Below, piece after piece: positions 1 through 64,000 of a stretch of DNA of 64,000 nucleotides. Within the stretch, counting starts at the first letter, position 1. Each line of letters begins with the position of its first letter. Where the stretch lies: assembly GCA_016791475.1 (NCBI GenBank), contig JAEUWI010000043.1, positions 1 through 64,000 of the forward strand, written 5' to 3'. Made by a program: the position numbers and the translations under genes. Under the pieces are notes generated by a model that made no database searches, was not told the origin of the DNA, and saw nothing but the letters and a program-made list of their open reading frames with translations. Source of the DNA: Candidatus Hydrogenedentota bacterium. GTDB taxonomy: Bacteria > Hydrogenedentota > Hydrogenedentia > Hydrogenedentales > JAEUWI01.

Positions 1-34
1 CTTACGTCCCTTACGTCCCTCCCGTCCCTGCCGC
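1..34. repeat. Short tandem repeat, cttacgtccc-like
   Basis: The window opens inside a short tandem array: two near-identical copies of a unit close to cttacgtccc, followed by degenerate cccgtccctgccg units. The array probably continues to the left, outside the window. It resembles the other low-complexity arrays found between genes in this segment. No coding function is seen. Confidence 0.6.
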
Positions 35-130
35 CCCGGTGAACACCACAACCGCCCAAAACCAACCACGCTCACCACGGGTGCCACCCATACGCGTAGG
101 AGCCTGCGACGAAGCTTATGGGTGATGGGA

Positions 131-430
131 CGCCTGCGCGGAGAATGCCGTCCCCGGAACGCCGCTCCGACGCCATCCCCGACCAAATTCGACCAAACCG
201 ACCCAACCCGCAACTCTTAGCCACGAAGTGGCGACATAGCGTAGTCCGCCGTAGGCGGGTCGCAGACGCGCGCAGGCGGGTCGCAGACGCGCGCAGGCGG
301 GTCGCAGACGCGCGCAGGCGGGTCGCAGACGCGCCGCAGGCGGGTCGCAGACGCGCCGCAGGCGGGTCGCAGATCCGCCTGGGCGGAAAATGCAGTCCCC
401 GGAGCTCCGCTCCGACGCCCTCCCCGGCCA
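131..430. repeat. Pair of 55-nt direct repeats with a CCGGAGC core
   Basis: Positions 131-185 and 376-430 are imperfect copies of one 55-nt segment. Both begin cgcctg.gcgga, continue through a tccccggan.nccgctccgacgcc core and end in ccccg.cca. They lie 245 bp apart and bracket the 21-bp tandem array. A third, shorter relative lies near 1168-1196. The second copy contains the palindrome cggagctccg, so this may be a REP-like extragenic palindrome family. Copy relationships were judged by eye. Confidence 0.55.
251..373. repeat. 21-bp tandem repeat, six copies
   Basis: The string aggcgggtcgcagac starts at 253, 274, 295, 316, 338 and 359, giving periods of 21, 21, 21, 22 and 21 bp. There is no unique spacer between copies, so it is not a CRISPR array. 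The 22-bp step breaks the reading frame, which argues against a conserved repetitive protein. Confidence 0.85.
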
Positions 431-440
431 ATCCGACCCG

Positions 441-1031
441 CTACTCGGGATTGTTGTGGTCCTCTGCGTTATCACCGTGGTCTTTTGCCTGTGGCTGCTG
501 TGGAGGTGATAACGAGGAAATCGCTTCCTCGGCCTCCTTCTTCCGAAGTGCCACACGAGCGTTCGCTCTGATATATGTAACGTACTTCTCAGGCACGTTC
601 CACGTTCGGTCATTTCCGTCGCAAAGTCGAATGGATTCTATTTCAGCGATTCCCTCATAGCCGAGAGGTGCACTCCATCGGCCTCTCGGCCCTCCCGATT
701 CGAGAGTGTACTCCGGCCTACTGGGTGAGCCATCTTCAGGATCGTGTCTAAGAGCAAACACGTGTTTCTTTGGGAGTACCGCTTCAACCCTAGAAATCGT
801 AATATCTTCGCCTCCCTTATTCGAGGCTACTACCGTGAGAACGATATGATTCCTCATTGGTCCACCAAGCTCAACGGAATTGGAAGCACTCCGCATCGCT
901 CTTTGGGGGTTGGTTTCGTCAGACAATGCTGCCTTGATACTGAGCGCGCTTCGAATCGACCACCAACGATCCAGACGGTTGGCGACCACACTCACAAACG
1001 CACTCACCATGGTGACCCAGAGAAAAGTCAT
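441..1031 (-). CDS. Hypothetical protein with N-terminal membrane anchor
   Basis: A 196-residue protein of unknown function. The first ~20 residues (MTFLWVTMVSAFVSVVANRL) form one hydrophobic segment, probably a membrane anchor or uncleaved signal. The middle resembles a small beta-rich domain (HIVLTVVASNKGGEDITISR, WSAPLGYEGIAEIESIRLCD) and the C-terminal ~40 residues are charged and low in complexity. The ATG at 1031 is chosen because GGGG lies eight bases upstream and the hydrophobic segment then begins the protein; the open frame extends further upstream without a signal. It lies 335 bp downstream of the OLD/UvrD operon on the same strand, so it could be an accessory gene, but it could equally be unrelated. 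Confidence 0.55.
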   Translation of the reverse strand: MTFLWVTMVSAFVSVVANRLDRWWSIRSALSIKAALSDETNPQRAMRSASNSVELGGPMRNHIVLTVVASNKGGEDITISRVEAVLPKKHVFALRHDPEDGSPSRPEYTLESGGPRGRWSAPLGYEGIAEIESIRLCDGNDRTWNVPEKYVTYIRANARVALRKKEAEEAISSLSPPQQPQAKDHGDNAEDHNNPE

Positions 1032-1366
1032 GATCAAATCCCCACCGTATATCCGATTCACACTCTTCGAGGCGCATGACCTCAAGCGGAAGCTGTGTCC
1101 GCGCACCCAAAGAATACGCCCCAACGGCACCCCAAACAACCAGGCAACCCTTCACCCCTCACCTCCAGAAAATGCAGCCCCCCCGGAGCCCCGCTTCTAC
1201 ATCATCGCGACCAACCCACCGCAATCCGCAAGTCCCAGTCCCGAAGTGACGGCACAGCGAACCTGGAAACCACTAGAATCAATTGGCGTGAATCTATGTA
1301 ATGTCGGTTACGGCAGGTTTGAAAGTCGTCCCAATTGATGAATGTATCCTCTAGAATGGAAGTCCA
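1032..1366. other. Intergenic gap, no gene seen
   Basis: Lies between the helicase gene and the small membrane protein, both on the minus strand. It contains a partial copy of the CCGGAGC-core repeat (about 1168-1196). I see no clear terminator hairpin with a T tract, no tRNA and no credible small gene. Confidence 0.5.
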
Positions 1367-3247
1367 TCACCTACAGTCCACTGTAGGAACCCCAGCTCGT
1401 CTAAGAATTTCGTAAAGTTCATTAATACTGCTATTTCCCTGCGGCCTTCGTCCCCAGCGTTCATCTCGCACATCAGAGTAAGTGAAATACACTCGTTCAA
1501 TGGCACGGGAGAACGCGACGAAAAAGCCCCGTTTCTCTTCGTCAGGTTGATTTCTGAAAGACCACCATTGACTGTCCTCCAATCCGAGGAAGATGACCGT
1601 GTGAAATTCCAGCCCCTTGCTCTTGTGAATGGTCATTGCCGGAACCACGTCAACGCCAACCAAATCATCGACAGCCTCACGAGCCGAAGCAAAAGCTCCC
1701 ATCGAGACCTGCAATTCATCGGCAAAATTGTTGATTGTGGAATTCAGAAATGCACCCGTTCGATATTGTCCGTATACAGCTCGAAAGTGGGCTTCACCCA
1801 CCATTTCAATCAATTTTGTCAGTAGCCCCTCGACATATTGCCCAGACGTCAAAGTTTCCCTGGCATGCTGTACGAGCGCCACGCATCTCTTCTCAATCTG
1901 CGCCGTGTCGGCATTTTCATCCAGACCAAGGAGCATTGAAATAGTACTTGTTAGGATGTCCCAGGCTTCTGCGTCCCGGTTTCTGGTGCTCAACCGGAGT
2001 ACTGCAAGAAGGAAATGGACTACCGGTTCAATCAACAGATCTTGTAGTTGAGACTCATCACGAAGTCGAATATCACGTTTGGACAGCGCTTTCTTTAGCG
2101 TCTCAACCATTTCCCCTGTTCGTTGACGAACAATAATACAGAAATCCCGTGGTTTCATATCTTCATCGCGCAAGCCTGAAGCGATCAACTCAGCCACATA
2201 TTCAGCCTCAGCCTTGGGGTTCTTAAACTCAAGGATAGAACAACTTCCACTCGCGTCCACTTTTGCAGCCTGAGCTTGGGGCGCATCCGCCTCTATTGCC
2301 ATTGCTATGACTTGCTGCATCTGGACTAACTCAGGCGCAGACCTGTAGTTTCTAACCAATTCATGAGAAACCGCCTCAAAGTCAGTCATGTAAGTATCGA
2401 ACACCTCTGTCATCGCCCCCGCCCATACCATGATGCGCTGCTTGCTATCCCCGACGGCGGTCAATACCGATTCCGACCCGAGAAAGGCAGCACGAACTAA
2501 GTCATACTGTGAAGCGGTGGTATCCTGAAACTCGTCAAGAAAAACATGCGTGTAGGTTGTCCGGAGAGCCTGCGTCAGCTTTGGGTTGCTCCTCAGAAGG
2601 TACGCCGCCAAACGATTCAACATCGGAAACATCAGGCTCTCTTGACCTGCGGGCCTAGTCAGTTGCTCTTGCCACCACAAGCGCCCGAAATGCGCGTCTA
2701 ACGGATCCACATCGGGGCTGTCGTAAGGAAGCCTCGAACCGTAGGTAAAGGTCTCGAATCTACGTTTTAGCTCACCGTCAGGCAGATGACTTATGTCGGG
2801 TCCAGAATGGCCTGTGGGCAATCCGACGTTCTTCAGCCACGCGCGAATTCGGTTAACATCCGGCGAGCGGACCATTACCTCGTAATCGGCTTTCGGACGC
2901 CACTCCTTGGGCAAGGATAGCCTGAACCGGTCAACCAGGCCTTTGGCAAAGGCATCAAGAGTGAACGAATCAAAACGCTGGGCCCTGTCGCCGCACCGTG
3001 TTCGCACACGCTCGCTAAGGTTTTTTGCGGCATCTCGCTTGAAGGATATAGCAAGAATTCGATAAGGAGACTTGCAGGTACCCGTATCAAGCAGAAAACA
3101 CGCCCGCTGGGCAAGAAGTTCCGTCTTTCCAGCGCCTGGCCCAGCCGTTACAAGGGCATTCTGGCATGATTGAACCACTCGACTGGCCGCTGGCTCTAAG
3201 GAATCAACGCCAGCGGGAACCCAGAGTTCAGGCTGAATGAGCGCCAT
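1367..3247 (-). CDS. UvrD-like superfamily 1 helicase, GajB-like (Gabija / class 2 OLD partner)
   Basis: A 626-residue SF1A DNA helicase. Visible motifs are Walker A GPGAGKT (36-42), motif Ia ILAISFKRDAAKN, Walker B DEFQD (238-242), motif III VGDSKQRIMVWAGA, motif IV NYRSAPELV, motif V TIHKSKGLEFHTVIF and motif VI VAFSRAIERVYF (Arg 581). In Gabija/class 2 OLD systems such a helicase accompanies an OLD-family nuclease and the pair restricts phage. Here the start codon overlaps the stop of the nuclease gene (TGATG), which points to coupled translation and equal dosage. It is longer than the roughly 500 residues I recall for GajB, so it may carry extra 2A/2B insertions. A general repair helicase is the alternative, but the gene context argues against it. 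Confidence 0.85.
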   Translation of the reverse strand: MALIQPELWVPAGVDSLEPAASRVVQSCQNALVTAGPGAGKTELLAQRACFLLDTGTCKSPYRILAISFKRDAAKNLSERVRTRCGDRAQRFDSFTLDAFAKGLVDRFRLSLPKEWRPKADYEVMVRSPDVNRIRAWLKNVGLPTGHSGPDISHLPDGELKRRFETFTYGSRLPYDSPDVDPLDAHFGRLWWQEQLTRPAGQESLMFPMLNRLAAYLLRSNPKLTQALRTTYTHVFLDEFQDTTASQYDLVRAAFLGSESVLTAVGDSKQRIMVWAGAMTEVFDTYMTDFEAVSHELVRNYRSAPELVQMQQVIAMAIEADAPQAQAAKVDASGSCSILEFKNPKAEAEYVAELIASGLRDEDMKPRDFCIIVRQRTGEMVETLKKALSKRDIRLRDESQLQDLLIEPVVHFLLAVLRLSTRNRDAEAWDILTSTISMLLGLDENADTAQIEKRCVALVQHARETLTSGQYVEGLLTKLIEMVGEAHFRAVYGQYRTGAFLNSTINNFADELQVSMGAFASAREAVDDLVGVDVVPAMTIHKSKGLEFHTVIFLGLEDSQWWSFRNQPDEEKRGFFVAFSRAIERVYFTYSDVRDERWGRRPQGNSSINELYEILRRAGVPTVDCR

Positions 3248-5307
3248 CAGCCATCACCGTTGTTCTGGGCGACAAGAACCCGCGCCCGAGCGACAAGATT
3301 CTTCAGGGCGGCGGGCATCTTTTCTCGAAGTTCATGCTCCTTAATCTTTACGAGGGCTTGCATGTGGGTCACGGGCTTTGAGCCATCTATGAACAAATAC
3401 TTGTACCACGCGAATAGCTTCTGCTGTTCCGGGCTATAAGTCTCACCGAGAGAATCTGGAGCTTTGTCGGCATCTGCCGAAAGAACCTGTTTCATCCTAC
3501 GGTTGATGGCAACTTGGTATTCTGGGTCCTCTTTTTCGGGAAGTCGTGGCCCCCTACGAGCGGGAGCCAAGCTCACGTAAGCTTTGGTGAAAGCCTCCAG
3601 CATGGCGAAGTCCAAATCGAGTGGAGACGAGAAGAATATATCGAAGTGCTCTGCGAACATTCTGAGGCATTTTTCAAGATTATCGATTTCATTGGAAGGA
3701 CGATCGGAAACCTTTTTCCACGTTTCATCCTCAAGATTTACTGTTTTTCCTTTTGCATTCGTATAGCGTAGGCGTTCGTGCCCCATGCCAAACTGCGCCA
3801 CCAGTTGGTCACGAACGTACTGAATTCGCCCCCAACCGGCCCCCTCCTTTTCACGATCCAAGTCAAGTAAAGTCAGGAACGGAATATCCAGCCCATGCAG
3901 AAGCCTCCAAAAATGGTTGACGTGTTTCCCGCCGAGGGGAACCACCGAAATGAAATGCGTGTCAAGAGGTGATCCGCTCACCTCAAACAGCTTTTTAAGA
4001 ACGATTTCTTCCGATGGTCCTTCGCCCAGAATGACGAGTCTGGCAAAGTAGAGTTCTGGAAAGCCGCGAACTGCTTCACGAACGTACTTGAAAGACTCAT
4101 CAGATTTATCTGTCGGTAGTGGAATGGACATTACCCGTGTCGAACGGGACTGCTCATGCCCAAGGAAATACCGAACATCATCGGGTTCAATACGCCCAAG
4201 AATGGAAGGTGAATGGCTCGTTATGATTACCTGCGCTGAGTCTCCGGCACCGGTTTTCATCAACTCCGACACGATACGGCCCAGGTAGTGCGGTGATAGG
4301 TGATTTTCTGGCTCCTCGACGGCGAACAACGTTAGGACGGGTAGCTTTTCTGCCAATTCTGGGCTGAAGCCCTTTGTCTCCGCGTCAGTTCTTAATAACT
4401 CCTCTATACGGAAGAGTCCAAGTGATAGGGAGAGGGCAAACAACGACCGTAGGCCGTCGCTCAAGTCATCCGCCCCCATGGTTTGACCGTCTTCACCAGG
4501 ATTGAAAACAGGAATCAAATGCCGAATTAGGGCGGCGGGAGTTTCCTCCAATATCTGAAACGACAGGCTCCGGGCAACACGGCCATCATAGAATCCCCGC
4601 CAAGATTTTTGGATCTCGGAATTCATAGTCTGGATGCCGAGAACTTCCCCTAGTTCTTCCTGAATATCTACGAGCTTGTTCTTCAGGGACTCCTCAGCCC
4701 CGTTCCAATCCAAAGCGTCAAGCAGTCTTCCGAACGTTGTTGCGGTTGTTGTCCGCATCAGCTGTTTAGGGTCACGAGCAGCCGGAACGTACACTACCCG
4801 CACCTTGCCACGATCTCCAGCCTGGACTCTACAACGGTTCTCGTCTTTCATCGTCACTGGGTCGTCCGAGTCGGTCAGAATCCACCAGATGGACTGCTCC
4901 ACATCACCTTCTGCCGTACCGTCGTCTGTCCATGTCGCCTCCAGCCGAACGCGGCAATAGGGCGTGCCACCGATCTCTCCCACAATCATTTGATTGAACG
5001 TTTCGGGTACTGCCGTAGACGCCGTCACTCGGTCCTCTTCAAGTTCGGGGAACGCAAGGCGGCACTCTATGCTCAGGGCGCGGGACGGCTTGTCCTTGAG
5101 GCTTTCGCCAGACGAAAGGTGGAAGTCGGATGGAACAACTTGGCGCTGTCCCGTCGACTCGCCGAATAGCCGTGCCAAGGCCATCATTGCGGCTGTTTTT
5201 CCAGATGCATTCGGCCCAACGAAGCAAGTCAGGTTATCTAGGTGGATCGTCTGGCCCCCTTGGTCAAAGCACCGAAAACCGTTCATCGTTAGAGACTCTA
5301 TTTTCAT
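3247..5307 (-). CDS. OLD-family ATPase with TOPRIM nuclease domain, GajA-like (class 2 OLD)
   Basis: A 686-residue protein with an N-terminal ABC/SMC-like ATPase: Walker A GPNASGKT (31-38), Walker B FAVEEPENHLSP with E331/E332, and ITSHSPSILGR as the H-loop region. A TOPRIM domain follows, with the glutamate in ILGEGPSEE (E429) and the DxD in LLDLDREK (D482, D484). This is the layout of OLD nucleases; an adjacent UvrD helicase defines class 2 OLD and Gabija. Such proteins nick or cut DNA under nucleotide control during phage infection. The ATG at 5307 (MKIESLTMNGF) is preferred because AGAGG precedes it; the open frame extends eight codons upstream to a TTG. It is about 100 residues longer than the GajA I recall, so divergence or an extra C-terminal region is likely. 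Confidence 0.85.
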   Translation of the reverse strand: MKIESLTMNGFRCFDQGGQTIHLDNLTCFVGPNASGKTAAMMALARLFGESTGQRQVVPSDFHLSSGESLKDKPSRALSIECRLAFPELEEDRVTASTAVPETFNQMIVGEIGGTPYCRVRLEATWTDDGTAEGDVEQSIWWILTDSDDPVTMKDENRCRVQAGDRGKVRVVYVPAARDPKQLMRTTTATTFGRLLDALDWNGAEESLKNKLVDIQEELGEVLGIQTMNSEIQKSWRGFYDGRVARSLSFQILEETPAALIRHLIPVFNPGEDGQTMGADDLSDGLRSLFALSLSLGLFRIEELLRTDAETKGFSPELAEKLPVLTLFAVEEPENHLSPHYLGRIVSELMKTGAGDSAQVIITSHSPSILGRIEPDDVRYFLGHEQSRSTRVMSIPLPTDKSDESFKYVREAVRGFPELYFARLVILGEGPSEEIVLKKLFEVSGSPLDTHFISVVPLGGKHVNHFWRLLHGLDIPFLTLLDLDREKEGAGWGRIQYVRDQLVAQFGMGHERLRYTNAKGKTVNLEDETWKKVSDRPSNEIDNLEKCLRMFAEHFDIFFSSPLDLDFAMLEAFTKAYVSLAPARRGPRLPEKEDPEYQVAINRRMKQVLSADADKAPDSLGETYSPEQQKLFAWYKYLFIDGSKPVTHMQALVKIKEHELREKMPAALKNLVARARVLVAQNNGDG

Positions 5308-5610
5308 CGGACCTCTTTTTCGGCTCACCAAATGGTCGAACCCTCTTGTTGGACATACACCACGATGAGTATGACACGCCGTTCATTTCGACATCCCCAT
5401 AACGGTTGAGTCATTCACTCGCTGCTCGAAATTATGGTCCCCGAAAATTCGTCCTCGTTGGCAGGTAGGGACTTACGACACGGTGGTTTCTGCCAGCTTC
5501 GGCACACGATTCCGCCCATCTTCCAACCTTGGCAGCACCGGATCTGGAACGAGAGAGCCCTTCGGGGCGGATTTCGATGCCCCGTTCTCCCACCGATTGC
5601 CATACCCCCC
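5308..5610. other. Upstream region of the defence operon
   Basis: A 303-bp gap between the Gfo/Idh/MocA gene and the OLD-like gene, both on the minus strand. It should hold the defence operon's promoter, but I do not see a convincing -35/-10 pair. No small gene, operator palindrome or RNA was recognised. Confidence 0.4.
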
Positions 5611-6657
5611 CTACACCGCCACCACCCCACATCCCCCCTCCGCCGATGCGAACAATGCCGCCATAACCCGGTGACACGCCAAAGTCCGCTCGGGCCATTG
5701 CCCATCAACCTTCCCGTTCAGCACGATCCCCGAATAGGTCTCCACCAACTTCACCACATGATCGCAGGGTTCGACCTTCACTTCCACATCCTTGCCCATG
5801 ACATCGCCGAGGAAATAGTGTCCGCTGCCCACAAAGCGCCCTTCGTAGGCGGCGAAGTTGCCACTTCTTCCCTGGCCGCCGACCTGATCGTCCACGCGGA
5901 TGAGCCCGGTCTCGCCGACGACTTCAAACTGGGAGCGGTGGGGCAAAATACAGCCGCTGTCGAAGGTGGCCATGCGCCCGTCGGAGAACCAGAGGGTGCC
6001 GCCGCAGCCGACGATAGTGTCCACGGTGTTTTTGGAGATGTAGTTCATCTGCACGCGCTCGGGCAGGGCGTAGCCATAGGCCCATAGAATGGCGCCGATG
6101 GGATACCAGCCCTGATCGCCGAAGCAACCCATGGGCTCGCGGGTTTTGTCGGTGCGGCCGTTGCCCCCTTCAAGCCAGGCTTTGTCGGGATACTTGAAGG
6201 TAAATGCGGCAGTGACGCGCCGCACCGCGCCAATGTCGCCCGCCGCGATGCGCCGCTCGATGTCGTGGGTGCGCGTGCTGTGGACCCACATGGTGCCGTC
6301 CATGAATTGCACGCCCTTGTCGCGACACACCGCAATGGCCTCTTCAATACCGTCGGCAAAGGGCTTCTCGGCGTAGACGTGCTTCCCCGCTTCGGCGACC
6401 TTCTTGATCCATTCATTGCGCAGGGCGCTGGGCAGGGGAATGTAGACGGCGTCGATGCTGTCGTCGGCCAGCAACTCATCGTAGGACCCATAGGCCTTGG
6501 GCACGCCGTGGGCCGTTGCCCAGGCCTGGGCCTTGTCCAAAGAGCGACTGGCCACAGCCACGACTTCGGCGTTGGCCGCGTCGTGAAAACCCGCGACGAC
6601 TTTCGTGGCGATTTCGGCGGTGCTGAGGATGCCCCAGCGAACCTTGCGACTTTCCAT
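5611..6657 (-). CDS. Gfo/Idh/MocA-family NAD(P)-dependent oxidoreductase
   Basis: A 348-residue cytoplasmic dehydrogenase. The N-terminal Rossmann fold begins RWGILSTAEIATKVV and is followed by AVASRSLDKAQAWA. The family's catalytic-site motif EKP is at 97-99 (YAEKPF). The C-terminal half is the mixed alpha/beta substrate domain. The overall pattern resembles the sugar and dihydrodiol dehydrogenases (D-xylose 1-dehydrogenase-like), which oxidise a hydroxyl of a sugar or cyclitol using NAD(P). There is no signal peptide, unlike the Tat-exported relative at 38634-39971. The ATG at 6657 starts the fold directly. The exact substrate cannot be told from sequence. Confidence 0.85.
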   Translation of the reverse strand: MESRKVRWGILSTAEIATKVVAGFHDAANAEVVAVASRSLDKAQAWATAHGVPKAYGSYDELLADDSIDAVYIPLPSALRNEWIKKVAEAGKHVYAEKPFADGIEEAIAVCRDKGVQFMDGTMWVHSTRTHDIERRIAAGDIGAVRRVTAAFTFKYPDKAWLEGGNGRTDKTREPMGCFGDQGWYPIGAILWAYGYALPERVQMNYISKNTVDTIVGCGGTLWFSDGRMATFDSGCILPHRSQFEVVGETGLIRVDDQVGGQGRSGNFAAYEGRFVGSGHYFLGDVMGKDVEVKVEPCDHVVKLVETYSGIVLNGKVDGQWPERTLACHRVMAALFASAEGGCGVVAV

Positions 6658-7010
6658 GATTCAGTCCTCTTCCCCAACGAGTTAAATACCCGGTTGATTC
6701 CGCTCCGCAACCTGGTGAGCCTCGTCCCAAGTTGTTCAAAGAGAGTAACATCCCGCTCGCCCGCCACCCAAATAAGTGCAACGCGCCATTCATATATATA
6801 GAAGCAGTGGGTGGTGAGGTTCCGATCGGACACTCGCCCCTTCCACGCGTCCAACGCTCCTGCGGGAAGTGCGCTGGCGGACTCCACGGACAGGCATACC
6901 GGTTACCCTGTCCAGACACCGCCAGACACCCCGCAGCCGGTGAACGCACAAAGGGAAACCACCCATTGCTGGAAATAGTCCGGCGCCGGACGTGCATGTA
7001 GTACACCCCT

Positions 7011-7160
7011 CCCCCCGCAAGCGGGGGATTTCTCTCGCTCGGGTGGCCCCTCGGAACCCCAGAGCTTACGAGGCCGTCTTCACTCGCTGGAGCGAACTTC
7101 TTGGTCCCCCCCGCTTGCGGGGGGGCAGGGGGGGTAAGCCCGCTTACGGGGGGGCAGGGG
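7011..7160. repeat. C-rich palindrome cluster (CCCCCGC..GCGGGGG)
   Basis: Three related elements occur in 150 bp: CCCCCGC-AA-GCGGGGG (7012-7027), a longer CCCCCCCGC-TT-GCGGGGGGG (7106-7125), and a degenerate copy, cccgcttacgggggggcagggggt (7139-7161). The second and third both continue as a G-rich tail with gcaggggg. Each can form a very stable hairpin with a tiny loop. They look like a mobile extragenic palindrome family; a transcription terminator role is less likely because no T tract follows. Confidence 0.7.
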
Positions 7161-7254
7161 GTAATCCCATAGCTGCCCTCCATCGCATCATCGCGCGACC
7201 CACTGCAAACCAAATCTCCCCGCCCACTTCGTGCAACGCACGGCCCCGCCCCAC

Positions 7255-7260
7255 TATAAT
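7255..7260 (+). promoter_or_regulatory. -10 hexamer upstream of eboE
   Basis: TATAAT matches the sigma-70 consensus exactly and lies 42 bp before the eboE start codon, leaving a short leader. The -35 region (around 7231-7237, gtgcaac) is poor, so this promoter may need an activator or may be a chance match in an otherwise GC-rich stretch. Confidence 0.45.
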
Positions 7261-7301
7261 GGCCTACACATTTCATTTCCCGTCACCCCAGTCGAGATCA
7301 C

Positions 7302-8474
7302 ATGTTTACCAACGACAATCCCCTCAGCTACTGCACGAACATCCACGCGGGCACGGACTACGCCACCACGCTCGAAAACCTGGAGCGCTACGCCGTCGCC
7401 GTGAAGGCGCGCGTGTCGCCCGATAAGCCCATGGGCGTGGGGTTGTGGCTGCCCGCCTCGGCCGCGCGCGAGGTCGTGCAGCACGACCGCGCGGGCGCCC
7501 TGGCGGACTGGCTCGCGGAGCGCGGTCTGTGCGTGAATACGATGAACGGCTTCCCCTACGGCGATTTTCACCAGGCGGTGGTGAAGCATGCGGTCTACAA
7601 GCCCACCTGGGCCGACCTGGAGCGGCTGGACTATACGAAGGACTTGGTGCGCATTCTCGGGCGGCTGCTGCCGAAGGAGGCGGAGGGGAGCATTTCGAGC
7701 CTGCCCATCGGCTGGCCGGGCGAGGACGACGAACTAACCCTGCGCACGGCCGCGCGCCATCTGCTGGAGCTGGTGGATCACCTGGCGCGGGAAGAAGCCG
7801 CCACCGGCCACTGCATCCACCTCGACATCGAGCCCGAGCCCGGCTGCATGCTGGATACGAGCGAGGACATCATCCGCTTTTTTCACGAGCACCTGTTTAG
7901 TCACGGGAACGAGGCCCACATTACCCGCTACCTCCGCGTGTGCCACGACGTGTGCCATGCGGCCGTCATGGGCGAGGATCAGCTCGATGTTCTCCTGGCC
8001 TATCAGCATGCCGGCCTGCGTGTGGGCAAGGTGCAGATTTCATCCGCGGTGGAAGCGGATTTCTCCCGATTGGATTCGAGCCGAAATTCGGAGGCCCTTG
8101 CACAGCTCGCGGGCTTCCAGGAGCCGCGCTACCTCCACCAGACCGCCGTCACCAATGCGCTGCACCCCGGCGAAATGACGCTCTACGAAGACCTCCCCGA
8201 AGCGCTGGACGCTATCACCGGCGAATCCCTCGCGGAGCTGACCCTGCGCACCCACTTCCACGTGCCCCTCTTCCTCGAGCGCTTCGGCCACCTCCGCGCC
8301 ACGCAGGACGAGGTGCGCAAGTGCCTCCAGCACGTGGCGGAGTTCACCGACTGCAAACACTTCGAAGTCGAGACCTACGCCTGGAACGTGCTGCCAGTGG
8401 AACTGCGCGTGGACGATCTCGCCGAGGGAATCGCGAAGGAAATGCAGTGGGTGATGGATACGACAGCGAAATGA
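7302..8474 (+). CDS. eboE: EboE-like metabolite traffic protein (TIM-barrel sugar isomerase fold)
   Basis: A 390-residue protein starting MFTNDNPLSYCTNIHAG, the typical opening of EboE proteins (xylose isomerase-like TIM barrel). It carries motifs such as HLDIEPEPGC and HFHVPLF, with acidic and histidine residues that could bind a metal. EboE is part of the ebo cluster, which in cyanobacteria is needed to move a scytonemin precursor to the periplasm and is otherwise implicated in metabolite traffic. eboC and eboF follow on the same strand. There is no signal peptide. The assignment rests on recognised sequence style plus the eboC/eboF neighbours; its reaction is not established. Confidence 0.8.
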   Translation: MFTNDNPLSYCTNIHAGTDYATTLENLERYAVAVKARVSPDKPMGVGLWLPASAAREVVQHDRAGALADWLAERGLCVNTMNGFPYGDFHQAVVKHAVYKPTWADLERLDYTKDLVRILGRLLPKEAEGSISSLPIGWPGEDDELTLRTAARHLLELVDHLAREEAATGHCIHLDIEPEPGCMLDTSEDIIRFFHEHLFSHGNEAHITRYLRVCHDVCHAAVMGEDQLDVLLAYQHAGLRVGKVQISSAVEADFSRLDSSRNSEALAQLAGFQEPRYLHQTAVTNALHPGEMTLYEDLPEALDAITGESLAELTLRTHFHVPLFLERFGHLRATQDEVRKCLQHVAEFTDCKHFEVETYAWNVLPVELRVDDLAEGIAKEMQWVMDTTAK

Positions 8475-8478
8475 AGAT

Positions 8479-8551
8479 CTTTAACCACAAAGAACGCAAA
8501 GAGCACAAAGGATTTCTTTCTCTGTGTTCTTTGTGTTCTTTGTGGTTAAAA
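8479..8551. repeat. Long inverted repeat of the ACCACAAAGAAC type
   Basis: Left arm about 8480-8509 (ttaaccacaaagaacgcaaa then gagcacaaag) and right arm about 8523-8551 (tgtgttctttgtgttctttg then tggttaaaa) are inverted copies of about 28 nt around a 13-nt loop. The two differences are A/G changes that would form G-U pairs in RNA if the left arm is on the transcript. It sits between eboE and eboC, so the operon transcript would carry a very long hairpin. Confidence 0.85.
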
Positions 8552-8602
8552 GCTGCACTCTCTGATGTCTTTCAGCGTTGCCCATGCACAGGGACCGTCT
8601 AA

Positions 8603-9517
8603 ATGCCTCCGAAGTTCAAGGCCTATCTGCAACTTGCGCGGATCTCCAACCTCCCCACGGTGTTCTCAAATGTTCTGGTGGGTGCGGCGCTGGCAGTTGG
8701 GCCGACATCGCTGGATTGGGCGCTCGTATTCGCGGCCATATTCGCCGTGTCGCTTTTTTACATCGCCGGAATGGCCCTAAACGATTTACTGGATCGAAGT
8801 ATTGACCGCGTCGAGCGCCCCCAGCGCCCCATACCATCGGGTACACTCAGTGTAGGTGACGTAAGGAGCTTCACCGCAATATGTTTTTCCGGCGGAATGC
8901 TGATCCTAATTCTATGGGTTCCATGGGCAATTCTGCCGGGGCTAGCGTTAATTGCATCAATCACACTTTATAACTACTTCCACAAGCGATGGTCTGGCTC
9001 CCTCGTGTTCATGGGCTTGTGTCGCGCCCTGGTTTACATTGCCGGTGCAGCCGCAGTAACGGCAACATCAAATGAGTACCTGAATGAAACCGAAAACTAT
9101 GAAGTGATCTTTACAATAGGTTGGGCGTTGATGAATTGCGCCGCCCTCCTCGCCATCTACATCATCGCCCTAACCCTCGTCGCACAAAAGGAAGTCTCTG
9201 GCGGCCTGGGTTTCCGTCGCTGGCTCGCTGCGACGTTGGTGCTAATCCCCCTTCCCGCGCTGTGGTTCATGCCCACCCCCGACTGGCGCTGGACACTCCC
9301 CGCCATGCTTATCCTGAACCTGTGGCTCATTCGCTCCGCGCGCTTTATCTGGCAATCGCCGCCCCGGGTCGTCCCCGCCGTGCTGGGCTGGCTCGCGGGC
9401 ATATCCCTGTTAGACGCTTTTTTCCTGACCTTGACCCCTTTTCCCTGGCTGTCGCTGGTTGCCCTCGCGTGCTTCGCCGTAACGGTCTGGGGACACCGGA
9501 GAATTGCCGGCACATGA
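8603..9517 (+). CDS. eboC: EboC-like UbiA-family prenyltransferase
   Basis: A 304-residue integral membrane protein with about eight or nine hydrophobic segments. The first Asp-rich motif of UbiA enzymes is intact (N60-D61-x2-D64-x3-D68 in NDLLDRSID), followed by RPQRPIPSG. UbiA proteins transfer a prenyl chain from a prenyl diphosphate to an aromatic or other acceptor at the membrane. EboC is the UbiA member of the ebo cluster. The stop codon overlaps the eboF start as ATGA, showing translational coupling. The gene follows eboE by 128 bp, which contains the long inverted repeat. The prenyl donor and acceptor are unknown. Confidence 0.85.
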   Translation: MPPKFKAYLQLARISNLPTVFSNVLVGAALAVGPTSLDWALVFAAIFAVSLFYIAGMALNDLLDRSIDRVERPQRPIPSGTLSVGDVRSFTAICFSGGMLILILWVPWAILPGLALIASITLYNYFHKRWSGSLVFMGLCRALVYIAGAAAVTATSNEYLNETENYEVIFTIGWALMNCAALLAIYIIALTLVAQKEVSGGLGFRRWLAATLVLIPLPALWFMPTPDWRWTLPAMLILNLWLIRSARFIWQSPPRVVPAVLGWLAGISLLDAFFLTLTPFPWLSLVALACFAVTVWGHRRIAGT

Positions 9518-10899
9518 ACACGACCCACCACCCCACGGCGGTCATTCTGGCCGTCGGCCTGACCGAATCTCTCATCGGCGACGCCTGTCCGCGTATTCGC
9601 GATTTCGTGAAGGCGGGCGAGCTCCGACATTTGGAGCCCTCCTTCCCCGCCGTCACCACCACGGTGCAATCCTCCATGCTCACGGGCCTGCAACCGAATG
9701 AGCACGGTATCGTGGGCAATGGCTGGTACAACCGAGAGCTTTCGGAGGTCCAGTTCTGGAAGCAGTCCAATCCCCTCGTGCAAGGAAAGAAGGTCTGGGA
9801 CATCGCCCGTGACCGCGATCCTTCCTGCACCACGCTGAACATGTTCTGGTGGTACAACATGTATTCCTCCGTGGACTATTCCGTCACGCCGCGCCCGATT
9901 TACAAGGCCGATGGACGCAAGATTCCCGATTGCTACTCGTCCCCGCAGAACCTGCGCGATGAACTCCAGGCGGAGCTGGGCACCTTCCCCCTCTTCAACT
10001 TCTGGGGCCCGGCCTCGTCCATCAAATCCACCCAGTGGATTGCCGACGCCACCATCTATTGCCACAAGAAGCAGCGCCCCGGTCTTACCCTGGTCTATCT
10101 CCCCCACTTGGACTATTGCCTGCAAAAGCTCGGGCCGGAGCACGCGGACATCCCGAAATACGTCCGCGAACTCGATGGCGTCGTGGGTCAGCTCCTGGAC
10201 TACTTCCAGGGCGCGGGCGTGCGGCCCATCATCGTCAGCGAATATGGTATCGAGCCCGTGGACGACGCCGTCCACCCCAACCGCATCCTCCGCGAAGCGG
10301 GTGCTATCAGCATTCGCGAGGAAGAAGGTCTGGAACTCCTCGACGCGGGCGCGAGCGACGCCTTCGCGGTGTCGGATCACCAGCTCGCCCATGTCTACAT
10401 CAAAGATCCGTCGCGCATCGGCTACTACCACGATCTCCTCCGCGCCGTCCCGGGCGTGGAGCAGGTGCTGGACCGCGCGGGCCAGGCCGCCATCCACCTC
10501 GACCACGAGCGCAGCGGCGATCTGGTGCTCGTCAGCGAGGCGCGGCGCTGGTTCAGTTACTACTATTGGCGGGACGACGCCCGCGCCCCCGATTTCGCCC
10601 GGTGCGTGGACATTCACCGCAAGCCGGGCTACGACCCCGTGGAGCTTTTCCTCGATCCAAAGCTGGCTTTTCCCCCCGCCCACATCGTCTGGCGTCTGCT
10701 CAAGAAAAAACTCGGCTTCCGCACGCTTATGGACGTGATCCCCCTGGATGCCTCCCTCGTGCGCGGCTCCCACGGCCGCGTGGGGCAAACCCGAAAGGAG
10801 ATGCCCCTGCTGGTGTGCAAGTCTCCCGCGTCTGACCCGACACCGGTTCTTCCATGCACGGCAGTGCGGGACATCATACTAACGCATCTTTTCGATTAA
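9514..10899 (+). CDS. eboF: EboF-like alkaline phosphatase superfamily protein
   Basis: A 461-residue member of the alkaline phosphatase / nucleotide pyrophosphatase superfamily. Visible signatures are an N-terminal AVILAVGLTESLIG strand, SFPAVTTTVQSSMLTG (nucleophile Thr/Ser region), GNGWYNRE, a metal-site LVYLPHLDY, VSEYGIEPV and GSHGR near the C-terminus. The ATG at 9514 overlaps the eboC stop (ATGA) and starts just before the first strand; the open frame extends 131 codons further upstream inside eboC, which is not meaningful. It is the hydrolase normally found in ebo clusters and may cleave a phosphate ester of the trafficked metabolite. No signal peptide is seen. Confidence 0.8.
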   Translation: MNTTHHPTAVILAVGLTESLIGDACPRIRDFVKAGELRHLEPSFPAVTTTVQSSMLTGLQPNEHGIVGNGWYNRELSEVQFWKQSNPLVQGKKVWDIARDRDPSCTTLNMFWWYNMYSSVDYSVTPRPIYKADGRKIPDCYSSPQNLRDELQAELGTFPLFNFWGPASSIKSTQWIADATIYCHKKQRPGLTLVYLPHLDYCLQKLGPEHADIPKYVRELDGVVGQLLDYFQGAGVRPIIVSEYGIEPVDDAVHPNRILREAGAISIREEEGLELLDAGASDAFAVSDHQLAHVYIKDPSRIGYYHDLLRAVPGVEQVLDRAGQAAIHLDHERSGDLVLVSEARRWFSYYYWRDDARAPDFARCVDIHRKPGYDPVELFLDPKLAFPPAHIVWRLLKKKLGFRTLMDVIPLDASLVRGSHGRVGQTRKEMPLLVCKSPASDPTPVLPCTAVRDIILTHLFD

Positions 10900-10954
10900 T
10901 CCAGTGGTTGGGCCCCGGTTTCGGCCGGGAGCGGCGTGCGCCCCCCTCGAAGAC

Positions 10955-10999
10955 CGGGACTTTCCCGCACATAGCTTGCAAAGCTGCGGGATTTTCCCG
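10955..10999. promoter_or_regulatory. Twin palindromes CGGGA-N3-TCCCG, 32 bp apart
   Basis: CGGGA-ctt-TCCCG (10955-10967) and CGGGA-ttt-TCCCG (10987-10999) are 13-bp palindromes whose starts are 32 bp apart, about three helical turns. Between them, cttgcaaag is also symmetric, and CCCGCA/TGCGGG can pair across. They lie after eboF and 141 bp before the GAF-GGDEF gene. They could be paired operator sites for the downstream gene or a compound hairpin ending the ebo transcript. No T tract follows. Confidence 0.45.
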
Positions 11000-11139
11000 T
11001 AGATTGTGCCCTTGACCGGGGTCAGGCATCTCAAACACGTATTCAAACAGTATCAGCGGGTGCCCTGCTGTCACTGTTGAGAAGAAACGGGACGTCCCAG
11101 GCCAGCCCTCCGGTGCATCCAGCGCAAGGGAAGAAAGTG

Positions 11140-12366
11140 ATGACGGACAGCGACCAAAGCGACCCGAGGCTCAAAGAGTACAAAGAATACGTGCTCGCCA
11201 TGCAGCGTCTCGAGTTCGGTGACCGAAATTTTGACGGTGGCGACGGGCCGCTGGGCGAGTTGGGGACCGCCCTGGTGGATCTCTCCCGCGTGATGGAGCG
11301 CCGCTACCACGAGCTTGCGCGGCTCCTGGAAATTGCGGAGCGGGTCAATCACGGTGTATTCATCGGGGAAGTGATGGACCACATTTACGATTCCTTCCGC
11401 CCGATCATTCCCTTCGATCGCATCGGACTGGCCCTCCTGGAGGAGGACGGCGCCGTTCTACGGTCACACTGGGCGCGCTCAGACTCCTCCGACGTGAAAA
11501 TTGCAATCGGGTATGCCCAGAACATCGAGCACAGCAGCCTTCAGCAGATTCTTCAGAGCGGCAAGCCCCGTTTGCTCAACGATTTGGAGTCCTATTGCCG
11601 GGAGAATCCCTGCTCCGAGTCCAGCCGACTCGCCTATGCCGAGGGTATCCGTTCCAGCCTGACCTGTCCCCTGGTGGCCATGGGAAAGCCCGTTGGATTC
11701 CTCTTCTTCTCCAGCAGGAAGCCCCACACTTACGCAAACCTCCATCAGGACCTTTTCCTGCGCATCGCAACCCAGCTCAGCGTTATTCTGGAAAAGAGCC
11801 GGCTTTACGAAGAACTCTACCAGCTCAATGCGGAGCTGCGCGAGGCCCGGAACGCGCTGGAACATCAGGCGACCCACGATGTGTTGACCGGTCTGTGGAA
11901 TCGGGGCACGATCCTCGAAATCCTGGACAAGGAACTTGCCCGATCGCAACGCGCAGGCCATCCCGCGGCGGCGTTGATGATCGACATTGACCACTTCAAG
12001 CAGGTCAACGACCGCCATGGTCACCTGGCGGGCGACGAAGTCCTCCGCGAGGTGTCGCGCAGGCTCGCCGAGGTTGTGCGCAAGGGCGATGCCCTGGGCC
12101 GCTACGGGGGAGAAGAGTTTCTGGTGGTCCTCGCGATGGACAACATCGCCGAAGCGGAAACCGCCGTGGATCGCCTTCGCCGGAGCATCGCGGCCGTGCC
12201 CGTTACGGCGGGGAACGAAGCCCTCAGCGTCTCGGTCAGCGTTGGCATGGGGATTGTGAAGTCGGGCGAATACGCGACGGGCGAAACGCTGCTGCGGCTG
12301 GCCGACGAGGCGCTCTACGCGGCCAAGGCATCAGGCCGCAACCGGGTGGTGGTTCACGCTCGCTGA
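11140..12366 (+). CDS. GAF-GGDEF diguanylate cyclase
   Basis: A 408-residue cytoplasmic protein: a short N-terminal helical region, a GAF sensor domain (about 70-225), a coiled linker ending LREARNALEHQATHD, and a GGDEF domain (about 240-405). The active site is GGEEF (323-327). An intact inhibitory I-site RKGD (314-317) lies five residues before it, so the enzyme should make c-di-GMP and be feedback-inhibited. The ATG at 11140 has GGGAAG upstream and gives a start matching the paralogue at 17417; the frame also runs upstream to a TTG. The two proteins are clearly paralogous over their full length and flank the kinase operon between them. Confidence 0.92.
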   Translation: MTDSDQSDPRLKEYKEYVLAMQRLEFGDRNFDGGDGPLGELGTALVDLSRVMERRYHELARLLEIAERVNHGVFIGEVMDHIYDSFRPIIPFDRIGLALLEEDGAVLRSHWARSDSSDVKIAIGYAQNIEHSSLQQILQSGKPRLLNDLESYCRENPCSESSRLAYAEGIRSSLTCPLVAMGKPVGFLFFSSRKPHTYANLHQDLFLRIATQLSVILEKSRLYEELYQLNAELREARNALEHQATHDVLTGLWNRGTILEILDKELARSQRAGHPAAALMIDIDHFKQVNDRHGHLAGDEVLREVSRRLAEVVRKGDALGRYGGEEFLVVLAMDNIAEAETAVDRLRRSIAAVPVTAGNEALSVSVSVGMGIVKSGEYATGETLLRLADEALYAAKASGRNRVVVHAR

Positions 12367-12367
12367 C

Positions 12368-12388
12368 CGGCCCCGGCGTGTCGGGCCG
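12368..12388. terminator. GC hairpin between convergent genes
   Basis: CGGCCC (12368-12373) and GGGCCG (12383-12388) form a six-base-pair GC stem with a nine-base loop in the 29-bp gap between the convergent cyclase and response regulator genes. Its position suits a shared terminator, but there is no T tract on either side. Confidence 0.4.
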
Positions 12389-12395
12389 CCGCAGG

Positions 12396-12998
12396 CTAGC
12401 CGGATCGGGGATAGAGCGATTTCACGCACTCGGGACAGATGCCGTGGGAGAATTTCGTGTTTGAGTGGCGCGTGAAATATTCTTCCACCTGCTGCCAGTA
12501 GCCGTTGTCATTGCGGATGCGCTTGCAGGAGGAGCAAATGGGCAGGAGCCCCTGCAGAATCTGCACGTTCCTCAAGGCGTCCTGCAACTCACTTACCAGG
12601 CGATCCTTCTCCCGGAGCAGGCCGTGGCGCTGTATGGCGTAGCGTATGGTCTTCAGCATCAGCGGCGCGTTGATGGCGCTCTTCACCAGGTAGTCCTGCG
12701 CCCCCAGCTCCAGCGCGCGCATGCCGAGGGCCTCGTCGTCTTCCACGGTCTGGAGTACGATGGCCGGCGAGGTATCGGATTCCCGTTGCAGGGTCTCGAT
12801 AAAGTCCATGCCGTCGCCATCGGGCAGGTGCAAATCCAGGAGAAGGCAATCGTAGGTATTGCAGGCGAGCTTGGCCATACCCTTCTGGAGTGAATCTGCC
12901 TCGTCGACCCGCGCCCAGGCCTCGGGCCCCTCGCTCAAATACCGCCGCACCCGAAGGCGGTCAACCTCGTCATCTTCAATCAATAGAATGCTCAGCAT
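12396..12998 (-). CDS. Response regulator with C-terminal cysteine module
   Basis: A 200-residue protein with an N-terminal receiver domain: acidic pocket EDD at 8-10, phospho-acceptor D55 in LLLDLHLPDGDG, and K106 in DYLVKSA. A helical linker follows (about 120-150), then a cysteine module LLPICSSCKRIRND...SHGICPEC with C155/C158 and C188/C191. That tail recurs at the C-terminus of many bacterial signalling proteins and probably binds zinc; its function is not established. There is no DNA-binding domain. It is the last gene of a minus-strand group of kinase, short regulator and this protein, with a 52-bp gap before it. Confidence 0.88.
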   Translation of the reverse strand: MLSILLIEDDEVDRLRVRRYLSEGPEAWARVDEADSLQKGMAKLACNTYDCLLLDLHLPDGDGMDFIETLQRESDTSPAIVLQTVEDDEALGMRALELGAQDYLVKSAINAPLMLKTIRYAIQRHGLLREKDRLVSELQDALRNVQILQGLLPICSSCKRIRNDNGYWQQVEEYFTRHSNTKFSHGICPECVKSLYPRSG

Positions 12999-13050
12999 CG
13001 GCCGCCTCTGGTTCTAGTTCAACGCCTTATCGCCACTTCCGTAAAGATAT

Positions 13051-13479
13051 TCAGGGTAATTCTACCACACGCCAGTAACACGCCAACATCTCCATGGCCT
13101 TGACGAACTCCCGCCCGGCCTCGTCTTTGAGCATGAACCCGGCCACGTTGTGCCGGTAGGCCTCCAGCCGGTCCTCGTCGTTCTTGGAGGTGGTCAGCAC
13201 GAACACCACGGTGACCTTCAACGCTTCGTCCGCCCGAAGCGCCGCCAGAAACTCAAGCCCCGTCATCCGGGGGAGGTTGATGTCCAGCAGCACAAGAAAG
13301 GGGGTTTCAAGCCGGGCCTCGCTCCCCGCGCCGCGCAGGATTTCAAGCGCCTCGATGCCGTCCCGGGCGCGCACAATCTCATTGGCGATCCGCAACTGGT
13401 GGAAGCCGCGCTGGACCCGAATCACATCGACTTCGTCGTCCTCCACCAACAGAATCTTCACTTCTCTCGGTCTTGACAT
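13051..13479 (-). CDS. Single-domain response regulator (Rcp1-like)
   Basis: A 142-residue stand-alone receiver domain. Phospho-acceptor D66 lies in LLDINLPRMTGLEFL, the acidic pair in LLVEDDEVD, and the conserved Lys in LTTSKNDED (about 99). This is the Rcp1/phytochrome-type small regulator subgroup (VEDDEVD...LLDINLPRMTG). It is immediately downstream of the histidine kinase. A GTG nine bases further upstream overlaps the kinase stop as GTGA, but its Shine-Dalgarno (AGGAG) would be only a base or so away, so the ATG at 13479, about ten bases from AGGAG, is preferred. It probably receives phosphate from the kinase. Confidence 0.88.
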   Translation of the reverse strand: MSRPREVKILLVEDDEVDVIRVQRGFHQLRIANEIVRARDGIEALEILRGAGSEARLETPFLVLLDINLPRMTGLEFLAALRADEALKVTVVFVLTTSKNDEDRLEAYRHNVAGFMLKDEAGREFVKAMEMLACYWRVVELP

Positions 13480-13484
13480 TGAAA

Positions 13485-16400
13485 TCACGCTCCTTTGCCC
13501 GCTTTCGGCCAGGTGAATTCGACGGTCGTGCCCCGTCCCTCGGTTTCAAGCAATTGGACATGGCCGCCGTAGCGTTCCACAACTTTTCGGACCAGGGCCA
13601 GCCCCATGCCGCTGCCCTCCACCTCATCCCGCGGGCGAAGGGTCTGAAACATGCTGAACACCTTCTTGTGATACTGGCGCGGAATCCCGGGGCCGTCGTC
13701 CGCCACGCGGAATACATAAAACTCCCCCTGCTCGAAGGCGGCGATCTCGAGCACACATTCGTCCCCGTCATGGTGCTTGATCGCGTTCGAAATCAGATTG
13801 CGCAACACTTGATGGAGGGGCGTGCGGACCGTATCGAAAGCCGGCAGGCCCTGCGTCCGTATCGTCACGGGTGCGGCCCCCCGCACCAGATCGGTCACCT
13901 GGCTCACCATCTCGGCCGTGTCTACAAGCTCCGTCTCATTCGCCAGTCTGCCGGCGCGGGAGTAGTCGAGCAAGTCCTCCAGCAGCTTCCCCATGCGCAC
14001 CACACGGTTTTTTATCAGCGCGAGATGCTTCGCGCTCCCCGGCGGGAGCAGGCCGGTGGTGTCCTCCTCGATCCAGTGCACGAGACTCGCGATGGCGGTC
14101 AGGGGGGCCCGAAGATCGTGGGAGGCCACATAGGCGAAGTCGTCCAAATCGCGGTTGGTGGACTCCAGTTCGCGCGTGTGGGCTTCGAGCTTGCGCCGCG
14201 CCTCATCCCGCTCGGTGGTATCGGTGACGAGCACCAGTACCTGGACCCCTTCTCGGGATTCAAAGGGCGCCAGGGCAATTTCCACGTGGAAGGTCTCGCC
14301 GTTCAGTTTGATGGCGGTTCGCTCCCGAACCTCGCCCGCAGGGCGAATCGCCCGGCCTGCCTCCTCCGGTCGGTCCTCCACCTGCGGCGCGGGCTCCATC
14401 GCGCCGGGAATAAAGCCGTGCAGGGGCCGTCCCACAATCGCTTCTCTTTCGCAGCCAAACTGCCCCAGGGCGACCGGATTCACATCGGAGATCGTCCCCG
14501 CCTGATCGACGGTGATCATCCCTGTGGGTGCGGAGTCGATAATCTGCCGGAGCCGCGTCTCGCTCCACTGAATTTCCTCATATTGCCGCTGAACAGCCTC
14601 CAATAGAAACAGGGCAATCGTCGTCGCCGCGGAAAGAAAAAGCCCGGAAAATAAAATCAGGATGGGGAGGTTCGAGCGCTGGCTGGCCAGCCATACCGGC
14701 TTGGGCAGCAGTTGAAGGGTCCACGCGCCGTCTCTCATGCTCGCCGTCACCGGCGTATCGCCACCGCCCCCCTCCGGCCAGGGCGCCTTTTCGCTCTCGA
14801 AGATGAGACTACTCCCTTCCCACACCCTGAACCGGTAGTTCTCCCGCGTGGCGGTGGAGAGCACATCGAAAAGACGGTCGAGCCGATAGAGTCCCACGAG
14901 ATAACCCGCCGTCTCGCTTGCCCGATGCACCGGCGTAATCACGATGAAGCCCGGGCCAATCTGGGATACATTCAGGGTATCTGTGGAGGCGAGCTGTCCG
15001 GTTTCCCGTACCCGTTCGAGCACCGCCCGCCCCTGCGGGTGCGAGGCCAAATCAAAGCCGATAATCTCCTCGTTGCCTTCCAGTGGCTCCAGCCAGCGCA
15101 AGCGCGACGCTTCGTCGGCCCAGGCGATGGCGGCCACCGTCTGAAAATCGCGCAGGTGTGCGCGCGCATCCGAAGTCCAGGCGGCCTTGCTCGTGCCTCC
15201 GCTGATTTCCCAGCGGGCGGCCATGCGATTGAGCGCATGGTTGTGATAGGTGATTTCCATGCCGATGAGCCGCGTGATTTCTTCGGCCTGATTCCGCACG
15301 AGGTCGCGGATCTTGGTCTGTTCGTCGTGGTACACCGCCTGCCATACCCACAGCGAGGTGGCCGCCAGCGCCACCCCGGTTGGCAAGGGAGCGAGAGAAA
15401 CCCGGCGGCGCAGTCCCTCCAACTGGACCACGTCGCGGGCGATCCCTCCCAGGCCGAGGACGAAGAACCCGGCCGCCGTATGGACGGCCATGGGGGTCAT
15501 CTGGCCCCAACTGTAGGCGCTGTCGATTCCCGCAAGGTAGCTGACCAGGGTAACGAAGCCGAGCGAGGCCACGATCGAGCAGAGGGTGCTGGAGGTCGTT
15601 GCGCCCCAGCGGCCCAGGTGGGACTGGCAAAGGAAAACGCCAAAAAGGATGAAGCACAGGGCCGTGTTCGGGGCCATGCGGCCCGGAAAAGTGGTGTTCA
15701 CCGTAATGAAGTGATCCACAAAAAGCTCGTCTATGCCCAGATTGACGCCGGTGAGATACTGGGAAAGGGTGAGGCACGCCGCCAGGAAAAGTATCAGTCC
15801 CAAGCCACTCGCGAGGCGCGGACAGCGGTTGATCAGCGCGAGGAGACCGCCACCGCAGAGGGTCAGGCACAAGGCGGTGTTGAACTGCATGGGCGTCAGC
15901 CCCGGTGCGACCTGAATCAGCACCGCATCTCGGGCGAACCATCCAAAAACGACCGCGCCGCCCAGGAGCACCGTGCCCGCGGCGGTCACCATGCTGAAGG
16001 GTATGAAAGGCCGGTGGGCGCGGCTGAGAAAGCCGAGGCAGAAGGTGGACAAGAGCAGTCCCGCGAATAGATCCAGCAACCACCAGGTCGCCCCGGCCAT
16101 AACCACAAAGGGATAGGGCAGCCCAGAGCTTACGAGGGCCGACAACATGACCGGCGCCACGCCGACCGCGCTGCCGAAGGGGCCGGCGGCGAGAATAAAC
16201 CGCGTGTAAACCCACGGCGCACCGGCGTCGAGCAGGGTCGGCGCAATGCGCGTTACCAGACCGTAGGTCGCCGCCGCCTGGAGCGAGGCGGCGAGGGGCA
16301 GTACCAGAAACCAGGTCGGGTGGACAAAGGCCGGCGGGTCCATCTCCGGGTATGCGCACCAGACGCCTGCGGCAACGGCCCCCAGAAGCACCCCGGGAAA

Positions 16401-16601
16401 GGCCCGCCACCCCAGGGCCATGAGCAACGACAGGGCGACACCGGAAGGAAGCAGGGGAAGCTGGGCCGCACCAATGCCGGGCGATATGGAAGCGAGCCAG
16501 GCGGCCGGAAGCCCGAAGGCGATCGCGGGAAGTATGAGGAGTAACGCTACCCCTCGTCCCCCCTTGATGGGAATCTCGAAGGCGGGCCCCAATCTCGTCA
16601 T
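13485..16601 (-). CDS. MASE1/CHASE/PAS sensor histidine kinase
   Basis: A membrane sensor kinase of about 1038 residues. The N-terminus has a MASE1-like multi-span domain (about 10-260), a second block of membrane spans (about 265-430), and a CHASE-like periplasmic domain (NQAEEITRLIGMEITYHNHA... to about 665). A further membrane span and a PAS domain (SETRLRQIIDSAPTGMITVD) follow. The HisKA site is H828 in ASHDLRAPLT, and the HATPase carries NLISNAIKHH, DDGPGIP and GSGMGLAL. The start is uncertain: the ATG at 16601 opens directly before the first domain; an ATG at 16628 and a GTG at 16670 are possible. It is followed by two response regulators and is probably their phosphodonor. The ligand is unknown. 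Confidence 0.88.
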   Translation of the reverse strand: MTRLGPAFEIPIKGGRGVALLLILPAIAFGLPAAWLASISPGIGAAQLPLLPSGVALSLLMALGWRAFPGVLLGAVAAGVWCAYPEMDPPAFVHPTWFLVLPLAASLQAAATYGLVTRIAPTLLDAGAPWVYTRFILAAGPFGSAVGVAPVMLSALVSSGLPYPFVVMAGATWWLLDLFAGLLLSTFCLGFLSRAHRPFIPFSMVTAAGTVLLGGAVVFGWFARDAVLIQVAPGLTPMQFNTALCLTLCGGGLLALINRCPRLASGLGLILFLAACLTLSQYLTGVNLGIDELFVDHFITVNTTFPGRMAPNTALCFILFGVFLCQSHLGRWGATTSSTLCSIVASLGFVTLVSYLAGIDSAYSWGQMTPMAVHTAAGFFVLGLGGIARDVVQLEGLRRRVSLAPLPTGVALAATSLWVWQAVYHDEQTKIRDLVRNQAEEITRLIGMEITYHNHALNRMAARWEISGGTSKAAWTSDARAHLRDFQTVAAIAWADEASRLRWLEPLEGNEEIIGFDLASHPQGRAVLERVRETGQLASTDTLNVSQIGPGFIVITPVHRASETAGYLVGLYRLDRLFDVLSTATRENYRFRVWEGSSLIFESEKAPWPEGGGGDTPVTASMRDGAWTLQLLPKPVWLASQRSNLPILILFSGLFLSAATTIALFLLEAVQRQYEEIQWSETRLRQIIDSAPTGMITVDQAGTISDVNPVALGQFGCEREAIVGRPLHGFIPGAMEPAPQVEDRPEEAGRAIRPAGEVRERTAIKLNGETFHVEIALAPFESREGVQVLVLVTDTTERDEARRKLEAHTRELESTNRDLDDFAYVASHDLRAPLTAIASLVHWIEEDTTGLLPPGSAKHLALIKNRVVRMGKLLEDLLDYSRAGRLANETELVDTAEMVSQVTDLVRGAAPVTIRTQGLPAFDTVRTPLHQVLRNLISNAIKHHDGDECVLEIAAFEQGEFYVFRVADDGPGIPRQYHKKVFSMFQTLRPRDEVEGSGMGLALVRKVVERYGGHVQLLETEGRGTTVEFTWPKAGKGA

Positions 16602-16856
16602 GGTATTCCATTCACCGGCGCACCACATCTCGCACGACCAATTGACCTCGGGGATCGGGCCCCACCGCACTCGTCACACCCTCCGGGGGCACGACACCGC
16701 TGCGATGAGAAGTCTACTCCGCACCCGGGCGGAAATCAATACATCCCCGTGATCGAGTGCGGGCAATGCGGTGATCGAAGGTAAGGCGGGGCCACGATCC
16801 CGACTCAATCCAGCTTCGCCCCACCAATTTTCGCCCGCGCGGTGAAATGCCCGGAT

Positions 16857-17198
16857 TCACGACTGGCGGAACATGAAATAGACCGCGCCCACAAGACAGA
16901 AACCCGCCCAGAGGTAGTCCAGCGTAATTTTCTCTTTCATGTAGAGCATGCTGAAGGCCGCGAAGACGCACATGGTCACCACTTCTTGAATGATTTTGAG
17001 CTGGCCCAGGGAGTAGAACTGATGGCCGATTCGGTTGGCCGGGACCTGAAAACAATACTCCATGAAGGCCACGAGCCAGCTCGCGAGAATGGCCACGAGG
17101 ATCGGTTTTCCCCGAAGATCCTTCAGGTGACCGTACCAGGCGTAGGTCATGAATACATTAGCTACAATCAAGAGCATGATAGGGAGAAACTTGTTCAT
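16857..17198 (-). CDS. DUF486 / DMT-family small membrane protein
   Basis: A 113-residue protein with four hydrophobic spans. It carries the conserved DUF486 signatures NVFMTYAWYGHLK, FMEYCFQVPANRIGH and QLKIIQEVVT, and ends LWAGFCLVGAVYFMFR. The family belongs to the drug/metabolite transporter superfamily, but its substrate is unknown. It lies upstream of the kinase on the same strand with a 255-bp gap, and is divergent from the second GGDEF gene. There is no clear functional tie to the signalling genes. Confidence 0.9.
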   Translation of the reverse strand: MNKFLPIMLLIVANVFMTYAWYGHLKDLRGKPILVAILASWLVAFMEYCFQVPANRIGHQFYSLGQLKIIQEVVTMCVFAAFSMLYMKEKITLDYLWAGFCLVGAVYFMFRQS

Positions 17199-17416
17199 AA
17201 TCAGGGGTGGATACCACGGGGTTGAGGAATGGGCTCACGGAATAACGCGGGTCAAAGATTAACCTTGCATCGGGTGCCTCTGTCAAGAGAGAATAGCGCG
17301 CCTTACCAATACTGTTCCCTGCCCCGGCCCCGGCGGTTCGCCGCGGCCCATGTCCGGATTGTCCCGTGCCCGTAGCTAATTTTGTCAATAGTGAACGTTG
17401 AAATTGGGGAGGTTAG

Positions 17417-18646
17417 ATGGAAGCTCGCAAGGAAGCCTGCGATCCCAGGGTGGAACGTTACACGGACTATGTGCAGTCCATGCAGCGCATGCAGTTCGAG
17501 ACACGGGATTTCGGCGGCGCCGATGATCCGCTGGGAAGACTTGGCCGCGCTCTGGTGGAGCTCGCGGCGATCATGGAGCATTGCTACCAGGAGCAGGCGC
17601 ACCTTCTGGAAATAACCGAGCGGGTCAATCAGGGCTATTTCATTGGCGAAGTGATGGACCACATCTACGCGACGTTTCGCCCCGTCATTCCTTATGACCG
17701 GATTGGCTTTGCCCTGCTGGAAGACGACGGGAAGGTGGTACGCGCCCATTGGGCGCGATCCGACGCCCGGAATATACGCCTCAAGAATGGATATGCCCAA
17801 AAGCTCGAAGGTAGTAGTCTGGTGCAGATCCTCCGGGATGGGAAGCCCCGTGTGCTTAACGATCTGGAAGCCCACTATGAGGCCAATCCCCACTCCCACT
17901 CCACCAAGCTGGTGCTCGAAGAGGGTATCCGTTCCAGTCTGACCTGCCCCCTGGTCGCCATGGGGAAGCCGGTGGGCTTTCTATTCTTTTCCAGCCGGGA
18001 AAAGCACACCTACGCGCATGCGCATTTGAACGTCTTCTCCCAGATAGCCAATCAACTCTCGGTGATCGTGGAGAAGAGCCGTCTCTACGAAGACCTCTAT
18101 CAGCTCAACGCGGAGCTGGTGGACGCGCGGAACGCCCTGGAACACCAGGCGACCCATGACGGACTCACGGGCCTTTGGAATCGAAAGGCCATCGAAGAGT
18201 TGCTGGAGATCGAGATCGCCCGCGCAAAGCGCGCCAACCGCTCCGCCATGGCAATCATGATCGATATCGACAACTTCAAGCAGATCAACGACACCTATGG
18301 CCATCCCGTGGGCGATGCGGTGCTGCGCGAGGTCGCCCGGCGCCTCGAAGAGGTAGCCCGGCGCGGCGACATGGTGGGTCGCTACGGCGGCGAAGAGTTC
18401 CTGGTCGTACTCGCGCTGGACCACGTTCAAGGCGCGGAGATCGCGGCGGAACGGTACCGCAACCGGATCGACTCGGTGCCGGTCGATGCGGGTGCCCACC
18501 AGATCGTTGTCACCGTCAGTCTGGGCGTGGGCATCGGTCGCAACGCGGTGGAACTCGACGGCGAACGCCTGTTGAAACTGGCCGACGACGCACTCTACAA
18601 AGCCAAGGAAGCGGGGCGCAACCGGATCGAGGTGGGGCTGTATTAG
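17417..18646 (+). CDS. GAF-GGDEF diguanylate cyclase, paralogue of 11140-12366
   Basis: A 409-residue protein colinear with the cyclase at 11140-12366: the same N-terminal region (MQRMQF..., ERVNQGYFIGEVMDHIY), GAF domain, linker and GGDEF domain. The active site GGEEF is at 324-328, with an intact I-site RRGD five residues before it. The ATG at 17417 follows GGGGAGG. The similarity, including the linker, indicates duplication, and the GAF domains have diverged enough to sense different inputs. Its product, c-di-GMP, should control motility, matrix or development, but no c-di-GMP receptor is recognisable in this window. Confidence 0.92.
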   Translation: MEARKEACDPRVERYTDYVQSMQRMQFETRDFGGADDPLGRLGRALVELAAIMEHCYQEQAHLLEITERVNQGYFIGEVMDHIYATFRPVIPYDRIGFALLEDDGKVVRAHWARSDARNIRLKNGYAQKLEGSSLVQILRDGKPRVLNDLEAHYEANPHSHSTKLVLEEGIRSSLTCPLVAMGKPVGFLFFSSREKHTYAHAHLNVFSQIANQLSVIVEKSRLYEDLYQLNAELVDARNALEHQATHDGLTGLWNRKAIEELLEIEIARAKRANRSAMAIMIDIDNFKQINDTYGHPVGDAVLREVARRLEEVARRGDMVGRYGGEEFLVVLALDHVQGAEIAAERYRNRIDSVPVDAGAHQIVVTVSLGVGIGRNAVELDGERLLKLADDALYKAKEAGRNRIEVGLY

Positions 18647-18687
18647 CACCCCTTCCCGACGTGTTGCCGATTGAGGATTTACTTCGA

Positions 18688-20013
18688 ATGGCCACAGGCT
18701 CGATAACGCGCCGTCAATTTGGCGCCCTGTCCGCAATCCTTGCGCTGCGCGGGGGGATCGCGGCCAACGCGGAAGCGCGCCACCGTCCCGAACTTATCGT
18801 CGATATCGATGTGAATGACGAAGTGTGGCTTCGCCCGGAGCCCATGACCGAAGCGGATGTGGACCGCCTCGTGGGCCAACTTCACCAGAATGGCTGCACG
18901 ACGCTGCTGATTCGCGCGGGATGTCTGGGGCTGCTGCCCTATCGCACGGCGCTTTCGTACCCCATGACGTTCGACGCGAATCACGCCCGGGCCCACCCGT
19001 GCAACGATATACCGGACATGGAGGCCTATATCGCCCAGCGCGTGCCGTGGACCGAGAAGTATGCCGGCGTTATCGAGGCCTTTAATCCGCCGGAAGCTTT
19101 TATTCGCGCGGGTCACGCGCGGGGGATGAAGGTGCTGTGCTGGCTGGATATCTTTGATGATGGATTTCCGGGGTACCGCTCCAAGTTCCTGGAAGAAAAT
19201 CCGCACTGTCAATGGACGGCGAAGGATGGTTCGTATTTTCATGGCCTGACGAGTTATGCCTGGCCAGAGGCGCGCGCCTTCCGCATCACCCAGGCGAGGG
19301 AGCTTCTGGACTGGGGCGCGGATGGCATCCACTGCTCTACGAGCGCCCACAGCCGCCACTTGCACATTCCAAAGAACGAGGATGGCTTTGGTTACGAGGC
19401 GCCGATTGCGGAAGCGTTTCTGGACAGACACGGCGTGGATATTCGCACGGCGCAGGAATTTGATCGAGACGCGTGGCACGATATTAAGGGCGATGCCATG
19501 GCAACGCTGTATCGCGAGTTGGCCGAGCTCTGTCACGGGCGCGAGAAGCTCCTTTGGATTGGCCTGCAACTGGGCCGTCACACGAACTTCGCCGTTGATC
19601 CCCACTTCGGCGCCAGCGTGGCCGCGCGCTATACCAACCACTGGGAAACGCTGGTGGACGAGGACATCGCGGACGCCTTCATCCTCGGCGATTTCGAGAT
19701 TGTAGCGTCCCCGGATCACGAATACTGGTCGCCGAAGAAAGACATTAAGCGTAACGCGGGCGAAGACCTCTACGCCTGGGCGGCGCGGACCTATCAGCCC
19801 CACTGCAAGGACAAGACGAAGCTTTTTCTGTTTTCCGAATGGTTGCCAGGCGAGGCGAAGGGACTCGCCGAGCGCATGCGCTTCTTTGCCGATAAGACGC
19901 GTACCTATGGCTTCGATGGCATTGATGTACACGAAGCGTGGAACTTTGAGGCGGCGGAGGGTAATATGGCGGTGCTGGGTGAGTTTTCCCGGTGGCTGGC
20001 CGGTGAGGCTTGA
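18688..20013 (+). CDS. Tat-exported TIM-barrel protein, glycoside hydrolase-like
   Basis: A 441-residue secreted protein. The N-terminus SITRRQFGALSAILALRGG carries a twin-arginine motif and ends near AANAEA. The mature part reads as a (beta/alpha)8 barrel of the family-10-like glycosidase type: NGCTTLLIRAG, ARGMKVLCWLDIF, ELLDWGADGIHCS, and YGFDGIDVHEAWNFE near the C-terminus. No exact CAZy family is claimed. The ATG at 18688 is the one just before the twin-arginine segment; the frame is open for 171 codons further upstream, inside the cyclase gene. The protein probably acts on a polysaccharide or glycoside outside the cytoplasm. Confidence 0.7.
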   Translation: MATGSITRRQFGALSAILALRGGIAANAEARHRPELIVDIDVNDEVWLRPEPMTEADVDRLVGQLHQNGCTTLLIRAGCLGLLPYRTALSYPMTFDANHARAHPCNDIPDMEAYIAQRVPWTEKYAGVIEAFNPPEAFIRAGHARGMKVLCWLDIFDDGFPGYRSKFLEENPHCQWTAKDGSYFHGLTSYAWPEARAFRITQARELLDWGADGIHCSTSAHSRHLHIPKNEDGFGYEAPIAEAFLDRHGVDIRTAQEFDRDAWHDIKGDAMATLYRELAELCHGREKLLWIGLQLGRHTNFAVDPHFGASVAARYTNHWETLVDEDIADAFILGDFEIVASPDHEYWSPKKDIKRNAGEDLYAWAARTYQPHCKDKTKLFLFSEWLPGEAKGLAERMRFFADKTRTYGFDGIDVHEAWNFEAAEGNMAVLGEFSRWLAGEA

Positions 20014-20039
20014 ACTTGCCGTCTCCGCACACGGGATAC

Positions 20040-20350
20040 CATAGGGACTGACGCGCGCACGTCCACTGAGAGCGAGCGGCGCCCGCTCAGAACTTCTGGC
20101 ACACCCGGAATCCGTTGAGACACTCCAGGGCGCGTGGCTGTCCCGTCGGCAGCGAAGCAGAGGTGATACGCCAATGGCGTAACCAGTCCACGACACTGAC
20201 CCCGGATACGACTGTTTTGATTGTGTCGAGTATGCCTGGGCCGCGACGGGACAGCCACGGACCTTGACGACAAGGATGCTCGGTCACGGCACCATAGATT
20301 TGCTGGACAGGTGCGCGATCCTGGTTCGCTGGTCCGTGTCAGTCCCTATG
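20040..20350. repeat. 311-bp structured element with nested inverted repeats
   Basis: The gap between two plus-strand genes is framed by a perfect 13-bp inverted repeat, catagggactgac (20040-20052) and gtcagtccctatg (20338-20350). Inside lies a second perfect 16-bp pair, cgtggctgtcccgtcg (20133-20148) and cgacgggacagccacg (20244-20259), and inside that a 15-bp palindrome tacgcca-a-tggcgta (about 20166-20180). A further small hairpin (ctgag...ctcag) lies near 20066-20090. A 66-codon open frame on the minus strand (20087-20287) has no recognisable domain. It may be a MITE-like insertion or a structured RNA; no target-site duplication is visible. Confidence 0.6.
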
Positions 20351-20391
20351 CGAGCCTGCAAATCGTAGCTTGAACTAATGGAACAAGACTC

Positions 20392-21750
20392 ATGACGCAG
20401 ATTCTGAATCGGATCGCCCTGGTCACTATCTTTGCCTCCTCTGGCCTGGGTCAGAATGTGCCCGCAGAAGAAAAAGCCTTCGCGCTGTTTGATGTCGTGG
20501 ACAATGGCCTGGCTGATCCCGCCGTGCCCGAGATTGCGCCGTGGAGAACGATCACGCTGGATCCCGAGTATGGCGGGCAGTGGGTCGTTGCGGGGGATGT
20601 AGACGGGGATGGCGCGGTGGAGATTGTCAGCGCGGAGAACTTCAACGAGGTCGATACCCATTACACGAGCGCCCTCGCCGTGCAGCGCCTGGATGGCACT
20701 GTCGTGTGGCGCTGGGGCAACCCTTCGATCGGACGGAAGAACTGGCACCACGACGTGGCCTGCCAGATCGTGGACTGGGATGGCGATGGGAAAAACGAGG
20801 TGGTGGTGAGCGATGAAACGGCCATTGTGGAGCTGGACGGTGCGACAGGCATGGAGAAGCGGCGCATCCCCATTGAGAAAGGGGCGGCGGACTGCCTGGT
20901 CTTCTGCGACTTGAGCGGCAAGGGACGACCTACCGATGTGCTGGCCAAAGATCGCTACGAGAACATCTGGGCCTACAACTACGCCGGCGAAATGCTCTGG
21001 CACGTGAATCGGCCCGGCGGCTACCGCACCGCCCACCAGCCCCGGCCCATGGATATCGACGGGGATGGCCGGGACGAACTCATGGCCGGGTTCGCCATGC
21101 TCAATCACGACGGAACGGTGCGCTGGATCTTTGAATCGAAGGCGACCGATCTCAGCCAGGGCCACCTGGACTGTGCCCGGGTGCTGAACGCGTCAGACAA
21201 GCTTGACGATGTGCGGATTGCCCTTACCTGTTGCGGGGCGAACAACATCGCCGTGGTCGATGGTCACGGCAAGGCCATCTGGGAACATGCCGGGCATCAC
21301 TTTGAGTCGATTCAGTTGGCCGACATCGTGCCCGAGCATCCGGGACTGGAAATACTGGCCGACATCGATCACCGTCCACGCGGCGAAGGGCCGCTCTGGG
21401 TCTTTGGGGGTGACGGTGCGCGACTCGGCCAGGTCATGACGCCCTATGGCCGCCATCACCGCGTGGTGGACTGGACGGGCGACGGCTATGCCGAATTTTT
21501 GAACGGAGACAATCAGGCCCTCTATACTGGGACGGGGAAGCGTATCGGCACTTTCCTTATCCCCGGTTCTCAGGCGGGTGTTGAACGCCCCTTCGAAATG
21601 AGCATATTGAGCGGTGATTGCGACGGGGATGGACGGCAGGACGTGCTCCTCATCACGCTGGACGCGGTTTACCTCTACCGCAACGAGCGCGGCGCCCTTC
21701 CCCAGGTTCCCGTGGCTGCGGGCACCGGATTGAACGTCACGCTCTATTAG
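20392..21750 (+). CDS. Secreted FG-GAP/VCBS-repeat protein
   Basis: A 452-residue exported protein. The N-terminus (MTQILNRIALVTIFASSGLG) is a signal peptide. The mature part is a beta-propeller with several calcium-binding loops of the type DxDxDG: DVDGDGAVEI, DWDGDGKNEV, DIDGDGRDEL and DCDGDGRQDV. These occur in FG-GAP/VCBS proteins and in the propeller of rhamnogalacturonan lyases (family 11). It may bind or cleave polysaccharide, or only serve in adhesion; catalytic residues cannot be assigned by eye. The leader before it contains the structured element at 20040-20350. Confidence 0.75.
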   Translation: MTQILNRIALVTIFASSGLGQNVPAEEKAFALFDVVDNGLADPAVPEIAPWRTITLDPEYGGQWVVAGDVDGDGAVEIVSAENFNEVDTHYTSALAVQRLDGTVVWRWGNPSIGRKNWHHDVACQIVDWDGDGKNEVVVSDETAIVELDGATGMEKRRIPIEKGAADCLVFCDLSGKGRPTDVLAKDRYENIWAYNYAGEMLWHVNRPGGYRTAHQPRPMDIDGDGRDELMAGFAMLNHDGTVRWIFESKATDLSQGHLDCARVLNASDKLDDVRIALTCCGANNIAVVDGHGKAIWEHAGHHFESIQLADIVPEHPGLEILADIDHRPRGEGPLWVFGGDGARLGQVMTPYGRHHRVVDWTGDGYAEFLNGDNQALYTGTGKRIGTFLIPGSQAGVERPFEMSILSGDCDGDGRQDVLLITLDAVYLYRNERGALPQVPVAAGTGLNVTLY

Positions 21751-21872
21751 TCCGCAGGACAGCGGCTTACTCGCGACGCGATCATCCCGACGGGCCGCCC
21801 GGGCCATCGTGCGGAGCGCCGCGCAGGATGGGTTGTTCGTCCGCAGGCGCCGGATTACAGGAGTCGCCCCGA

Positions 21873-23897
21873 ATGGACCAACCTTCACTCACCCTGCTCA
21901 TCACGGGACTGCTCGTTTTTGCGAGTATTGTTGCCAGTCGTGTATCGGATCGGCTGGGTCTTCCGGCCCTCGTGGTGTTTCTGTGCATTGGCATGCTGGC
22001 CGGCTCGGACGGGCCCGGCGGCATTCACTTCGACAATGCGCAACTGGCCAACTTCGTCGGTACTATCGCGCTCGCGTTTATTCTGTTCTCGGGTGGCCTC
22101 GACACCAACTGGCGGCTGATCCGGCCCGTGCTTGGGCGGGGCATGGTCCTTTCCACGCTGGGGGTCATGGTCACCGCGCTGCTGGTGGGGCTCTTTGCGT
22201 GGCTGGCCCTGGGCTTTTCTCTGCCCGCTGGACTCCTGATGGGGGCGATTATCTCCTCTACAGATGCCGCGGCCGTATTCTCCGTCTTGCGCGGCAATGG
22301 CGTTGGGCTCAAGGGGAATCTGAAGCCCCTGCTGGAGTTTGAATCGGGCAGCAACGATCCGATGGCCATATTCCTGACCCTGGGGATGACGCAGATCCTC
22401 ATGGTTCCCGACTTCTCGTGGACGAGCCTGCTGCCCGCTTTCGCCCTCAACATGGTGCTGGGTGTGGGTGTGGGGGTCGTGACTGGACGCTTAGCCGCAG
22501 TGGTGTTGAATCGAATCCGCATGGATTTTGAAGGGCTCTACCCCGTACTCAGCATGAGTCTGGTGCTGCTGACTTTCGGTGCGGCGGAATTCGTGAAAGG
22601 CAACGGATTCCTCGCGGTTTATGTCTGCGGGATCATCCTTAACGGCAGCGACTTTGCCCACAAACGCTACGTGGTCAAATTCCACGACGGGCTCGCGTGG
22701 CTGATGCAGATCGGCATGTTCCTGGTCCTCGGATTGCTGGTATTTCCGTCCCACTTACCGGGTGTGATCCTCACGGCCCTCGGGACTTCGGCCTTCCTCA
22801 TGCTCGTGGCCCGGCCCGTCGCCGTCGCGGTGGGACTCTGGGGCAGCGGATTTTCGCGGGAAGAGCGCGTGCTGGTGGCCTGGACGGGGCTGCGCGGCGC
22901 GGTGCCCATCGTTCTCGCCACTTTTCCGCTCATGGCGGGCTATGAACACTCCATGCTGATCTTCAATGTGGTCTTTTTCATCGTACTCACGTCGGTGCTG
23001 ATCCAGGGGACACTGCTCATGCCCGTTGCACGTTTCCTGAAGGTGGACGAGCCTTTGGCGTCTCGACCGGCCTTTTCGCTGGCGATCGAACGGCATGGCC
23101 AGGCCCAGGGCAACACGCGCGAAGTCGAGATACTGCCCAATATGGCCGCCGTAGGCCGCACCGTGGCCGATCTGGGCGTGCCGGCCGAAGTGCTGATCCT
23201 GCTCATCGGCCGCGGCGAGGGTTTCGTGGTGCCCCGAGGTCAGACCCGCATCGAGCCCTACGACACCCTGCTCATGCTGGGCGATGAAGACAAGCTGAAA
23301 GAGGCCAATGCCATCATTCTGTCGCCGCCCGCCGTTCCGAAACCCGTAAAAACGCCGACGGATCCCCTGGCGGCCCTGCCCTATACGACCAACGAAAAGT
23401 ATCTCTCGAAGCAGGTCGTGCTGGTGGGTTACGGGCGCGTGGGGCGGCGCATCGCCGAGCAACTCGCACAAAAGGGTATTCCCTACGTGGTGACCGATCA
23501 GAACCGGGAGATCATTGAGCAACTGCGCGAATCGGGCGTGCCCGCCGTCGTGGGCGACGCCTCGGACGACATCGTGCTTGCGCAGGCCCACATCGCCAAA
23601 GCCGCCATGCTGATTGTGGCGACCCCCGACACGATGAAAGTTCGCAAGATGGTGGACACGGCCCGTAAGATCAATCCCGGCATTGATGTGGTCATCCGCA
23701 CCCACAGCGAGATGGAGGCGAAATTGCTGGAGCAGGAGGAGACGGGCAAGATTTTCCTGGGCGAGCGGGAACTGGCGAACAGTATTTCCGCGTATGTGCT
23801 GGAACGGCTGCGGACGCCCGCCGAGAGTGTGGACAGCGTGGACGGAGCTGACGGAGTAGATGCAGCGGACGCACACGTGCCAATTCGTAATTCCTAA
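21873..23897 (+). CDS. K+/H+ antiporter, NhaP2/CvrA-like, with RCK domains
   Basis: A 674-residue inner-membrane antiporter of the CPA1/CPA2 type. About twelve membrane spans occupy residues 1-390, with ISSTDAAAVFSVLRG and EFESGSNDPMAIFL as the ion-site motifs. A TrkA_C domain follows (ILPNMAAVGRTVADLG), then a TrkA_N/RCK NAD-binding domain (VVLVGYGRVGRRIAEQLAQKG). These proteins exchange cytoplasmic K+ or Na+ for protons and are gated by nucleotides at the RCK domain. The ATG at 21873 has AGGAG nine bases upstream; the frame is open upstream into the previous gene. The last ~20 residues (SVDSVDGADGVDAADA) are low complexity and come from a repetitive gacggagctgacg DNA segment. Confidence 0.88.
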   Translation: MDQPSLTLLITGLLVFASIVASRVSDRLGLPALVVFLCIGMLAGSDGPGGIHFDNAQLANFVGTIALAFILFSGGLDTNWRLIRPVLGRGMVLSTLGVMVTALLVGLFAWLALGFSLPAGLLMGAIISSTDAAAVFSVLRGNGVGLKGNLKPLLEFESGSNDPMAIFLTLGMTQILMVPDFSWTSLLPAFALNMVLGVGVGVVTGRLAAVVLNRIRMDFEGLYPVLSMSLVLLTFGAAEFVKGNGFLAVYVCGIILNGSDFAHKRYVVKFHDGLAWLMQIGMFLVLGLLVFPSHLPGVILTALGTSAFLMLVARPVAVAVGLWGSGFSREERVLVAWTGLRGAVPIVLATFPLMAGYEHSMLIFNVVFFIVLTSVLIQGTLLMPVARFLKVDEPLASRPAFSLAIERHGQAQGNTREVEILPNMAAVGRTVADLGVPAEVLILLIGRGEGFVVPRGQTRIEPYDTLLMLGDEDKLKEANAIILSPPAVPKPVKTPTDPLAALPYTTNEKYLSKQVVLVGYGRVGRRIAEQLAQKGIPYVVTDQNREIIEQLRESGVPAVVGDASDDIVLAQAHIAKAAMLIVATPDTMKVRKMVDTARKINPGIDVVIRTHSEMEAKLLEQEETGKIFLGERELANSISAYVLERLRTPAESVDSVDGADGVDAADAHVPIRNS

Positions 23898-23915
23898 TTC
23901 TTAATTCATAATTCT
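23888..23915. repeat. AT-rich heptamer tandem repeat TAATTCN
   Basis: Four consecutive copies of TAATTC plus one variable base, with degenerate copies on both sides (aattcg before, ctattca after). The array crosses the stop codon of the antiporter and fills the 38-bp gap before the acyl-CoA dehydrogenase. Its low G+C content is striking in this GC-rich DNA. Confidence 0.8.
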
Positions 23916-23935
23916 CTATTCACCGGAGTCCTTCG

Positions 23936-25744
23936 ATGGCCGACATTTATTTCAGCATGCGCAATGTACAGTTTGTCCTTTACGAAGTCATGGAGGCCGA
24001 AGGTCTCTGCGCGTTGCCGCGCTTTGAGGAGCATTCGCGCGAGATCTTCGATATGGTGCTGGAGACCGGTAAGAAGCTTTGCGATGGCACGCTCTACCCT
24101 GCGCTGAAGGAGATGGATCAAATCGCGCCCGAGTTCAAAGATGGCCGGGTGACCGTTTCGCCCGTGGTGCGCGCGTTGATGCGGGAATGCGGGGAAGGTG
24201 GCTGGATTGGGGCCCATGCGGACTTCGAGCAGGGCGGCCAGCAACTGCCGGATACGGTGCTGGCGGCGCTGCGCTTCATGTTTTCCGCGTCGAACTACTC
24301 CGCAAGCGTCTATCCGTTCCTGAGCTCGGGTGCGGCCCAGTTGATCTTGTCTTTCGGTTCCCCCGAGCTCGCGGACACCTTTGTGCCGCCGATATTCGAA
24401 GGGCGCTGGCAGGGCACGATGGCCATGACCGAGCCCCACGCGGGCAGTTCGCTGGCCGACCTCCAGACGACGGCACGACGAACGGCGGAAGACTATTTCC
24501 TTCTCACGGGGCAGAAGATCTTCATTTCCTGTGGCGAACATGACGGCGTGGACAATATTGTTCACCTGATGCTGGCGCGCATCGAGGGGGCGCCCGCGGG
24601 TGTAAAAGGCATCTCCCTGTTTGTGGTGCCCAAGTTGCGTCCGGATGGGCAGGGCGGACTGGTCCCGAACGACGTAGTCTGCACGGGGATCTTCCACAAG
24701 CTCGGCTACCGGGGCTCCCCCATCACCCAATTGGAAATGGGCGAACATGGCGACTGCCGCGCCTGGCTCGTGGGCGAAGAACACCAGGGCCTGCGCTACA
24801 TGTTTCAGATGATGAACGAGGCGCGGGTTGGCGTGGGCATGGGTGCAACGGCCATCGCGACCGCCGCGTACTACGCGTCACTGAAGTACTCGATGGAACG
24901 ATGCCAAGGGCGCCCGATTGCGGGGAAAGACCTGAGCGCGCCGCAGGTGCCGATCATTGAGCATGCCGACGTGAGGCGCATGCTGCTCTTCCAGCGCTCG
25001 ATTGTTGAAGGCTCTCTCTCGCTGATCGTTTACTGCTCCAAGTTGATCGATCTGATCCACGCCGGTCCTGTGGAGGAACGGGAGGGGCACGAACTACTCC
25101 TGGATTTCCTCACGCCCATTGCCAAGACCTATCCCTCGGAGATGGGTATTCTATCGGCCAGCGCGGGGCTTCAGTGCCTCGGCGGCTATGGCTATTGCGA
25201 CGAGTTTCCGCTGGAGCAGTATTACCGGGACGCACGCATCCATCCGATCCACGAAGGCACCACGGGCATCCAGGGGCTGGACCTGCTGGGCCGCAAGGTG
25301 ACGATGCGAAATGGAGTGGCCTATCGCGCGTTTATCGCGGCGGTGGAGGGTGCGCTGGCCGATGCGGAGGACGTGGAGGTGCTCGGGGAGGCCTGCGCGG
25401 CCCTGCGCGACGCGGTGGCTTTGTTGAACGAGGTAACGGAGGCGCTGCTGAAGGTCGCCGCGTCCGGCGAGACGGAGGCTTTTCTCGCGGATGCCACGCT
25501 CTATCTGGAGTTGACGTCGCTGGTGGCCATTGGCTGGCATTGGATACTCCAGGGAACGGTGGCGGAACGCGCCCTGGCCGCCGCGCCGGATTCACCGGAC
25601 CGCCATTTCTACCTCGGCAAGCGAGACACGTGCACGTATTTCATGCGCTATGAATTGCCGAAGATGCATGGGCTCGCGGCACGGTTGAAGCAGTGCGATG
25701 GCTTCACAGCGCGGGTGGATGTGCGGAATTTTGAGGGCGCGTAG
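23936..25744 (+). CDS. Acyl-CoA dehydrogenase, long DmdC/FadE5-like type
   Basis: A 602-residue flavoenzyme of the long acyl-CoA dehydrogenase class with an extra C-terminal domain. Visible elements are the family signature MAMTEPHAGSSLADLQT, the FAD/substrate segment KIFISCGEHD, MMNEARVGVGMGATAIATAAY, and the C-terminal signature QCLGGYGYCDEFPLEQYYRD followed by RIHPIHEGTTGIQGLDLL, where E440 is the likely catalytic base. It catalyses alpha,beta-dehydrogenation of an acyl-CoA thioester and passes electrons to ETF. The closest recalled groups are 3-methylmercaptopropionyl-CoA dehydrogenase (DmdC) and FadE5-like enzymes; substrate cannot be decided. It stands alone, without other beta-oxidation genes nearby. 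Confidence 0.88.
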   Translation: MADIYFSMRNVQFVLYEVMEAEGLCALPRFEEHSREIFDMVLETGKKLCDGTLYPALKEMDQIAPEFKDGRVTVSPVVRALMRECGEGGWIGAHADFEQGGQQLPDTVLAALRFMFSASNYSASVYPFLSSGAAQLILSFGSPELADTFVPPIFEGRWQGTMAMTEPHAGSSLADLQTTARRTAEDYFLLTGQKIFISCGEHDGVDNIVHLMLARIEGAPAGVKGISLFVVPKLRPDGQGGLVPNDVVCTGIFHKLGYRGSPITQLEMGEHGDCRAWLVGEEHQGLRYMFQMMNEARVGVGMGATAIATAAYYASLKYSMERCQGRPIAGKDLSAPQVPIIEHADVRRMLLFQRSIVEGSLSLIVYCSKLIDLIHAGPVEEREGHELLLDFLTPIAKTYPSEMGILSASAGLQCLGGYGYCDEFPLEQYYRDARIHPIHEGTTGIQGLDLLGRKVTMRNGVAYRAFIAAVEGALADAEDVEVLGEACAALRDAVALLNEVTEALLKVAASGETEAFLADATLYLELTSLVAIGWHWILQGTVAERALAAAPDSPDRHFYLGKRDTCTYFMRYELPKMHGLAARLKQCDGFTARVDVRNFEGA

Positions 25745-25752
25745 AAATGGGT

Positions 25753-25784
25753 TCCCACAGATCCACACAGATCTGCACAGATAA
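25753..25784. repeat. CACAGAT-type repeat, solitary copy
   Basis: ttcccacagatccacacaga followed by tctgcacagat belongs to the same family as the paired copies at 37.7, 38.4-38.6 and 60.2-60.3 kb. No inverted partner is close by. About 70 bp further right is a different pair of the same general style: gaccacgaagcgcacgaagg (from 25856) and, inverted and less exact, ctccgcgtctccgtggtcca (25973-25992). Confidence 0.75.
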
Positions 25785-26003
25785 TTTGGTTACATTCCGA
25801 TACACAACGTTGTCGTTGATTGTTCGGAACTTACGTGCTCGTCCCATTCAACGCTGACCACGAAGCGCACGAAGGCACGGAGAAGAGATACAAGATAGTG
25901 AAATTGGAAAGACCTCTTTCGAACGTGTGCGGTATCCTGCCTCAGCACGGGTACTTTTGTACTCCTCTTTTTCTCCGCGTCTCCGTGGTCCACCCTTTTC
26001 TGG

Positions 26004-27521
26004 TCACCGTGCGAGGCGCAAATTGAAGTCTCGATCCAGCGAAGTTCCCCTCGGATCGCCGAGGCCCGATTCTCCATTCGACTTCGCTCGCGTCTTGGCG
26101 TCGCGGACGCCGAAGTCGATTTCCGCGAGGCGGTAGCTCTCGGCGGAATAGGTGGTGGGCGCTTCGGCGTGACTGAACATACGGCTTTCGATGCGAATGG
26201 CCGCGCCGTCGTCCGCGACGAAGCAATCGAGTATTCGGCCTTCCTGGGGATAGTCGATGATCGACCCGGTCTGAATTTCGATGTAGGGGAAGTCACCGGG
26301 GATGATTCGAGCGCGATTCCGATGGGTATGTCCCGTCAGGTGAAGGATGACGCCCGGATAGCGCGCGAGGGTGCGGCGGAATTCCGCGGTGGACACTTTG
26401 GGGCCGGGATAGGGAACGTTGAAGTCATCGGAGGGGTGGTGCGAGGCGACGATGACCCACTCCCCCGCTGCTTCGGCTGCTTCGAGTTCGGGGATGAGAA
26501 AGTCGTCAAAGTGCTCCCGGGTCAGCACGCCGTAGTAGAGGGGCAGTTTTTCGGGGCCTTCCGAGGCCACGGAGTTAAACACGATAAGCCGCAGCGGCAC
26601 TTCGGGCAGGGGCCGCACGCTGTACCACACCTCTTCCCGCGCCAGCGAGCCCTCGGTGAAGCCATGGCCGCGTGGCGCGGAGCTGCTCTCCAGATGGCCC
26701 GCGACGAAGGACCTGCGGGAGAGGAAGCGCCTTCCGGCGTCGGGCTCGATGGGGCCGGCTTCCAGGGCGTCCAGATCGAGTATGGTCCCCTGCGCGAGGA
26801 GGGGTGGCCCGGCGCCGGTGATTCGTGCGGGGCTCTGATCGGCGGTGGGCAGCATGGCATTCCATGCCGGGTCGATATCGTGAAATCCGAGGGTATTCGC
26901 GACGAAGGGAAAGAGGGCCGCGAACCATTCGTCGGGATCGTCCGCGACGCGGTCAATCGGGAAGTTTCCCGTCGCGAGGCCGTCGTGGTTTCCATAGCAG
27001 GTGTACCATGGAATCTCGCTATCGAGGCCCTCGGCGGCATAGGGCAGTTTGGGATTGAGGGCATCCGGAACGTCGCGAAGGTCGCCATCCAGCGCGCCGG
27101 AATCGGCCGTGACATCGTTGCCGTCCATGGTATCCATGAACCACTGGAGTTCATTTTCCTGGGCCAGATCGCAGAGGTCGCCGGTCATGAGCACGAAATC
27201 CACGGGGCGGTCGAGGGGCTGGCCTGCCTCGTGAAGCCCGTTGATGCGCTGGAGCGTGGCGTCGAGGGTGTGAATCCCCAGGGCCTCCTGGGGCCGCCAC
27301 GAGGGCGCGATGAGGGACTCGGTGCGGACGGCCCGGGCGGGACTCTCTTCGTCCACGATCTGGGGATCGGAGATGTGAATGAGACGAAGCAGGTGGGTGT
27401 CTGTGGCGTCGGGGCGGGGCACCAATTCGGGGTCGGCAGGTCGAGGACATCCGGCGAGGAGCACTCCACAGGCGATATAGATGGCCGGTTGGAGGACGCT
27501 GCGGAGGCTCCGACGTTTCAT
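26004..27521 (-). CDS. Lipoprotein metallophosphoesterase
   Basis: A 505-residue lipoprotein: a signal peptide with lipobox LLAGC (Cys25) places it on the periplasmic face or outer membrane. The calcineurin-like phosphoesterase motifs are all present: HISDPQ (D52), MTGDLCD, CYGNHDG, VASHHPSDD and LTGHTHRN. These residues hold a two-metal centre that hydrolyses phosphomono- or diesters. Size and order recall the actinobacterial PPA1498-like phosphoesterases, though this is recollection only. It is the last gene of a minus-strand series, 81 bp after the kinase gene. The C-terminus is Arg-rich and low in complexity. Confidence 0.85.
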   Translation of the reverse strand: MKRRSLRSVLQPAIYIACGVLLAGCPRPADPELVPRPDATDTHLLRLIHISDPQIVDEESPARAVRTESLIAPSWRPQEALGIHTLDATLQRINGLHEAGQPLDRPVDFVLMTGDLCDLAQENELQWFMDTMDGNDVTADSGALDGDLRDVPDALNPKLPYAAEGLDSEIPWYTCYGNHDGLATGNFPIDRVADDPDEWFAALFPFVANTLGFHDIDPAWNAMLPTADQSPARITGAGPPLLAQGTILDLDALEAGPIEPDAGRRFLSRRSFVAGHLESSSAPRGHGFTEGSLAREEVWYSVRPLPEVPLRLIVFNSVASEGPEKLPLYYGVLTREHFDDFLIPELEAAEAAGEWVIVASHHPSDDFNVPYPGPKVSTAEFRRTLARYPGVILHLTGHTHRNRARIIPGDFPYIEIQTGSIIDYPQEGRILDCFVADDGAAIRIESRMFSHAEAPTTYSAESYRLAEIDFGVRDAKTRAKSNGESGLGDPRGTSLDRDFNLRLAR

Positions 27522-27602
27522 ATCCCCTGACCCTCATGCCGGTACGCTCGAACAGCGTGGGGCAAACGGCAGACGGAGAGGCCTGGGAGCGGTCGCGCCA
27601 CG

Positions 27603-29654
27603 TCAGTCGATCCACTCCTTAAACTTGTCCTTTGTCTTGCGTAGCAATTCCTTGGGCTTTGATTCCCGCTTGCCCATATCGAGGGCATTGGAATTTTCCA
27701 CAATGGGCGGCAGCCCCGGACGTTCATAAAGATAGAGTACCTGGTCGGCCCGTAGATCATTGGGGTTGCTGATCTGGTTCCAGCGGGCCAGCTCCCCCAC
27801 CGTGACCCCGAAACGGCGCGCAATAATGTCGAGGGTGTCGCCGGCCTGGACCGTGTAGGTCTTGGCAGGTGCGGGTGCTTCCGGCGCGGGGGCGGGCGCG
27901 GGTTCGGGAACCGCCGCCTTGGCGACCTCGACGGGTTCAAGCTCCACTTCCTCGTCGACGGGAGTGGTGGCGGGTTCGTCGAGCGTCACGACGTCGGTTG
28001 CTTCCATGGTGATGGGCAATTCAGCCGCTTCGAGGAGCACGCCCGTGCCCGCCTGGGGTTCCGGCGTCGAAGTGAGCTGGTAGGGGTCCTGAACTACAAC
28101 CGACTCCAGCCCCGGAACGTTTTCTTCCGTCAGCGGGGCCACATCCACAACCGCTTCCGTCGTGGGAGGCACTGCGGGCGGGGTGATGGGTGGCGTAATC
28201 GGCGGGGTAATGGGCGGGGTAACGGGCGCTTCGGGCACAGGAGAACCCTCCACCGCAACGGGCGTCTCGACGGGCGCCTCCGGTGACCCCTGCGGTGCGA
28301 CCTCCGCCACGGCTGGTGCGGGCGCGGGTGCAGGTGCGGGTGTAGCGGGTGCGGGTGCAGATGCAGCAGGAGACGCAGGAGCGGGTGCGGGCAACGGCGC
28401 GGGCTTCGTTGCGGGCTCGGCCTTTCGCGGGGTCGTTTTTGCCGGCTTAGGCACAATGCGATCCGGCTCACTCTCCTCGACCGACTCCGCCGTTTCGGCG
28501 GACTCGCCGCCTGGCACGGCAACCGGGGGTGTATTCTCGGACGCAGGGGCCGAGGCGATGCCATCGAGCATGTCCATCGCCAACTGAATGGGGACGTCGC
28601 GCAGCCCGACAAAGGCCACGGCGGCGATGGCCAGACCGGCAAGCCCGGCGATGGCCCAGCGCGTGAAGGAGCCGTGCCAGGCACTGGCCAGCATGGAGTC
28701 GTCTTCTTCACTCTCTTCGGTCATGTCGCCCGAAGTAATGAGGAAACGAATGGACTCCAGCTCGGCGGCAAACTCGGCGGCCGAGGCAAATCTCAGGTGT
28801 GAATGCTTCTCCAGTGCCCGGTCGATTGCATCGGTCAGCAGCGGATGGGGCACCCGCCCGCTGGGGCGGACGATGGGTTTCGGGTCCAGATTCAGATGCC
28901 CGTTAAATACATCGGTGAGGGAACCTGTGAAGGGCGTCTGCCCGGCCACGAGCTGATAAAGCATCACGCCGACCGCGTAAAGGTCGGAGGCGGGCACCAC
29001 GGGGCCATAGGTGACGGAATCGATCTGCTCCGGCGCCATGTAGAGGGGCGTGCCGGGGCTGCGGCTTCCGGGATGGGTCAGGGTGGTGACATCGGGATCC
29101 TGCTCTTCCTGACGGGCCACACCGAAGTCCATGATCTTGGCGATGTAGCGCCCGGTACCGTCCTGCGTAAGAATAACGTTGGCCGGCTTGATGTCCCGAT
29201 GGATAATCCCCCGGGCGTGGACATGGGCGAGGCCGTGGAGGCACTGGATGGCGATGTCCACGGCGTCGCCGATGGGAAAGCTTCTCGATTCCCGGCGATA
29301 GGCGGCGAGAACGTGATCGAGGGTATCACCATCGACGTACTCCATGACGAGGTGCAACTGATCGCCTTCGTCGTGGAGATCGAAGAGGGTTACGATGTGG
29401 GGATGGGCACCGATGCGGGCGTGGAGCAGACATTCGCGCTTGATGCGGCGCAGGATCTGGCCCGCGGCGGTGCGGTCCGCGCGGATCGACTTGATGGCGA
29501 CGCGCCGGTGAAGCTTGGTGTCTTCGGCCAGATGCACCTCACCCATGGAGCCTGAGCCGAGCTTGCGGATGATCCGATAGCGGTGGCCTGGCAACTTGAG
29601 TGCGGGTGGCGGTGTGGCGCCCCCGACAAAATCTGTATCGATGTGATCCGACAC
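27603..29654 (-). CDS. Transmembrane Ser/Thr protein kinase with LysM domain
   Basis: A 683-residue Hanks-type kinase. The cytoplasmic kinase domain (about 25-305) has the Gly loop GSGSMGEV (33-40), K55, HRD (152-154), DFG (176-178) and MAPEQ. One membrane span follows at 332-351. The outside part is a long Pro/Ala/Glu-rich linker containing a PITPP repeat, then a LysM domain (about 598-645, TYTVQAGDTLDIIARRFGVT). LysM binds peptidoglycan or chitin-like glycans, so the protein is built to sense the cell wall, as PASTA kinases do by other means. The start is a GTG with AAGG seven bases upstream. Confidence 0.9.
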   Translation of the reverse strand: MSDHIDTDFVGGATPPPALKLPGHRYRIIRKLGSGSMGEVHLAEDTKLHRRVAIKSIRADRTAAGQILRRIKRECLLHARIGAHPHIVTLFDLHDEGDQLHLVMEYVDGDTLDHVLAAYRRESRSFPIGDAVDIAIQCLHGLAHVHARGIIHRDIKPANVILTQDGTGRYIAKIMDFGVARQEEQDPDVTTLTHPGSRSPGTPLYMAPEQIDSVTYGPVVPASDLYAVGVMLYQLVAGQTPFTGSLTDVFNGHLNLDPKPIVRPSGRVPHPLLTDAIDRALEKHSHLRFASAAEFAAELESIRFLITSGDMTEESEEDDSMLASAWHGSFTRWAIAGLAGLAIAAVAFVGLRDVPIQLAMDMLDGIASAPASENTPPVAVPGGESAETAESVEESEPDRIVPKPAKTTPRKAEPATKPAPLPAPAPASPAASAPAPATPAPAPAPAPAVAEVAPQGSPEAPVETPVAVEGSPVPEAPVTPPITPPITPPITPPAVPPTTEAVVDVAPLTEENVPGLESVVVQDPYQLTSTPEPQAGTGVLLEAAELPITMEATDVVTLDEPATTPVDEEVELEPVEVAKAAVPEPAPAPAPEAPAPAKTYTVQAGDTLDIIARRFGVTVGELARWNQISNPNDLRADQVLYLYERPGLPPIVENSNALDMGKRESKPKELLRKTKDKFKEWID

Positions 29655-29794
29655 GTGGAAACCTTGATAGCAGGGTCTTGACGGCGATCAGTAGCCGCGA
29701 TCACGGAATGGATAACGGGACGAATTCGCTCGCGAGGCCTTTTGAAATTGTAGCATGGCGCGGGATCCCCGTCAAAGGACCGCTGCGCCGTAAC

Positions 29795-30538
29795 TTAGAC
29801 CAGGTTTCTACGGGGCGCCTGCGCGCGTTGCAGGTAACGCATGAGTCCTAACAAGAATATGCCCATGGCCAGGAGGTGGTACCCCGAGAGTCCGCCCACC
29901 AGACGGGGGGTATCCCTGAAATATTCATGGGCAAATCGAAAAATACCATAAAACATGAGATAAAGATGAAATAACTGTCCTTGAAAGCGGCCCAGCCGCC
30001 AGCACGCGAGGGCAAATCCCGCCATTATCAGGTTAAAGGCGCACTCCAGTGGCACGGCGGGCCAGCGCTCCATTCCCGAGCTGTCCGCAAGGGTGTACCA
30101 CGCGGGGGCCATGGGCCGACCGAGGCAACAGCCACTCGCGAGGCACCCCACCCGGCCGAGGGCCAGTCCGAGGGGCGCGACCACGGCAAAGAGATCACCC
30201 GTTGCTTTGTTGTATCCCGTCAGGTGCTTCACAAGTTCCACGGCCCCATAGCCGCCGAGGAATGCGCCGGTGATGCTCTTGCCGGTCAGCCACTGGCGCC
30301 AGACCAGGGCGGGGTGCTCCGCGTAGTCCGGCCAGTGCATCCAGCCCTCCGCAAAGAGATAGGCCGCCTTTGCGCCGAGGAAGGCCCCGCCCAGCGCGGC
30401 GAGGTAGATGTAGACCATGCGGGGATCGCGGGCCTCGGGCTTGCGCCGGAGGAGTTGGCTCCAGATCAGGCTGGAGAGGAGGATCCCGACGATGGCGAGG
30501 ACGGGATAGAGCCAAGCATTAGCCACAGCAGCTTCCAC
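29795..30538 (-). CDS. Lgt-like membrane protein (divergent prolipoprotein diacylglyceryl transferase family)
   Basis: A 247-residue membrane protein with about seven hydrophobic spans and the Lgt fold signature LGRVGCLASGCCLGRP (about 128-142), corresponding to the GRIGNFINGE loop of true Lgt. It lacks the HGG motif with the catalytic His of Lgt (here ITGAFLGGYGAVE), and it has a Cys pair (C137, C138) where Lgt has Asn-Gly. It is therefore probably not the housekeeping lipoprotein enzyme. Its GTG start lies inside the end of the radical SAM gene (20-nt overlap), so the two are made together. A role in moving or modifying a glycerolipid is inference. Confidence 0.75.
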   Translation of the reverse strand: MEAAVANAWLYPVLAIVGILLSSLIWSQLLRRKPEARDPRMVYIYLAALGGAFLGAKAAYLFAEGWMHWPDYAEHPALVWRQWLTGKSITGAFLGGYGAVELVKHLTGYNKATGDLFAVVAPLGLALGRVGCLASGCCLGRPMAPAWYTLADSSGMERWPAVPLECAFNLIMAGFALACWRLGRFQGQLFHLYLMFYGIFRFAHEYFRDTPRLVGGLSGYHLLAMGIFLLGLMRYLQRAQAPRRNLV

Positions 30539-31850
30539 CGCCGCAACAGGCCTCCGCCGGGGCGTTCCACGTGCCGGGGAACTGGGAATAGTAGCGGCAA
30601 AAGGAATCGAGCTGGCCGTCGGGCCGGATCACGTGGGTGCAGCAACGGTCGATGCGATCCTGATCCCAGGTCCACGCGTCCATGAAGGGTTTAATGAAGA
30701 GTCGGAAGGTCTGGGACTCGTCGAGCTCGAAGTTCTTGAGCAGATCGCCCAGGGGCTCGGATTCGCAGCCGCAATGGGCCAGGTCGTCCAGGTTGTAGTT
30801 CATGCGGTTGGCGAGGAAGCTCTGGAACTGGGAGAAGTCGATGAAGTCGCTCACGGCGCGGATGCCTTCGGGCGTCTTGAGGAGATAGCCGATGGTGGCG
30901 CAGTTGGGATCGCCGCAGGGCAGGGGCGTGAAGTCCTCGGCCTTGAGTTGGCCTGCGGATTGATCGATTAGGCCGAGAATCACATCGGCGGTGTTAAGAC
31001 GCTGGGTACGGCCTCGGTCCTCCCCCGCTGTGACCGACTGACGGCCCGAGAAGGTCATGGGCTGAAAAGCGACGCCACGGATATGGGGATATTGCAGGCC
31101 GAAGGCCACGGCCTCCCATACGTGATTCAGGTTGCCGGGCGTGACCGTCATCGCGAGGGTGATGGGCAGTCCGCCCCTCGTCATGGCGCCCGCCACTTCA
31201 ATGGCGCGCTGGCGCGTCTTGCGGAGGTCCGCGCCGCGCAGGGCCTTCTGCTCCGCCTCTTGCGGACCATCAAACTGGAGATAGAGTTGGAGGCCGCCGC
31301 GACGGTACATGGCGTCGAGTTCGCGGGCGAAGTCGGGGTCGTTGGCGAGGCGCACGCCGTTGGTGTTCAGGAGCACGTAGTCGATGCGCGGGTGCGCCTG
31401 CGCCCAGGCGAGGAGGCGGAAGAACTCAGGGTGGAGCGTGGGCTCGCCGCCGGAGAGCTGGAGGATCTCTATCTTGCCCTTCCGCGCGATGACGCCATCG
31501 ACGCGCTGCTGGAAGTCTTCGAAGGTGATGGCGTCGACTTCTTTGGATTGGGGCGAATTGGCGTAGCAGGCCGGACAGGCCAGGTTGCAGCTATCCACGA
31601 TCTCGATGAGGGCCAGGCAGGTGGAAAGGGTCTCAAAGGGGTCGTTGCCGCAGCAGGCTCCGCCGTTGCAGCAGGAGGATGCGCCGCTGGAGACATTGTA
31701 GAAGCGTTCGTCGCTGCTGATGCAGAGGCTGTGATCGCCGTGGGTCGGGCAGGTGCGTTCGAGGTAGACCTTGCCTTCGGATGCGACGACCTGGCCGGGA
31801 ACGGGATCGAGGCAGATGGGGCAGCGGGTGGTGGTTGATTTTAGAATCAT
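30519..31850 (-). CDS. Radical SAM protein, MJ0619/Tes-like, with CC-x4-CC termini
   Basis: A 443-residue radical SAM enzyme. The cluster motif is C88-x3-C92-x2-C95 (CNLACPACYA), followed by LQLSGGEPTLHPEF and VLLNTNGVRL. Before it is a zinc-ribbon-like segment RCPIC...ERTCPTHGDH. A later PLPCGDPNCATIGYL adds Cys ligands. This layout recalls the MJ0619 family, which includes the archaeal tetraether lipid synthase Tes; that is recollection, not a search result. A paired motif CCNGGACCG (60-68) recurs as CCGGGSCCG at the very C-terminus. The ATG at 31850 is preferred to an upstream TTG because it opens just before the first Cys motif. The Lgt-like gene overlaps its end. Confidence 0.8.
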   Translation of the reverse strand: MILKSTTTRCPICLDPVPGQVVASEGKVYLERTCPTHGDHSLCISSDERFYNVSSGASSCCNGGACCGNDPFETLSTCLALIEIVDSCNLACPACYANSPQSKEVDAITFEDFQQRVDGVIARKGKIEILQLSGGEPTLHPEFFRLLAWAQAHPRIDYVLLNTNGVRLANDPDFARELDAMYRRGGLQLYLQFDGPQEAEQKALRGADLRKTRQRAIEVAGAMTRGGLPITLAMTVTPGNLNHVWEAVAFGLQYPHIRGVAFQPMTFSGRQSVTAGEDRGRTQRLNTADVILGLIDQSAGQLKAEDFTPLPCGDPNCATIGYLLKTPEGIRAVSDFIDFSQFQSFLANRMNYNLDDLAHCGCESEPLGDLLKNFELDESQTFRLFIKPFMDAWTWDQDRIDRCCTHVIRPDGQLDSFCRYYSQFPGTWNAPAEACCGGGSCCG

Positions 31851-31922
31851 CTTCGTCGAATCCAACTGAAGTCTCTCCGCACTGAGTATCGACCCATCGC
31901 CCTGTCAGCGAAATGCATCGGC

Positions 31923-32022
31923 GTGGGTTGGGCATCTTGCCTGACCGCTCGACCTCGGCGTTTTCCGGGGCGCGCGCTTTCCACCTGATTCCTGGGATGG
32001 TCAGGCTGGAAGCCTAACCCAC
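31923..32022. repeat. Imperfect 24-nt inverted repeat
   Basis: gtgggttgggcatcttgcct then gacc (31923-31946) pairs with ggtcaggctggaagcctaac then ccac (31999-32022), with a few mismatches and about 52 bp between the arms. The ggctggaagcc core resembles ggctggaaagcccg near 60485. It lies in the 210-bp gap before the radical SAM gene, where I see no gene. Confidence 0.6.
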
Positions 32023-32060
32023 GTTGGCGCGCCTCGCATGGACCGAATGCGCGCAATTCA

Positions 32061-32420
32061 TCAAAAATATGATCCGACTTCATTTGCGAGGCTGACCACC
32101 GCGCAGCCACCAATGGCCAGGAACGTGTTCGACACCAATACGACGAGTGCGAGTGGAATGGCTAACAGCACTCTGTTGAGCGCGCGCTCGCCAAGCTCAC
32201 CGACGAGCAAAACGCTCCACGGATAGAGTATGAGGAAGGACAGGGCAAGGATGCCTTTGAGTTGAGGGCCTGGAAAATCCACGCTGTCCAACCCGGGAAT
32301 CCCCGATTGCCCCAGCCACAGCCCGGTCCCTGCGAGCAAGATGGCCGGACTCAGACCCCACGCGATGAAGAGCGGAAGTCCTATACGCTGAAATGGCTTC
32401 TGTGCCTCAAGGTCGCTCAT
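32061..32420 (-). CDS. Small membrane protein, paralogue of 32495-32893
   Basis: A 119-residue protein with three or four hydrophobic segments (LPLFIAWGLSPAILLAGTGL, GILALSFLILYPWSVLLVG, VLLAIPLALVVLVSNTFLA). It shares its layout with the next gene upstream: an acidic/polar N-terminus, a P-L/F-IAWxLxPA first span, and a final span ending FLAxGxCAV. The two are diverged tandem duplicates. The ATG at 32420 has AGGGAG nine bases upstream; the frame extends upstream to a long but unlikely N-terminus. Function is unknown; it appears to be the last gene of the SGNH hydrolase operon. Confidence 0.75.
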   Translation of the reverse strand: MSDLEAQKPFQRIGLPLFIAWGLSPAILLAGTGLWLGQSGIPGLDSVDFPGPQLKGILALSFLILYPWSVLLVGELGERALNRVLLAIPLALVVLVSNTFLAIGGCAVVSLANEVGSYF

Positions 32421-32494
32421 GAGCACAATCTCCCTCATTGATGTCTGCCGAATGCTATCACACCAAAACACTTCTATCAATTGGCGTCGGGCGC

Positions 32495-32893
32495 CTACTG
32501 AATATGAAAGGGCGGGTCGATCACGGCGCAGGCGCCGAAAGCCAGGAAGAGGTTTACGGCGCACATGACGCCGAAGATGGGCAACACGGCGATGACTTTG
32601 GCGGGGGTGGTCCAGTTGGCCGGGTAGACCATCCAGATGCTCCAGGCGAAGAGGACGGGGATGCCGCCCATCACGCCGGTGAAGAGGAGGAGGCTTGGAA
32701 AGGCGTCGTCCATTTTGAGTTCCATGCAGAGGCCCGCGAGGATCATGAGCACGGCGGGCGCGAGAGCCCAGGCGATGACCAGGGGGAGGGGACGACGGCT
32801 CGGCACTGAGACCCCCGCTGTTTCGGCCGCTTCGACTGCTTCGGGGGCCTGTTCGGCTTGCGTCTCATTCACTTCGGGTTCTTGATCGCTCAT
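32495..32893 (-). CDS. Small membrane protein with acidic N-terminus
   Basis: A 132-residue protein: a Glu/Ala-rich N-terminal tail (about 1-30) and then four likely membrane spans (LPLVIAWALAPAVLMILAGL, FPSLLLFTGVMGGIPVLFAW, WMVYPANWTTPAKVIAVLPI, MCAVNLFLAFGACAVI). GAGGAG seven bases before the ATG fixes the start, and only four bases separate it from the SGNH hydrolase stop, so they are co-transcribed. It is homologous by eye to the protein at 32061-32420. No known family was recognised. Confidence 0.8.
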   Translation of the reverse strand: MSDQEPEVNETQAEQAPEAVEAAETAGVSVPSRRPLPLVIAWALAPAVLMILAGLCMELKMDDAFPSLLLFTGVMGGIPVLFAWSIWMVYPANWTTPAKVIAVLPIFGVMCAVNLFLAFGACAVIDPPFHIQ

Positions 32894-32897
32894 GGGT

Positions 32898-34229
32898 TCA
32901 CTCCTCGGGGAAAAGGGCCATCAGGGCATCGGCGAAGATGACCTGGCCACGTACATCGGGGTGGTTGATGGAATTGGCGAGCAGGGTCGTGTAGGGGATG
33001 CCCTTGCGCCAGAGACCGCACCAGGTGCGGGAGGCGTCGGCGACAGCGACGCCGTTGGCCTCGGCGAAGGTGTAGAGCCCTTGAACGTAGGGACGCGGAT
33101 CTTCGTCGAACTTGACCGAGGTCATCTTCATCCAGTCGAGGCGGACGAGATGGGGCGTGATAATGACGGGCTCCGCGCCTGCGCCGCGGAGTTTGTCCAT
33201 GATGAGCGTGTAGTGGGTGTTGAGCGCCTCGCCCTGGAGGTAGGCGTCGTTCACCCATTCCATGGTGACCAGATCGGGCTTGCGATCCAGTACGTCACGC
33301 TGAAAGTCGTGCTCTCCGCCCGCGGGCGCTTCGAGGTAGTTCTTGCTGCCGTAACCGGGCCAGGCGGCGGTGTGGAGGGTGATTTCCGACTTGGGATAGC
33401 GCTTGCGCAGTCGCTCCGCGAACTGGTTCTGATACCAGAGGGTGGTGTCCCCCCCCACGCCGCCGCCGGCCGTGCAACTGTCGCCCCAGGCCACGATGGT
33501 GACGGGTTCACCCGCTTCCAGCTTGGCCAGGGTCTTCGGGAGGAATTGCTCGGCCGGGTAGTACTCCGGCGGGGTGGCTTCCACGGCGATCTGCTCGACG
33601 GGAAGGAGGTTTTCCTCGGTGAGGGCGGCGAGGTTGCCGGGATTCCACACGGAGCCGACGTGGTGCTCGCCTTTTGCCAACGCGGGCGGCAGATCCACGC
33701 CGAGGCCGGCGGTGCCCACGACGAGCCGCACCTGGCCCGCTTCATTCATGGCGATGCTGTCGAGGCGCGCGGGGCCGTAGGTGTAATCGATGAGGACCTT
33801 TTCATCCGCAGCGATGGCGCCGAGTTCCAAGCGGCCGATGGAGCCCCAGAGGGGATCGAGGGCGTAGTCCTTGCCCAGCGCGCAGACGGTGCCGTCGATT
33901 TTTCGGACCACGACCGTTTCGGGGCGCAGCAGCCCGGTGGCGGTGCACTCCTGGGTAACGAGGGCCCTGAGGTTTACGCCCTTGGTCCAGCCGCTGGCCT
34001 TTTCATTGAAGAGGGGCAGGGCGTATTCCTCCCCTTTCACACTGATCGGTTCCGGCTCGGGAACGACCAGGCGGACTGGATCGGCCAGGGCGATTTCGAC
34101 GCCGTCGATGGTGACGGAACCGGGCCCAACGTCCACGTGCCAGCCTTCGGCGGCGTGGAGGGGCATGGCGTTGAGTAGGTCGGGGTCTGCGGTGAGAAAC
34201 GAAGCTGCAACGAGTAGCAGAGAGAGCAT
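32898..34229 (-). CDS. Secreted SGNH/GDSL-type esterase
   Basis: A 443-residue exported protein. It begins with a short signal peptide (MLSLLLVAASFLTA), a beta-rich N-terminal domain of about 200 residues, and then an SGNH hydrolase domain. The nucleophile block is IVAWGDSCTAGG, further blocks are LVTMEWVNDAY and the C-terminal NHPDVRG, which supplies the catalytic His. Such enzymes remove acetyl or other acyl groups from carbohydrates or lipids. The ATG at 34229 has AGGA eight bases upstream and starts the signal peptide; the frame is open for 92 codons upstream without meaning. It is divergent from the sialidase-like gene, and both may act on decorated glycans. Confidence 0.83.
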   Translation of the reverse strand: MLSLLLVAASFLTADPDLLNAMPLHAAEGWHVDVGPGSVTIDGVEIALADPVRLVVPEPEPISVKGEEYALPLFNEKASGWTKGVNLRALVTQECTATGLLRPETVVVRKIDGTVCALGKDYALDPLWGSIGRLELGAIAADEKVLIDYTYGPARLDSIAMNEAGQVRLVVGTAGLGVDLPPALAKGEHHVGSVWNPGNLAALTEENLLPVEQIAVEATPPEYYPAEQFLPKTLAKLEAGEPVTIVAWGDSCTAGGGVGGDTTLWYQNQFAERLRKRYPKSEITLHTAAWPGYGSKNYLEAPAGGEHDFQRDVLDRKPDLVTMEWVNDAYLQGEALNTHYTLIMDKLRGAGAEPVIITPHLVRLDWMKMTSVKFDEDPRPYVQGLYTFAEANGVAVADASRTWCGLWRKGIPYTTLLANSINHPDVRGQVIFADALMALFPEE

Positions 34230-34424
34230 GGGGCAATTCCTATGGGTTCGAGTGGCGTAGTATAAGGGACGGCGACGGGCTTTTCGCAATGTTACGGGAC
34301 GGGTGTGGTGGATGATCGGGCCGATCGGGCGGATCGGACCGATCTTAGTGTAGAGAAGTTGCAGCGTGTTGGGCGAATGTCCCATGATCGCGGTTGAACA
34401 ATCACCAACGAGGAAATAGACCCC

Positions 34425-35459
34425 ATGCGAATTCCCGGACCTTCTGTTGCCCTTCTGGCGCAAATCATGATCGCTTTTGCTACCTTCGCCGAGGCCCCCT
34501 TCCACCTCACAGTAGTCCCTTCGGGCCCGGAGAATCCGCGCAACAGCGAGGCGGCGATTATTCCCTTGAAGGATGGTTCACTGCTTCTGGGCTGGTCGGA
34601 GTTTTATGGTGCGAATGGCGAAGACCATGCGCCGGCGCGTCTTTCGGGAAAGGTGTCGAAGGACGGCGGCCGCACCTGGGGGGAGAAATACACGCTGGTG
34701 GAGAATGATGGTGGCTGCAATGTGATGGAGGTGAATTTCCTCCGGAGCACGACTGGCGGGATTCACCTGTTTTACTGTCAGAAGAACAGTGAGAGCACGG
34801 ATTGCCGGGTGATGCTGCGTACTTCGGAAGATGAAGGCAAGACGTGGATCAACCCGGTGCAGATCAGCCCGGACGGCAAGTACACGGGCCTGACGAATGG
34901 GCGTTCCTTTCGCCTGGCTTCGGGGCGCATCGTGCTGGAGGCGTGGGAAGGGAATGACGGCTACTGTTATCTTTCCGACGACGACGGCAAGACCTGGCGC
35001 GAGTCGCAGCGCGTGCGGCCGGGGGATGGCTGCTGGGAGCCGGCGGCCATCGAGTTGAAGGACGGGCGGGTGCTGATGATGATGCGCACGGGCCTGGGCG
35101 GCCAGTATCAGAGCTTTTCCAGCGACGGCGGCGAGACGTGGAGTACGCCGGAGCCGTCGGCCTTGAAGGGCTCGGCCGCGCCGGTGTCCTTGAGTCGGAT
35201 TCCTGGAACGGGCGAGATTCTGGCGGCTTGGAATCACAATCCGGGGCGCGACCTGCGGAATCCCTTTACGGCGGCGATCTCGAAGGACGAAGGCGCGACG
35301 TGGGAGAATTTCAAGAACATCGAAGAGAACGACACGGGCGCGTGGGCCTATCCGGCGGTGACGTGGGTGGGCGACGAGGCGCTGCTGACCTATTTCAGCT
35401 ACGGGAGCGGGTTGTCTCTGGAGTTGAAGATTTTGCCGAAGGGCTGGTTTACCGGGTGA
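34425..35459 (+). CDS. Secreted sialidase-like BNR-repeat protein
   Basis: A 344-residue exported six-bladed propeller protein. A signal peptide (to about FATFAEA) is followed by five Asp boxes with the pattern S-x-D-x-G-x-T-W: SKDGGRTW, SEDEGKTW, SDDDGKTW, SSDGGETW and SKDEGATW. It belongs to the exo-alpha-sialidase superfamily (GH33-like / BNR). The classical sialidase arginine triad cannot be confirmed by eye, so it may act on another glycan. Its start ATG has GAGG upstream, and it is divergently transcribed from the SGNH hydrolase across a 195-bp gap containing short cgggccgatcgggcggatcg repeats. Confidence 0.8.
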   Translation: MRIPGPSVALLAQIMIAFATFAEAPFHLTVVPSGPENPRNSEAAIIPLKDGSLLLGWSEFYGANGEDHAPARLSGKVSKDGGRTWGEKYTLVENDGGCNVMEVNFLRSTTGGIHLFYCQKNSESTDCRVMLRTSEDEGKTWINPVQISPDGKYTGLTNGRSFRLASGRIVLEAWEGNDGYCYLSDDDGKTWRESQRVRPGDGCWEPAAIELKDGRVLMMMRTGLGGQYQSFSSDGGETWSTPEPSALKGSAAPVSLSRIPGTGEILAAWNHNPGRDLRNPFTAAISKDEGATWENFKNIEENDTGAWAYPAVTWVGDEALLTYFSYGSGLSLELKILPKGWFTG

Positions 35460-35502
35460 GAATACAGGGACAACGGTATGCAAGATCGCGTAGTTTGTGT
35501 TA

Positions 35503-35523
35503 AGGTATCCATAGGTACTACCT
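35503..35523. promoter_or_regulatory. Candidate autoregulatory operator of the toxin-antitoxin pair
   Basis: AGGTA-c-TACCT (35513-35523) is an 11-bp palindrome, preceded by another AGGTA half-site at 35503-35507. It lies 22 bp before the antitoxin start codon, where ribbon-helix-helix antitoxins usually bind their own promoter. No strong -10/-35 pair was recognised nearby. Confidence 0.45.
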
Positions 35524-35545
35524 GTTAATATCGAGGTGTCTTGCC

Positions 35546-35818
35546 ATGGCAACGTCGATTAAAATCGATGATGATCTCAAGTTCCGCATCCAGCAGCTTG
35601 CGGAACTTCGGCGACGTTCTCCTCACTGGATCATGCAGGAGGCTATTCGTGAATACGTTGCACGTGAAGAAAGCAGGGAAAGCTTTAAACAGGAAGCACT
35701 GGAATCCTGGGCAAGGTACCAGGAAACCGGACTTCACCTGACCGGCGAAGAGGCGCGCGAATGGTTGAGCCGTTGGGGTACCGACGATGAATCGGAAATC
35801 CCGGCGTGCCACGAGTAA
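35546..35818 (+). CDS. Ribbon-helix-helix antitoxin (CopG/ParD-like)
   Basis: A 90-residue protein with an N-terminal RHH domain: a beta strand TSIKIDDDLKFRI, then helix 1 QQLAELRRRSP and helix 2 WIMQEAIREYVAREE. The C-terminal half is acidic and amphipathic and should wrap and neutralise the toxin. Its stop overlaps the toxin start by 13 nt, as usual for such modules. It probably represses its own promoter through the palindrome at 35503-35523. Confidence 0.88.
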   Translation: MATSIKIDDDLKFRIQQLAELRRRSPHWIMQEAIREYVAREESRESFKQEALESWARYQETGLHLTGEEAREWLSRWGTDDESEIPACHE

Positions 35819-36102
35819 TAATCACTGCGGGTGCCGCCCGTGGCTTAGAGCGCTGTCGCCTGTTCCTGGCGGAAAAAAATTCTCAAGCCTCCCGACGGGC
35901 GGGCCAATCCATCGCGCAGAAATTTGAACTTCTTGAGACCACGCCCGAAATCGGAAGACCCTGGGAGGATTTGCCTGAACTGCGCGAACTAATCATCCCC
36001 TTTGGCAGCACCGGTTACGTTGCACTCTATCGCCACGACCGCGGCGCGGATACCGTATATATTCTCGCCTTTCGCCACCAGAAGGAAGCGGGCTATCAGT
36101 GA
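35806..36102 (+). CDS. ParE/RelE-family toxin
   Basis: A 98-residue toxin of the RelE/ParE superfamily. It shows the N-terminal two-helix hairpin (AGAARGLERCRLFLAEKN, ASRRAGQSIAQKFELL), a P-E-I-G-R-P-W element, and the C-terminal sheet ELIIPFGSTGYVALYRH and DTVYILAFRHQKEAGY, matching ParE-type proteins, which attack gyrase. RelE-type ribonuclease activity cannot be excluded from sequence. It starts with GTG inside the antitoxin gene, so translation is coupled. Confidence 0.88.
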   Translation: MPRVIITAGAARGLERCRLFLAEKNSQASRRAGQSIAQKFELLETTPEIGRPWEDLPELRELIIPFGSTGYVALYRHDRGADTVYILAFRHQKEAGYQ

Positions 36103-36249
36103 GTGTGGAATCGCCCGTCGAGAATGACTAGTCTCTGGGAATGTGATTCCTCAATATGATTTCTTACGGGTGCCGGAGTGTGCCCATTCGTGGTTCGATT
36201 GCTCCCTATTCTCCGACCTACCGCATCAAGCATGAGAGGACTTACTTTT

Positions 36250-36729
36250 ATGGAATCCACAGCAAAAATGGGCGTCGTTGGAAAAGGTCAGGGCGAGGCC
36301 TATTGGGTCATGGGCGCGAAGTATACCTTCAAGGCCAACGGCGTGGACAATGGCGGGGCCTACATGATGTTTGAGGCCGAAGTGCCGCCCGCGCCGGGTC
36401 CCCCGCCCCATGTTCACACACGTGAGGACGAGATGTTTTATGTGATGGAGGGCGAACTGACGGTCATGCTGGATGGCCAGGTGTCGAAGGCCACGGCGGG
36501 CACGACGATCATCTTGCCGCGCAACATCAAGCACACCTTCTGGAACGAATCGGATGGCGTGGCCCGTGCGCTGGTGCTTGCGTCGCCCGCACCGATTGAG
36601 GAATTCTTCAAGGAAATCGGGCAGCGGGTGGTGAGCGAAGACGAGACGCCGCCGCCGGTGACGCCGGAGATGATCGCCCATGTTTATGCGACTGCGGAGC
36701 GCTACGGGATGGTGCTGGATCGCCCGTGA
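36250..36729 (+). CDS. Cupin-domain protein
   Basis: A 159-residue single-cupin protein. Metal-binding motif 1 is visible as HVH-x4-E (H54, H56, E61 in PPPHVHTREDEMFYVMEGEL), and motif 2 contributes H95 in LPRNIKHTFWN. The C-terminal ~50 residues are helical. The shape fits the quercetin dioxygenase-like cupins, but most such small proteins have unknown function. AGAGGA nine bases before the ATG at 36250 supports that start over the ATG at 36232. It is convergent with the DUF1080 gene, with a strong hairpin in between. Confidence 0.82.
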   Translation: MESTAKMGVVGKGQGEAYWVMGAKYTFKANGVDNGGAYMMFEAEVPPAPGPPPHVHTREDEMFYVMEGELTVMLDGQVSKATAGTTIILPRNIKHTFWNESDGVARALVLASPAPIEEFFKEIGQRVVSEDETPPPVTPEMIAHVYATAERYGMVLDRP

Positions 36730-36776
36730 GGGACTGCCTCGCGGGGGGCCGTTGTCGGCGCGCGTGAATTTGGTGT

Positions 36777-36818
36777 GATAGGACCGATAGGGTGCATGTC
36801 CAATCCATCGGTCCTATC
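36777..36818. terminator. Bidirectional terminator hairpin
   Basis: GATAGGACCGAT (36777-36788) and ATCGGTCCTATC (36807-36818) form a perfect 12-bp stem with an 18-base loop between the convergent cupin and DUF1080 genes. T-rich bases follow (cgtcttattcg). Its ataggaccgat core resembles short repeats near 34340, so it may also belong to a repeat family. Confidence 0.65.
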
Positions 36819-36848
36819 CGTCTTATTCGTCGAATAGCCCACGGCCAT

Positions 36849-37586
36849 CTACTCTTTCTTCGCCGCCTCCACGACCGGCGCGGATTGCTCTGGCGTGGTC
36901 ACTCCTGGGGGCAGTTCCATGATCTGGATTTTGCGGAAGTGGATTTCCGCGCCTTCGGATTCGAGGCAGAGGTAGCCTTTTTTCACGGAGGCTTTGCTGA
37001 TGCCGTTCACGAATTTTCCGTTGACGGAGAGCTTCACGGTGCCATCCACCGCCACCACGTCGTAGTAGTTCCATTCGCCTTTGGGCAGGCAGCGGTTTTC
37101 GATGGACTTGCTGCGCTCGCCACGGGGATTGTCGGGCACGGTGGTCATGCCGTTGGCCCCGAAGAGTTCGCCGTGGACGTAGGCGATGGGCCGGGGCTCG
37201 CCGTTCTCTTCGCGGTTGAGGAAGGGCCATTCGAGTTCGAGCATCTGCACTTCCATGCCTTTGGGAAGCTGACGGCCCTCGGGGACGGTGCCCTCGCTCC
37301 AGAGAAAGACGCCGGAGTTACCGCCGGGCTCCATATGCCGCCATTCAACGTGGAGGATGAAGTTCTCGTACTGCTTCTCGCTGCGCATGACGCCGATGGG
37401 CAGGCCGGTGCAGATGAGGAGGCCATCCTCCACGCGCCAGGTTTCGGGGCTCGTGTTGACGTCGACCCAGCCCGTGAGATCTTTGCCGTTGAAGAGATCG
37501 ACGAAGGCGCCGGCCTGGGTGGGCTCGGCGTGGGAACTCAGACAGATATTAAGAGTACACAGGACAATCGTTGCTAAACGCTTCAT
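36849..37586 (-). CDS. Secreted DUF1080 (3-keto-disaccharide hydrolase-type) protein
   Basis: A 245-residue exported protein. The signal peptide ([20 protein letters not shown]) is followed by a concanavalin-like DUF1080 domain with the usual [13 protein letters not shown] opening, [36 protein letters not shown] and the C-terminal [12 protein letters not shown]1080 proteins are periplasmic; some are 3-keto-glycoside hydrolases or lyases working with a Gfo/Idh/MocA oxidoreductase that makes the 3-keto sugar. Such an oxidoreductase, Tat-exported, is encoded nearby at 38634-39971 on the same strand, which supports that pairing. Confidence 0.87.
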
Positions 37587-37670
37587 GGCTCGACTCCAGC
37601 ATCAAGAAACATGGGTTGGGTGCGATTCACAGGCTTTCAGGTCGCGGCACCAATTCCGAGAAAATAAATT

Positions 37671-37806
37671 CTCACACAGATCTTCACAGATTTTCACGGA
37701 TCTTACCAGCCCGAGATTATGCGAATTCGAACGAGTTAGGATTTACGCCCCGGCCCCGGCACCGCGACGTCCAAGTCTTATCTGTGCGGATCTGTGAAGA
37801 TCTTCG
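37671..37806. repeat. CACAGAT inverted repeat pair, left of the GxxExxY gene
   Basis: A left arm of ctcacacagatcttcacaga plus ttttcacggatctta (37671-37704) faces a right arm, tatctgtgcggatctgtgaa plus gatcttcg (about 37779-37806), in inverted orientation. About 75 bp of non-repeated DNA separates them. The arms share the CACAGATNNNCACAGAT pattern found at four sites in this window. Confidence 0.75.
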
Positions 37807-37855
37807 AGGGGAAATATTAGTCTCCATCCAATATCGACATACTTTGCGTTGTCCT

Positions 37856-38239
37856 TCAGAGCACCACCCGCTTGTATTCCAACTCTGGGCGCTTAAAGTT
37901 CAAAATAAGCCCCACGGGCAACCGGGTAATCCGAAGATAGTTCAACATCTGGGCTATCTCGTTCTGACCAATCCTTTCGATCACTTTGAGGTCCACGATT
38001 ACCTGCCCATAGGCGATCAGATCCGGCACGTATTTGCCAACATCAACGCCCTTGTAGTGGACGCGATAGGATGGTTGCTGCTGGAAGGGAATGCCTCTCA
38101 ATTTAAACTCCACGATCATGGCGTTCTCGTAGGGTTTTTCCAGTAGACCGGACTTCAACTCACTCAGCACTTCCATGCCGCAACCGATTAGCTCATAGGT
38201 CTCTTTCCCGAGGGGAAATCGCTTGAAATCTTCGTGCAT
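37856..38239 (-). CDS. GxxExxY family protein
   Basis: A 127-residue protein with the diagnostic motif GLLEKPYENAM (G-x-x-E-x-x-Y). A later VPDLIAYGQVIVDLKV resembles the PD-(D/E)xK nuclease core, to which this family is related. ALIGNMENT-free features also fit: an N-terminal LGKETYELIGCGMEVL helix and a C-terminal LPVGLILNF strand. The cellular role is unknown. The ATG at 38239 has AAGGGG eight bases upstream and is preferred to a GTG seven codons earlier. The gene is bracketed by two CACAGAT inverted repeat pairs, suggesting a cassette-like unit. Confidence 0.87.
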   Translation of the reverse strand: MHEDFKRFPLGKETYELIGCGMEVLSELKSGLLEKPYENAMIVEFKLRGIPFQQQPSYRVHYKGVDVGKYVPDLIAYGQVIVDLKVIERIGQNEIAQMLNYLRITRLPVGLILNFKRPELEYKRVVL

Positions 38240-38381
38240 GTGAACAACCCCTTCTATCACCGTTCACCAATCCCATATCGAACCAAATCTCGGGCCAATA
38301 CTGCCACGGAGTGTTCCAGAACTTCCATCCGACTACCCTGACGCATATAGGCAGGCCGATCAAATACTTGAGGCGAATGGA

Positions 38382-38560
38382 CTTCCCACAGATCTTCACA
38401 GATGCGCACAGATCAAAATGGTCAAAGCTCACCTTGTGTTGCCAGGACAAGGCTCTACTCCGGGATCGGCCGAATATCCTTCTGTCCGGCTGCAGGATTG
38501 GACCGTAAAGAGCGGCCTGTGCCCTCTTTATCTGTGAGAATCTGTGAAGATCTGTGGGAA
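38382..38560. repeat. CACAGAT inverted repeat pair, right of the GxxExxY gene
   Basis: Left arm 38382-38414 (cttcccacagatcttcacag then atgcgcacagatc) and right arm 38527-38560 (ttatctgtgagaatctgtga then agatctgtgggaa) are inverted copies. They enclose about 112 bp. The left arm is nearly identical to the outward part of the pair at 37671-37806, so the same element is present on both sides of the GxxExxY gene. Confidence 0.8.
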
Positions 38561-38568
38561 AATGAAAA

Positions 38569-38626
38569 CCCCGAAGAGAAGTTCGCCGATCATGCCGGCC
38601 TTTCTTCCCTTCGGGGCATTTCTTTT
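38569..38626 (-). terminator. Intrinsic terminator of the Tat-exported oxidoreductase gene
   Basis: On the minus strand, CCCCGAAG (38626-38619) pairs with CTTCGGGG (38576-38569), giving an 8-bp stem with an internally structured loop, followed directly by TTTTCATTTT. It starts 8 bp after the stop codon of the 38634-39971 gene. Confidence 0.8.
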
Positions 38627-38633
38627 CAGAGTA

Positions 38634-39971
38634 CTATAATCCCTTTACCTCGAAGCCTTCGCGGTATTTGCGGCGGAGGAGTTTGTTGGCGTCGGCGTTG
38701 CCGTTGAATTTGCAGCGCTTGGCGTTCCATTCGAGGGTCTGGCCGGGCATGCGGTTGGCGATGTTGCCGAGGAGCACGGCTTCGGCCAAGGGGCCGGCGA
38801 AGTCGAAGTTGGAGCCGCAGATCACGCCCTCTTTGCCGAGGCACGCGTCCACGAATTCGTGGTAGTGGTTGCCGTCGGGCTGGTTGGGGACTTCGTACTT
38901 CTCATAGGCCGCGACGGGGTGGAGCTGGGGCCGGCCCACGTGGGGGATGATGAGCGTGCCGACTTCACCGACGAGCATGGAGCCGCTCGGGGGCAGTTCG
39001 TAGTCTTCGGCGAGGTGGGGCGACAGCTTGGTCTCGGGCTTGAGGTAGCCGTCGCGCCAGGTGCCGATGATGGTGTCGTAGGCGGTCATTTCCGTGCCGG
39101 GGAAGAGGTAGGTGGACACGGTCCATCCGGGGTGGACGATGTCGCTGTAGCTTTCGGCGTAGGCGCTGATGGAGATGGGGTTCGTCAGGCCGAGCGCGGA
39201 ATAGATGGGATCAAAGATGTGGCAGCCAAAGTCGCCGACCGCGCCACCGCCATAGTCGCGGTAGCGGCGCCACCAGAAGGGGTGGTATTCCTTGTCCTTA
39301 TAGGGAATGAGGGGCGCGGTGCCGCACCAGAGGTTCCAATCCACGTTGGGGGGAATGGGATCGCTGCCGGCGGGGAATTTCTTATCGGGCGTCGTGAAGA
39401 TGGTGCCGACCCAGGAGTGCCATTCCTTGACCTTGCCAATGGCGCCGGTTTTCACGAGCTCGACGGCGGTGCGGTAGAACTCGTGGGAGTGGATCTGGTT
39501 GCCCATCTGGGTGACGACGCCGGCCTTGCGGGCGGCCTCGGTGACTTTGCGAGCTTCGTAGACTTCGTGGGTCAGGGGCTTTTCGCAGAAGACGTGGAGA
39601 CCCTGGCGAATGGCGGAAATGGACGCCGGCGCGTGGGTGTGGTCGGGGGTGGAGACGTTGACGGAATCGATCTTGCCCTCTTCCTGGACCAGCATCTCGC
39701 GCCAGTCGCGGTAGAGGCGGGCCTTGGGATAGAGCTCGGCGGCGCGCTTGAGGTTGACCTCGTCAATGTCGCAGAGGGCCACGACGTCCACCATTTCATG
39801 GCTGGCGATGTTGCCGAGGTCGTGGGCGCCCTGGGCGGCGACACCGATACCGGCGTGCTGCAGCTTGCTGTTGGCGGGCTGGGCGAAGCTCAGCCGGGGC
39901 AGGATGAGGGGCGCCGCGCTCGCGAAAGCGGCCTGCTTGAGAAATGTTCTACGCGATTGGGGTTGTTTCAT
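38634..39971 (-). CDS. Tat-exported Gfo/Idh/MocA-family oxidoreductase
   Basis: A 445-residue periplasmic dehydrogenase. The twin-arginine motif SRRTFLK (6-12) and hydrophobic AAFASAAPLIL form a Tat signal, as expected for an enzyme exported with its NAD(P) bound. The Rossmann segment is HAGIGVAAQGAHDLGNI, the CEKPL motif lies at 129-133, and the C-terminal substrate domain includes DYGGGAVGDFGCHIFDP, a phrase typical of the planctomycete-type exported subgroup. Such enzymes oxidise sugar or cyclitol hydroxyls and may feed the 3-keto product to the DUF1080 protein at 36849-37586. An intrinsic terminator follows. Confidence 0.9.
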   Translation of the reverse strand: MKQPQSRRTFLKQAAFASAAPLILPRLSFAQPANSKLQHAGIGVAAQGAHDLGNIASHEMVDVVALCDIDEVNLKRAAELYPKARLYRDWREMLVQEEGKIDSVNVSTPDHTHAPASISAIRQGLHVFCEKPLTHEVYEARKVTEAARKAGVVTQMGNQIHSHEFYRTAVELVKTGAIGKVKEWHSWVGTIFTTPDKKFPAGSDPIPPNVDWNLWCGTAPLIPYKDKEYHPFWWRRYRDYGGGAVGDFGCHIFDPIYSALGLTNPISISAYAESYSDIVHPGWTVSTYLFPGTEMTAYDTIIGTWRDGYLKPETKLSPHLAEDYELPPSGSMLVGEVGTLIIPHVGRPQLHPVAAYEKYEVPNQPDGNHYHEFVDACLGKEGVICGSNFDFAGPLAEAVLLGNIANRMPGQTLEWNAKRCKFNGNADANKLLRRKYREGFEVKGL

Positions 39972-40278
39972 GGGCGTTGCTCCGCGTCTTGACGCTGTAG
40001 TGTCCGGGCCGCACCGGTATGGGAATCACCGATTGCCAGCGGCCCGCAGGAATGTCGGCGTGTAGTGTAACGAGCGGACGGGCGGAACGCAATCTTGGCG
40101 GCACTCGGCGTTTCGAACTGGAAATCGCCGTATCGGATTCATCCAAAGGGTGGGGTTAAACCCACAAGTCGGATCCGGCGCTTTAGTCCATACTGGAAGC
40201 TGGTCCTGTGGGCAGGGCCTGGTTGTCCACGCAAACATCGCGCTGCCGCGCCAGGGGCGGGCGAGGAGGAGCCCGGAA
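39972..40278. other. Divergent intergenic region
   Basis: The 307-bp gap separates two divergent Tat-substrate genes and should contain both promoters; none is clear by eye. The only structure I see is a small hairpin GTGGG-gttaaa-CCCAC (40150-40165). No small gene was recognised. Confidence 0.45.
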
Positions 40279-41835
40279 ATGGAATCGATCAATCGTCGTG
40301 AGTTCATGCATTTGTCCACGGCCGCCGGGGCACTGGGGGCCAATCTGGTCCTGGGCGGGGCGACGGCGGCCCCGGTCGCGCGCGGAGTGGAGAAGGGCGC
40401 GGGCGGCTATGTGGATCGGATCGCCTTTGGCCCCTGGATGAACGACACGCGCACGTCTCCCCTGCCCTTCGCGTCGTGGCCGGTGGATGCCTTTGACGAT
40501 GTGACGGTGCAGAGCCTGATCGACACCTTCGAGCTGAACGAGCAGTTCGGCTACAACATCTACGATATCTTCGGGCTTTTCTCGACGTGGGGCTGGCCGG
40601 TGGACATTGTGAGCGCCGCCACGCCGGAGCGGACGGCCCGGGTGCGGAAGGTGCTGAAGGCGGCCCACCGCCGGAATATCAAGGTTATCTGTGGGATGGG
40701 CATTTACAGTTGGGGCTTTGACGAGATCATCAAGGCGCATCCGGAGGTCACCTCGCCCAACCAGCAGTATCCGAACGAACACGTCATGTGCGCCTCGAAA
40801 GAGGCCTCGTGGGAGTGGCAGAAGAAAATCGTGGACTTCATGATGACGTGGGAGATTGACGGGTTCCACCTGGAGGCCGCCGATCTGGGTCGGTGCACGT
40901 GCCCGGAGTGCATGACGAAGTGGCCGCGAAACCCGGCCTATTTCTGCGATATCACGGCGCGTACCGCGCGGTACATCCGCGAGAAGATGCCGGACGCCTA
41001 CATTATGCTGACCACGATAAGCTGGGCGGACTGGACCGTGGGCTTTCTGGAAGAGGACCGGGCTGCGCTGGCGGCGATCAGCGATACGGTGGATTGCGCC
41101 TTCGATCAGGGACACCACGCCTGCTATGTTCGCCCCCCGGCGCGAAAGCCTTTTATCGAGGAACTGAAGTGCCGTTTCGGCACTTCGGGCGGCATCTGGG
41201 TCTATCCCACGTGCACCTGGGATCGGCTCCAGTGGTTTCTCCCCTATCCGCGTCAGACGGGCACCCATATGAAGGAACTTTATGCCGATGGGGGCCGGGG
41301 AATGCTTTATTACCAGGGCCCGCCCAACAATCCGGGCGTGGAGATCAACATCGCCTTTGGCGGCGAGTGCATGCGACATCCCGAGCGGAGCATTGAAGAG
41401 AACCTGGGTGCTGTTCTGGAGGTCCTGTACAAGCCGAAGACCCCGGCGGCGCTTGATGCCCTCGTGGCGCTGGTGCTGGCGGCGGAAGACGCCTATTTCA
41501 ACAACATGGACTGGGACGAGCAGCACATGTTCCTGAAGGGTCTGTCGCTGTTTCCCGGACCGGGCGAGCTGCACCTTTCCCGCCCGATCACGGGTATCTA
41601 TGGCACGCCGGACTATCTTTTCGAGCCCCACATGACCTTTGACGGGCGCATGGCCTACAACCACGCGCTTTCCGCCGTGCTGGAGCAGGCCTACGCCATC
41701 GGGGAGCAGTTTGAGGCTCAGGACAAGATAGTTCGCCTGCAGACGTCGATTTTGAACGCCCAGATGATGCTTCGGGCGTCGATCACGACCCAGCAGTGGC
41801 AGGAACAACAGGCGGCGGCGCGAAAGCAGCCGTAG
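40279..41835 (+). CDS. Tat-exported TIM-barrel protein of unknown specificity
   Basis: A 518-residue exported protein. The N-terminus MESINRREFMHLSTAAGALG carries a twin-arginine-like RRE motif and a hydrophobic stretch ending near GGATAAPVA. The mature part looks like a (beta/alpha)8 barrel: RRNIKVICGMGIYSWGFDEI, WEIDGFHLEAADLGRCTCPE (acidic pair at a strand end plus a CxCxxC-like cluster), MPDAYIMLTTISWADW and GGRGMLYYQGPPN. It resembles uncharacterised glycosidase-like proteins common in Planctomycetes-type genomes. GAGGAG precedes the ATG at 40279; the open frame runs 43 codons upstream. No catalytic assignment is made. Confidence 0.65.
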   Translation: MESINRREFMHLSTAAGALGANLVLGGATAAPVARGVEKGAGGYVDRIAFGPWMNDTRTSPLPFASWPVDAFDDVTVQSLIDTFELNEQFGYNIYDIFGLFSTWGWPVDIVSAATPERTARVRKVLKAAHRRNIKVICGMGIYSWGFDEIIKAHPEVTSPNQQYPNEHVMCASKEASWEWQKKIVDFMMTWEIDGFHLEAADLGRCTCPECMTKWPRNPAYFCDITARTARYIREKMPDAYIMLTTISWADWTVGFLEEDRAALAAISDTVDCAFDQGHHACYVRPPARKPFIEELKCRFGTSGGIWVYPTCTWDRLQWFLPYPRQTGTHMKELYADGGRGMLYYQGPPNNPGVEINIAFGGECMRHPERSIEENLGAVLEVLYKPKTPAALDALVALVLAAEDAYFNNMDWDEQHMFLKGLSLFPGPGELHLSRPITGIYGTPDYLFEPHMTFDGRMAYNHALSAVLEQAYAIGEQFEAQDKIVRLQTSILNAQMMLRASITTQQWQEQQAAARKQP

Positions 41836-41909
41836 CACCACGCCGCCCCGGATTTGTCGCATCACGCGCTTGATTTTATAGAATTTCACCCCAGTCGCAG
41901 GCCTTCACA

Positions 41910-41939
41910 TTGCAACTATATTGCGCTATGTGGTATAGC
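41910..41939 (+). promoter_or_regulatory. Candidate sigma-70 promoter of the double-SBP kinase gene
   Basis: TTGCAA (41910-41915) and TATAGC (41934-41939), each 4/6 to consensus, are separated by 18 bp in an AT-rich patch about 110 bp before the start codon at 42052. It is only a moderate match. Confidence 0.4.
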
Positions 41940-42051
41940 CTAGGAAGATTGAGTCTGCGGCGGATACCCTTTGATCGTGCCTTCCTCCATCCAGGAGAAC
42001 GGCCGCGGCGGGCTCTTACAGGGGACGGTTCTATTGCTTAACTGGCTTCGT

Positions 42052-45000
42052 ATGAAATCATGCGCCATGCGGCACGCCGGGCTGCCCCTTGCCACCTTGC
42101 TCGCTTGCCTTTGGGCGATACCTGCGGCGGCACAGATTCAGACTCCGGTGGACCTGAATTTGAGCGCGGAAGAACGCGCCTGGGTCGCGGCGCACCCGGT
42201 CCTTCGTACGGCGGCGGTGCCCGATTGGCCGCCCTTCGATTATGTCACGACGGAGGGCGCCTACGAGGGCATCAATGCCGACATGTTGCGCCGGATAGCG
42301 CGCATGGCGGGCTTCACGATAGAACCGGTAACGCGGAGCTGGCCGGAGCTGTACCGCATGCTCCGTGAGAAGGAGCTGGACCTGTGCCCCGGCATGCAGG
42401 CTTCGCCGGAGCGCGCGGAGCACCTGCTCTTCACCGAGCCGCTGGTGAATTTTCCTCTGGCCATTTACTCCCGAAGCGATGGCCCGACCTTTAACGCGAT
42501 GGAGGAGCTCACGGGGCACGCGATTGTTGTGGAGCGTGACTATTACGAGGACGAGTATCTTCGCGATCATTTTCCCGACCTGAAGCGGATTCAGGTAGAC
42601 AACTCGCTCCAGGCCCTGCTGAAGGTTTCGTCCGGGGAGGCCGACGCGTATATCGGCAATATTGCGGTAACCTCGTATTTAATCGAGAAGAACGTCCTGC
42701 CGAATCTGAAGATCGGGGGCTACGTGAACCTGGGCGATCACGCGCTTTCCATCGGGGTGCGATCGGACTATCCTATACTGGTGTCGATCCTGAACAAGGG
42801 GATCGCCGCCCTCTCCGCGACGGAGAAGCGGACGATTATTGATCGCTACGTGAGCGCGGGCGAGAGCGTGGCGCTTACGGTTGCGGAGCGGCAGTGGATA
42901 GCGGCCCATCCGGAGCTCCGGATGGGGATCGATCCTGAGTTCGCCCCTTTTGAGATTGTGGGCCCGGACGGCAGCTATCAGGGCATTGCGGCGGATGTCG
43001 TGGCCTTGCTGAACCAGCGCCTGGGGATCAATATGAGGGTGGTTCACAACACGTCCTGGAGCGATGCGCTTCAACTGGCGCGTGAAAAGTCTCTGGATGT
43101 GCTGCCGTGCATGAGCACGTCCGAGGAGCGCCAAAGCTATCTGGCATTCACGGAGCCCTATCTTACGTTTCACCGGGTTGTGGTCACGCGCCTGGACTCG
43201 CCGTTCTACGGCCGGCTGGACGATCTGGCGGGGCTGCGCGTGGCGGTTCAACAGAACACGTCGCACCATGCGTTCATCACGGAAGAGACGTCGCTTCAAC
43301 CGGTGCTGTACCCGACCTTCGTGGACACGCTTTCGGCGGTGGCCCGGGGGGAAGTGGACTGCGCGGTCGGCAATGCCGCGACCACATCGTACTGGATCAA
43401 GAAGTTGAGTCTTTCCAGCTTGAAGCTTGCGGTACCTGTGGGCGATACGGCGGAGACCCTTCGCTTCGGCGTTCGGAAGGACTGGCCGGAGCTGGCGGGG
43501 ATCCTGAACAAGGGGATTGCGAGCCTGACGGAGGCGGATATTCAATCGATCCGGAACCGGTGGGTTGACGTGAACGTGCAACCTTCGTTTGACGTGCGGC
43601 GGATCGGCGCGATCGCGGCGACCGTGGTGGCCCTGATCCTGCCGCTGGTGGCGCTTGTGGGGGTCCACAACCGGCGCCTGCGGCGGGAAATCAATTCCCG
43701 GCTGATGGCAGAGGCGGCGCTTCGGGAGAGCGAGGAGAATTACCGGAGTCTGGTGGAAGGGGCCAACAGCATAATCCTGCGCATGTCCACGGACGGGCGG
43801 GTGTTGTTCCTGAACAGTTTTGGCGAGCGCTTTCTGGGTTATACGTCGAGTGAGATTGTGGGGAAGAGCATTATCGGCACGATCGTTCCGGAGACCGAGA
43901 CCAGCGGGCGCGATCTCCGCGGGCTTATGGAGGAGTTGGGGCACAATCCGGAGTACTACGAGGTCAACGAGAACGAGAACATGACGCGGGACGGGCGGCG
44001 GGTATGGGTGGCGTGGACGAACCGGCCCTTTCATGACAGCCGGGGCAAGTTGACCGAGGTCCTTTGCGTTGGGAATGACGTGACGGCGCACCGCCAGGCG
44101 GCGGAGATGTTGCGGCGCTACGAGTTCATCGTGAATACGGTGAGCAACATGATGAGCGTGATCAACGCGCGGGGCTGCTATGAAGCGGTGAACGACGCGT
44201 GGTGTTCGGCGACGGGCCGCTCCCGGGAGGAAGCGCTGGGCAAGTCGGTGGCTTCGGTGTGGCCGGAGCAGGTGGCGCACAATATCATCCTGCCGCGCCT
44301 TGAGCGCTGTTTTCAGGGCGAGCTGGTGGCCTATGAGGCGACCATCCCGCTGCCGACATCGGGGGAGCGCATCTGCGAAGTGGCCATGTACCCCTTCAAA
44401 GACGAGACCGATCATCAGGTGCGGGCGATTGTCGTGGCGCAGGATGTTACGGATCGCAAGCAGGTTGAGCTGGCGCTGCAGGAGGCGAAGCGGGCGGCCG
44501 AGGCGGGTAACCGGGCCAAGAGCGCTTTCCTGGCGAACATGTCGCACGAGATCCGCACGCCCATGAACGCGGTGCTCGGCTACACACAGTTGCTCCAACG
44601 ATCGCCGAACCTCTCGCCGGAGCAGGAGCACGCCTTGAAGGCCATTCGCCGGAGCGGCGACCACCTGCTGGCGCTGATCAGCGACATTCTTGAACTTTCC
44701 CGGATTGAGGCCGGGCACGTGGAGCTCAGCCCCGAGACCTTCAGTCTCGCGGGTCTGCTCGGCGACCTCGACCTCATGTTTCGGGTTCGTACGGACGCCA
44801 AGGGGCTGGGGCTCACCTTTGACGTGGCGGAGGAGGTGCCGCCCCATCTGGTGGCGGACCGAGGCCGGGTCCAGCAAGTGCTGATCAATCTCATCGGCAA
44901 TGCGGTGAAATTTACCGAGCGGGGTGGCATCGTGGTTCGGGTACGGAGCGAGTCGGCATTCCCTGACGATCTGGACGCCCCGCTGCTGGTCTGCATGGAA

Positions 45001-45921
45001 GTGGAAGACACGGGCCACGGCATGGATACGATGCACCTGGACGCGATATTTGGCAGCTTCGAGCAGGTGGATTCGTCGCCCGCGCGCAATGAAGGCGCGG
45101 GCCTGGGCCTGACCATCAGCCGCAATTTTGCGCGCCTGATGGGGGGCGATGTGGTGGTTTCCGCGCAACCCGGGCAGGGTAGCTGCTTCACGTTTACCTT
45201 TCGCTCGGTGGCGGGCGCGGCGGGCGACCTGCCCGCGCCGCCGGAGTACCGACAGGTGCTTGGAATCGAAACCGGAACGGGGCCCTGGCGGGTGCTGGTG
45301 GTGGATGATCGGGACACGAATCGCGACGTGCTGGTGCGCATGCTCCAGCCCCTTGGCTTTGAAACACGGGAAGCTTCCAACGGGCTTGAGGGATTGGAAG
45401 TATTCGAGTCGTGGCGGCCGCAGGTGGTGCTGGTGGACATCGTCATGCCGGTCATGGACGGGAAGGAAGCGATACGCCGGATGCGGGCCCTGCCGGACAC
45501 GGACGGTGTGGCCATTGTCGCACTGACCGCGAGCACCCTGCAGGAAGAGCGCCAGACGGTGCTGGCGCTGGGCGCCAATGCGTTCCTGCGGAAGCCCTTT
45601 CGCGAGGAAGACCTGCTGGAGGCTATCCGGGTTCATGCCCATATCAATTATATCTACAGCGACGAGATGAGCGAGCCGAGCCCGATTGAGGGAGAACAGC
45701 TCTCGATCACCCAGGCGCGCGCGGCGCTGGGTGGCCTCCCCCCCGCGCTGATCGCCCGGCTTCGGTCGATTGTGATGCGCGGCGCAATCAACGAATCCAG
45801 GACCATCGTCGAAGAAATTCACCCCTATGACCCCCACCTGGCCGATCTGGTGCGGCAGCGCGCCGAGGGCTATGTGCTGGACGAACTCCATGCGCTTTGG
45901 GAAGAGGATCCAACCCCATGA
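42052..45921 (+). CDS. Hybrid histidine kinase with two periplasmic solute-binding (SBP_bac_3) domains
   Basis: A 1289-residue BvgS/EvgS-like sensor. A signal peptide (to about PAAAQ) leads to two tandem family-3 solute-binding domains (about 35-260 and 275-505), each opening with the pattern LRxxxxPxxxPF(D/E) and ending LNKGIA(A/S)L. A membrane span (about 518-540) and two PAS domains (about 570-815) follow. The HisKA site is H832 in MSHEIRTPMN; the HATPase has NLIGNAVKF and GAGLGLTIS; the receiver has D1129 in VLVDIVMPVMDG. The ATG at 42052 starts the signal peptide; the frame is open from a TTG at 41971, and 42067 is another candidate. It ends in an ATGA overlap with the next kinase. Confidence 0.88.
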   Translation: MKSCAMRHAGLPLATLLACLWAIPAAAQIQTPVDLNLSAEERAWVAAHPVLRTAAVPDWPPFDYVTTEGAYEGINADMLRRIARMAGFTIEPVTRSWPELYRMLREKELDLCPGMQASPERAEHLLFTEPLVNFPLAIYSRSDGPTFNAMEELTGHAIVVERDYYEDEYLRDHFPDLKRIQVDNSLQALLKVSSGEADAYIGNIAVTSYLIEKNVLPNLKIGGYVNLGDHALSIGVRSDYPILVSILNKGIAALSATEKRTIIDRYVSAGESVALTVAERQWIAAHPELRMGIDPEFAPFEIVGPDGSYQGIAADVVALLNQRLGINMRVVHNTSWSDALQLAREKSLDVLPCMSTSEERQSYLAFTEPYLTFHRVVVTRLDSPFYGRLDDLAGLRVAVQQNTSHHAFITEETSLQPVLYPTFVDTLSAVARGEVDCAVGNAATTSYWIKKLSLSSLKLAVPVGDTAETLRFGVRKDWPELAGILNKGIASLTEADIQSIRNRWVDVNVQPSFDVRRIGAIAATVVALILPLVALVGVHNRRLRREINSRLMAEAALRESEENYRSLVEGANSIILRMSTDGRVLFLNSFGERFLGYTSSEIVGKSIIGTIVPETETSGRDLRGLMEELGHNPEYYEVNENENMTRDGRRVWVAWTNRPFHDSRGKLTEVLCVGNDVTAHRQAAEMLRRYEFIVNTVSNMMSVINARGCYEAVNDAWCSATGRSREEALGKSVASVWPEQVAHNIILPRLERCFQGELVAYEATIPLPTSGERICEVAMYPFKDETDHQVRAIVVAQDVTDRKQVELALQEAKRAAEAGNRAKSAFLANMSHEIRTPMNAVLGYTQLLQRSPNLSPEQEHALKAIRRSGDHLLALISDILELSRIEAGHVELSPETFSLAGLLGDLDLMFRVRTDAKGLGLTFDVAEEVPPHLVADRGRVQQVLINLIGNAVKFTERGGIVVRVRSESAFPDDLDAPLLVCMEVEDTGHGMDTMHLDAIFGSFEQVDSSPARNEGAGLGLTISRNFARLMGGDVVVSAQPGQGSCFTFTFRSVAGAAGDLPAPPEYRQVLGIETGTGPWRVLVVDDRDTNRDVLVRMLQPLGFETREASNGLEGLEVFESWRPQVVLVDIVMPVMDGKEAIRRMRALPDTDGVAIVALTASTLQEERQTVLALGANAFLRKPFREEDLLEAIRVHAHINYIYSDEMSEPSPIEGEQLSITQARAALGGLPPALIARLRSIVMRGAINESRTIVEEIHPYDPHLADLVRQRAEGYVLDELHALWEEDPTP

Positions 45922-48212
45922 TGACGTCACCCGCCGAATTCAGTCCGGGCCGTACCGACATACTGATTGTCGACGACAACCCGGAAAACCTCAAGGTGCT
46001 GGGCGATTTCCTTGTCGAGCAGGGCTATCAGGTGCGCGCGGCGCGCGATGGGCGGCAGGCGCTGGCGAGTGTGCTCGCCCAGCCGCCGGCGCTGGTGCTG
46101 CTGGACATTCACATGCCTGTGCTCGACGGCTACGAGACGTGCAGGCAGATGAAGGCGATTGAAGGGTTCGAAGACACGCCGGTCATCTTCCTGAGTGCGC
46201 TGGGCGAGACCTTCAACAAGGTGAAAGCATTTGAGTGCGGCGGGTCCGACTACATGACCAAGCCCTTTGAGCTCGAAGAGGTGCGGGTGCGCGTGGCGAA
46301 CCATCTCCAGTCGAGTCTGCTGCTGGCGGAGAGCAAGGCGGGCTTCCGGGCGAGCTTCGAGCAGTCGGCGGCGGGGATGGCCCATGTGCGGGTGGAGGGC
46401 GAACTGTTCGCGGTGAACCGCCGCCTGTGTGAAATGCTCGGCTACACGCGGGAAGAACTCCTGGCACGCGGGGTCGGCGAGTTGTTTGAGGATGCTTCGG
46501 CGGACTATATCCGGGGCTGCCTGAACGAACTACGGAACGGAGACTGCGAACGAACCGCCGCGGAAGTTCGCGCGCGCCGAAAGTCGGGCGAAGCGCTCTG
46601 GTGCAGGATTGCCATTTCTCTGGTTCAGATTTCGCCGGGTACGGCCCCCTATGTGGCCGCGCTTTTCGAGGATATTTCCGAGCGCAAGCGGGCGGAGGGC
46701 GATCGCTGGCGGCTGGCGGCCGCCCTTGAGCAGGCGCCGGACGCCATTGCTATTGTCGATCTGGACTGGAAAGTGGTGTATGCGAACGCCGCCTACCTGG
46801 GCGTCACGGGTCACGATCGCGATGAGGTACTTGGCGGCCTGCTACCCCTTGCGGACCCGCGGGCCAATGAGCATGCGGATGAAATTCGCGCCCTCGTCGG
46901 AACCGGAGGCGTCTGGCGGGGACGTGGACGGGGCGTCCGCAGGACGGGCGAGCGATTCACCGAAGAGCAGACCCTGGCGCCGCTTCGGGGGAGCGAGGGC
47001 GAGGTAATCAACTATGTGGCGATCCTCCGGGATATAACGCGGCAGGTCGGGCTGGAGGAGCAGCTCCGACAGTCGCAGAAGATGGAAGCGATTGGCACAC
47101 TGGCGGCGGGCATCGCCCACGACTTCAACAATCTGCTGGCGGCGATCGGCGGGTTCACGGAGTTGGCCCTGGATGACGTTCCGGACGAGAGCGAGGCGGG
47201 TGTGTGTCTTCGCGAGGTGACCGGAGCCACGCGGCGGGCGACGGAACTGGTGCGGCAGATACTGGCGTTCGGGCGGCATTCGGAGTATACGATCCGGCCC
47301 GTGCTGATCCAGGATGTCGCCCGCGAAGTGCTCCGGCTGCTGCGGCGCACGATTCCGCCGCACATCGACATCCAGCCGGACGTGGACGACAGTTGCAGCC
47401 CGGTGCTGGCGGACGCGACGGCCATCCACCAGGTGATGATGAATCTGGGGACGAATGCTTTTCACGCGATGCAGGAATCGGGCGGTGTACTGGGGATTCG
47501 CGTGACCCAGGTGGACGTTGGCGCGGAAGCCATCCTGGGTAGTCCCGATCTCAACCCCGGACTTTATGTTCGCATCGATGTGAGCGACACGGGCCATGGC
47601 ATGGACGAGCAGGTGCGCCAGCGGATCTTTGAACCTTACTTTACGACCAAGGAACGGGGCGACGGGACGGGTCTTGGTCTGGCGACGGTTCACGGGATTG
47701 TGGCGGAGCTCAGCGGCGCGATACATGTCTACAGCGAGCCCAACATGGGCTCCACTTTCTCCGTGTTGCTGCCCGCGAATCCCCAGGCGACCCACGGCGA
47801 GGGAGACGATTCCCGGAGCGGTCGCGAGATCGGCGGTGGCGAGCGCATCTTGTTTATTGACGACGAGCACACCATTTGCCGGTTCGCCGAGAAAGCACTG
47901 GGACGCCTGGGTTATCTCGCGACAACGCAATCGAATCCGCAGCAGGCGCTGGCGGCTTTTGCCGCGGCCCCCGAAGCTTTTGACCTGATTATTACGGACG
48001 AGATGATGCCGGGAATGCGCGGATCGGATATGCTGGCGCAGCTCCGGGCCATTCGCCCCGATATTCCGGTCATTCTCTACAGCGGCTTTGCGGAATCGCA
48101 ACACAAACGGCCCGGCGCGGACTATTCTTTTGACGCCTTTGTGATGAAACCGATGGTCACATCGGAGCTGGCGGCGGCGATCCGGGAGGTGCTGGCGAAG
48201 CGGAAGGGATGA
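45918..48212 (+). CDS. Cytoplasmic REC-PAS-PAS-kinase-REC hybrid protein
   Basis: A 764-residue soluble kinase: N-terminal receiver (D63 in VLLDIHMPVLDG), two PAS domains (about 140-260 and 265-385), HisKA with H401 in GIAHDFNNLLAAIGG, HATPase (GTGLGLATVHGIV) and a C-terminal receiver (D694 in IITDEMMPGM). The HDFNN H-box places it in the HPK4 group. Its ATG overlaps the stop of the membrane kinase gene (ATGA), so the two are translated together, and its N-terminal receiver is the natural target of the upstream kinase. That would make a multistep relay; no DNA-binding output is encoded next to it. Confidence 0.9.
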   Translation: MMTSPAEFSPGRTDILIVDDNPENLKVLGDFLVEQGYQVRAARDGRQALASVLAQPPALVLLDIHMPVLDGYETCRQMKAIEGFEDTPVIFLSALGETFNKVKAFECGGSDYMTKPFELEEVRVRVANHLQSSLLLAESKAGFRASFEQSAAGMAHVRVEGELFAVNRRLCEMLGYTREELLARGVGELFEDASADYIRGCLNELRNGDCERTAAEVRARRKSGEALWCRIAISLVQISPGTAPYVAALFEDISERKRAEGDRWRLAAALEQAPDAIAIVDLDWKVVYANAAYLGVTGHDRDEVLGGLLPLADPRANEHADEIRALVGTGGVWRGRGRGVRRTGERFTEEQTLAPLRGSEGEVINYVAILRDITRQVGLEEQLRQSQKMEAIGTLAAGIAHDFNNLLAAIGGFTELALDDVPDESEAGVCLREVTGATRRATELVRQILAFGRHSEYTIRPVLIQDVAREVLRLLRRTIPPHIDIQPDVDDSCSPVLADATAIHQVMMNLGTNAFHAMQESGGVLGIRVTQVDVGAEAILGSPDLNPGLYVRIDVSDTGHGMDEQVRQRIFEPYFTTKERGDGTGLGLATVHGIVAELSGAIHVYSEPNMGSTFSVLLPANPQATHGEGDDSRSGREIGGGERILFIDDEHTICRFAEKALGRLGYLATTQSNPQQALAAFAAAPEAFDLIITDEMMPGMRGSDMLAQLRAIRPDIPVILYSGFAESQHKRPGADYSFDAFVMKPMVTSELAAAIREVLAKRKG

Positions 48213-48217
48213 TGGCG

Positions 48218-49663
48218 CTACGCCAGAATTGGCTCGACGACATTTCCGAAGACGTCGGTCAGGCGGAAATCCCTTCCCTGGAATCGGAAAGTGAGCCTTT
48301 TGTGGTCGATGCCCATCTGGTGGAGCAGGGTGGCGTGGAAGTCGTGGACGGTCACGATGTCCTTCACGGATTTGTAGCCCAGTTCGTCGGTCTCGCCGTG
48401 GGTGATGCCGCCTTTGATGCCACCGCCGGCCATCCAGATGGAGAAGCCGTTCATGTGGTGGTCGCGGCCGGGTCCACCTTTGTTGCCCTGTACCATGGGC
48501 GTGCGGCCGAATTCGCCGCCCCAGACAATGATGGTGTCTTCGAGCATGCCGCGCTGCTTCAGATCGTTGACGAGGGCGGCGGTAGCCTTGTCCACGTCAT
48601 TCGCGCAGCCCTGCATGAAGTGCTTCAGGTCGTTGTGGTGATCCCAGTCGCGGTGGTAGAGCTGGATGAAGCGCACGCCCCGCTCGGCCATGCGCCGCGC
48701 GAGGAGGCAGTTGAAGGCGAAGGTGCCGTCAGCGCCTTGCGTTCCGTAGGCGTCGAGTATGTGCTGGGGCTCGTCGGAGATATCGACGAGATCGGGCACG
48801 CTCGTCTGCATGCGGAAGGCGAGTTCGTACTGGCTGATGCGCGTGGCGATCTCTCCCTCGTCCACATGGGCGTCGTGGATGGTGTTGAGGGCATTGACCG
48901 AATCGACGATATCGCGCTGTTGGCCGGGGGAGATACCGGGAGGGTTGCTGACGAAGTGAACGGGGTCGCCGGTGGACTGGAACTTCACGCCCTGGAATTT
49001 GCTGGGCAGGAAGCCGCTATGCCACTGGCGGGATGACAGCGGCTGGGGACTGCGGCCTTTGCCGAGGGAAGTCAGCACGATAAAGCCGGGGAGGTTTTCG
49101 CATTCGCTGCCGAGGCCATAGAGCAACCAGGAGCCCATGCTTGGGCGACCGGAGATGGCGGTACCGGAGTTCATGAAGGTGTGGGCGGGGTCGTGATTGA
49201 TCTGATCGGTCTTCATGGAGCGGATGATGCACATGTCGTCCGCGAGCGTGGCGATGTTGGGCAGCAGGGTAGAGATTTCCTGGCCCGACTTGCCGTAGCG
49301 TGCGAACTCGAACTGGGAGCCCATGCACTTGAGTTCGGCGCCCTGCAACTGGGCCAGTTGCTCACCTTTGGTGAAAGACTCGGGCATAGGCTGGCCGTCG
49401 AGCTGCCGGAGCGCGGGTTTGTAGTCGAAGGTTTCGAGATGGGAGGGTCCACCGGCCATGTAGAGGTAGATGATGCGCTTGGCCTTCGCAGGATGGTGCG
49501 TCGGGTTGGTGACGCCCGTCCAGCGCTCTGGTGTGGACGCGCCTGCCGAAAGCAGGCCGGGGTCCAGGAGCGAGGCCAACGCCATGGTGCCGATGCCTTT
49601 GGCGGTGCGGCCGAGGAACTGGCGTCGGGTTTGCTGGAGGATGTAGGTCTGTAAAGGGTCCAT
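48218..49663 (-). CDS. DUF1501 exported protein
   Basis: A 481-residue protein with an N-terminal twin-arginine-type signal (QQTRRQFLGRTAKGIGTMAL). The DUF1501 domain has the usual KRIIYLYMAGGPSHLETFDYKP opening, LSSRQWHSGFLPSKFQG, ERGVRFIQLYHRDWDHHN, WGGEFGRTP and the C-terminal HDFHATLLHQMGIDH..RFQGRDFRLTDVFGNVV. The fold belongs to the alkaline phosphatase/sulfatase superfamily; biochemical function is unknown. It follows the PSD1-type gene at 49840-52293 on the same strand, the standard pairing of these families. It is convergent with the kinase gene, only 5 bp apart. Confidence 0.92.
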   Translation of the reverse strand: MDPLQTYILQQTRRQFLGRTAKGIGTMALASLLDPGLLSAGASTPERWTGVTNPTHHPAKAKRIIYLYMAGGPSHLETFDYKPALRQLDGQPMPESFTKGEQLAQLQGAELKCMGSQFEFARYGKSGQEISTLLPNIATLADDMCIIRSMKTDQINHDPAHTFMNSGTAISGRPSMGSWLLYGLGSECENLPGFIVLTSLGKGRSPQPLSSRQWHSGFLPSKFQGVKFQSTGDPVHFVSNPPGISPGQQRDIVDSVNALNTIHDAHVDEGEIATRISQYELAFRMQTSVPDLVDISDEPQHILDAYGTQGADGTFAFNCLLARRMAERGVRFIQLYHRDWDHHNDLKHFMQGCANDVDKATAALVNDLKQRGMLEDTIIVWGGEFGRTPMVQGNKGGPGRDHHMNGFSIWMAGGGIKGGITHGETDELGYKSVKDIVTVHDFHATLLHQMGIDHKRLTFRFQGRDFRLTDVFGNVVEPILA

Positions 49664-49697
49664 GGTGGATCTCGCTGAGGACTATTGGGGGCACGGG

Positions 49698-49760
49698 TTA
49701 TGGGTCTTATGGGTCGTATGGGTCGTATGGGTCTTATGGGTCTTATGGGTCTTGTGGGAC
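49698..49760. repeat. 9-bp tandem repeat, seven copies
   Basis: Six copies of a nonamer, ttatgggtc or gtatgggtc, and a seventh degenerate copy, ttgtgggac, run without a gap in the 176-bp space between the PSD1-type gene and the DUF1501 gene. The unit is three codons long, so open frames pass through it. Similar short arrays lie near 34320 and at the window start. Confidence 0.85.
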
Positions 49761-49773
49761 CTTTGAGCGTTTG

Positions 49774-49818
49774 CGAAGCGGAGCTTCGGGGACCGCATTC
49801 CCAAGCGGAGCTTGGGAA
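49774..49818. repeat. Two hairpins with identical CGGAG loops
   Basis: CGAAG-CGGAG-CTTCG (49774-49788) and TTCCCAAG-CGGAG-CTTGGGAA (49798-49818) are perfect stem-loops whose stems differ but whose 5-base loop is the same. They follow the nonamer array in the leader of the DUF1501 gene, downstream of the PSD1-type gene. Conserved loop with changing stems suggests a selected structure rather than a plain sequence repeat. Confidence 0.7.
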
Positions 49819-49839
49819 CGAGTGGAACGGGTGAAACAT

Positions 49840-52293
49840 TCAATATCGATAAATCATCTCGTGGGTATTCAGTATTGTCCGGCTTACCGAACTCCAGGCG
49901 GCGAGCTGTATCGGGTCCATGCCTTCCGGGGTGGGCTTCTCCCCCACTTCCAGGAAGCTTGCGGCGGAGGCCGGGTCGCTGGCGAACTGGGCGAGATGCT
50001 TCTCATAGAGGTCGGCCAGAATCTGCGCCTCCTCCGGTCGCGGCGCGCGCGACAGGGCCTCGTTCCACGCCCAACGAACGCGATCAGCGGTGGTGTCGCC
50101 GCCCTCCGCCAGGATGCGCTCGGCGAAGACCCGCGCGGCTTCGACGTAGATGGGATCGTTCATGAGGGTCAGGGCCTGCTGGGGGGAATTGGAGATGGTG
50201 CGCTCGGCGGTGCACTCCTCCCGAGTCGGCGCGTCGAAGGCGAGCAGGCTCGGGTGCAGGTAGGTCCGTTGCCAGTGGGTGTAGACGCCGCGGCGGTACA
50301 AGTCCTGCCCCGTGCTGGGCTCGTATTCCCGCGTGGGGAAATTCAGTTCTTTGTAGTAACCTGCCGGCTGGTAGGGCTTCGCCGCCGGACCGCCCATGGC
50401 GGGCGAGAGCAGTCCGCTGACCTTGAGGGCGTTGTCGCGCACGAACTCGGCCTCAATCCGGAAGCGGGACTGTCGCGCGAGGAGACGATTGGCGGGGTCG
50501 CGCTCTTTGAGGACTGCGTCGGCCATGGAGGACTGTCGGTAGGCGCTGCTGGTCACCATCAGTCGTGCAAGGTGCTTGATATCCCAGCCGCTGTCCATGA
50601 ACTCGATGGCGAGATAGTCCAGCAACTCCGGATGCTTCGGCCACTCGCCTTGCGAGCCCAGATCGTCCAGCACGCGGGAGATGCCGGTGCCGAAGTAGAG
50701 CTTCCACAGTCGATTCGCAAAGACTCGGGCCGTCAGGGGGTTCTCGCGATCGGTGAGCCAGTTGGCCAGATCGAGGCGCGTGGGTCGCGCGCCATTGAGC
50801 CAGAGTCCGCCGAGAAATTCGGGCACACCCGGCTCCACCACTTCGCCGGACTCATCCATCCAGTTGCCGCGAGGCAACACGCGGACGGTGCGCGGCTCCA
50901 TGGTCTCGGTAATCACTGAAGTGTAGATGTTCTGCTCGAAGCTGAATTTCTTCTTTTCCGCTTCCTTGAGTTGCTTTTCCAGATCTTCGCGGCCTGGAGT
51001 CGGGGGTGCGCCTTCGGTGGAGACCGGAGGAGCCACGGCGGGAGGCGCCGTGGCAAGGGCGGTCTTCAGATCGGCGATGCGCTGCAGGATGGCGTCGTGC
51101 TCGGGTTTTTCCTGGGCATTGGGAAACACGAGGTAGGGCGGGAAGGGACCCTCGTTTCCGCCTTCATTCTGGACACCCATCTCCTTGATATCGGAAAAAA
51201 AGGCGCCGAAGCGATAGAAATCCCGAATGGTGAAGGGGTCGAACTTGTGGTCGTGGCACTGGGCGCAGCCGAGAGAGGAACCGAGCCAGACGGAGGCGGT
51301 GGTGCGCGTACGATCCGCCGCATAGCGCACGACGTAGTCCTGCTCCTGCGCGCCGCCCTCGCGGGTCACCATATTGAGGCGGTTGTAACCCGTGGCGATA
51401 CGCTGGGCTTCCGTGGGCTCCGGCAGCAGATCGCCGGCGAGTTGCTCGCGGGTGAACTGATCGAAGGGCATGTTGTCGTTGAAGGCTTTAATCACATAAT
51501 CGCGGTAGGGCGCAACGCCGCGCACCTGGTCGCCGTGATAGCCGACGGTGTCGGCGTAGCGCACGAGATCCAGCCAGTAGACGGCGAGGCGCTCTCCGAA
51601 GTGGGGCGAGGCGAGGAGCCGGTCCACCAGGGACTCATAGGCCTGGGGCGAGTTGTCGAGGAGAAAGGACTGGACCTCGGAAGGTGTGGGCGGTATACCG
51701 AGGAGGTCGAAATAGAGGCGGCGGATCAGGGTTTCGCGGGTGGCTTCAGGCGCGGGCTTGAGGCCTTCCTTTTCCAGGTTTGCGAGGATAAACGTGTCGA
51801 TTGGGTTGCGCGACCATGCGGCGGCCTTGACGGTCGGGGTCGAAGCGGCTTTCGGCTTGATATAGGACCAGTGGGGCTCGTATTCCGCACCCTGGGCGAT
51901 CCAGCGTTTGAGCAGTTCCAGTTCGCGGGGTGAAACGTGGCGGTTGGAATCTGCGGGCGGCATCTTGTCGTCGGGATCGTCGGTTATGATACGCGCAATG
52001 ACCTCGCTGGCCCCTGTGTCGCCCGGCGCAATGGCACGGAGTCCCTCTCGATCCACGGTCGCTTCTGCGCGCAGGTCCAGTCGAAGCCCGGCCTTGCGCA
52101 TGTTCCTATCCGGGCCGTGGCATTGGAAGCATTTATCGGAGAGGATGGGGCGAATATGGCGGTTGAATTCCACGCGTTCGGGCAGGGGATCTTCCGCGTG
52201 CGCGAGTGCCGAGAGCGCAAGCAGCGCGGCAATGAGAATGTTGGATCGTACAGCTTTCAAAACATGGGTTCCTCGACCTCGTGCCTGTAGCAT
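49840..52293 (-). CDS. PSD1-type cytochrome c protein (DUF1549/DUF1553)
   Basis: An 817-residue exported protein. After a signal peptide (NILIAALLALSALAHA) comes a planctomycete-type cytochrome c domain with haem motif C55-F-Q-C-H59. The DUF1549 domain follows (SPVDTFIL-like NPIDTFILANLEKEGL, RRLYFDLLGIPPT, HFGERLAVYWLDLVRYADT) with a second CxxCH, CAQCHDHKFDP, and then DUF1553 (TRLDLANWLTDRENPLTARVFANR, SSAYRQSS). Such proteins are abundant in Planctomycetes and relatives and are thought to serve redox or polysaccharide-related work outside the cytoplasm. The ATG at 52293 is used; a TTG twelve codons later with AGG upstream would start directly at the signal peptide. Confidence 0.92.
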   Translation of the reverse strand: MLQARGRGTHVLKAVRSNILIAALLALSALAHAEDPLPERVEFNRHIRPILSDKCFQCHGPDRNMRKAGLRLDLRAEATVDREGLRAIAPGDTGASEVIARIITDDPDDKMPPADSNRHVSPRELELLKRWIAQGAEYEPHWSYIKPKAASTPTVKAAAWSRNPIDTFILANLEKEGLKPAPEATRETLIRRLYFDLLGIPPTPSEVQSFLLDNSPQAYESLVDRLLASPHFGERLAVYWLDLVRYADTVGYHGDQVRGVAPYRDYVIKAFNDNMPFDQFTREQLAGDLLPEPTEAQRIATGYNRLNMVTREGGAQEQDYVVRYAADRTRTTASVWLGSSLGCAQCHDHKFDPFTIRDFYRFGAFFSDIKEMGVQNEGGNEGPFPPYLVFPNAQEKPEHDAILQRIADLKTALATAPPAVAPPVSTEGAPPTPGREDLEKQLKEAEKKKFSFEQNIYTSVITETMEPRTVRVLPRGNWMDESGEVVEPGVPEFLGGLWLNGARPTRLDLANWLTDRENPLTARVFANRLWKLYFGTGISRVLDDLGSQGEWPKHPELLDYLAIEFMDSGWDIKHLARLMVTSSAYRQSSMADAVLKERDPANRLLARQSRFRIEAEFVRDNALKVSGLLSPAMGGPAAKPYQPAGYYKELNFPTREYEPSTGQDLYRRGVYTHWQRTYLHPSLLAFDAPTREECTAERTISNSPQQALTLMNDPIYVEAARVFAERILAEGGDTTADRVRWAWNEALSRAPRPEEAQILADLYEKHLAQFASDPASAASFLEVGEKPTPEGMDPIQLAAWSSVSRTILNTHEMIYRY

Positions 52294-52929
52294 TGTAAGC
52301 TGATTATACTACAACAGACTTTGGGAGGATGGGCAATTGTTTGTTCACCGCGATGGGGACAATCCCGAGTGGCACTAACTTAGGGTCTGCCGGCCCCAAA
52401 AGGGAGACTCGGGGTTGACCGGGGTAGGCTTTTGGTCGGCTGCAGTCCCTGCACCCACAATTTTCCCCCGCTGCGCTCCTCCGTTTGAAGGTGGCACCCG
52501 TGGGGCCCGAGGTTGGCCGGGGTGGGGCTTTGATCGGTTGCAGTCCAAACACCCACAAACTCCGTCGCAAGCTCCTCCGTGTGTGGGTGGCACCCGTGGG
52601 GCCTGAGGTTGGCCCGGTGGGCCTTTGACCTGTTGAAGTCCAAACACCCACAAACTCCGTCGCAAGCTCCTCCGTGTGTGGGTGGCACCCGTGGGGTCTG
52701 AAGGTAATCGGGGTGGGCCTTTGACCAGTTGAAGTCCCGTGCTTTCTTAGCTACTTCCCCCGCTGCACTACGCTGCCCGAGGATAGCACCCGACATGCGC
52801 TTGGTTTGAGTGCAAACTGCCTCGCTAACGTTAGTGCTTATCGGCTGCCGTCGCCCCCCACGAGGAAAAAATTGGCCGCCGGGACACGCGTCAACCATCC
52901 CGGCGGCCTGCTCAAACGGGGTATAGAAG
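52294..52929. repeat. Gene-free region with about four 95-bp tandem repeats
   Basis: The string gtggcacccg recurs at 52491, 52587 and 52682, a period of 95-96 bp, and neighbouring sequence shows roughly four copies over about 52395-52790. Each unit includes ttgacc/ttgatcggttgcagtc, cacccacaa, tccgt.gcaagctcctccg and gtgggtggcacccgtgggg. The middle copies can pair cacccaca with tgtgggtg, giving an 8-bp hairpin per unit. There are no spacers and no credible gene; the rest of the gap shows nothing recognisable. Confidence 0.85.
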
Positions 52930-54117
52930 TTATGCGATCATTTTGTGGGGATCGATCACGAATTTCGTGGCCGCGCCCTTGTCGAAGTCCTGGTAGCCTT
53001 TGGGGGCCTCATCCAGGGAAATGGTTTGTACATTGACGGCTTTGGCGATCTGAATCTTGTCGTACAGGATGCACTGCATGAGCTGACGGTGGTATTTCAT
53101 GACGGGGCACTGGCCCGTGCAGAAGCAGTGGGATTTGGCCCAGCCGAGACCGATGCGAATGCTGAGGTTACCCACCTTGGCGTTGTCGTCGATGCCGCCG
53201 GGATCGCCGGTGACATAGAGGCCGGGGACGCCGATGGCGCCGCCGGCGCGGGTCACTTCCATCACGGCGTTCAAGACGGTGGCGGGTTGCTCTTTTACGT
53301 GGCCGGAGCCGTGGCCGCGCGCTTCGAAGCCCACGCAATCCACAGCGGCGTCCACTTCGGGCACACCGACGATCTGCTCGATTTGCTCCGCGAGGCTGGC
53401 GCTCTTCTTCAGATCGATCGTTTCGCATCCGAAGCTGCGGGCCTGGGCGAGGCGTTCATCAATCATGTCGCCAACGATAACCACCGCCGCACCGAGAAGA
53501 TGACAGGAGGCGGCGCAGGCGAGACCCACGGGCCCCGCACCGGCGACATACACGATGGTGCCTGGTCCCACACCGGCGGTAACGGCGCCGTGGTAGCCGG
53601 TTGGGAAGATATCCGACAGGAGCGTCAAATCTCTGATCTTCGCCATGGCCTGGTCGCGGTCGGGGAATTTCAAGAGGTTGAAGTCGGCATAGGGCACCAT
53701 GACGTATTCCGCCTGGCCTCCCACCCATCCGCCCATGTCCACATATCCGTAAGCCGCGCCGGGGCGCGCAGGGTTAACGTTAAGGCAGATGCCGGTCTTG
53801 CCTTCCTTGCAGTTGCGACAGCGCCCGCATGCGATGTTGAAGGGCACGGAGACGATATCGCCTTTCTTGATAAATTCCACATCACCACCGCATTCGATCA
53901 CCTCGCCGGTGATCTCGTGACCAAGCACGAGGCCCTCCGGCGCGGTCGTGCGTCCGCGGACCATGTGCTGGTCGCTGCCGCAAATGTTGGTCGACACTAT
54001 CTTGAGAATAACGCCGTGATTGCATTTTCTAGTGCCAATGGCCAGTGTGGGAAAGTCGATGCTCTGGACTTCCACGACCCCTGGCTTAATGTAGGCCACG
54101 CCTCTGTTGCTTGCCAT
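52930..54117 (-). CDS. fdhA: Glutathione-independent formaldehyde dehydrogenase (zinc, NAD-linked)
   Basis: A 395-residue zinc-dependent medium-chain dehydrogenase matching the Pseudomonas FdhA / formaldehyde dismutase type. Catalytic zinc ligands are C46 (NICGSDQH) and H67-E68 (GHE). The structural zinc is C97, C100, C103 and C111. The NAD site is GAGPVGLACAA (192-202), and the family-specific GGWVGGQAEYVMVPYADFNL and KYHRQLMQCIL are present. It oxidises formaldehyde to formate without glutathione, holding NAD tightly. GGAGAG precedes the ATG. It lies downstream of the aquaporin gene on the same strand, 185 bp apart. Confidence 0.9.
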   Translation of the reverse strand: MASNRGVAYIKPGVVEVQSIDFPTLAIGTRKCNHGVILKIVSTNICGSDQHMVRGRTTAPEGLVLGHEITGEVIECGGDVEFIKKGDIVSVPFNIACGRCRNCKEGKTGICLNVNPARPGAAYGYVDMGGWVGGQAEYVMVPYADFNLLKFPDRDQAMAKIRDLTLLSDIFPTGYHGAVTAGVGPGTIVYVAGAGPVGLACAASCHLLGAAVVIVGDMIDERLAQARSFGCETIDLKKSASLAEQIEQIVGVPEVDAAVDCVGFEARGHGSGHVKEQPATVLNAVMEVTRAGGAIGVPGLYVTGDPGGIDDNAKVGNLSIRIGLGWAKSHCFCTGQCPVMKYHRQLMQCILYDKIQIAKAVNVQTISLDEAPKGYQDFDKGAATKFVIDPHKMIA

Positions 54118-54302
54118 ATTTTCTCTCCGTCTGCGATGTTTGCCAATATCCTGCTCATCTCACAGGCGTCCACAGCCCAAGGCTGGGACGCCCAACTACC
54201 AGCGCGATACCGGGTATACTCATACCCCCGGTCAAGACCGACACTCGAAACGGTCTTATCGCGTTTACTGCCCGTACAAACTTCCGCGTCAACGTAGACC
54301 TG

Positions 54303-54986
54303 TCACGCGTACTCTTCCTCCGCCCCTTCCTCAGCCGCGTCTTCCGCCGCAGGATGCAGCGCTCGACCCACCAGCGCTGCGGCAGAGGCCCCCAGGCACG
54401 GCGCAAGGATATAGAGCCACAAGCTGCCCAGATTGAAGGCCGCGAGGGCGGGTCCCAGGGATCGGGCGGGATTCATGGAAGCGCCGGAAATGGGTCCGGC
54501 GATGATGATATCGAAGGTGACGACCGCCCCGATGACGAGGCCCGCCGTGATGCCTTTTTCCTTCGCGCCAACCGTGACGCAGAGGATCACGAGCATGAGG
54601 ATGAAGGTGGTCACGCCCTCCATGGCGAAGGCCTGGAAGGCGGACTGGGACGGCGCGGTTGCGCCGAGTCCGTAGTCCATGCCGAATATGATGCGCAGGA
54701 GGAGGCTGGCCGCTATGGCGCCCAGGCACTGGCTGACGATGTAGGGCAGGACAATGGCGGGCGAAACCCGTCCGGCGAGCCATAGGCCGAGGGTGACGGC
54801 CGGATTGATGTGGGCTCCGGAGATATCGCCAAGGGCATAGACCATGGCGAGGACCACGAGGCCGAAGGCGACGGATATACCGAGGAGGGTCACCGCGCCG
54901 TCACTGTAGCCATTGGCAATCACGGCACCCGTGCCGACAAAAACCAGCACGAAAGTGCCCAGCGCTTCGGATAGATACGCTCTCAC
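54303..54986 (-). CDS. Aquaporin (MIP family)
   Basis: A 227-residue channel with six membrane spans and both half-helix signatures: N61-P-A63 in GAHINPAVT and N172-P-A174 in GASMNPARS, the latter followed by the selectivity-filter Arg 175. The layout is closer to water channels (AqpZ-like) than to glycerol facilitators, which have Asp after the second NPA, where this one has Arg-Ser. The C-terminal tail is acidic. It starts with GTG, supported by GGGAGG seven bases upstream. It precedes the formaldehyde dehydrogenase gene; small neutral solutes might link the two, but that is speculation. Confidence 0.9.
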   Translation of the reverse strand: MRAYLSEALGTFVLVFVGTGAVIANGYSDGAVTLLGISVAFGLVVLAMVYALGDISGAHINPAVTLGLWLAGRVSPAIVLPYIVSQCLGAIAASLLLRIIFGMDYGLGATAPSQSAFQAFAMEGVTTFILMLVILCVTVGAKEKGITAGLVIGAVVTFDIIIAGPISGASMNPARSLGPALAAFNLGSLWLYILAPCLGASAAALVGRALHPAAEDAAEEGAEEEYA

Positions 54987-55117
54987 ACACTACCCTCCCG
55001 TTTGCCCAGGAATACACACGGAATCGTTCACAGCTTGTTAACCCTAACACATCGGGCTCAATTGCACAAGACTGATTTTGGATTGAACTGACGCCCACGC
55101 TGCGGTATGCTCTAACG

Positions 55118-57973
55118 ATGGTAGTGAGAGAGCAATACCACGATACCCCCCGCAGCCTTGCGTTGGCCTGTGGTACGTTTCGGACGGCGCTGTTGGCGGG
55201 CGCGATGTGCCTGGCCCCCTGGGGCGTGGTCCCCCATGCGGCGCCGATTGCGGAGCAGGCCGCGTCGGCGGAGAGCGAACGGTTCTTCGAGACGGAGATT
55301 CGTCCGGTGCTGTCTGAGCGGTGCTATGCCTGCCATGGCCCCGCCCAGGCTCTCGGTGGAATCCGCCTCGACGAATCGCCCGGTCCGTCCGCTGAATCGA
55401 TGCGGGCGATGCTCCAACCAGGTGCGAATGCCGCCCATCCCCCGACGTCGCTTCCGACGGCGGAGCTGGAATTGCTGCTGGAGTGGACGAGTCGGGGCGC
55501 GCCTCGACCGGCGCCAGCCAAGCGCAGTTATCAACGTCTCTCCATGGATGAGCTCGTCGCGGTGACCCGGGAAAATCACTGGGCGTTTCGACCGGTGCAA
55601 AATGCCGCGCCGCCCGCCGTGGGGAACGGCGCCTGGGTCCAGTCTCCCGTGGACACCTTCATTCTCGCATCCCTCGAAAAGGTCGGCCTCGCGCCCTCGG
55701 CGGAAGCTTCCCGCGCCGCGTTAATCCGGAGGGCCTACCACGATCTTCTTGGACTGCCCCCGACACAGGCGGAAATTGTCGCCTTCGAGAGCGACCCCTC
55801 CCCAACGGCCTACGCGGATTTGATTGATCGGCTGCTCGCGTCACCGCGATTTGGCGAACGCTGGGGGCGTCACTGGCTCGATGTGGCGCGCTACAGCGAC
55901 ACCAAAGGGTCGGCCTTTGCCGAAGAGCGGCTCTTTCCCTTCGCGCACACCTATCGGGACTACGTGATCCGGGCCTTCAACGAGGATCTGCCCTACGACC
56001 GGTTTATTGTCGAGCAACTGGCCGCCGACAAGTTACCCCTTGGGGACGACAAGCGCGCGCTGGCCGCGCTTGGCTTCCTGACGCTGGGGCGGACCTTTGG
56101 CGGCCAGATACACGACCGAATGGACGACCGGATCGATGTGGTGACGCGGGGGCTGCTGGCGCTCACGGTAAGTTGCGCGCGCTGCCACGATCATAAGTTC
56201 GATCCCATCCCCACGGCGGACTACTACTCGCTCTATGGCATCTTCCGCAGTTCACGAGAGCCTGCGGAACTGCCACTGATCGGTGAACCGGACATGGAGT
56301 CGCCCTCCTATAAGGAGTACCTTCAGGGACTCGCCGAGCTTGAGACGGCGCTGGCGCGGGATGAAGCGGCCGCGGTCAATAATCCGGCATTGCAGGGCAA
56401 ACTAGGGCAACGCCGCGCGGCGGTTGAAAAGTTCAAGAACACCCACCCGGGCCGTCCGGATCGGGCCATGGCCCTGGAAGACGCGCCGGCGTTGTTTGAC
56501 CCCGCGATCTTTCTGCGGGGCGATCCCAATCGCCCCGGCGACGCGGTTCCCCGGCGCTTTCCGGCGGTGCTGGAGCGTGGTGAACGCAGCGCGTATACGG
56601 CTGACAGCGGCCGCCTGGACCTGGCCCGGGCGATTGCGAGCCGGGAGAATCCGTTGACCGCACGGGTCTTTGCGAACCGGGTTTGGATGCACCTTTTCGA
56701 TAAGCCGCTGGCGGGCACGCCGAGTGATTTCGGCCTTCAGGGCGAAGCGCCGACCCACCCGGAGTTGCTGGACCATCTCGCGTGGAGTTTCATGGAGCAT
56801 GGCTGGTCCGTGAAGCACCTGATTCGCTCCATCATGCTTTCCAGCACGTATCGGCAGTCCAGCGACGTGAACAAAGGCGGGCTGGCTCTGGATCCCGAAA
56901 ACAAGCTTCTGTGGCGACAGAACCGGCGTCGTCTTGGCTTCGAAGCGATGCGAGATCACCTGCTGGCGGCTTCGGGAAATCTTGACTTGCGCATGGGGGG
57001 CATCGCGACGAATATCACGCTACCCCCGTACAGCAACCGGCGCACGATCTACGCGGAGGTTGATCGCGAAGCGCTCCCGGCGATGTTCCGGATCTTCGAT
57101 TTCGCCACGCCCACGACCCACACCCCGGCGCGCTTCGAGACCACGGTACCCCAGCAGGCCCTGTATCTGATGAATAATCCCTTTGTAGCGGAGCAGGCGC
57201 GACATGCGGCGGCTCGCCCCGAAGTGCTAAAGGAGACTTCGCCCCCGGAGCGGGTGCGTGCGCTCTACCGCGCGCTGTTGAATCGAGAAGCCCTCGCCCG
57301 TGAGGTCGAGCTTGGCGTACAGTTTGTGGCGGGGCAGGACGTGGCGGAAACGCATGTGCCGGAACGCGAGGCCCCCCGGTGGCTCTATGGCTATGGAAGG
57401 CTGGACGAGACCCGGAGCCGTGTGGCCGCGTTTACGGAGCTGCCCCACTGGACGGGGGAGGCGTTTCAGGGCGATGCGAAGCTCCCCGGTGCGACACTGG
57501 GCTGGGCCATGCTGAACCGGCTCGGCGGCCGACCGGGCGACCCGCAGCACGCGGTGATCCGCCGATGGATTTCGCCGGTAGTTTCCAAGGTGGCGGTGGT
57601 GGGCGAACTTTATCACTACTCCTCCGCGGGGGATGGCGTGAAGGGCTATATCGTCTCCAGCAGGAGCGGAGTATTGTGGCAGGGCGAGGTGCAGGATGGA
57701 ATGCTGCCCACGGTGGCCGACGAGAGCGAGATCCGCGCGGGCGACACGATTGACCTCGTTGTCGAGTGCAAGAAAAACGAACAGGAGGACCTGTTCCGTT
57801 GGCATCCGCGGATCTACCTGACCGGGGACAATGCGAGCCAGTTCGCGCGGCAGGACTGGATCTCGCGATTTGATTTCGAGGGGCCACCACCCGCGCCGCC
57901 GATACCGCTGCAACCCTGGGAGCAGTACGCACAGGTGCTCCTGATGAGCAATGAGTTTATTTTTGTTGATTGA
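55118..57973 (+). CDS. PSD1-type cytochrome c protein (DUF1549/DUF1553), long form
   Basis: A 951-residue exported protein, longer than its relative at 49840-52293. After a signal region (TALLAGAMCLAPWGVV) come a haem motif C69-Y-A-C-H73 in an SERCYACHGPAQALGGIRLD context, DUF1549 (SPVDTFILASLEKVGLAP, RRAYHDLLGLPPT, RFGERWGRHWLDVARYSDT), a second haem motif CARCHDHKFDP, and DUF1553 (RLDLARAIASRENPLTARVFANRVW, SSTYRQSS). The extra C-terminal ~150 residues look like a beta-sandwich add-on (VVSKVAVVGELYHYSSAGDG), perhaps carbohydrate-binding. The DUF1501 gene follows after 19 bp, so the two are an operon. Confidence 0.92.
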   Translation: MVVREQYHDTPRSLALACGTFRTALLAGAMCLAPWGVVPHAAPIAEQAASAESERFFETEIRPVLSERCYACHGPAQALGGIRLDESPGPSAESMRAMLQPGANAAHPPTSLPTAELELLLEWTSRGAPRPAPAKRSYQRLSMDELVAVTRENHWAFRPVQNAAPPAVGNGAWVQSPVDTFILASLEKVGLAPSAEASRAALIRRAYHDLLGLPPTQAEIVAFESDPSPTAYADLIDRLLASPRFGERWGRHWLDVARYSDTKGSAFAEERLFPFAHTYRDYVIRAFNEDLPYDRFIVEQLAADKLPLGDDKRALAALGFLTLGRTFGGQIHDRMDDRIDVVTRGLLALTVSCARCHDHKFDPIPTADYYSLYGIFRSSREPAELPLIGEPDMESPSYKEYLQGLAELETALARDEAAAVNNPALQGKLGQRRAAVEKFKNTHPGRPDRAMALEDAPALFDPAIFLRGDPNRPGDAVPRRFPAVLERGERSAYTADSGRLDLARAIASRENPLTARVFANRVWMHLFDKPLAGTPSDFGLQGEAPTHPELLDHLAWSFMEHGWSVKHLIRSIMLSSTYRQSSDVNKGGLALDPENKLLWRQNRRRLGFEAMRDHLLAASGNLDLRMGGIATNITLPPYSNRRTIYAEVDREALPAMFRIFDFATPTTHTPARFETTVPQQALYLMNNPFVAEQARHAAARPEVLKETSPPERVRALYRALLNREALAREVELGVQFVAGQDVAETHVPEREAPRWLYGYGRLDETRSRVAAFTELPHWTGEAFQGDAKLPGATLGWAMLNRLGGRPGDPQHAVIRRWISPVVSKVAVVGELYHYSSAGDGVKGYIVSSRSGVLWQGEVQDGMLPTVADESEIRAGDTIDLVVECKKNEQEDLFRWHPRIYLTGDNASQFARQDWISRFDFEGPPPAPPIPLQPWEQYAQVLLMSNEFIFVD

Positions 57974-57992
57974 TGGGTAATAGGAGTCTGCG

Positions 57993-59420
57993 ATGCATCC
58001 GGAACGAACCGTGAACGACTTCATACTGAGCCGCCGGGATTTCCTGCGGCGGACCGGCATGGGCTTTGGCGCGCTGGGTCTGGCCACGCTGGCGGGGCCG
58101 GGCGCGACGCCTGCGGCGGCGGGCGCCTCTACGCCGAGGCCGCACTTCGCGCCAAGGGCCAAGCGGGTTGTTCATATCTTCCTGAACGGCGGCATGTCCC
58201 ACGTGGACACCTTCGACCCGAAACCCCTGCTGGCGAAGTACGACGGCACGAAGTTGCCGATGGAAGATATCATGACGGAGCGCCCCACGGGCGGCGCGTA
58301 CGCTTCGGAGTTCACCTTCCAGCAATATGGCCAGAGCGGGATCCCGGTGAGCAATCTTTTTCCGAATCTGGCGAAGTGTGTGGACGACCTGTGCGTCATA
58401 CGGTCCATGCACACGGACAATCCCGTCCACGGGCCTTCGCTCCTGATGATGAACTGTGGTGATGGGCGTCTCCCCCGCCCCAGTGTGGGCTCTTGGGTGA
58501 CCTATGGTCTGGGCACGGAAAACGAGAACCTGCCGGGTTTCATTTCCATGTGCCCCGGGGGCTACCCCACGGCCGAGGCCCAGAACTGGCAATCCGGCTT
58601 TTTACCCGGCAATTTTCAGGGCAACTACATCGACTCCAAACACACCGATGTTGAGAAGCTTGTCGAGAACATCAAGAACCACTTCGCCACCTCGCGCGGG
58701 CAACGGCGGCAGCTCGATCTGCTGAGCGAACTGAACGAAATGCACCGCGGCACGCGGGCGCAGGACGCCGCCATCGAAGCGCGCATCCAGTCTTTCGAAC
58801 TGGCCTATCGCATGCAGATCGACGCGACGGACGCCTTTGACTTGAGCCAGGAGCCGGAGTACCTCCGCACGCTGTATGGAAACACGGAACAGTCCCGCCA
58901 GTTACTCATTACGCGGCGCCTGCTTGAACGGGGCGTCCGCTTCGTGCAGCTTTTTCACGGCCCCGGTCAGCCCTGGGACAGCCACGACGACATCGTGGTG
59001 GCCCACAAGCGCCTGGCGGGCCAGTGCGATCAGGGCATGGCTGCCTTTCTGATGGACTTGAAGCAGCGGGGCATGCTCGAAGACACGCTGGTGCTTTGCG
59101 TGGGTGAATTCGGTCGCACGCCCACGGTGGAAGTGCAGCAGGAAGGCATCAACGTTGGCAAACCCAAGGGCCGGGATCACAACCACTATGGTTTCACCGC
59201 GTGGATGGCGGGCGGCGGTGTAAAGGGTGGCTATATCCACGGGGCTACGGACGAATTCGGCTTCAAGGCCGTGGAGAAGCCTGTGCACGTCCATGACCTG
59301 CACGCCACGCTGTTGCACCTGATGGGCTTTGACCATGAAGCCCTGACTTATCGCTATGCGGGCCGGGATTTCCGGCTCACCGATGTTCACGGCAACGTGG
59401 TGCATGACATTATCGCGTAG
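57993..59420 (+). CDS. DUF1501 exported protein
   Basis: A 475-residue partner of the PSD1-type protein before it. Its N-terminus SRRDFLRRTGMGFGALGLAT is a clear twin-arginine signal. The DUF1501 domain shows KRVVHIFLNGGMSHVDTFDPKP, WQSGFLPGNFQGNYID, ERGVRFVQLFHGPGQPWDSHD, VGEFGRTP, RDHNHYGFTAWMAGGGVKGG and HDLHATLLHLMGFDHEALTY. TAGGAG six bases before the ATG fixes the start. It is homologous to the protein at 48218-49663 but belongs to a separate unit. It ends 5 bp before the convergent GNAT gene. Confidence 0.92.
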   Translation: MHPERTVNDFILSRRDFLRRTGMGFGALGLATLAGPGATPAAAGASTPRPHFAPRAKRVVHIFLNGGMSHVDTFDPKPLLAKYDGTKLPMEDIMTERPTGGAYASEFTFQQYGQSGIPVSNLFPNLAKCVDDLCVIRSMHTDNPVHGPSLLMMNCGDGRLPRPSVGSWVTYGLGTENENLPGFISMCPGGYPTAEAQNWQSGFLPGNFQGNYIDSKHTDVEKLVENIKNHFATSRGQRRQLDLLSELNEMHRGTRAQDAAIEARIQSFELAYRMQIDATDAFDLSQEPEYLRTLYGNTEQSRQLLITRRLLERGVRFVQLFHGPGQPWDSHDDIVVAHKRLAGQCDQGMAAFLMDLKQRGMLEDTLVLCVGEFGRTPTVEVQQEGINVGKPKGRDHNHYGFTAWMAGGGVKGGYIHGATDEFGFKAVEKPVHVHDLHATLLHLMGFDHEALTYRYAGRDFRLTDVHGNVVHDIIA

Positions 59421-59425
59421 GGACT

Positions 59426-59980
59426 TCAGCCAGGGGGCCCGAAACTCCGTTGTGGGGGTTGTGCGCCGGGTTCAAGGGAAAGAAACATCACCCGCTCCCG
59501 GACCACGCGGCCATCGCCCGCAATGTTGTCGGTGTCGCCGACGTACAAGAAGCCAACTTTCCGGTAGAGCGCGAAGGCCCGTTCGTTTTGGGGGACGGTC
59601 GTCAGTTCGATACCCGCGCAACCCGCCGCCCTGGCTTCATCGATCAGGTGCGCCATGAGACGCCTGCCGAGCCCCCGCCCCTGCCAGGCATCGGTCAGTC
59701 CAATGCCCAGAACGGGTACGGAATCCGCGATATCCCACAGGAAGCAGTAGCCGACGGGGCAGTCACCCGCCATCGCCAGAAAGGCCCGATCGATACCCTG
59801 CGTCGCCCGGGCGATCATTCGGGTCAATGTTGCGTCGTCATAGGCATGGGGCAGGAAACGTCCCCGGGACTCTTCTGAGAGGGCGGCATTGAATTCCTTT
59901 AACGTGGCCTCGTCTCCCGGGAGGAGGGGACGGACTACCACGCTGGTGAGATCAGTTGCTTTTGAGTCGGTTGTTTCCAT
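59426..59980 (-). CDS. GNAT-family N-acetyltransferase
   Basis: A 184-residue acetyltransferase. The acetyl-CoA site is DAWQGRGLGRRLMAHLIDEA (the QxxGxG pattern), preceded by the strand VPVLGIGLT and followed by GCAGIELTTVPQNERAFALYRKVGF, all typical of GNAT enzymes. Substrate is unknown; such proteins acetylate small molecules or protein N-termini. The ATG at 59980 is chosen as the start (METTDSKATDL); the frame is open for 44 codons upstream without a recognisable feature. A TATACT at 60019-60014 on the minus strand could be its -10 box. Confidence 0.85.
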   Translation of the reverse strand: METTDSKATDLTSVVVRPLLPGDEATLKEFNAALSEESRGRFLPHAYDDATLTRMIARATQGIDRAFLAMAGDCPVGYCFLWDIADSVPVLGIGLTDAWQGRGLGRRLMAHLIDEARAAGCAGIELTTVPQNERAFALYRKVGFLYVGDTDNIAGDGRVVRERVMFLSLEPGAQPPQRSFGPPG

Positions 59981-60693
59981 GTTCGCTTCGCTCTTCCGGG
60001 TTGCGTTGCCGATAGTATAGGGCTTTCTCAGCCAATTCGGTGACTGATGAAATTTCCCCGACGCCGTGTCTATCCGGGCCACGATAGAAGATGGAACAGC
60101 CGTTGGCCGCAACCCCAGGTATCACCAATGAATTTAAAGAAAGGAATCAGGATCCATGCGCGGCAGAAGACCCAATTGGCGCACATTGCCGATGGGGGAA
60201 GATCTTCCCACAGATTCACACAGATCCGCACAGTTAAGAGGAAGAAAGGCCAGAACGGGGAGTTCGGATATAAAGCTTAGGGATTGAGCTTGTATTATCT
60301 GTGCAGATCTGTGTGAATCTGTGGGGGAATTCCTGGTTCCGGCCAACGGCTGCTCCAGTGAGAACTGTGGGAAATACCGGTCCTATACATCCTGTTTACC
60401 GATACTTTTGCCTCGGTGTTGCTCGGCGAGAATATACCGATTGGGGTTGGCTTTCGCCGTGCCAGGCAGTTGCACCGGTCGGGGGCTGGAAAGCCCGCGC
60501 TACAGGGATCTGATAGAACTCGCATGGCCGTCTTGATCGCAAATTGACAGAGGAATACAATCGCGGTTGAGCGCATCGGGGGAACTTCCGGGAGGACACG
60601 CCGATCCATATCGGGCGAGGCGAGGAGCCTGGGAAGGGCGATGGCGCTTTAGTATCGATTTTCCGCCACGGTGCGGTATGAACGGATGTACCC
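59981..60693. other. Divergent intergenic region with a CACAGAT repeat pair
   Basis: A 713-bp gap between divergent genes. It contains the inverted pair at 60201-60331 and a ggctggaaagcccgcgctac segment near 60485 that resembles a repeat arm near 32000. No gene, tRNA or convincing promoter for the plus-strand gene was recognised. Confidence 0.5.
60201..60331. repeat. CACAGAT inverted repeat pair
   Basis: Left arm 60201-60234 (gatcttcccacagattcaca then cagatccgcacagt) and right arm about 60296-60331 (tatctgtgcagatctgtgtg then aatctgtgggggaatt) are inverted copies, separated by about 60 bp that include gaaagg and an AT-rich tataaagcttag. Same family as at 25.7, 37.7 and 38.4-38.6 kb. Confidence 0.8.
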
Positions 60694-62208
60694 ATGAACG
60701 CTTTCACGTTTTTCGGTCGAGTTCTTGCTCCGGCACTTCTACTCGCAATTCCCTTATGCTCCTTCGCGGCGGACCAGCCCCAGTGGGGCGAGCGCCATTC
60801 GCGCAACATGGTCTCGGCGGAAACTGGTATGCCGACGACTTTTGACCCCGAAACGGGCAAAAACATCAAGTGGTCGGTGGCCCTCGGCAATGCGTATGGC
60901 CCGCCGACGATTGGGAACGGCCGGGTACTGATTGGGACCAACAACGCCGCCGCGCGGGATCCGCGCCAGACGGATGATCGGGGCGTTCTGCTGTGCCTCA
61001 ATGAAGCGGATGGCGCGCTGCTCTGGCAACTGGTCGTGCCGCGCCTGTCGGATGACCAGTACAAGGACTGGCCGATGATTGGGATGTCTTCGCCGCCGAC
61101 CATCGAGGGGGATCGTGTCTACACCATCACCAATCGCTTTGAGGTGGTCTGTCTTGACCTGAAGGGGCAGGCGGACGGCAACGACGGCCCCTATCAGGAC
61201 GAAGGCCGTCACATGGTGGCCGAGGGCGAGGCGCCCTTGGAAGTCACCCCCCTGGACGCCGACATCCTGTGGATGGTGGATATGCAGATGGATCCCGCCA
61301 TTGGCATGTATCCTCATGACTCCGCCTATGGCTCTATCCTGCTGGACGGGGACCTTCTCTACGTAAACTCGGGGAACGGCGTGGATAATACCCACGCGGT
61401 CATTCGCAAGCCCGACGCACCGAGCCTGATCGCCTTCGACAAGCACACCGGCCGCCTCGTCGCGAAGGATGGTGAAAAGATGGGGCCAAACACGATCCAC
61501 GGGACCTGGTCTTCTCCCTCGCTGGGCGAGGTCAACGGAGCGCGGCGACTCTTCTTTGGCGGTGGCAACGGGATCTGCTATGCCTTTGAGGCGCTGGCCC
61601 CGGCCGATCCGGAATCCACATTCACGTGCGTATGGCGTTTCGATGGGGATCCGGAAGGCCCGAAGGAAAAGGTCCACGACTATCTCAACAACCGGGAGGT
61701 GAGTCCGAGCAACATCAAGGGCATGCCGGTCTTTCACGAGAATCGGGTCTACTTCACCGTGGGCGGCGACATCTGGTGGGGCAAGGAAAAGTCCTGGTTG
61801 AAGTGCATCGACGCCACGGGCACCGGCGATATCACGGGGACGGGCCTGATCTGGGCTTATCCCATGAATCACCACAGTTGCTCCAGCCCGGCGATCGCGG
61901 ATGGCCTGGTGTACATCACCGACTGCGCGGGTCTGCTCCACTGCGTGGATCTGGCCACGGGGCAGGGCGTGTGGACGCATGAACTGCGGAAAGAGATCTG
62001 GGGATCCGCGCTGGTGGCGGACGGCAAGGTTTATGTGGGGTCGCTGGGGGGCGATTTCTGTATCCTGAAGGCGGGACGCGAAAAGGAATTGCTCGCGACG
62101 ATCAAACTCGGGGCACCGATGGGGGCCACGCCCGTGGCGGCGAATGGGGTGCTTTACGTGAATTCGCTGAGCAACTTATTCGCGGTTGCGGAGCCCGCCA
62201 CGCCGTAA
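60694..62208 (+). CDS. Secreted PQQ-like beta-propeller protein
   Basis: A 504-residue exported protein with a signal peptide ending near LCSFAAD. The rest consists of propeller blades of the PQQ/quinoprotein type: QWGERHSRNMVS opening, PPTIGNGRVLIGTNN, LLCLNEADGALLWQLV, SPPTIEGDRVYTITNR, CLDLKGQ, SPAIADGLVYITDCAGLLHCVDLATGQGVWTHELRKEIWGSALVADGKVYVGSLGGD and PVAANGVLYVNSLSNLF. The W-docking repeats are those of PQQ dehydrogenase-like and BamB-like domains; PQQ-binding residues cannot be confirmed, so it may have no cofactor. It stands alone. Confidence 0.85.
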   Translation: MNAFTFFGRVLAPALLLAIPLCSFAADQPQWGERHSRNMVSAETGMPTTFDPETGKNIKWSVALGNAYGPPTIGNGRVLIGTNNAAARDPRQTDDRGVLLCLNEADGALLWQLVVPRLSDDQYKDWPMIGMSSPPTIEGDRVYTITNRFEVVCLDLKGQADGNDGPYQDEGRHMVAEGEAPLEVTPLDADILWMVDMQMDPAIGMYPHDSAYGSILLDGDLLYVNSGNGVDNTHAVIRKPDAPSLIAFDKHTGRLVAKDGEKMGPNTIHGTWSSPSLGEVNGARRLFFGGGNGICYAFEALAPADPESTFTCVWRFDGDPEGPKEKVHDYLNNREVSPSNIKGMPVFHENRVYFTVGGDIWWGKEKSWLKCIDATGTGDITGTGLIWAYPMNHHSCSSPAIADGLVYITDCAGLLHCVDLATGQGVWTHELRKEIWGSALVADGKVYVGSLGGDFCILKAGREKELLATIKLGAPMGATPVAANGVLYVNSLSNLFAVAEPATP

Positions 62209-62291
62209 GGGGCCTTTTCACGGACTAGTATCTCGTGGGACCTCTGGCCGATTTGCCACAGTTCTTAGTTTGATTATTTTTCCATTTTCTG

Positions 62292-62320
62292 TGGACATTC
62301 TGTCCATTATGTAGCATAAT
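62292..62320 (+). promoter_or_regulatory. Sigma-70-like promoter of the B12-binding radical SAM gene
   Basis: TGGACA (62292-62297, 5/6 to the -35 consensus) and CATAAT (62315-62320, 5/6 to the -10) are separated by 17 bp, the ideal spacing. Transcription would start near 62327, about 60 bp before the ATG at 62390. The -35 overlaps a palindrome GGACA-ttc-TGTCC (62293-62305), which could be an operator. Confidence 0.7.
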
Positions 62321-62389
62321 AGCGATGGGACCAGCCATTTCTGGCGAAGGCTGGGGCAGCGGATTTTACCTACGAATGAGGGCAGCAGT

Positions 62390-64000
62390 ATGTCGACAGG
62401 AATAATGGAACTCACTGAAACAGCCGCGGAGAGCAAGGCCCTTCCTGTACTGAAGGCGGATCTTCTGCTCATGCATGCGCCCGCGCACTTCGATTTCCGT
62501 AATCGGGAAGACATCTACTTCCCGTTTCTGGGGACTTCGGGGGATGTTCCCATCACGCCGCTCTACGAGTATTTCCCGGTGGGATTCAAGACCCTCCAGC
62601 GCCATCTCCAGGGTTGCGGGCACACGGTCAAACTACTGAACCTCTCCACCGTGTTGCTGCGCTATCCCAAAATCGACGTAAACATGCTCCTGCGAAGCAT
62701 CGACGCGAAGATTATCGGGATTGACCTTCACTGGATGGTCCACTGCCAGGGCAGCCTGGGGGTCGCCAAGCGGATCAAGGAAGTTCGACCGGACATCAAG
62801 ACGATATTTGGCGGCATTTCTTCGACGTATTTCGCGGATCAGCTTATACAGTATCCTTTTGTGGATATGGTGATGCGGGGTTATGACACCCACGTGCCGA
62901 TGGATGCCCTGCTCACTGCTTTCCGCGATGGAAAGCAGCCGGAGCATGTGGCCAACCTGCTGTGGAAGAACGAGCAGGGCGAGATACAGGACAACGACTT
63001 CCAGCATCTGCCCGACACGTTCTCCTGCGGTATCGACTGGTCCCAGCAACCGGAAGCGCCGAAATCGAGCAGTCTGCCCATTCGAGAGGTGCTTTCCACG
63101 CAGAACGCGGGTTGCGCGTATAACTGCGGATGGTGTGGCGGTTCGCGGGATGCCTTCCGCCGGATCAACAAGCGCAAGCGGGCGATGGCGCGGAAGGACC
63201 CGGCCGAGATCGCCTTTGAGATGAACACGCTCAAGCCTTTCACGGAGAAGGACGCGTATCACTTTTATTCGGTCGGCTCCTATAACGAGCCCTCCTCCGG
63301 GATGCACCGCTTCCTCGATTTTGTGGAAGACACGCCGCTGCGCTCCATCAGCTACGAACAGTATCATCTGACGCCCGACGACATTCTGAAGCGCATGGCG
63401 GAGTCGAATAAGCGCACGATCATTACCCTTTCTCCGGAAAGCTCCGACATCAAAGTGGCCACGCTGGCGGGGCGCGGCGTGTACACGAATGAGGAGATGG
63501 AGGACTGGATCGAGAAGGCGCTGGGCATGGGCATCTACCACATCGATATCTGGTACTTCATCGGCATGCCCGAGCAGGACGAGGCGTGTGTGATGAAGAA
63601 CGTGGAATACTGCGAACACCTGCTGAAGAAATTCAAGGGAAAGAACGTGAACCCCATGCTCTGCCCCATGATTCCCTTCCTGGACCCGGCGTCCACGTTC
63701 TTCGAATACCCCACGGAGAACGGCTACAAGACCTTCTTCCGCACGGTGGAAGAACACCGCGCCGGGATGGAGAACGCCTCCATCATCAACCGCATCAACT
63801 ACGAGACCAAATGGCTGAGCCGTGAAGACCTGGTCTATGTGGGCTTTGAAGCGGTGCGCCGCCTGATGCTGGCGAAGGCGGCCCATGGTCATCTCCCCCA
63901 TGCCATCGTCCGCGATTATGTGGCCAAGATCGACGACGCGGTAGACATGATCCGCAAGGTCCACGAGGTGGATTGCATTCAGGACAAGGAGACCCGCGCG
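62390..64000 (+). CDS. B12-binding radical SAM protein, Ta0216-like (runs off the window)
   Basis: The first 537 codons of a gene with no stop before the window ends. The N-terminal half is a cobalamin-binding domain in the style of the Ta0216 family: LLLMHAPAHFDFRNR, YFPVGFKTLQRHLQ, IIGIDLHWMVHCQGSLGVAK, IFGGISSTYF and VMRGYDTHVP. The radical SAM cluster is C242-x3-C246-x2-C249 (CAYNCGWCGG). Then come ITLSPESSDIK and YFIGMPEQDE, elements of the radical SAM barrel. Such enzymes usually methylate or rearrange unactivated carbons; the substrate is unknown. GAGGG seven bases before the ATG at 62390 supports the start. A good promoter lies upstream. Confidence 0.87.
   Translation, partial: MSTGIMELTETAAESKALPVLKADLLLMHAPAHFDFRNREDIYFPFLGTSGDVPITPLYEYFPVGFKTLQRHLQGCGHTVKLLNLSTVLLRYPKIDVNMLLRSIDAKIIGIDLHWMVHCQGSLGVAKRIKEVRPDIKTIFGGISSTYFADQLIQYPFVDMVMRGYDTHVPMDALLTAFRDGKQPEHVANLLWKNEQGEIQDNDFQHLPDTFSCGIDWSQQPEAPKSSSLPIREVLSTQNAGCAYNCGWCGGSRDAFRRINKRKRAMARKDPAEIAFEMNTLKPFTEKDAYHFYSVGSYNEPSSGMHRFLDFVEDTPLRSISYEQYHLTPDDILKRMAESNKRTIITLSPESSDIKVATLAGRGVYTNEEMEDWIEKALGMGIYHIDIWYFIGMPEQDEACVMKNVEYCEHLLKKFKGKNVNPMLCPMIPFLDPASTFFEYPTENGYKTFFRTVEEHRAGMENASIINRINYETKWLSREDLVYVGFEAVRRLMLAKAAHGHLPHAIVRDYVAKIDDAVDMIRKVHEVDCIQDKETRA

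Follow-up and report, generated by a model that had tools for sequence, protein, structure and literature searches.

Known ebo operon types

In Nostoc, the ebo genes are genetically required for export of the scytonemin monomer, and an export role is shown in this organism only (PMC6282210). The operon of Nostoc punctiforme (PMC6282210) and the one on Aureibacter plasmid pAT1 represent the ABCDEF type of Cyanobacteria and Bacteroidota. An operon variant with eboG in the place of eboA has already been described (PMC5133447), and in Deinococcus such operons contain six genes in the order D-G-B-E-C-F. Finally, actinobacterial ebo-like clusters, for example on Streptomyces plasmids, combine EboB, EboE and EboF with an inositol-3-phosphate synthase instead of EboD, a UbiA protein of the SCO3242 type instead of EboC and EboA instead of EboG.

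We analysed a stretch of 64,000 nucleotides (the window) at the start of contig C43 of a Hydrogenedentota draft genome consisting of 529 contigs. The original prediction was a partial cluster limited to eboE, eboC and eboF. This cluster is partial in appearance only, as the genome also has eboD, eboG and eboB, on contig C99. We consider it likely that the window holds the second half (E-C-F) of a complete eboG-type set, the C99 half being placed just upstream, and that the set would work by the mechanism proposed below. The set resembles the Deinococcus operon in its six genes and their order, in having eboG for eboA and in the EboF signature; unlike in Deinococcus, a spacer separates eboB and eboE in the genus of the window, and here this region contains Gabija genes, a Gfo/Idh gene and a contig break. 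Homologues of B, C, D, E and F are shared with the ABCDEF type, which differs in gene order and in having eboA, not eboG. The actinobacterial clusters have the same EboF signature.

Three adjacent ebo genes in the window

The ebo genes and the hairpin between the first two are the following.

7302-8474, plus strand: eboE, coding for a TIM-barrel (xylose-isomerase-like) protein of 390 aa (NCBIfam NF035939, 436.9 bits, cut-off 250)
8480-8550, plus strand: hairpin formed by a palindromic repeat with a 28-bp stem, in the eboE-eboC gap (RNA minimum free energy of the gap -55.1 kcal/mol, z -8.2)
8603-9517, plus strand: eboC, coding for a UbiA-superfamily membrane prenyltransferase of 304 aa (PF01040, 77.2 bits, cut-off 34.2; tree)
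9514-10899, plus strand: eboF, coding for an alkaline-phosphatase-superfamily protein of 461 aa with altered active-site letters (PF01663, 197.6 bits, cut-off 23; signature)

Profile scores and the sequence itself bear out the three adjacent genes and the predicted overlap, the ATGA at 9514-9517 being common to the eboC stop and the eboF start. By a whole-genome profile search, this eboE is the only one in the genome; its product had no match among solved structures at E 0.01. The hairpin lies in a gap of 128 nt, no further copy of it was found in the window, and an Rfam scan of the window gave no match. In agreement with the prediction, no eboA, eboB or eboD turned up in the window. A look for co-occurring biosynthetic genes, which the original prediction had recommended, came back empty: among 20 further window proteins scanned there was no recognisable cargo or biosynthetic cluster near the ebo genes.

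The best NCBIfam match of the window EboC is NF035940 (EboC), at 102 bits and under the cut-off of 250, and its identity to the Aureibacter EboC is 24%. Since Deinococcus EboC records are likewise named merely 'UbiA family prenyltransferase', NF035940 apparently describes EboC of the ABCDEF type.

The eboD, eboG and eboB genes on contig C99

The whole-genome search located eboD, eboG and eboB as consecutive genes at the 3' end of C99. An EboD-type sugar phosphate cyclase scores above the cut-off on this contig only (NF004852, 481.6 bits, cut-off 333), and EboB-like matches are confined to C99 and a decayed fragment on contig C17. The C99 EboB is TatD-like (PF01026, 32.9 bits, cut-off 27), with conserved metal-site-like residues, 56-57% identity to Deinococcus EboB and 91-92% identity to the EboB of congeners. 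EboA was not detected genome-wide by a search that is weak when taken alone, as it matched none of 14 controls; a second EboA profile gave nothing convincing in ebo loci.

The small gene between eboD and eboB is homologous to its Deinococcus counterpart: with a profile from which Deinococcus had been left out, the proteins of that genus reached 82.7 and 70.2 bits, against 13.5 for the best of 1,100 shuffles. We call it eboG by its position and by the Deinococcus operons, not by published eboG sequences. Its product is predicted to be mostly helical (pLDDT 82.2, from an alignment of 47 of the 70 sequences listed). No solved structure was a convincing match for the model (Foldseek E 4.8 at best, VIA Z 2.9), and the sequence had no match in Pfam or the PDB. 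In this operon type eboA is not lost; eboG takes its place. Sugar-type genes are also present upstream of eboD on C99; they recur partly in congener G003 and were not seen in congener G004, and we did not accept them as ebo partners.

The EboF active site and a proposed pathway

Four of the seven active-site letters of the superfamily are replaced in EboF, identically in 25 of 25 EboF sequences (D to V, H to Q, D to E and H to Y); T, D and the last H are kept where the sequence reaches. EboF lacks the canonical residue set of the two-metal NPP/PhnA type, and we take the replaced residues to be metal-binding positions of these phosphodiesterases. Its nearest solved relatives, PhnA phosphonoacetate hydrolase (1EI6) and a nucleotide pyrophosphatase/phosphodiesterase (2GSN), belong to the same fold family, PF01663, and share the nucleophile threonine and one aspartate, but differ from EboF in the four replaced letters. 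This signature contradicts the usual hydrolase annotation; judging from the sequence, a simple hydrolase role would fit poorly with the absent two-metal residues. A structure model of EboF made with 4 sequences had a pLDDT of 48.6 and was set aside.

Among ebo loci without EboD, 10 of 12, from two phyla, contain an inositol-3-phosphate synthase, which is found in none of the 15 loci with EboD. This alternation supports a cyclitol-plus-prenyl product. The EboD-type score, the metal-site-like residues of EboB and the assignment of EboC to the UbiA superfamily also speak for the mechanism that we propose. In it, the sugar-phosphate cyclase EboD would make a cyclitol, which, or the precursor of which, would be modified by EboB, presumably metal-dependent, and by EboE with its TIM barrel; the membrane prenyltransferase EboC would add a prenyl chain to the cyclitol, and the small helical EboG may aid assembly. 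EboF, with its alkaline-phosphatase fold and rebuilt site, may bind or process a phosphate-bearing intermediate, and the prenyl-cyclitol product would act on a cargo at the inner membrane, by carrying or modifying it.

We tentatively suggest, a little short of even confidence, that the one fixed need of the ebo pathway across bacteria is a sugar-phosphate-derived cyclitol, to which an EboC-like UbiA protein adds a prenyl group to give a carrier resembling an ether lipid, and that EboF differs from normal two-metal hydrolases. With the same reserve, the cyclitol might come from EboD in most phyla and from inositol-3-phosphate synthase in Actinomycetota and in one Gemmatimonadota genome. The EboF site, equally tentatively, may have been rebuilt once and then kept constant across phyla, either binding a phosphate ligand or serving another chemistry. 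If this is true, inositol 3-phosphate, which retains its phosphate, would be a ligand for EboF.

A somewhat doubtful alternative is that the ebo proteins themselves form the machinery for translocation, or that their product is just a secondary metabolite, in place of a prenyl-cyclitol carrier. In favour of it, E. coli carrying the Pseudomonas EDB cluster produces indole compounds, according to a review (PMC9655573), and this cluster includes an ebo cluster (PMC6282210). However, the ebo set includes no recognised transporter, five of its six proteins resemble enzymes or enzyme folds, and EboD alternates with another cyclitol-forming enzyme.

A probable single locus with an interruption between eboB and eboE

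Comparison with the ebo clusters of relatives, also recommended by the original prediction, gave the order D-G-B-E-C-F, contiguous in genome G029 and in two Deinococcus plasmids (NZ_CP140100.1 and NZ_CP097151.1) and, spacer included, on one contig of G004. Between the start of C43 and eboE we found the following.

5-31, plus strand: end of a 9-bp CGTCCCTNN array, at the start of C43, matching the array at the C99 3' end
1367-3247, minus strand: GajB of the Gabija pair (PADLOC, 707 bits)
3247-5331, minus strand: GajA of the Gabija defence pair (PADLOC, 744 bits), with low third-position GC, probably inserted DNA
5611-6657, minus strand: Gfo/Idh/MocA oxidoreductase gene beside eboE, from which a gap of 644 nt separates it (PF01408 and PF22725; synteny; D-G-B link in congener G005)

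GajA and GajB are adjacent and form a Gabija defence pair according to PADLOC. The Gfo/Idh gene was considered as a possible ebo partner. In Ketogulonicigenium, two Gfo/Idh genes adjoin the ebo genes, and the window protein resembles the product of one of them, with only 27% identity across 139 residues. Most likely, inserted DNA and an assembly break separate eboB from eboE within a single eboG-type locus, and the inserted DNA most likely consists of the Gabija genes, the oxidoreductase gene and the tandem arrays. We infer that C99 adjoins C43 and that the genes are co-transcribed.

It is unlikely that the set is complete but truly split, with D-G-B and E-C-F as two separate loci. A genuine split would have parallels, since ebo genes are often dispersed in Verrucomicrobiota; EboE is present in all 26 EboB genomes examined and outside the EboB locus in 18 of them, such as Rubritalea profundi, where EboB and EboE are about 2.3 Mb apart on a single scaffold of 4.16 Mb. 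Furthermore, the ends of C99 and C43 have no exact overlap. Against a split, the two halves share a contig in G004, and the contig-end arrays match: the genome has seven CGTCCCTNN arrays on six contigs, and the only ones at contig ends are those at the C99 3' end and the C43 5' start, in the same orientation. The Gfo/Idh gene also bridges the halves. It is near an ebo half in three of four congeners, the exception being G004, where none was found close to the ebo genes, and in G005 the D-G-B genes are linked to a Gfo/Idh gene of the type that adjoins eboE in the window and in G003. In G003 the two halves lie close to contig ends, on two contigs whose orientation would suit a join (a rough chance of 0.0008). 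G005, on the other hand, speaks less well for a single locus, as it has no EboE match and a different gene follows its Gfo/Idh gene.

That EboC and EboF are a generic UbiA protein and a generic phosphodiesterase, following eboE by chance, is very improbable. The EboC score under the NCBIfam cut-off and the lack of an ebo name for EboF in NCBIfam would agree with it, but the E-C-F order is repeated in G003, G004, G029 and Deinococcus. EboF is 48-55% identical to nine ebo-linked EboF from five other phyla, with an identical signature, and a tree places EboC, with modest support, among ebo-linked UbiA proteins and apart from the genome's three further UbiA proteins. We therefore disfavour this candidate.

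The original prediction was right that the remaining genes may lie elsewhere; its other option, a reduced system working with E, C and F alone, is suggested solely by their physical isolation in the window and is ruled out by D, G and B in this genome and its congeners, barring the extremely remote case that C99 is mis-binned.

Significance for the ebo family

The ebo set described here is an ordinary member of the eboG type, and Hydrogenedentota is added to the phyla with this operon. A complete system looked reduced here, most likely through an insertion and a break between contigs, which calls for caution with draft genomes. Two family-wide results bear on the question of what the widespread ebo genes produce. 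In view of the EboF signature, its common annotation as a hydrolase is not to be relied on before an assay. The way in which EboD and inositol-3-phosphate synthase replace each other opens the cyclitol hypothesis to a direct test.

Completeness of the ebo cluster

The ebo cluster of the window, originally read as partial, is only apparently so: it is a complete set of the eboG type, with eboD, eboG and eboB on contig C99 of the same genome, and its partial look most likely comes from an insertion and an assembly break. As a member of the ebo kind, this complete set is ordinary. The source genome (G000), which belongs to the phylum Hydrogenedentota, is a 7.7-Mb draft of 529 contigs, 96.2% complete; the window takes up the first 64 kb of C43, a contig of 71.3 kb. 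Sequence and profile matches confirm eboE, eboC and eboF at the positions assigned to them in the original prediction, and the ATGA overlap of eboC and eboF was borne out. The gap between eboE and eboC is 128 nt long and contains a 28-bp hairpin. Around these genes the window bears:

1367-5331, Gabija gene pair (PADLOC, 744 and 707 bits)
8480-8550, palindromic CACAAAGA-type repeat with a 28-bp stem, between eboE and eboC

Partial copies of the CACAAAGA-type repeat were observed between eboD and eboG on C99 (locus L004, 9909-9924) and near the eboE-eboC gap of the congener genome G003 (locus L008, 9186-9201). Further along, the window carries two DUF1501 plus PSCyt2/PSD1 (Planctomycete-type) gene sets in opposite orientation (48218-52293 and 55118-59420).

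The original prediction had found eboA, eboB and eboD absent from this neighbourhood. A search of the genome for DHQ-synthase domains returned two genes, one on contig C16 and one on C99; the latter is of EboD type, with 481.6 bits against NF004852 (cut-off 333), and the C16 gene falls below this cut-off. A small gene and EboB adjoin the EboD-type gene. Two of the homologues sought, eboD and eboB, are thus present on C99, but EboA was not found by profile searches of the genome and of the ebo loci. A variant operon of Deinococcus and others has eboG replacing eboA, according to the part of PMC5133447 consulted. We built an EboG profile on the Hydrogenedentota protein together with relatives of it from EboB loci, leaving Deinococcus out; with this profile the small Deinococcus proteins encoded between eboD and eboB on two plasmids scored 82.7 and 70.2 bits, and none of 1,100 shuffled sequences went above 13.5 bits. 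By its position and its homology to the Deinococcus gene, the small gene of C99 is most likely eboG.

We also surveyed 68 Hydrogenedentota species genomes, all from one order. EboE occurs in 4 of them, EboD type over the cut-off in 5, and EboB-like matches in 6, one of these being a mere fragment at a contig end. E, B and D are all present in G000, in its congeners G003 and G004 and in G029, from another family; a third congener, G005, has B and D. A second eboB of G000 was seen as a decayed C-terminal fragment (contig C17, 103867-104094, locus L042; 76% identity across 82 residues); no further ebo gene lies within 12 kb.

Gene order and probable adjacency of C99 and C43

In the comparison with ebo clusters of related bacteria, the six-gene order eboD-eboG-eboB-eboE-eboC-eboF was unbroken in Deinococcus AB2017081 and QL22 and in G029. 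In G004, eboD-eboG-eboB and eboE-eboC-eboF share one contig, separated by a spacer of about 3 kb, and the contig end cuts eboF. In G003 the halves are on separate contigs, with 3.1 kb between the first half and the start of C11 and 3.9 kb between eboE and the end of C10, in orientations compatible with a join (rough chance 0.0008). A Gfo/Idh gene stands beside eboE in the window and in G003, and shares one contig with eboD-eboG-eboB in G005; against G005 bridging the halves, an EboE profile search of that genome gave no match and a different gene follows its Gfo/Idh gene.

The main rival explanation is a truly split ebo set in G000. EboB searches of genome contigs gave 410 relatives, and we kept the best 80. 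Among these 80 loci, EboG lies on the strand of EboB in at least 75, EboE is found within at least 36 and all six genes in at least 3, these counts being lower bounds because each locus stops 10 kb to either side, or sooner where its contig ends, and because the thresholds were set by the analyst. Whole-genome searches covered the genomes of 26 of these loci, 18 without and 8 with EboE at the locus, and found EboE in all 26 (25 over the cut-off). Verrucomicrobiota therefore commonly have scattered sets, and it would not be unusual for G000 to have a split one.

Concerning the contig ends, the end of C99 and the start of C43 both lie inside an array of the 9-bp unit CGTCCCTNN. The three-unit pattern gives 7 arrays on 6 contigs of G000 (C12, C15, C43, C55, C97 and two on C99). 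Only two of these arrays are terminal, the one at the 3' end of C99 and the one at the 5' end of C43, and both run in the same orientation; comparison of the two ends gave no exact overlap. Most likely, C99 and C43 adjoin and inserted DNA, including the Gabija genes, separates eboB from eboE. The Gabija genes have a low third-position GC. Near the contig start, at 247-373, a 21-bp unit is also repeated in tandem (5.9 copies). In G003, the spacer after eboB encodes a protein matching the candidate defence family PDC-S13 (395 bits; locus L040, 1980-2870). Defence genes are present in the eboB-eboE spacer of two congeners, the Gabija pair here and the PDC-S13-like protein in G003, and this spacer may be an insertion hot spot.

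Assignment of EboC

The window EboC has the NCBIfam EboC model as its top match, at 102 bits, missing the cut-off of 250; SCO3242 prenyltransferase (94.2 bits) and geranylgeranylglycerol-phosphate geranylgeranyltransferase (65.7 bits) follow. A quick tree built from 31 UbiA proteins groups it with the EboC of other Hydrogenedentota (support 100); the three remaining UbiA proteins of G000 lie across a branch with support 85. Because of long branches, this is modest evidence that the window EboC is set apart from the other UbiA proteins of its genome. The Maribacter ebo-cluster protein UbiA-297 farnesylates 8-hydroxyquinoline-2-carboxylic acid in vitro, according to the part of PMC9235831 consulted.

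An altered active-site signature in EboF

We aligned EboF with the solved phosphodiesterase 2GSN and phosphonoacetate hydrolase 1EI6. The canonical residues of this superfamily bind two metals. In EboF the site still has its threonine and one aspartate, with V in place of the D of DGL, Q in place of the H of D-x-x-x-H and E-Y in place of the D-H of SDHG; its last histidine (GSHG) is presumably the seventh site residue of the superfamily. The V-T-D-Q-E-Y set was present in 25 of 25 EboF inspected, 16 in a first set (one ending before the last histidine) and 9 from actinobacterial plasmids, 2 of the latter read from the alignment because the residue before VGL kept them from matching the search pattern. 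These proteins come from Hydrogenedentota, Verrucomicrobiota, Phycisphaeraceae, Deinococcota, Bacteroidota, Pseudomonadota, Actinomycetota and Gemmatimonadota, and include none from cyanobacteria, the group where function is shown. As controls, six PF01663 rows from G000 were inspected, the sixth being the window EboF itself: the canonical DG and SDHG motifs are seen in three, a fourth has D-x-x-x-H alone, and a fifth, a weak match, shows none of these motifs. EboF is termed a putative hydrolase in PMC5133447, and a word search of the text consulted did not return the terms 'active site' and 'catalytic residue'.

Alternation of EboD and inositol-3-phosphate synthase

Finally, we compared 27 ebo loci, picked for several ebo genes or as plasmid EboE matches. 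EboD is found in 15, none of which has an inositol-3-phosphate synthase, and this synthase is present in 10 of the 12 EboD-less loci. The exceptions are L228, with eboE alone, and L232, with matches to A, B, E and F and no UbiA found. The ten synthase loci, nine from Actinomycetota and one from Gemmatirosa (Gemmatimonadota, with eboG), are not ten independent events, since many are related Streptomyces plasmids. Pfam confirms the synthase in 3 of the 10, Gemmatirosa included, and five further ones bear that name in their records.

Four Streptomyces plasmid ebo-like clusters (L145, L223, L224, L225) are flanked by genes for a ScyD/ScyE family protein and a multicopper oxidase, reminiscent of scytonemin loci. 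The lone eboE of L228 (Streptomyces sp. NBC_01244 plasmid) has aromatase/cyclase and FAD-dependent monooxygenase genes around it; no second ebo gene lies within 13 kb.

The EboD and inositol-3-phosphate synthase superfamilies both form a cyclitol from a sugar phosphate. The alternation therefore supports the isoprenoid-cyclitol hypothesis for the ebo product, put forward in the part of PMC5133447 consulted. The word 'inositol' is absent from that text and from PMC6282210, and we recognised no report linking the ebo cluster with inositol in the literature searched, which left most subscription journals outside; the alternation may already be known. These two family-wide observations, the EboF signature and the alternation of EboD with inositol-3-phosphate synthase, merit a bench test.

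Follow-up and report, generated by a model that had tools for sequence, protein, structure and literature searches.

Two named radical SAM families stand close to the enzyme described here, namely Tes (GDGT-MAS; MJ0619), the archaeal tetraether lipid synthase that couples lipid tails, and TrsS (NCBIfam NF045646), a radical SAM (seleno)protein reportedly defined by Haft and Tolstoy in 2025. GDGT-MAS harbours a rubredoxin motif with the spacing C9x2C12x20C33x2H36 (PMC9433317). A published list comprises 456 bacterial homologues of Tes, and brGDGT synthesis by them is only hypothesised (PMC8941075). The prolipoprotein-modifying enzyme Lgt acts on the periplasmic side of the membrane (PMC4728403). 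In other Lgts, H103 of the E. coli enzyme is replaced by Tyr, Trp or Phe and N146 or E151 by Cys, and an N146C Lgt from Leptospira is partially functional (PMC13251419). Finally, in the MYXO-CTERM/myxosortase system, otherwise unrelated proteins have in common a brief C-terminal motif in which an invariant Cys adjoins a transmembrane helix; an Lgt-type lipidation has been proposed for this motif (PMC11980579).

Here we analysed a locus that brings relatives of these systems together. In the window, which is the whole 64-kb stretch of DNA considered, a first-pass annotation had proposed a two-gene unit made of a radical SAM enzyme gene overlapping the gene for an Lgt-like membrane protein. Both genes were indeed found where described, on the reverse strand. 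The radical SAM gene (30519-31850) codes for a 443-residue protein from ATG 31850, with TTG 31865 as another possible start. The Lgt-like gene (29795-30538) starts with a GTG codon and codes for 247 residues. The overlap is 20 nt from GTG 30538 and 8 nt from the next GTG, at 30526; the two starts are equally plausible in view of orthologues that start through a 4-nt ATGA overlap.

The unit is larger than the proposed pair. Directly upstream of the radical SAM gene, also on the reverse strand, we identified tandem paralogous genes that had been missed and are unannotated, coding for small membrane proteins with Cys-containing C-terminal tails. Small protein 1 (32495-32893) has 132 residues, three predicted transmembrane (TM) helices and the tail NLFLAFGACAVIDPPFHIQ, in which the Cys is residue 122. 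Small protein 2 (32061-32420) also has three TM segments, with approximately 119 residues counted from ATG 32420, although starts further upstream are possible, and its tail reads NTFLAIGGCAVVSLANEVGSYF. Both are candidate substrates of the neighbouring enzymes. An initial screen of the window for such tails matched these two proteins only. Searches against Pfam and NCBIfam assigned them to no family, and for the small proteins as a whole they yielded nothing but noise or weak zinc-ribbon matches. By eye, an ORF for an SGNH/GDSL-type hydrolase (32898-34505, reverse strand) stops a few nucleotides before the gene of small protein 1 and may be co-transcribed with the cassette. Also by eye, a Ser/Thr protein kinase is encoded just downstream of the Lgt-like gene (27603-29654, reverse strand), with a long stretch rich in Pro and Ala and a LysM domain at its C-terminus, and overlapping ORFs for RHH-like and RelE/ParE-like proteins (90 and 98 residues; 35546-36102, forward strand) look like an ordinary toxin-antitoxin pair.

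The radical SAM protein is composed of the Pfam domains Zn_ribbon_HMPTM and Radical_SAM. Its N-terminal rubredoxin/zinc ribbon follows the pattern C10x2C13x20C34x2H37, with all four residues invariant, and the radical SAM core reads C88x3C92x2C95. Cys-rich regions likely to correspond to auxiliary clusters are found at C60/C61/C66, C312/C317, C360/C362 and C403/C404/C418. Its resemblance to the MJ0619/Tes group, noted in the first-pass annotation, was borne out: in the NCBIfam ranking TrsS came first (233 bits), followed by Tes (178.4 bits), compared with 45 bits for the best of the unrelated families. The best sequence match in the PDB is 7tol (Tes/GDGT-MAS; profile E-value 6e-56), which is also the closest structure to the predicted model (pLDDT 82.7) in Foldseek searches (E-value 1e-33, TM score 0.77; 4e-10 for the next fold). 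SkfB, SuiB and other peptide maturases also resemble the core, with lower scores. The protein thus belongs to the Tes-TrsS clan and does not group with a characterised non-lipid family.

With Tes, the enzyme shares the domain order, the fold, the Cx2Cx20Cx2H spacing, the core and a C-terminal RCC.H..FC region. Nevertheless, it remains far below the Tes cut-off (NF045702, 450 bits), and the N-terminal auxiliary cluster of Tes (CxxxCxxC, i.e., C73, C77 and C80, plus a His) gives way to a CC..C(C) motif of variable length. If the numbering is shifted by 20, as the CPIC motif indicates, Met439 of Tes, the labile ligand, aligns with the invariant Lys387 and the conserved Tyr459 with Val407. The association with an Lgt-like partner is another difference. 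TrsS is the closest named family, and TrsS-like proteins of the same phylum, which score up to 309 bits, likewise come with an Lgt-like gene and small proteins with FGxC tails, but the window protein scores well under the TrsS cut-off (490 bits) and its locus lacks a gene for an ICMT-type methyltransferase. A maximum-likelihood tree separated the window clade (support 99/99), the TrsS-like relatives (100/97) and Tes into three groups with very long branches; as Tes enters the tree as a long-branched fragment, the tree serves to document separation alone. We found no in-frame UGA codon between the ATG and the stop of the window gene, and the protein ends with ordinary Cys codons. The TGA codons of two loci (L086 and L087), considered as potential selenocysteine codons, read as normal gene ends. 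Given scores below both cut-offs, a separate clade and the replacement of both Met439 and Tyr459, the enzyme represents, by its sequence, a third lineage within the Tes/TrsS clan, outside both named families.

The loop GRVGCLASGCCLG, on which the assignment of the second protein to the Lgt type was based, is present, and the protein passes the gathering score of Pfam LGT (95.7 bits for a threshold of 24.9), while it misses the score of the Lgt equivalog TIGR00544 (58.4 versus 118.9 bits). The sole significant PDB match of its AlphaFold model (pLDDT 93) is E. coli Lgt (5azb in Foldseek, E-value 9e-8, TM score 0.67; see also 5azc). In a set of 41 members, Y11, R129, C132, C137, C138, G140, E165, Y197, R201, E205 and R208 are invariant; G91 and K104 are invariant residues of the family as well. 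According to profile alignments, Y11, R129, G140, E165, Y197, R201, E205 and R208 correspond to the core residues Y26, R143, G154, E202, Y235, R239, E243 and R246 of E. coli Lgt, and thus Y26, R143, G154 and R239, which are essential in E. coli, are kept and invariant. In contrast, C132, C137 and C138 occupy the positions of N146, E151 and L152, and the chain is shorter than that of E. coli Lgt. The family forms a coherent subfamily with its own invariant motif, GK[ST]xxGAxLGGYxxVExxK, and where E. coli Lgt has HGGL, its members read [TLVMI]G[AG]xLGGYxxVExxK.

The first-pass annotation had emphasised the lack of the HGG motif. This is correct, as HGGL is T90-G-A-F in the window protein, with Thr, Leu, Val, Met or Ile at the H103 position across the family, but it does not serve as evidence of an inactive or odd Lgt. 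Other Lgts carry such replacements, and the window genome codes for two further Lgts that both have a GCC loop, with Phe or Gln at the H103 position, so that neither the missing His nor the Cys residues at positions 146 and 151 are distinctive here. The protein further differs from E. coli Lgt in its own motif and its obligate radical SAM partner.

We collected 75 related loci in one scan of 84,980 species, nearly all in Verrucomicrobiota and Phycisphaerae, with cultured hosts including Chthoniobacter flavus, Roseibacillus persicicus and Luteolibacter marinus. Among the 73 loci with a readable radical SAM ORF, 66 contain the Lgt-like gene, located at most 1.5 kb downstream in 58 cases. Three of the seven others stop at contig ends, and the remaining four have an Lgt-like gene elsewhere in the genome (272-345 bits). 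The pair is thus strictly conserved in dozens of genomes and does not result from a chance juxtaposition. The survey of the window's phylum, which covered 68 genomes of one order, showed the same pattern. The window-type radical SAM protein was found in three genomes (G000, G010 and G033) and the window-type Lgt-like protein (>300 bits) in exactly the same three. Similarly, the five genomes with a TrsS-like enzyme (G016, G022, G026, G049 and G059) are those that encode a second type of Lgt-like protein (96-125 bits). No remaining Lgt-like match exceeded 73 bits, a score in the range of ordinary Lgts. No other neighbour of the pair is conserved to the extent of the small Cys-tailed proteins. 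The only other recurrent one, a small membrane protein without a Cys tail that ends in ..AYLxLYPR, is encoded beside the cassette at nine loci of Verrucomicrobiota (L008:6851-7252 and eight others).

Most related loci contain one to four genes for small Cys-tailed proteins, located on the upstream side of the enzyme genes, between them or behind them. Their common tail is [F/hydrophobic]-x-[G/A/S]-Cys, placed where the last helix presumably reaches the periplasm. To quantify its association with the pair we used codon-scored ORFs, because selecting ORFs by length drops true small genes in GC-rich DNA. A Cys just past the last helix was present in 111 of 130 small TM proteins encoded near the pair versus 12 of 33 encoded far from it (p<1e-7), and a [GAS]C tail in 90/130 versus 5/33 (p<1e-7). 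A scan without gene selection found 66 tails in ~186 kb near the pair, versus 3 in 611 kb farther away on the same strand and none antisense; each of these three lies ~2 kb or less from a pair, just past the cut-off. Outside the locus of G010, a sample of 1.2 Mb (1,046 genes) yielded [GAS]C in one of 51 comparable proteins and the full motif in none of them. After alignment on the Cys, Phe occupies position -3 in 57% and Gly or Ala position -1 in 73% of the tails, and a median of 8 residues follows the Cys. The 111 small proteins fall into about 31 clusters that BLAST does not join, with nothing but the Cys tail in common, which points to substrates recognised through a short motif rather than to a conserved subunit.

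Two natural situations bear on the link between the tail and the enzymes. In the first, a profile built from the small proteins of the window (A1) was run over the 68 genomes; apart from the three that have the pair, it matched only G004 and, at threshold, G027 (E-value 0.0098). Neither enzyme was found in G004, whose assembly is 88% complete, and its small-protein homologue reads ..SVANYFVGIVGLFL.. where others have F-x-x-G-[AG]-C, i.e., the Cys is lost. Conversely, an additional copy in G033, unlinked and bearing a zinc ribbon at its N-terminus, keeps ..VFVFLAGC. In the second situation, the TrsS-like lineage, whose radical SAM protein is only ~30% identical to the window type, has the same triad with an Lgt-like protein and small proteins. 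The tails of small TM proteins at L195, L196 and L198 read FFGMC, LFGAC, FFGTC, FFGVC and IGGTC, with no match to a known family.

In that lineage, the radical SAM gene is followed by a gene for an ICMT-type methyltransferase (G016, G049) or by none (G022, G026), and then by the Lgt-like gene. Such an ICMT/PEMT-like gene sits between the two enzyme genes at L085, L086, L196 and L198 and is absent from L195 and L197, suggesting a methylation step in part of the lineage. One protein, L196:4966-5577 (forward strand), extends ~85 mostly hydrophilic residues beyond FFGAC and could possibly represent an exported domain that is anchored through the Cys, with the usual order inverted.

We examined the likely orientation of the tails. 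The small proteins contain 14.2 Lys and Arg per 100 residues before the last helix versus 6.4 after the Cys, and 19 of the 111 carry zinc-ribbon-like motifs at their N-termini, which are expected in the cytosol. The charge bias and the zinc ribbons suggest that the tail Cys faces the periplasm, where Lgt operates. The order helix, then [hydrophobic]-x-[GA]-C, would resemble a lipobox transposed to the C-terminus. This arrangement differs from the MYXO-CTERM tag, in which the Cys precedes the TM helix and an Arg-rich end and which is cleaved off, whereas here the helix precedes the Cys and a charge-poor tail, no protease gene is conserved and a radical SAM gene is linked. NF058595 ('lipo-invert putative C-terminal anchoring domain') denotes by its name an inverted lipoprotein-like tail, and it gave one weak match over the FFGAC region of an L196 small protein. 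We considered it as a prior description of the tails and rejected it, since its best score among the small proteins scanned was 10.4 bits for a cut-off of 37 and searches of 15 genomes gave background matches alone, with no protein exceeding that cut-off.

We tentatively propose that the locus represents a dedicated tail-lipidation module, a reading we hold to be plausible if somewhat short of probable. The small membrane proteins would insert such that their last helix ends in the periplasm, displaying the lipobox-like F-x-[GA]-C motif as an 'inverted lipobox', in that the helix comes before the Cys, which lies close to the C-terminus. The Lgt-like enzyme, in which the lipid-binding core of Lgt is largely preserved, would install a lipid group on the tail Cys, and the cytosolic, Tes-like radical SAM enzyme would make or remodel the attached lipid, e.g., by coupling acyl tails through C-C bonds or by branching them, either before the transfer or after it. 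The Cys-tailed proteins thus shift the initial proposal of an unusual lipid or lipoprotein modification away from the former and towards an unusual protein lipidation. Gene linkage, exact co-occurrence, motif enrichment, predicted folds and conserved residues are its established parts; from these we infer the topology, the lipidation of the Cys, the status of the small proteins as substrates and the radical SAM step, the latter being the least certain. In a bolder version that we regard as rather unlikely, the module would define a new class of C-terminally lipidated membrane proteins, in which the Lgt paralogue lipidates F-x-G-C and the radical SAM enzyme uses radical chemistry to create a bond in the lipid anchor, e.g., to a second lipid across the membrane.

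Several observations count against lipidation. H103 and N146, both essential in E. coli Lgt, are replaced in the Lgt-like protein. L066 has both enzymes next to a small protein devoid of the tail Cys, and at several loci, e.g., L010, L040 and L059, we detected no small protein. At the loci with an unlinked Lgt-like gene (L029, L048 and L052), the small proteins stay beside the radical SAM gene, so that the radical SAM enzyme may be their primary partner. This last arrangement would fit a RiPP-like scenario, in which the radical SAM enzyme acts directly on the small proteins to form a thioether or C-C crosslink with the tail Cys and the Lgt-like protein is a secondary modifier; the likeness of its core to those of SkfB, SuiB and other maturases is compatible with it as well. 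We find this scenario improbable, however, as the fold is far closer to the lipid enzyme Tes than to peptide maturases, the Cys is predicted to lie across the membrane from the cytosolic radical SAM enzyme, and the latter co-occurs exactly with the Lgt-like protein.

The main alternative to tail lipidation is that the two enzymes build an unusual free membrane lipid, be it membrane-spanning, branched or thioether-containing, with the small proteins as accessory subunits or lipid-presenting scaffolds and not as substrates. It draws on the fact that the closest characterised relative, Tes, couples lipid tails and on the methyltransferase found in part of the TrsS-like lineage. Subunits should keep their sequences, though, whereas the small proteins are dispersed over the 31 or so clusters, in variable numbers per locus, and share the Cys tail alone; together with the unlinked copy in G033 and the loss of the Cys in G004, where the enzymes are missing, this makes the free-lipid explanation somewhat unlikely in our view. 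The abundance of Cys residues in the radical SAM protein, in the Lgt-like loop with its three invariant Cys and in the tails, along with the zinc-ribbon-like N-termini, might instead denote a membrane complex for redox or metal handling. We consider this very unlikely, since the other Lgts of the genome also have GCC loops and the lipid-site residues of Lgt are retained. As for an ordinary, possibly degenerate Lgt paralogue serving normal lipoproteins and incidentally linked to the radical SAM gene, the GCC loop and the loss of H103 are known in other Lgts, but the subfamily is coherent, has its own invariants and occurs only with its radical SAM partner in the 68 genomes. The exact co-occurrence contradicts such an incidental link and two other Lgts already serve the genome, which leaves this explanation hardly probable at all.

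The components of the locus are of known kinds, but their combination and the tail motif appear to be new. Our literature searches yielded no publication that connects Lgt with radical SAM enzymes, although the 2025 article of Haft and Tolstoy that defines TrsS may note part of the neighbourhood. To our knowledge, radical SAM chemistry is unprecedented in protein lipidation. If the tail-lipidation proposal holds, the locus would provide an Lgt paralogue devoted to identifiable substrates of its own and partnered by a radical SAM enzyme, of which we found no description, and it would imply that multi-pass proteins can carry a lipobox-like signal at their C-terminal end. It would also give some of the bacterial relatives of Tes and TrsS a testable role beyond tetraether synthesis.
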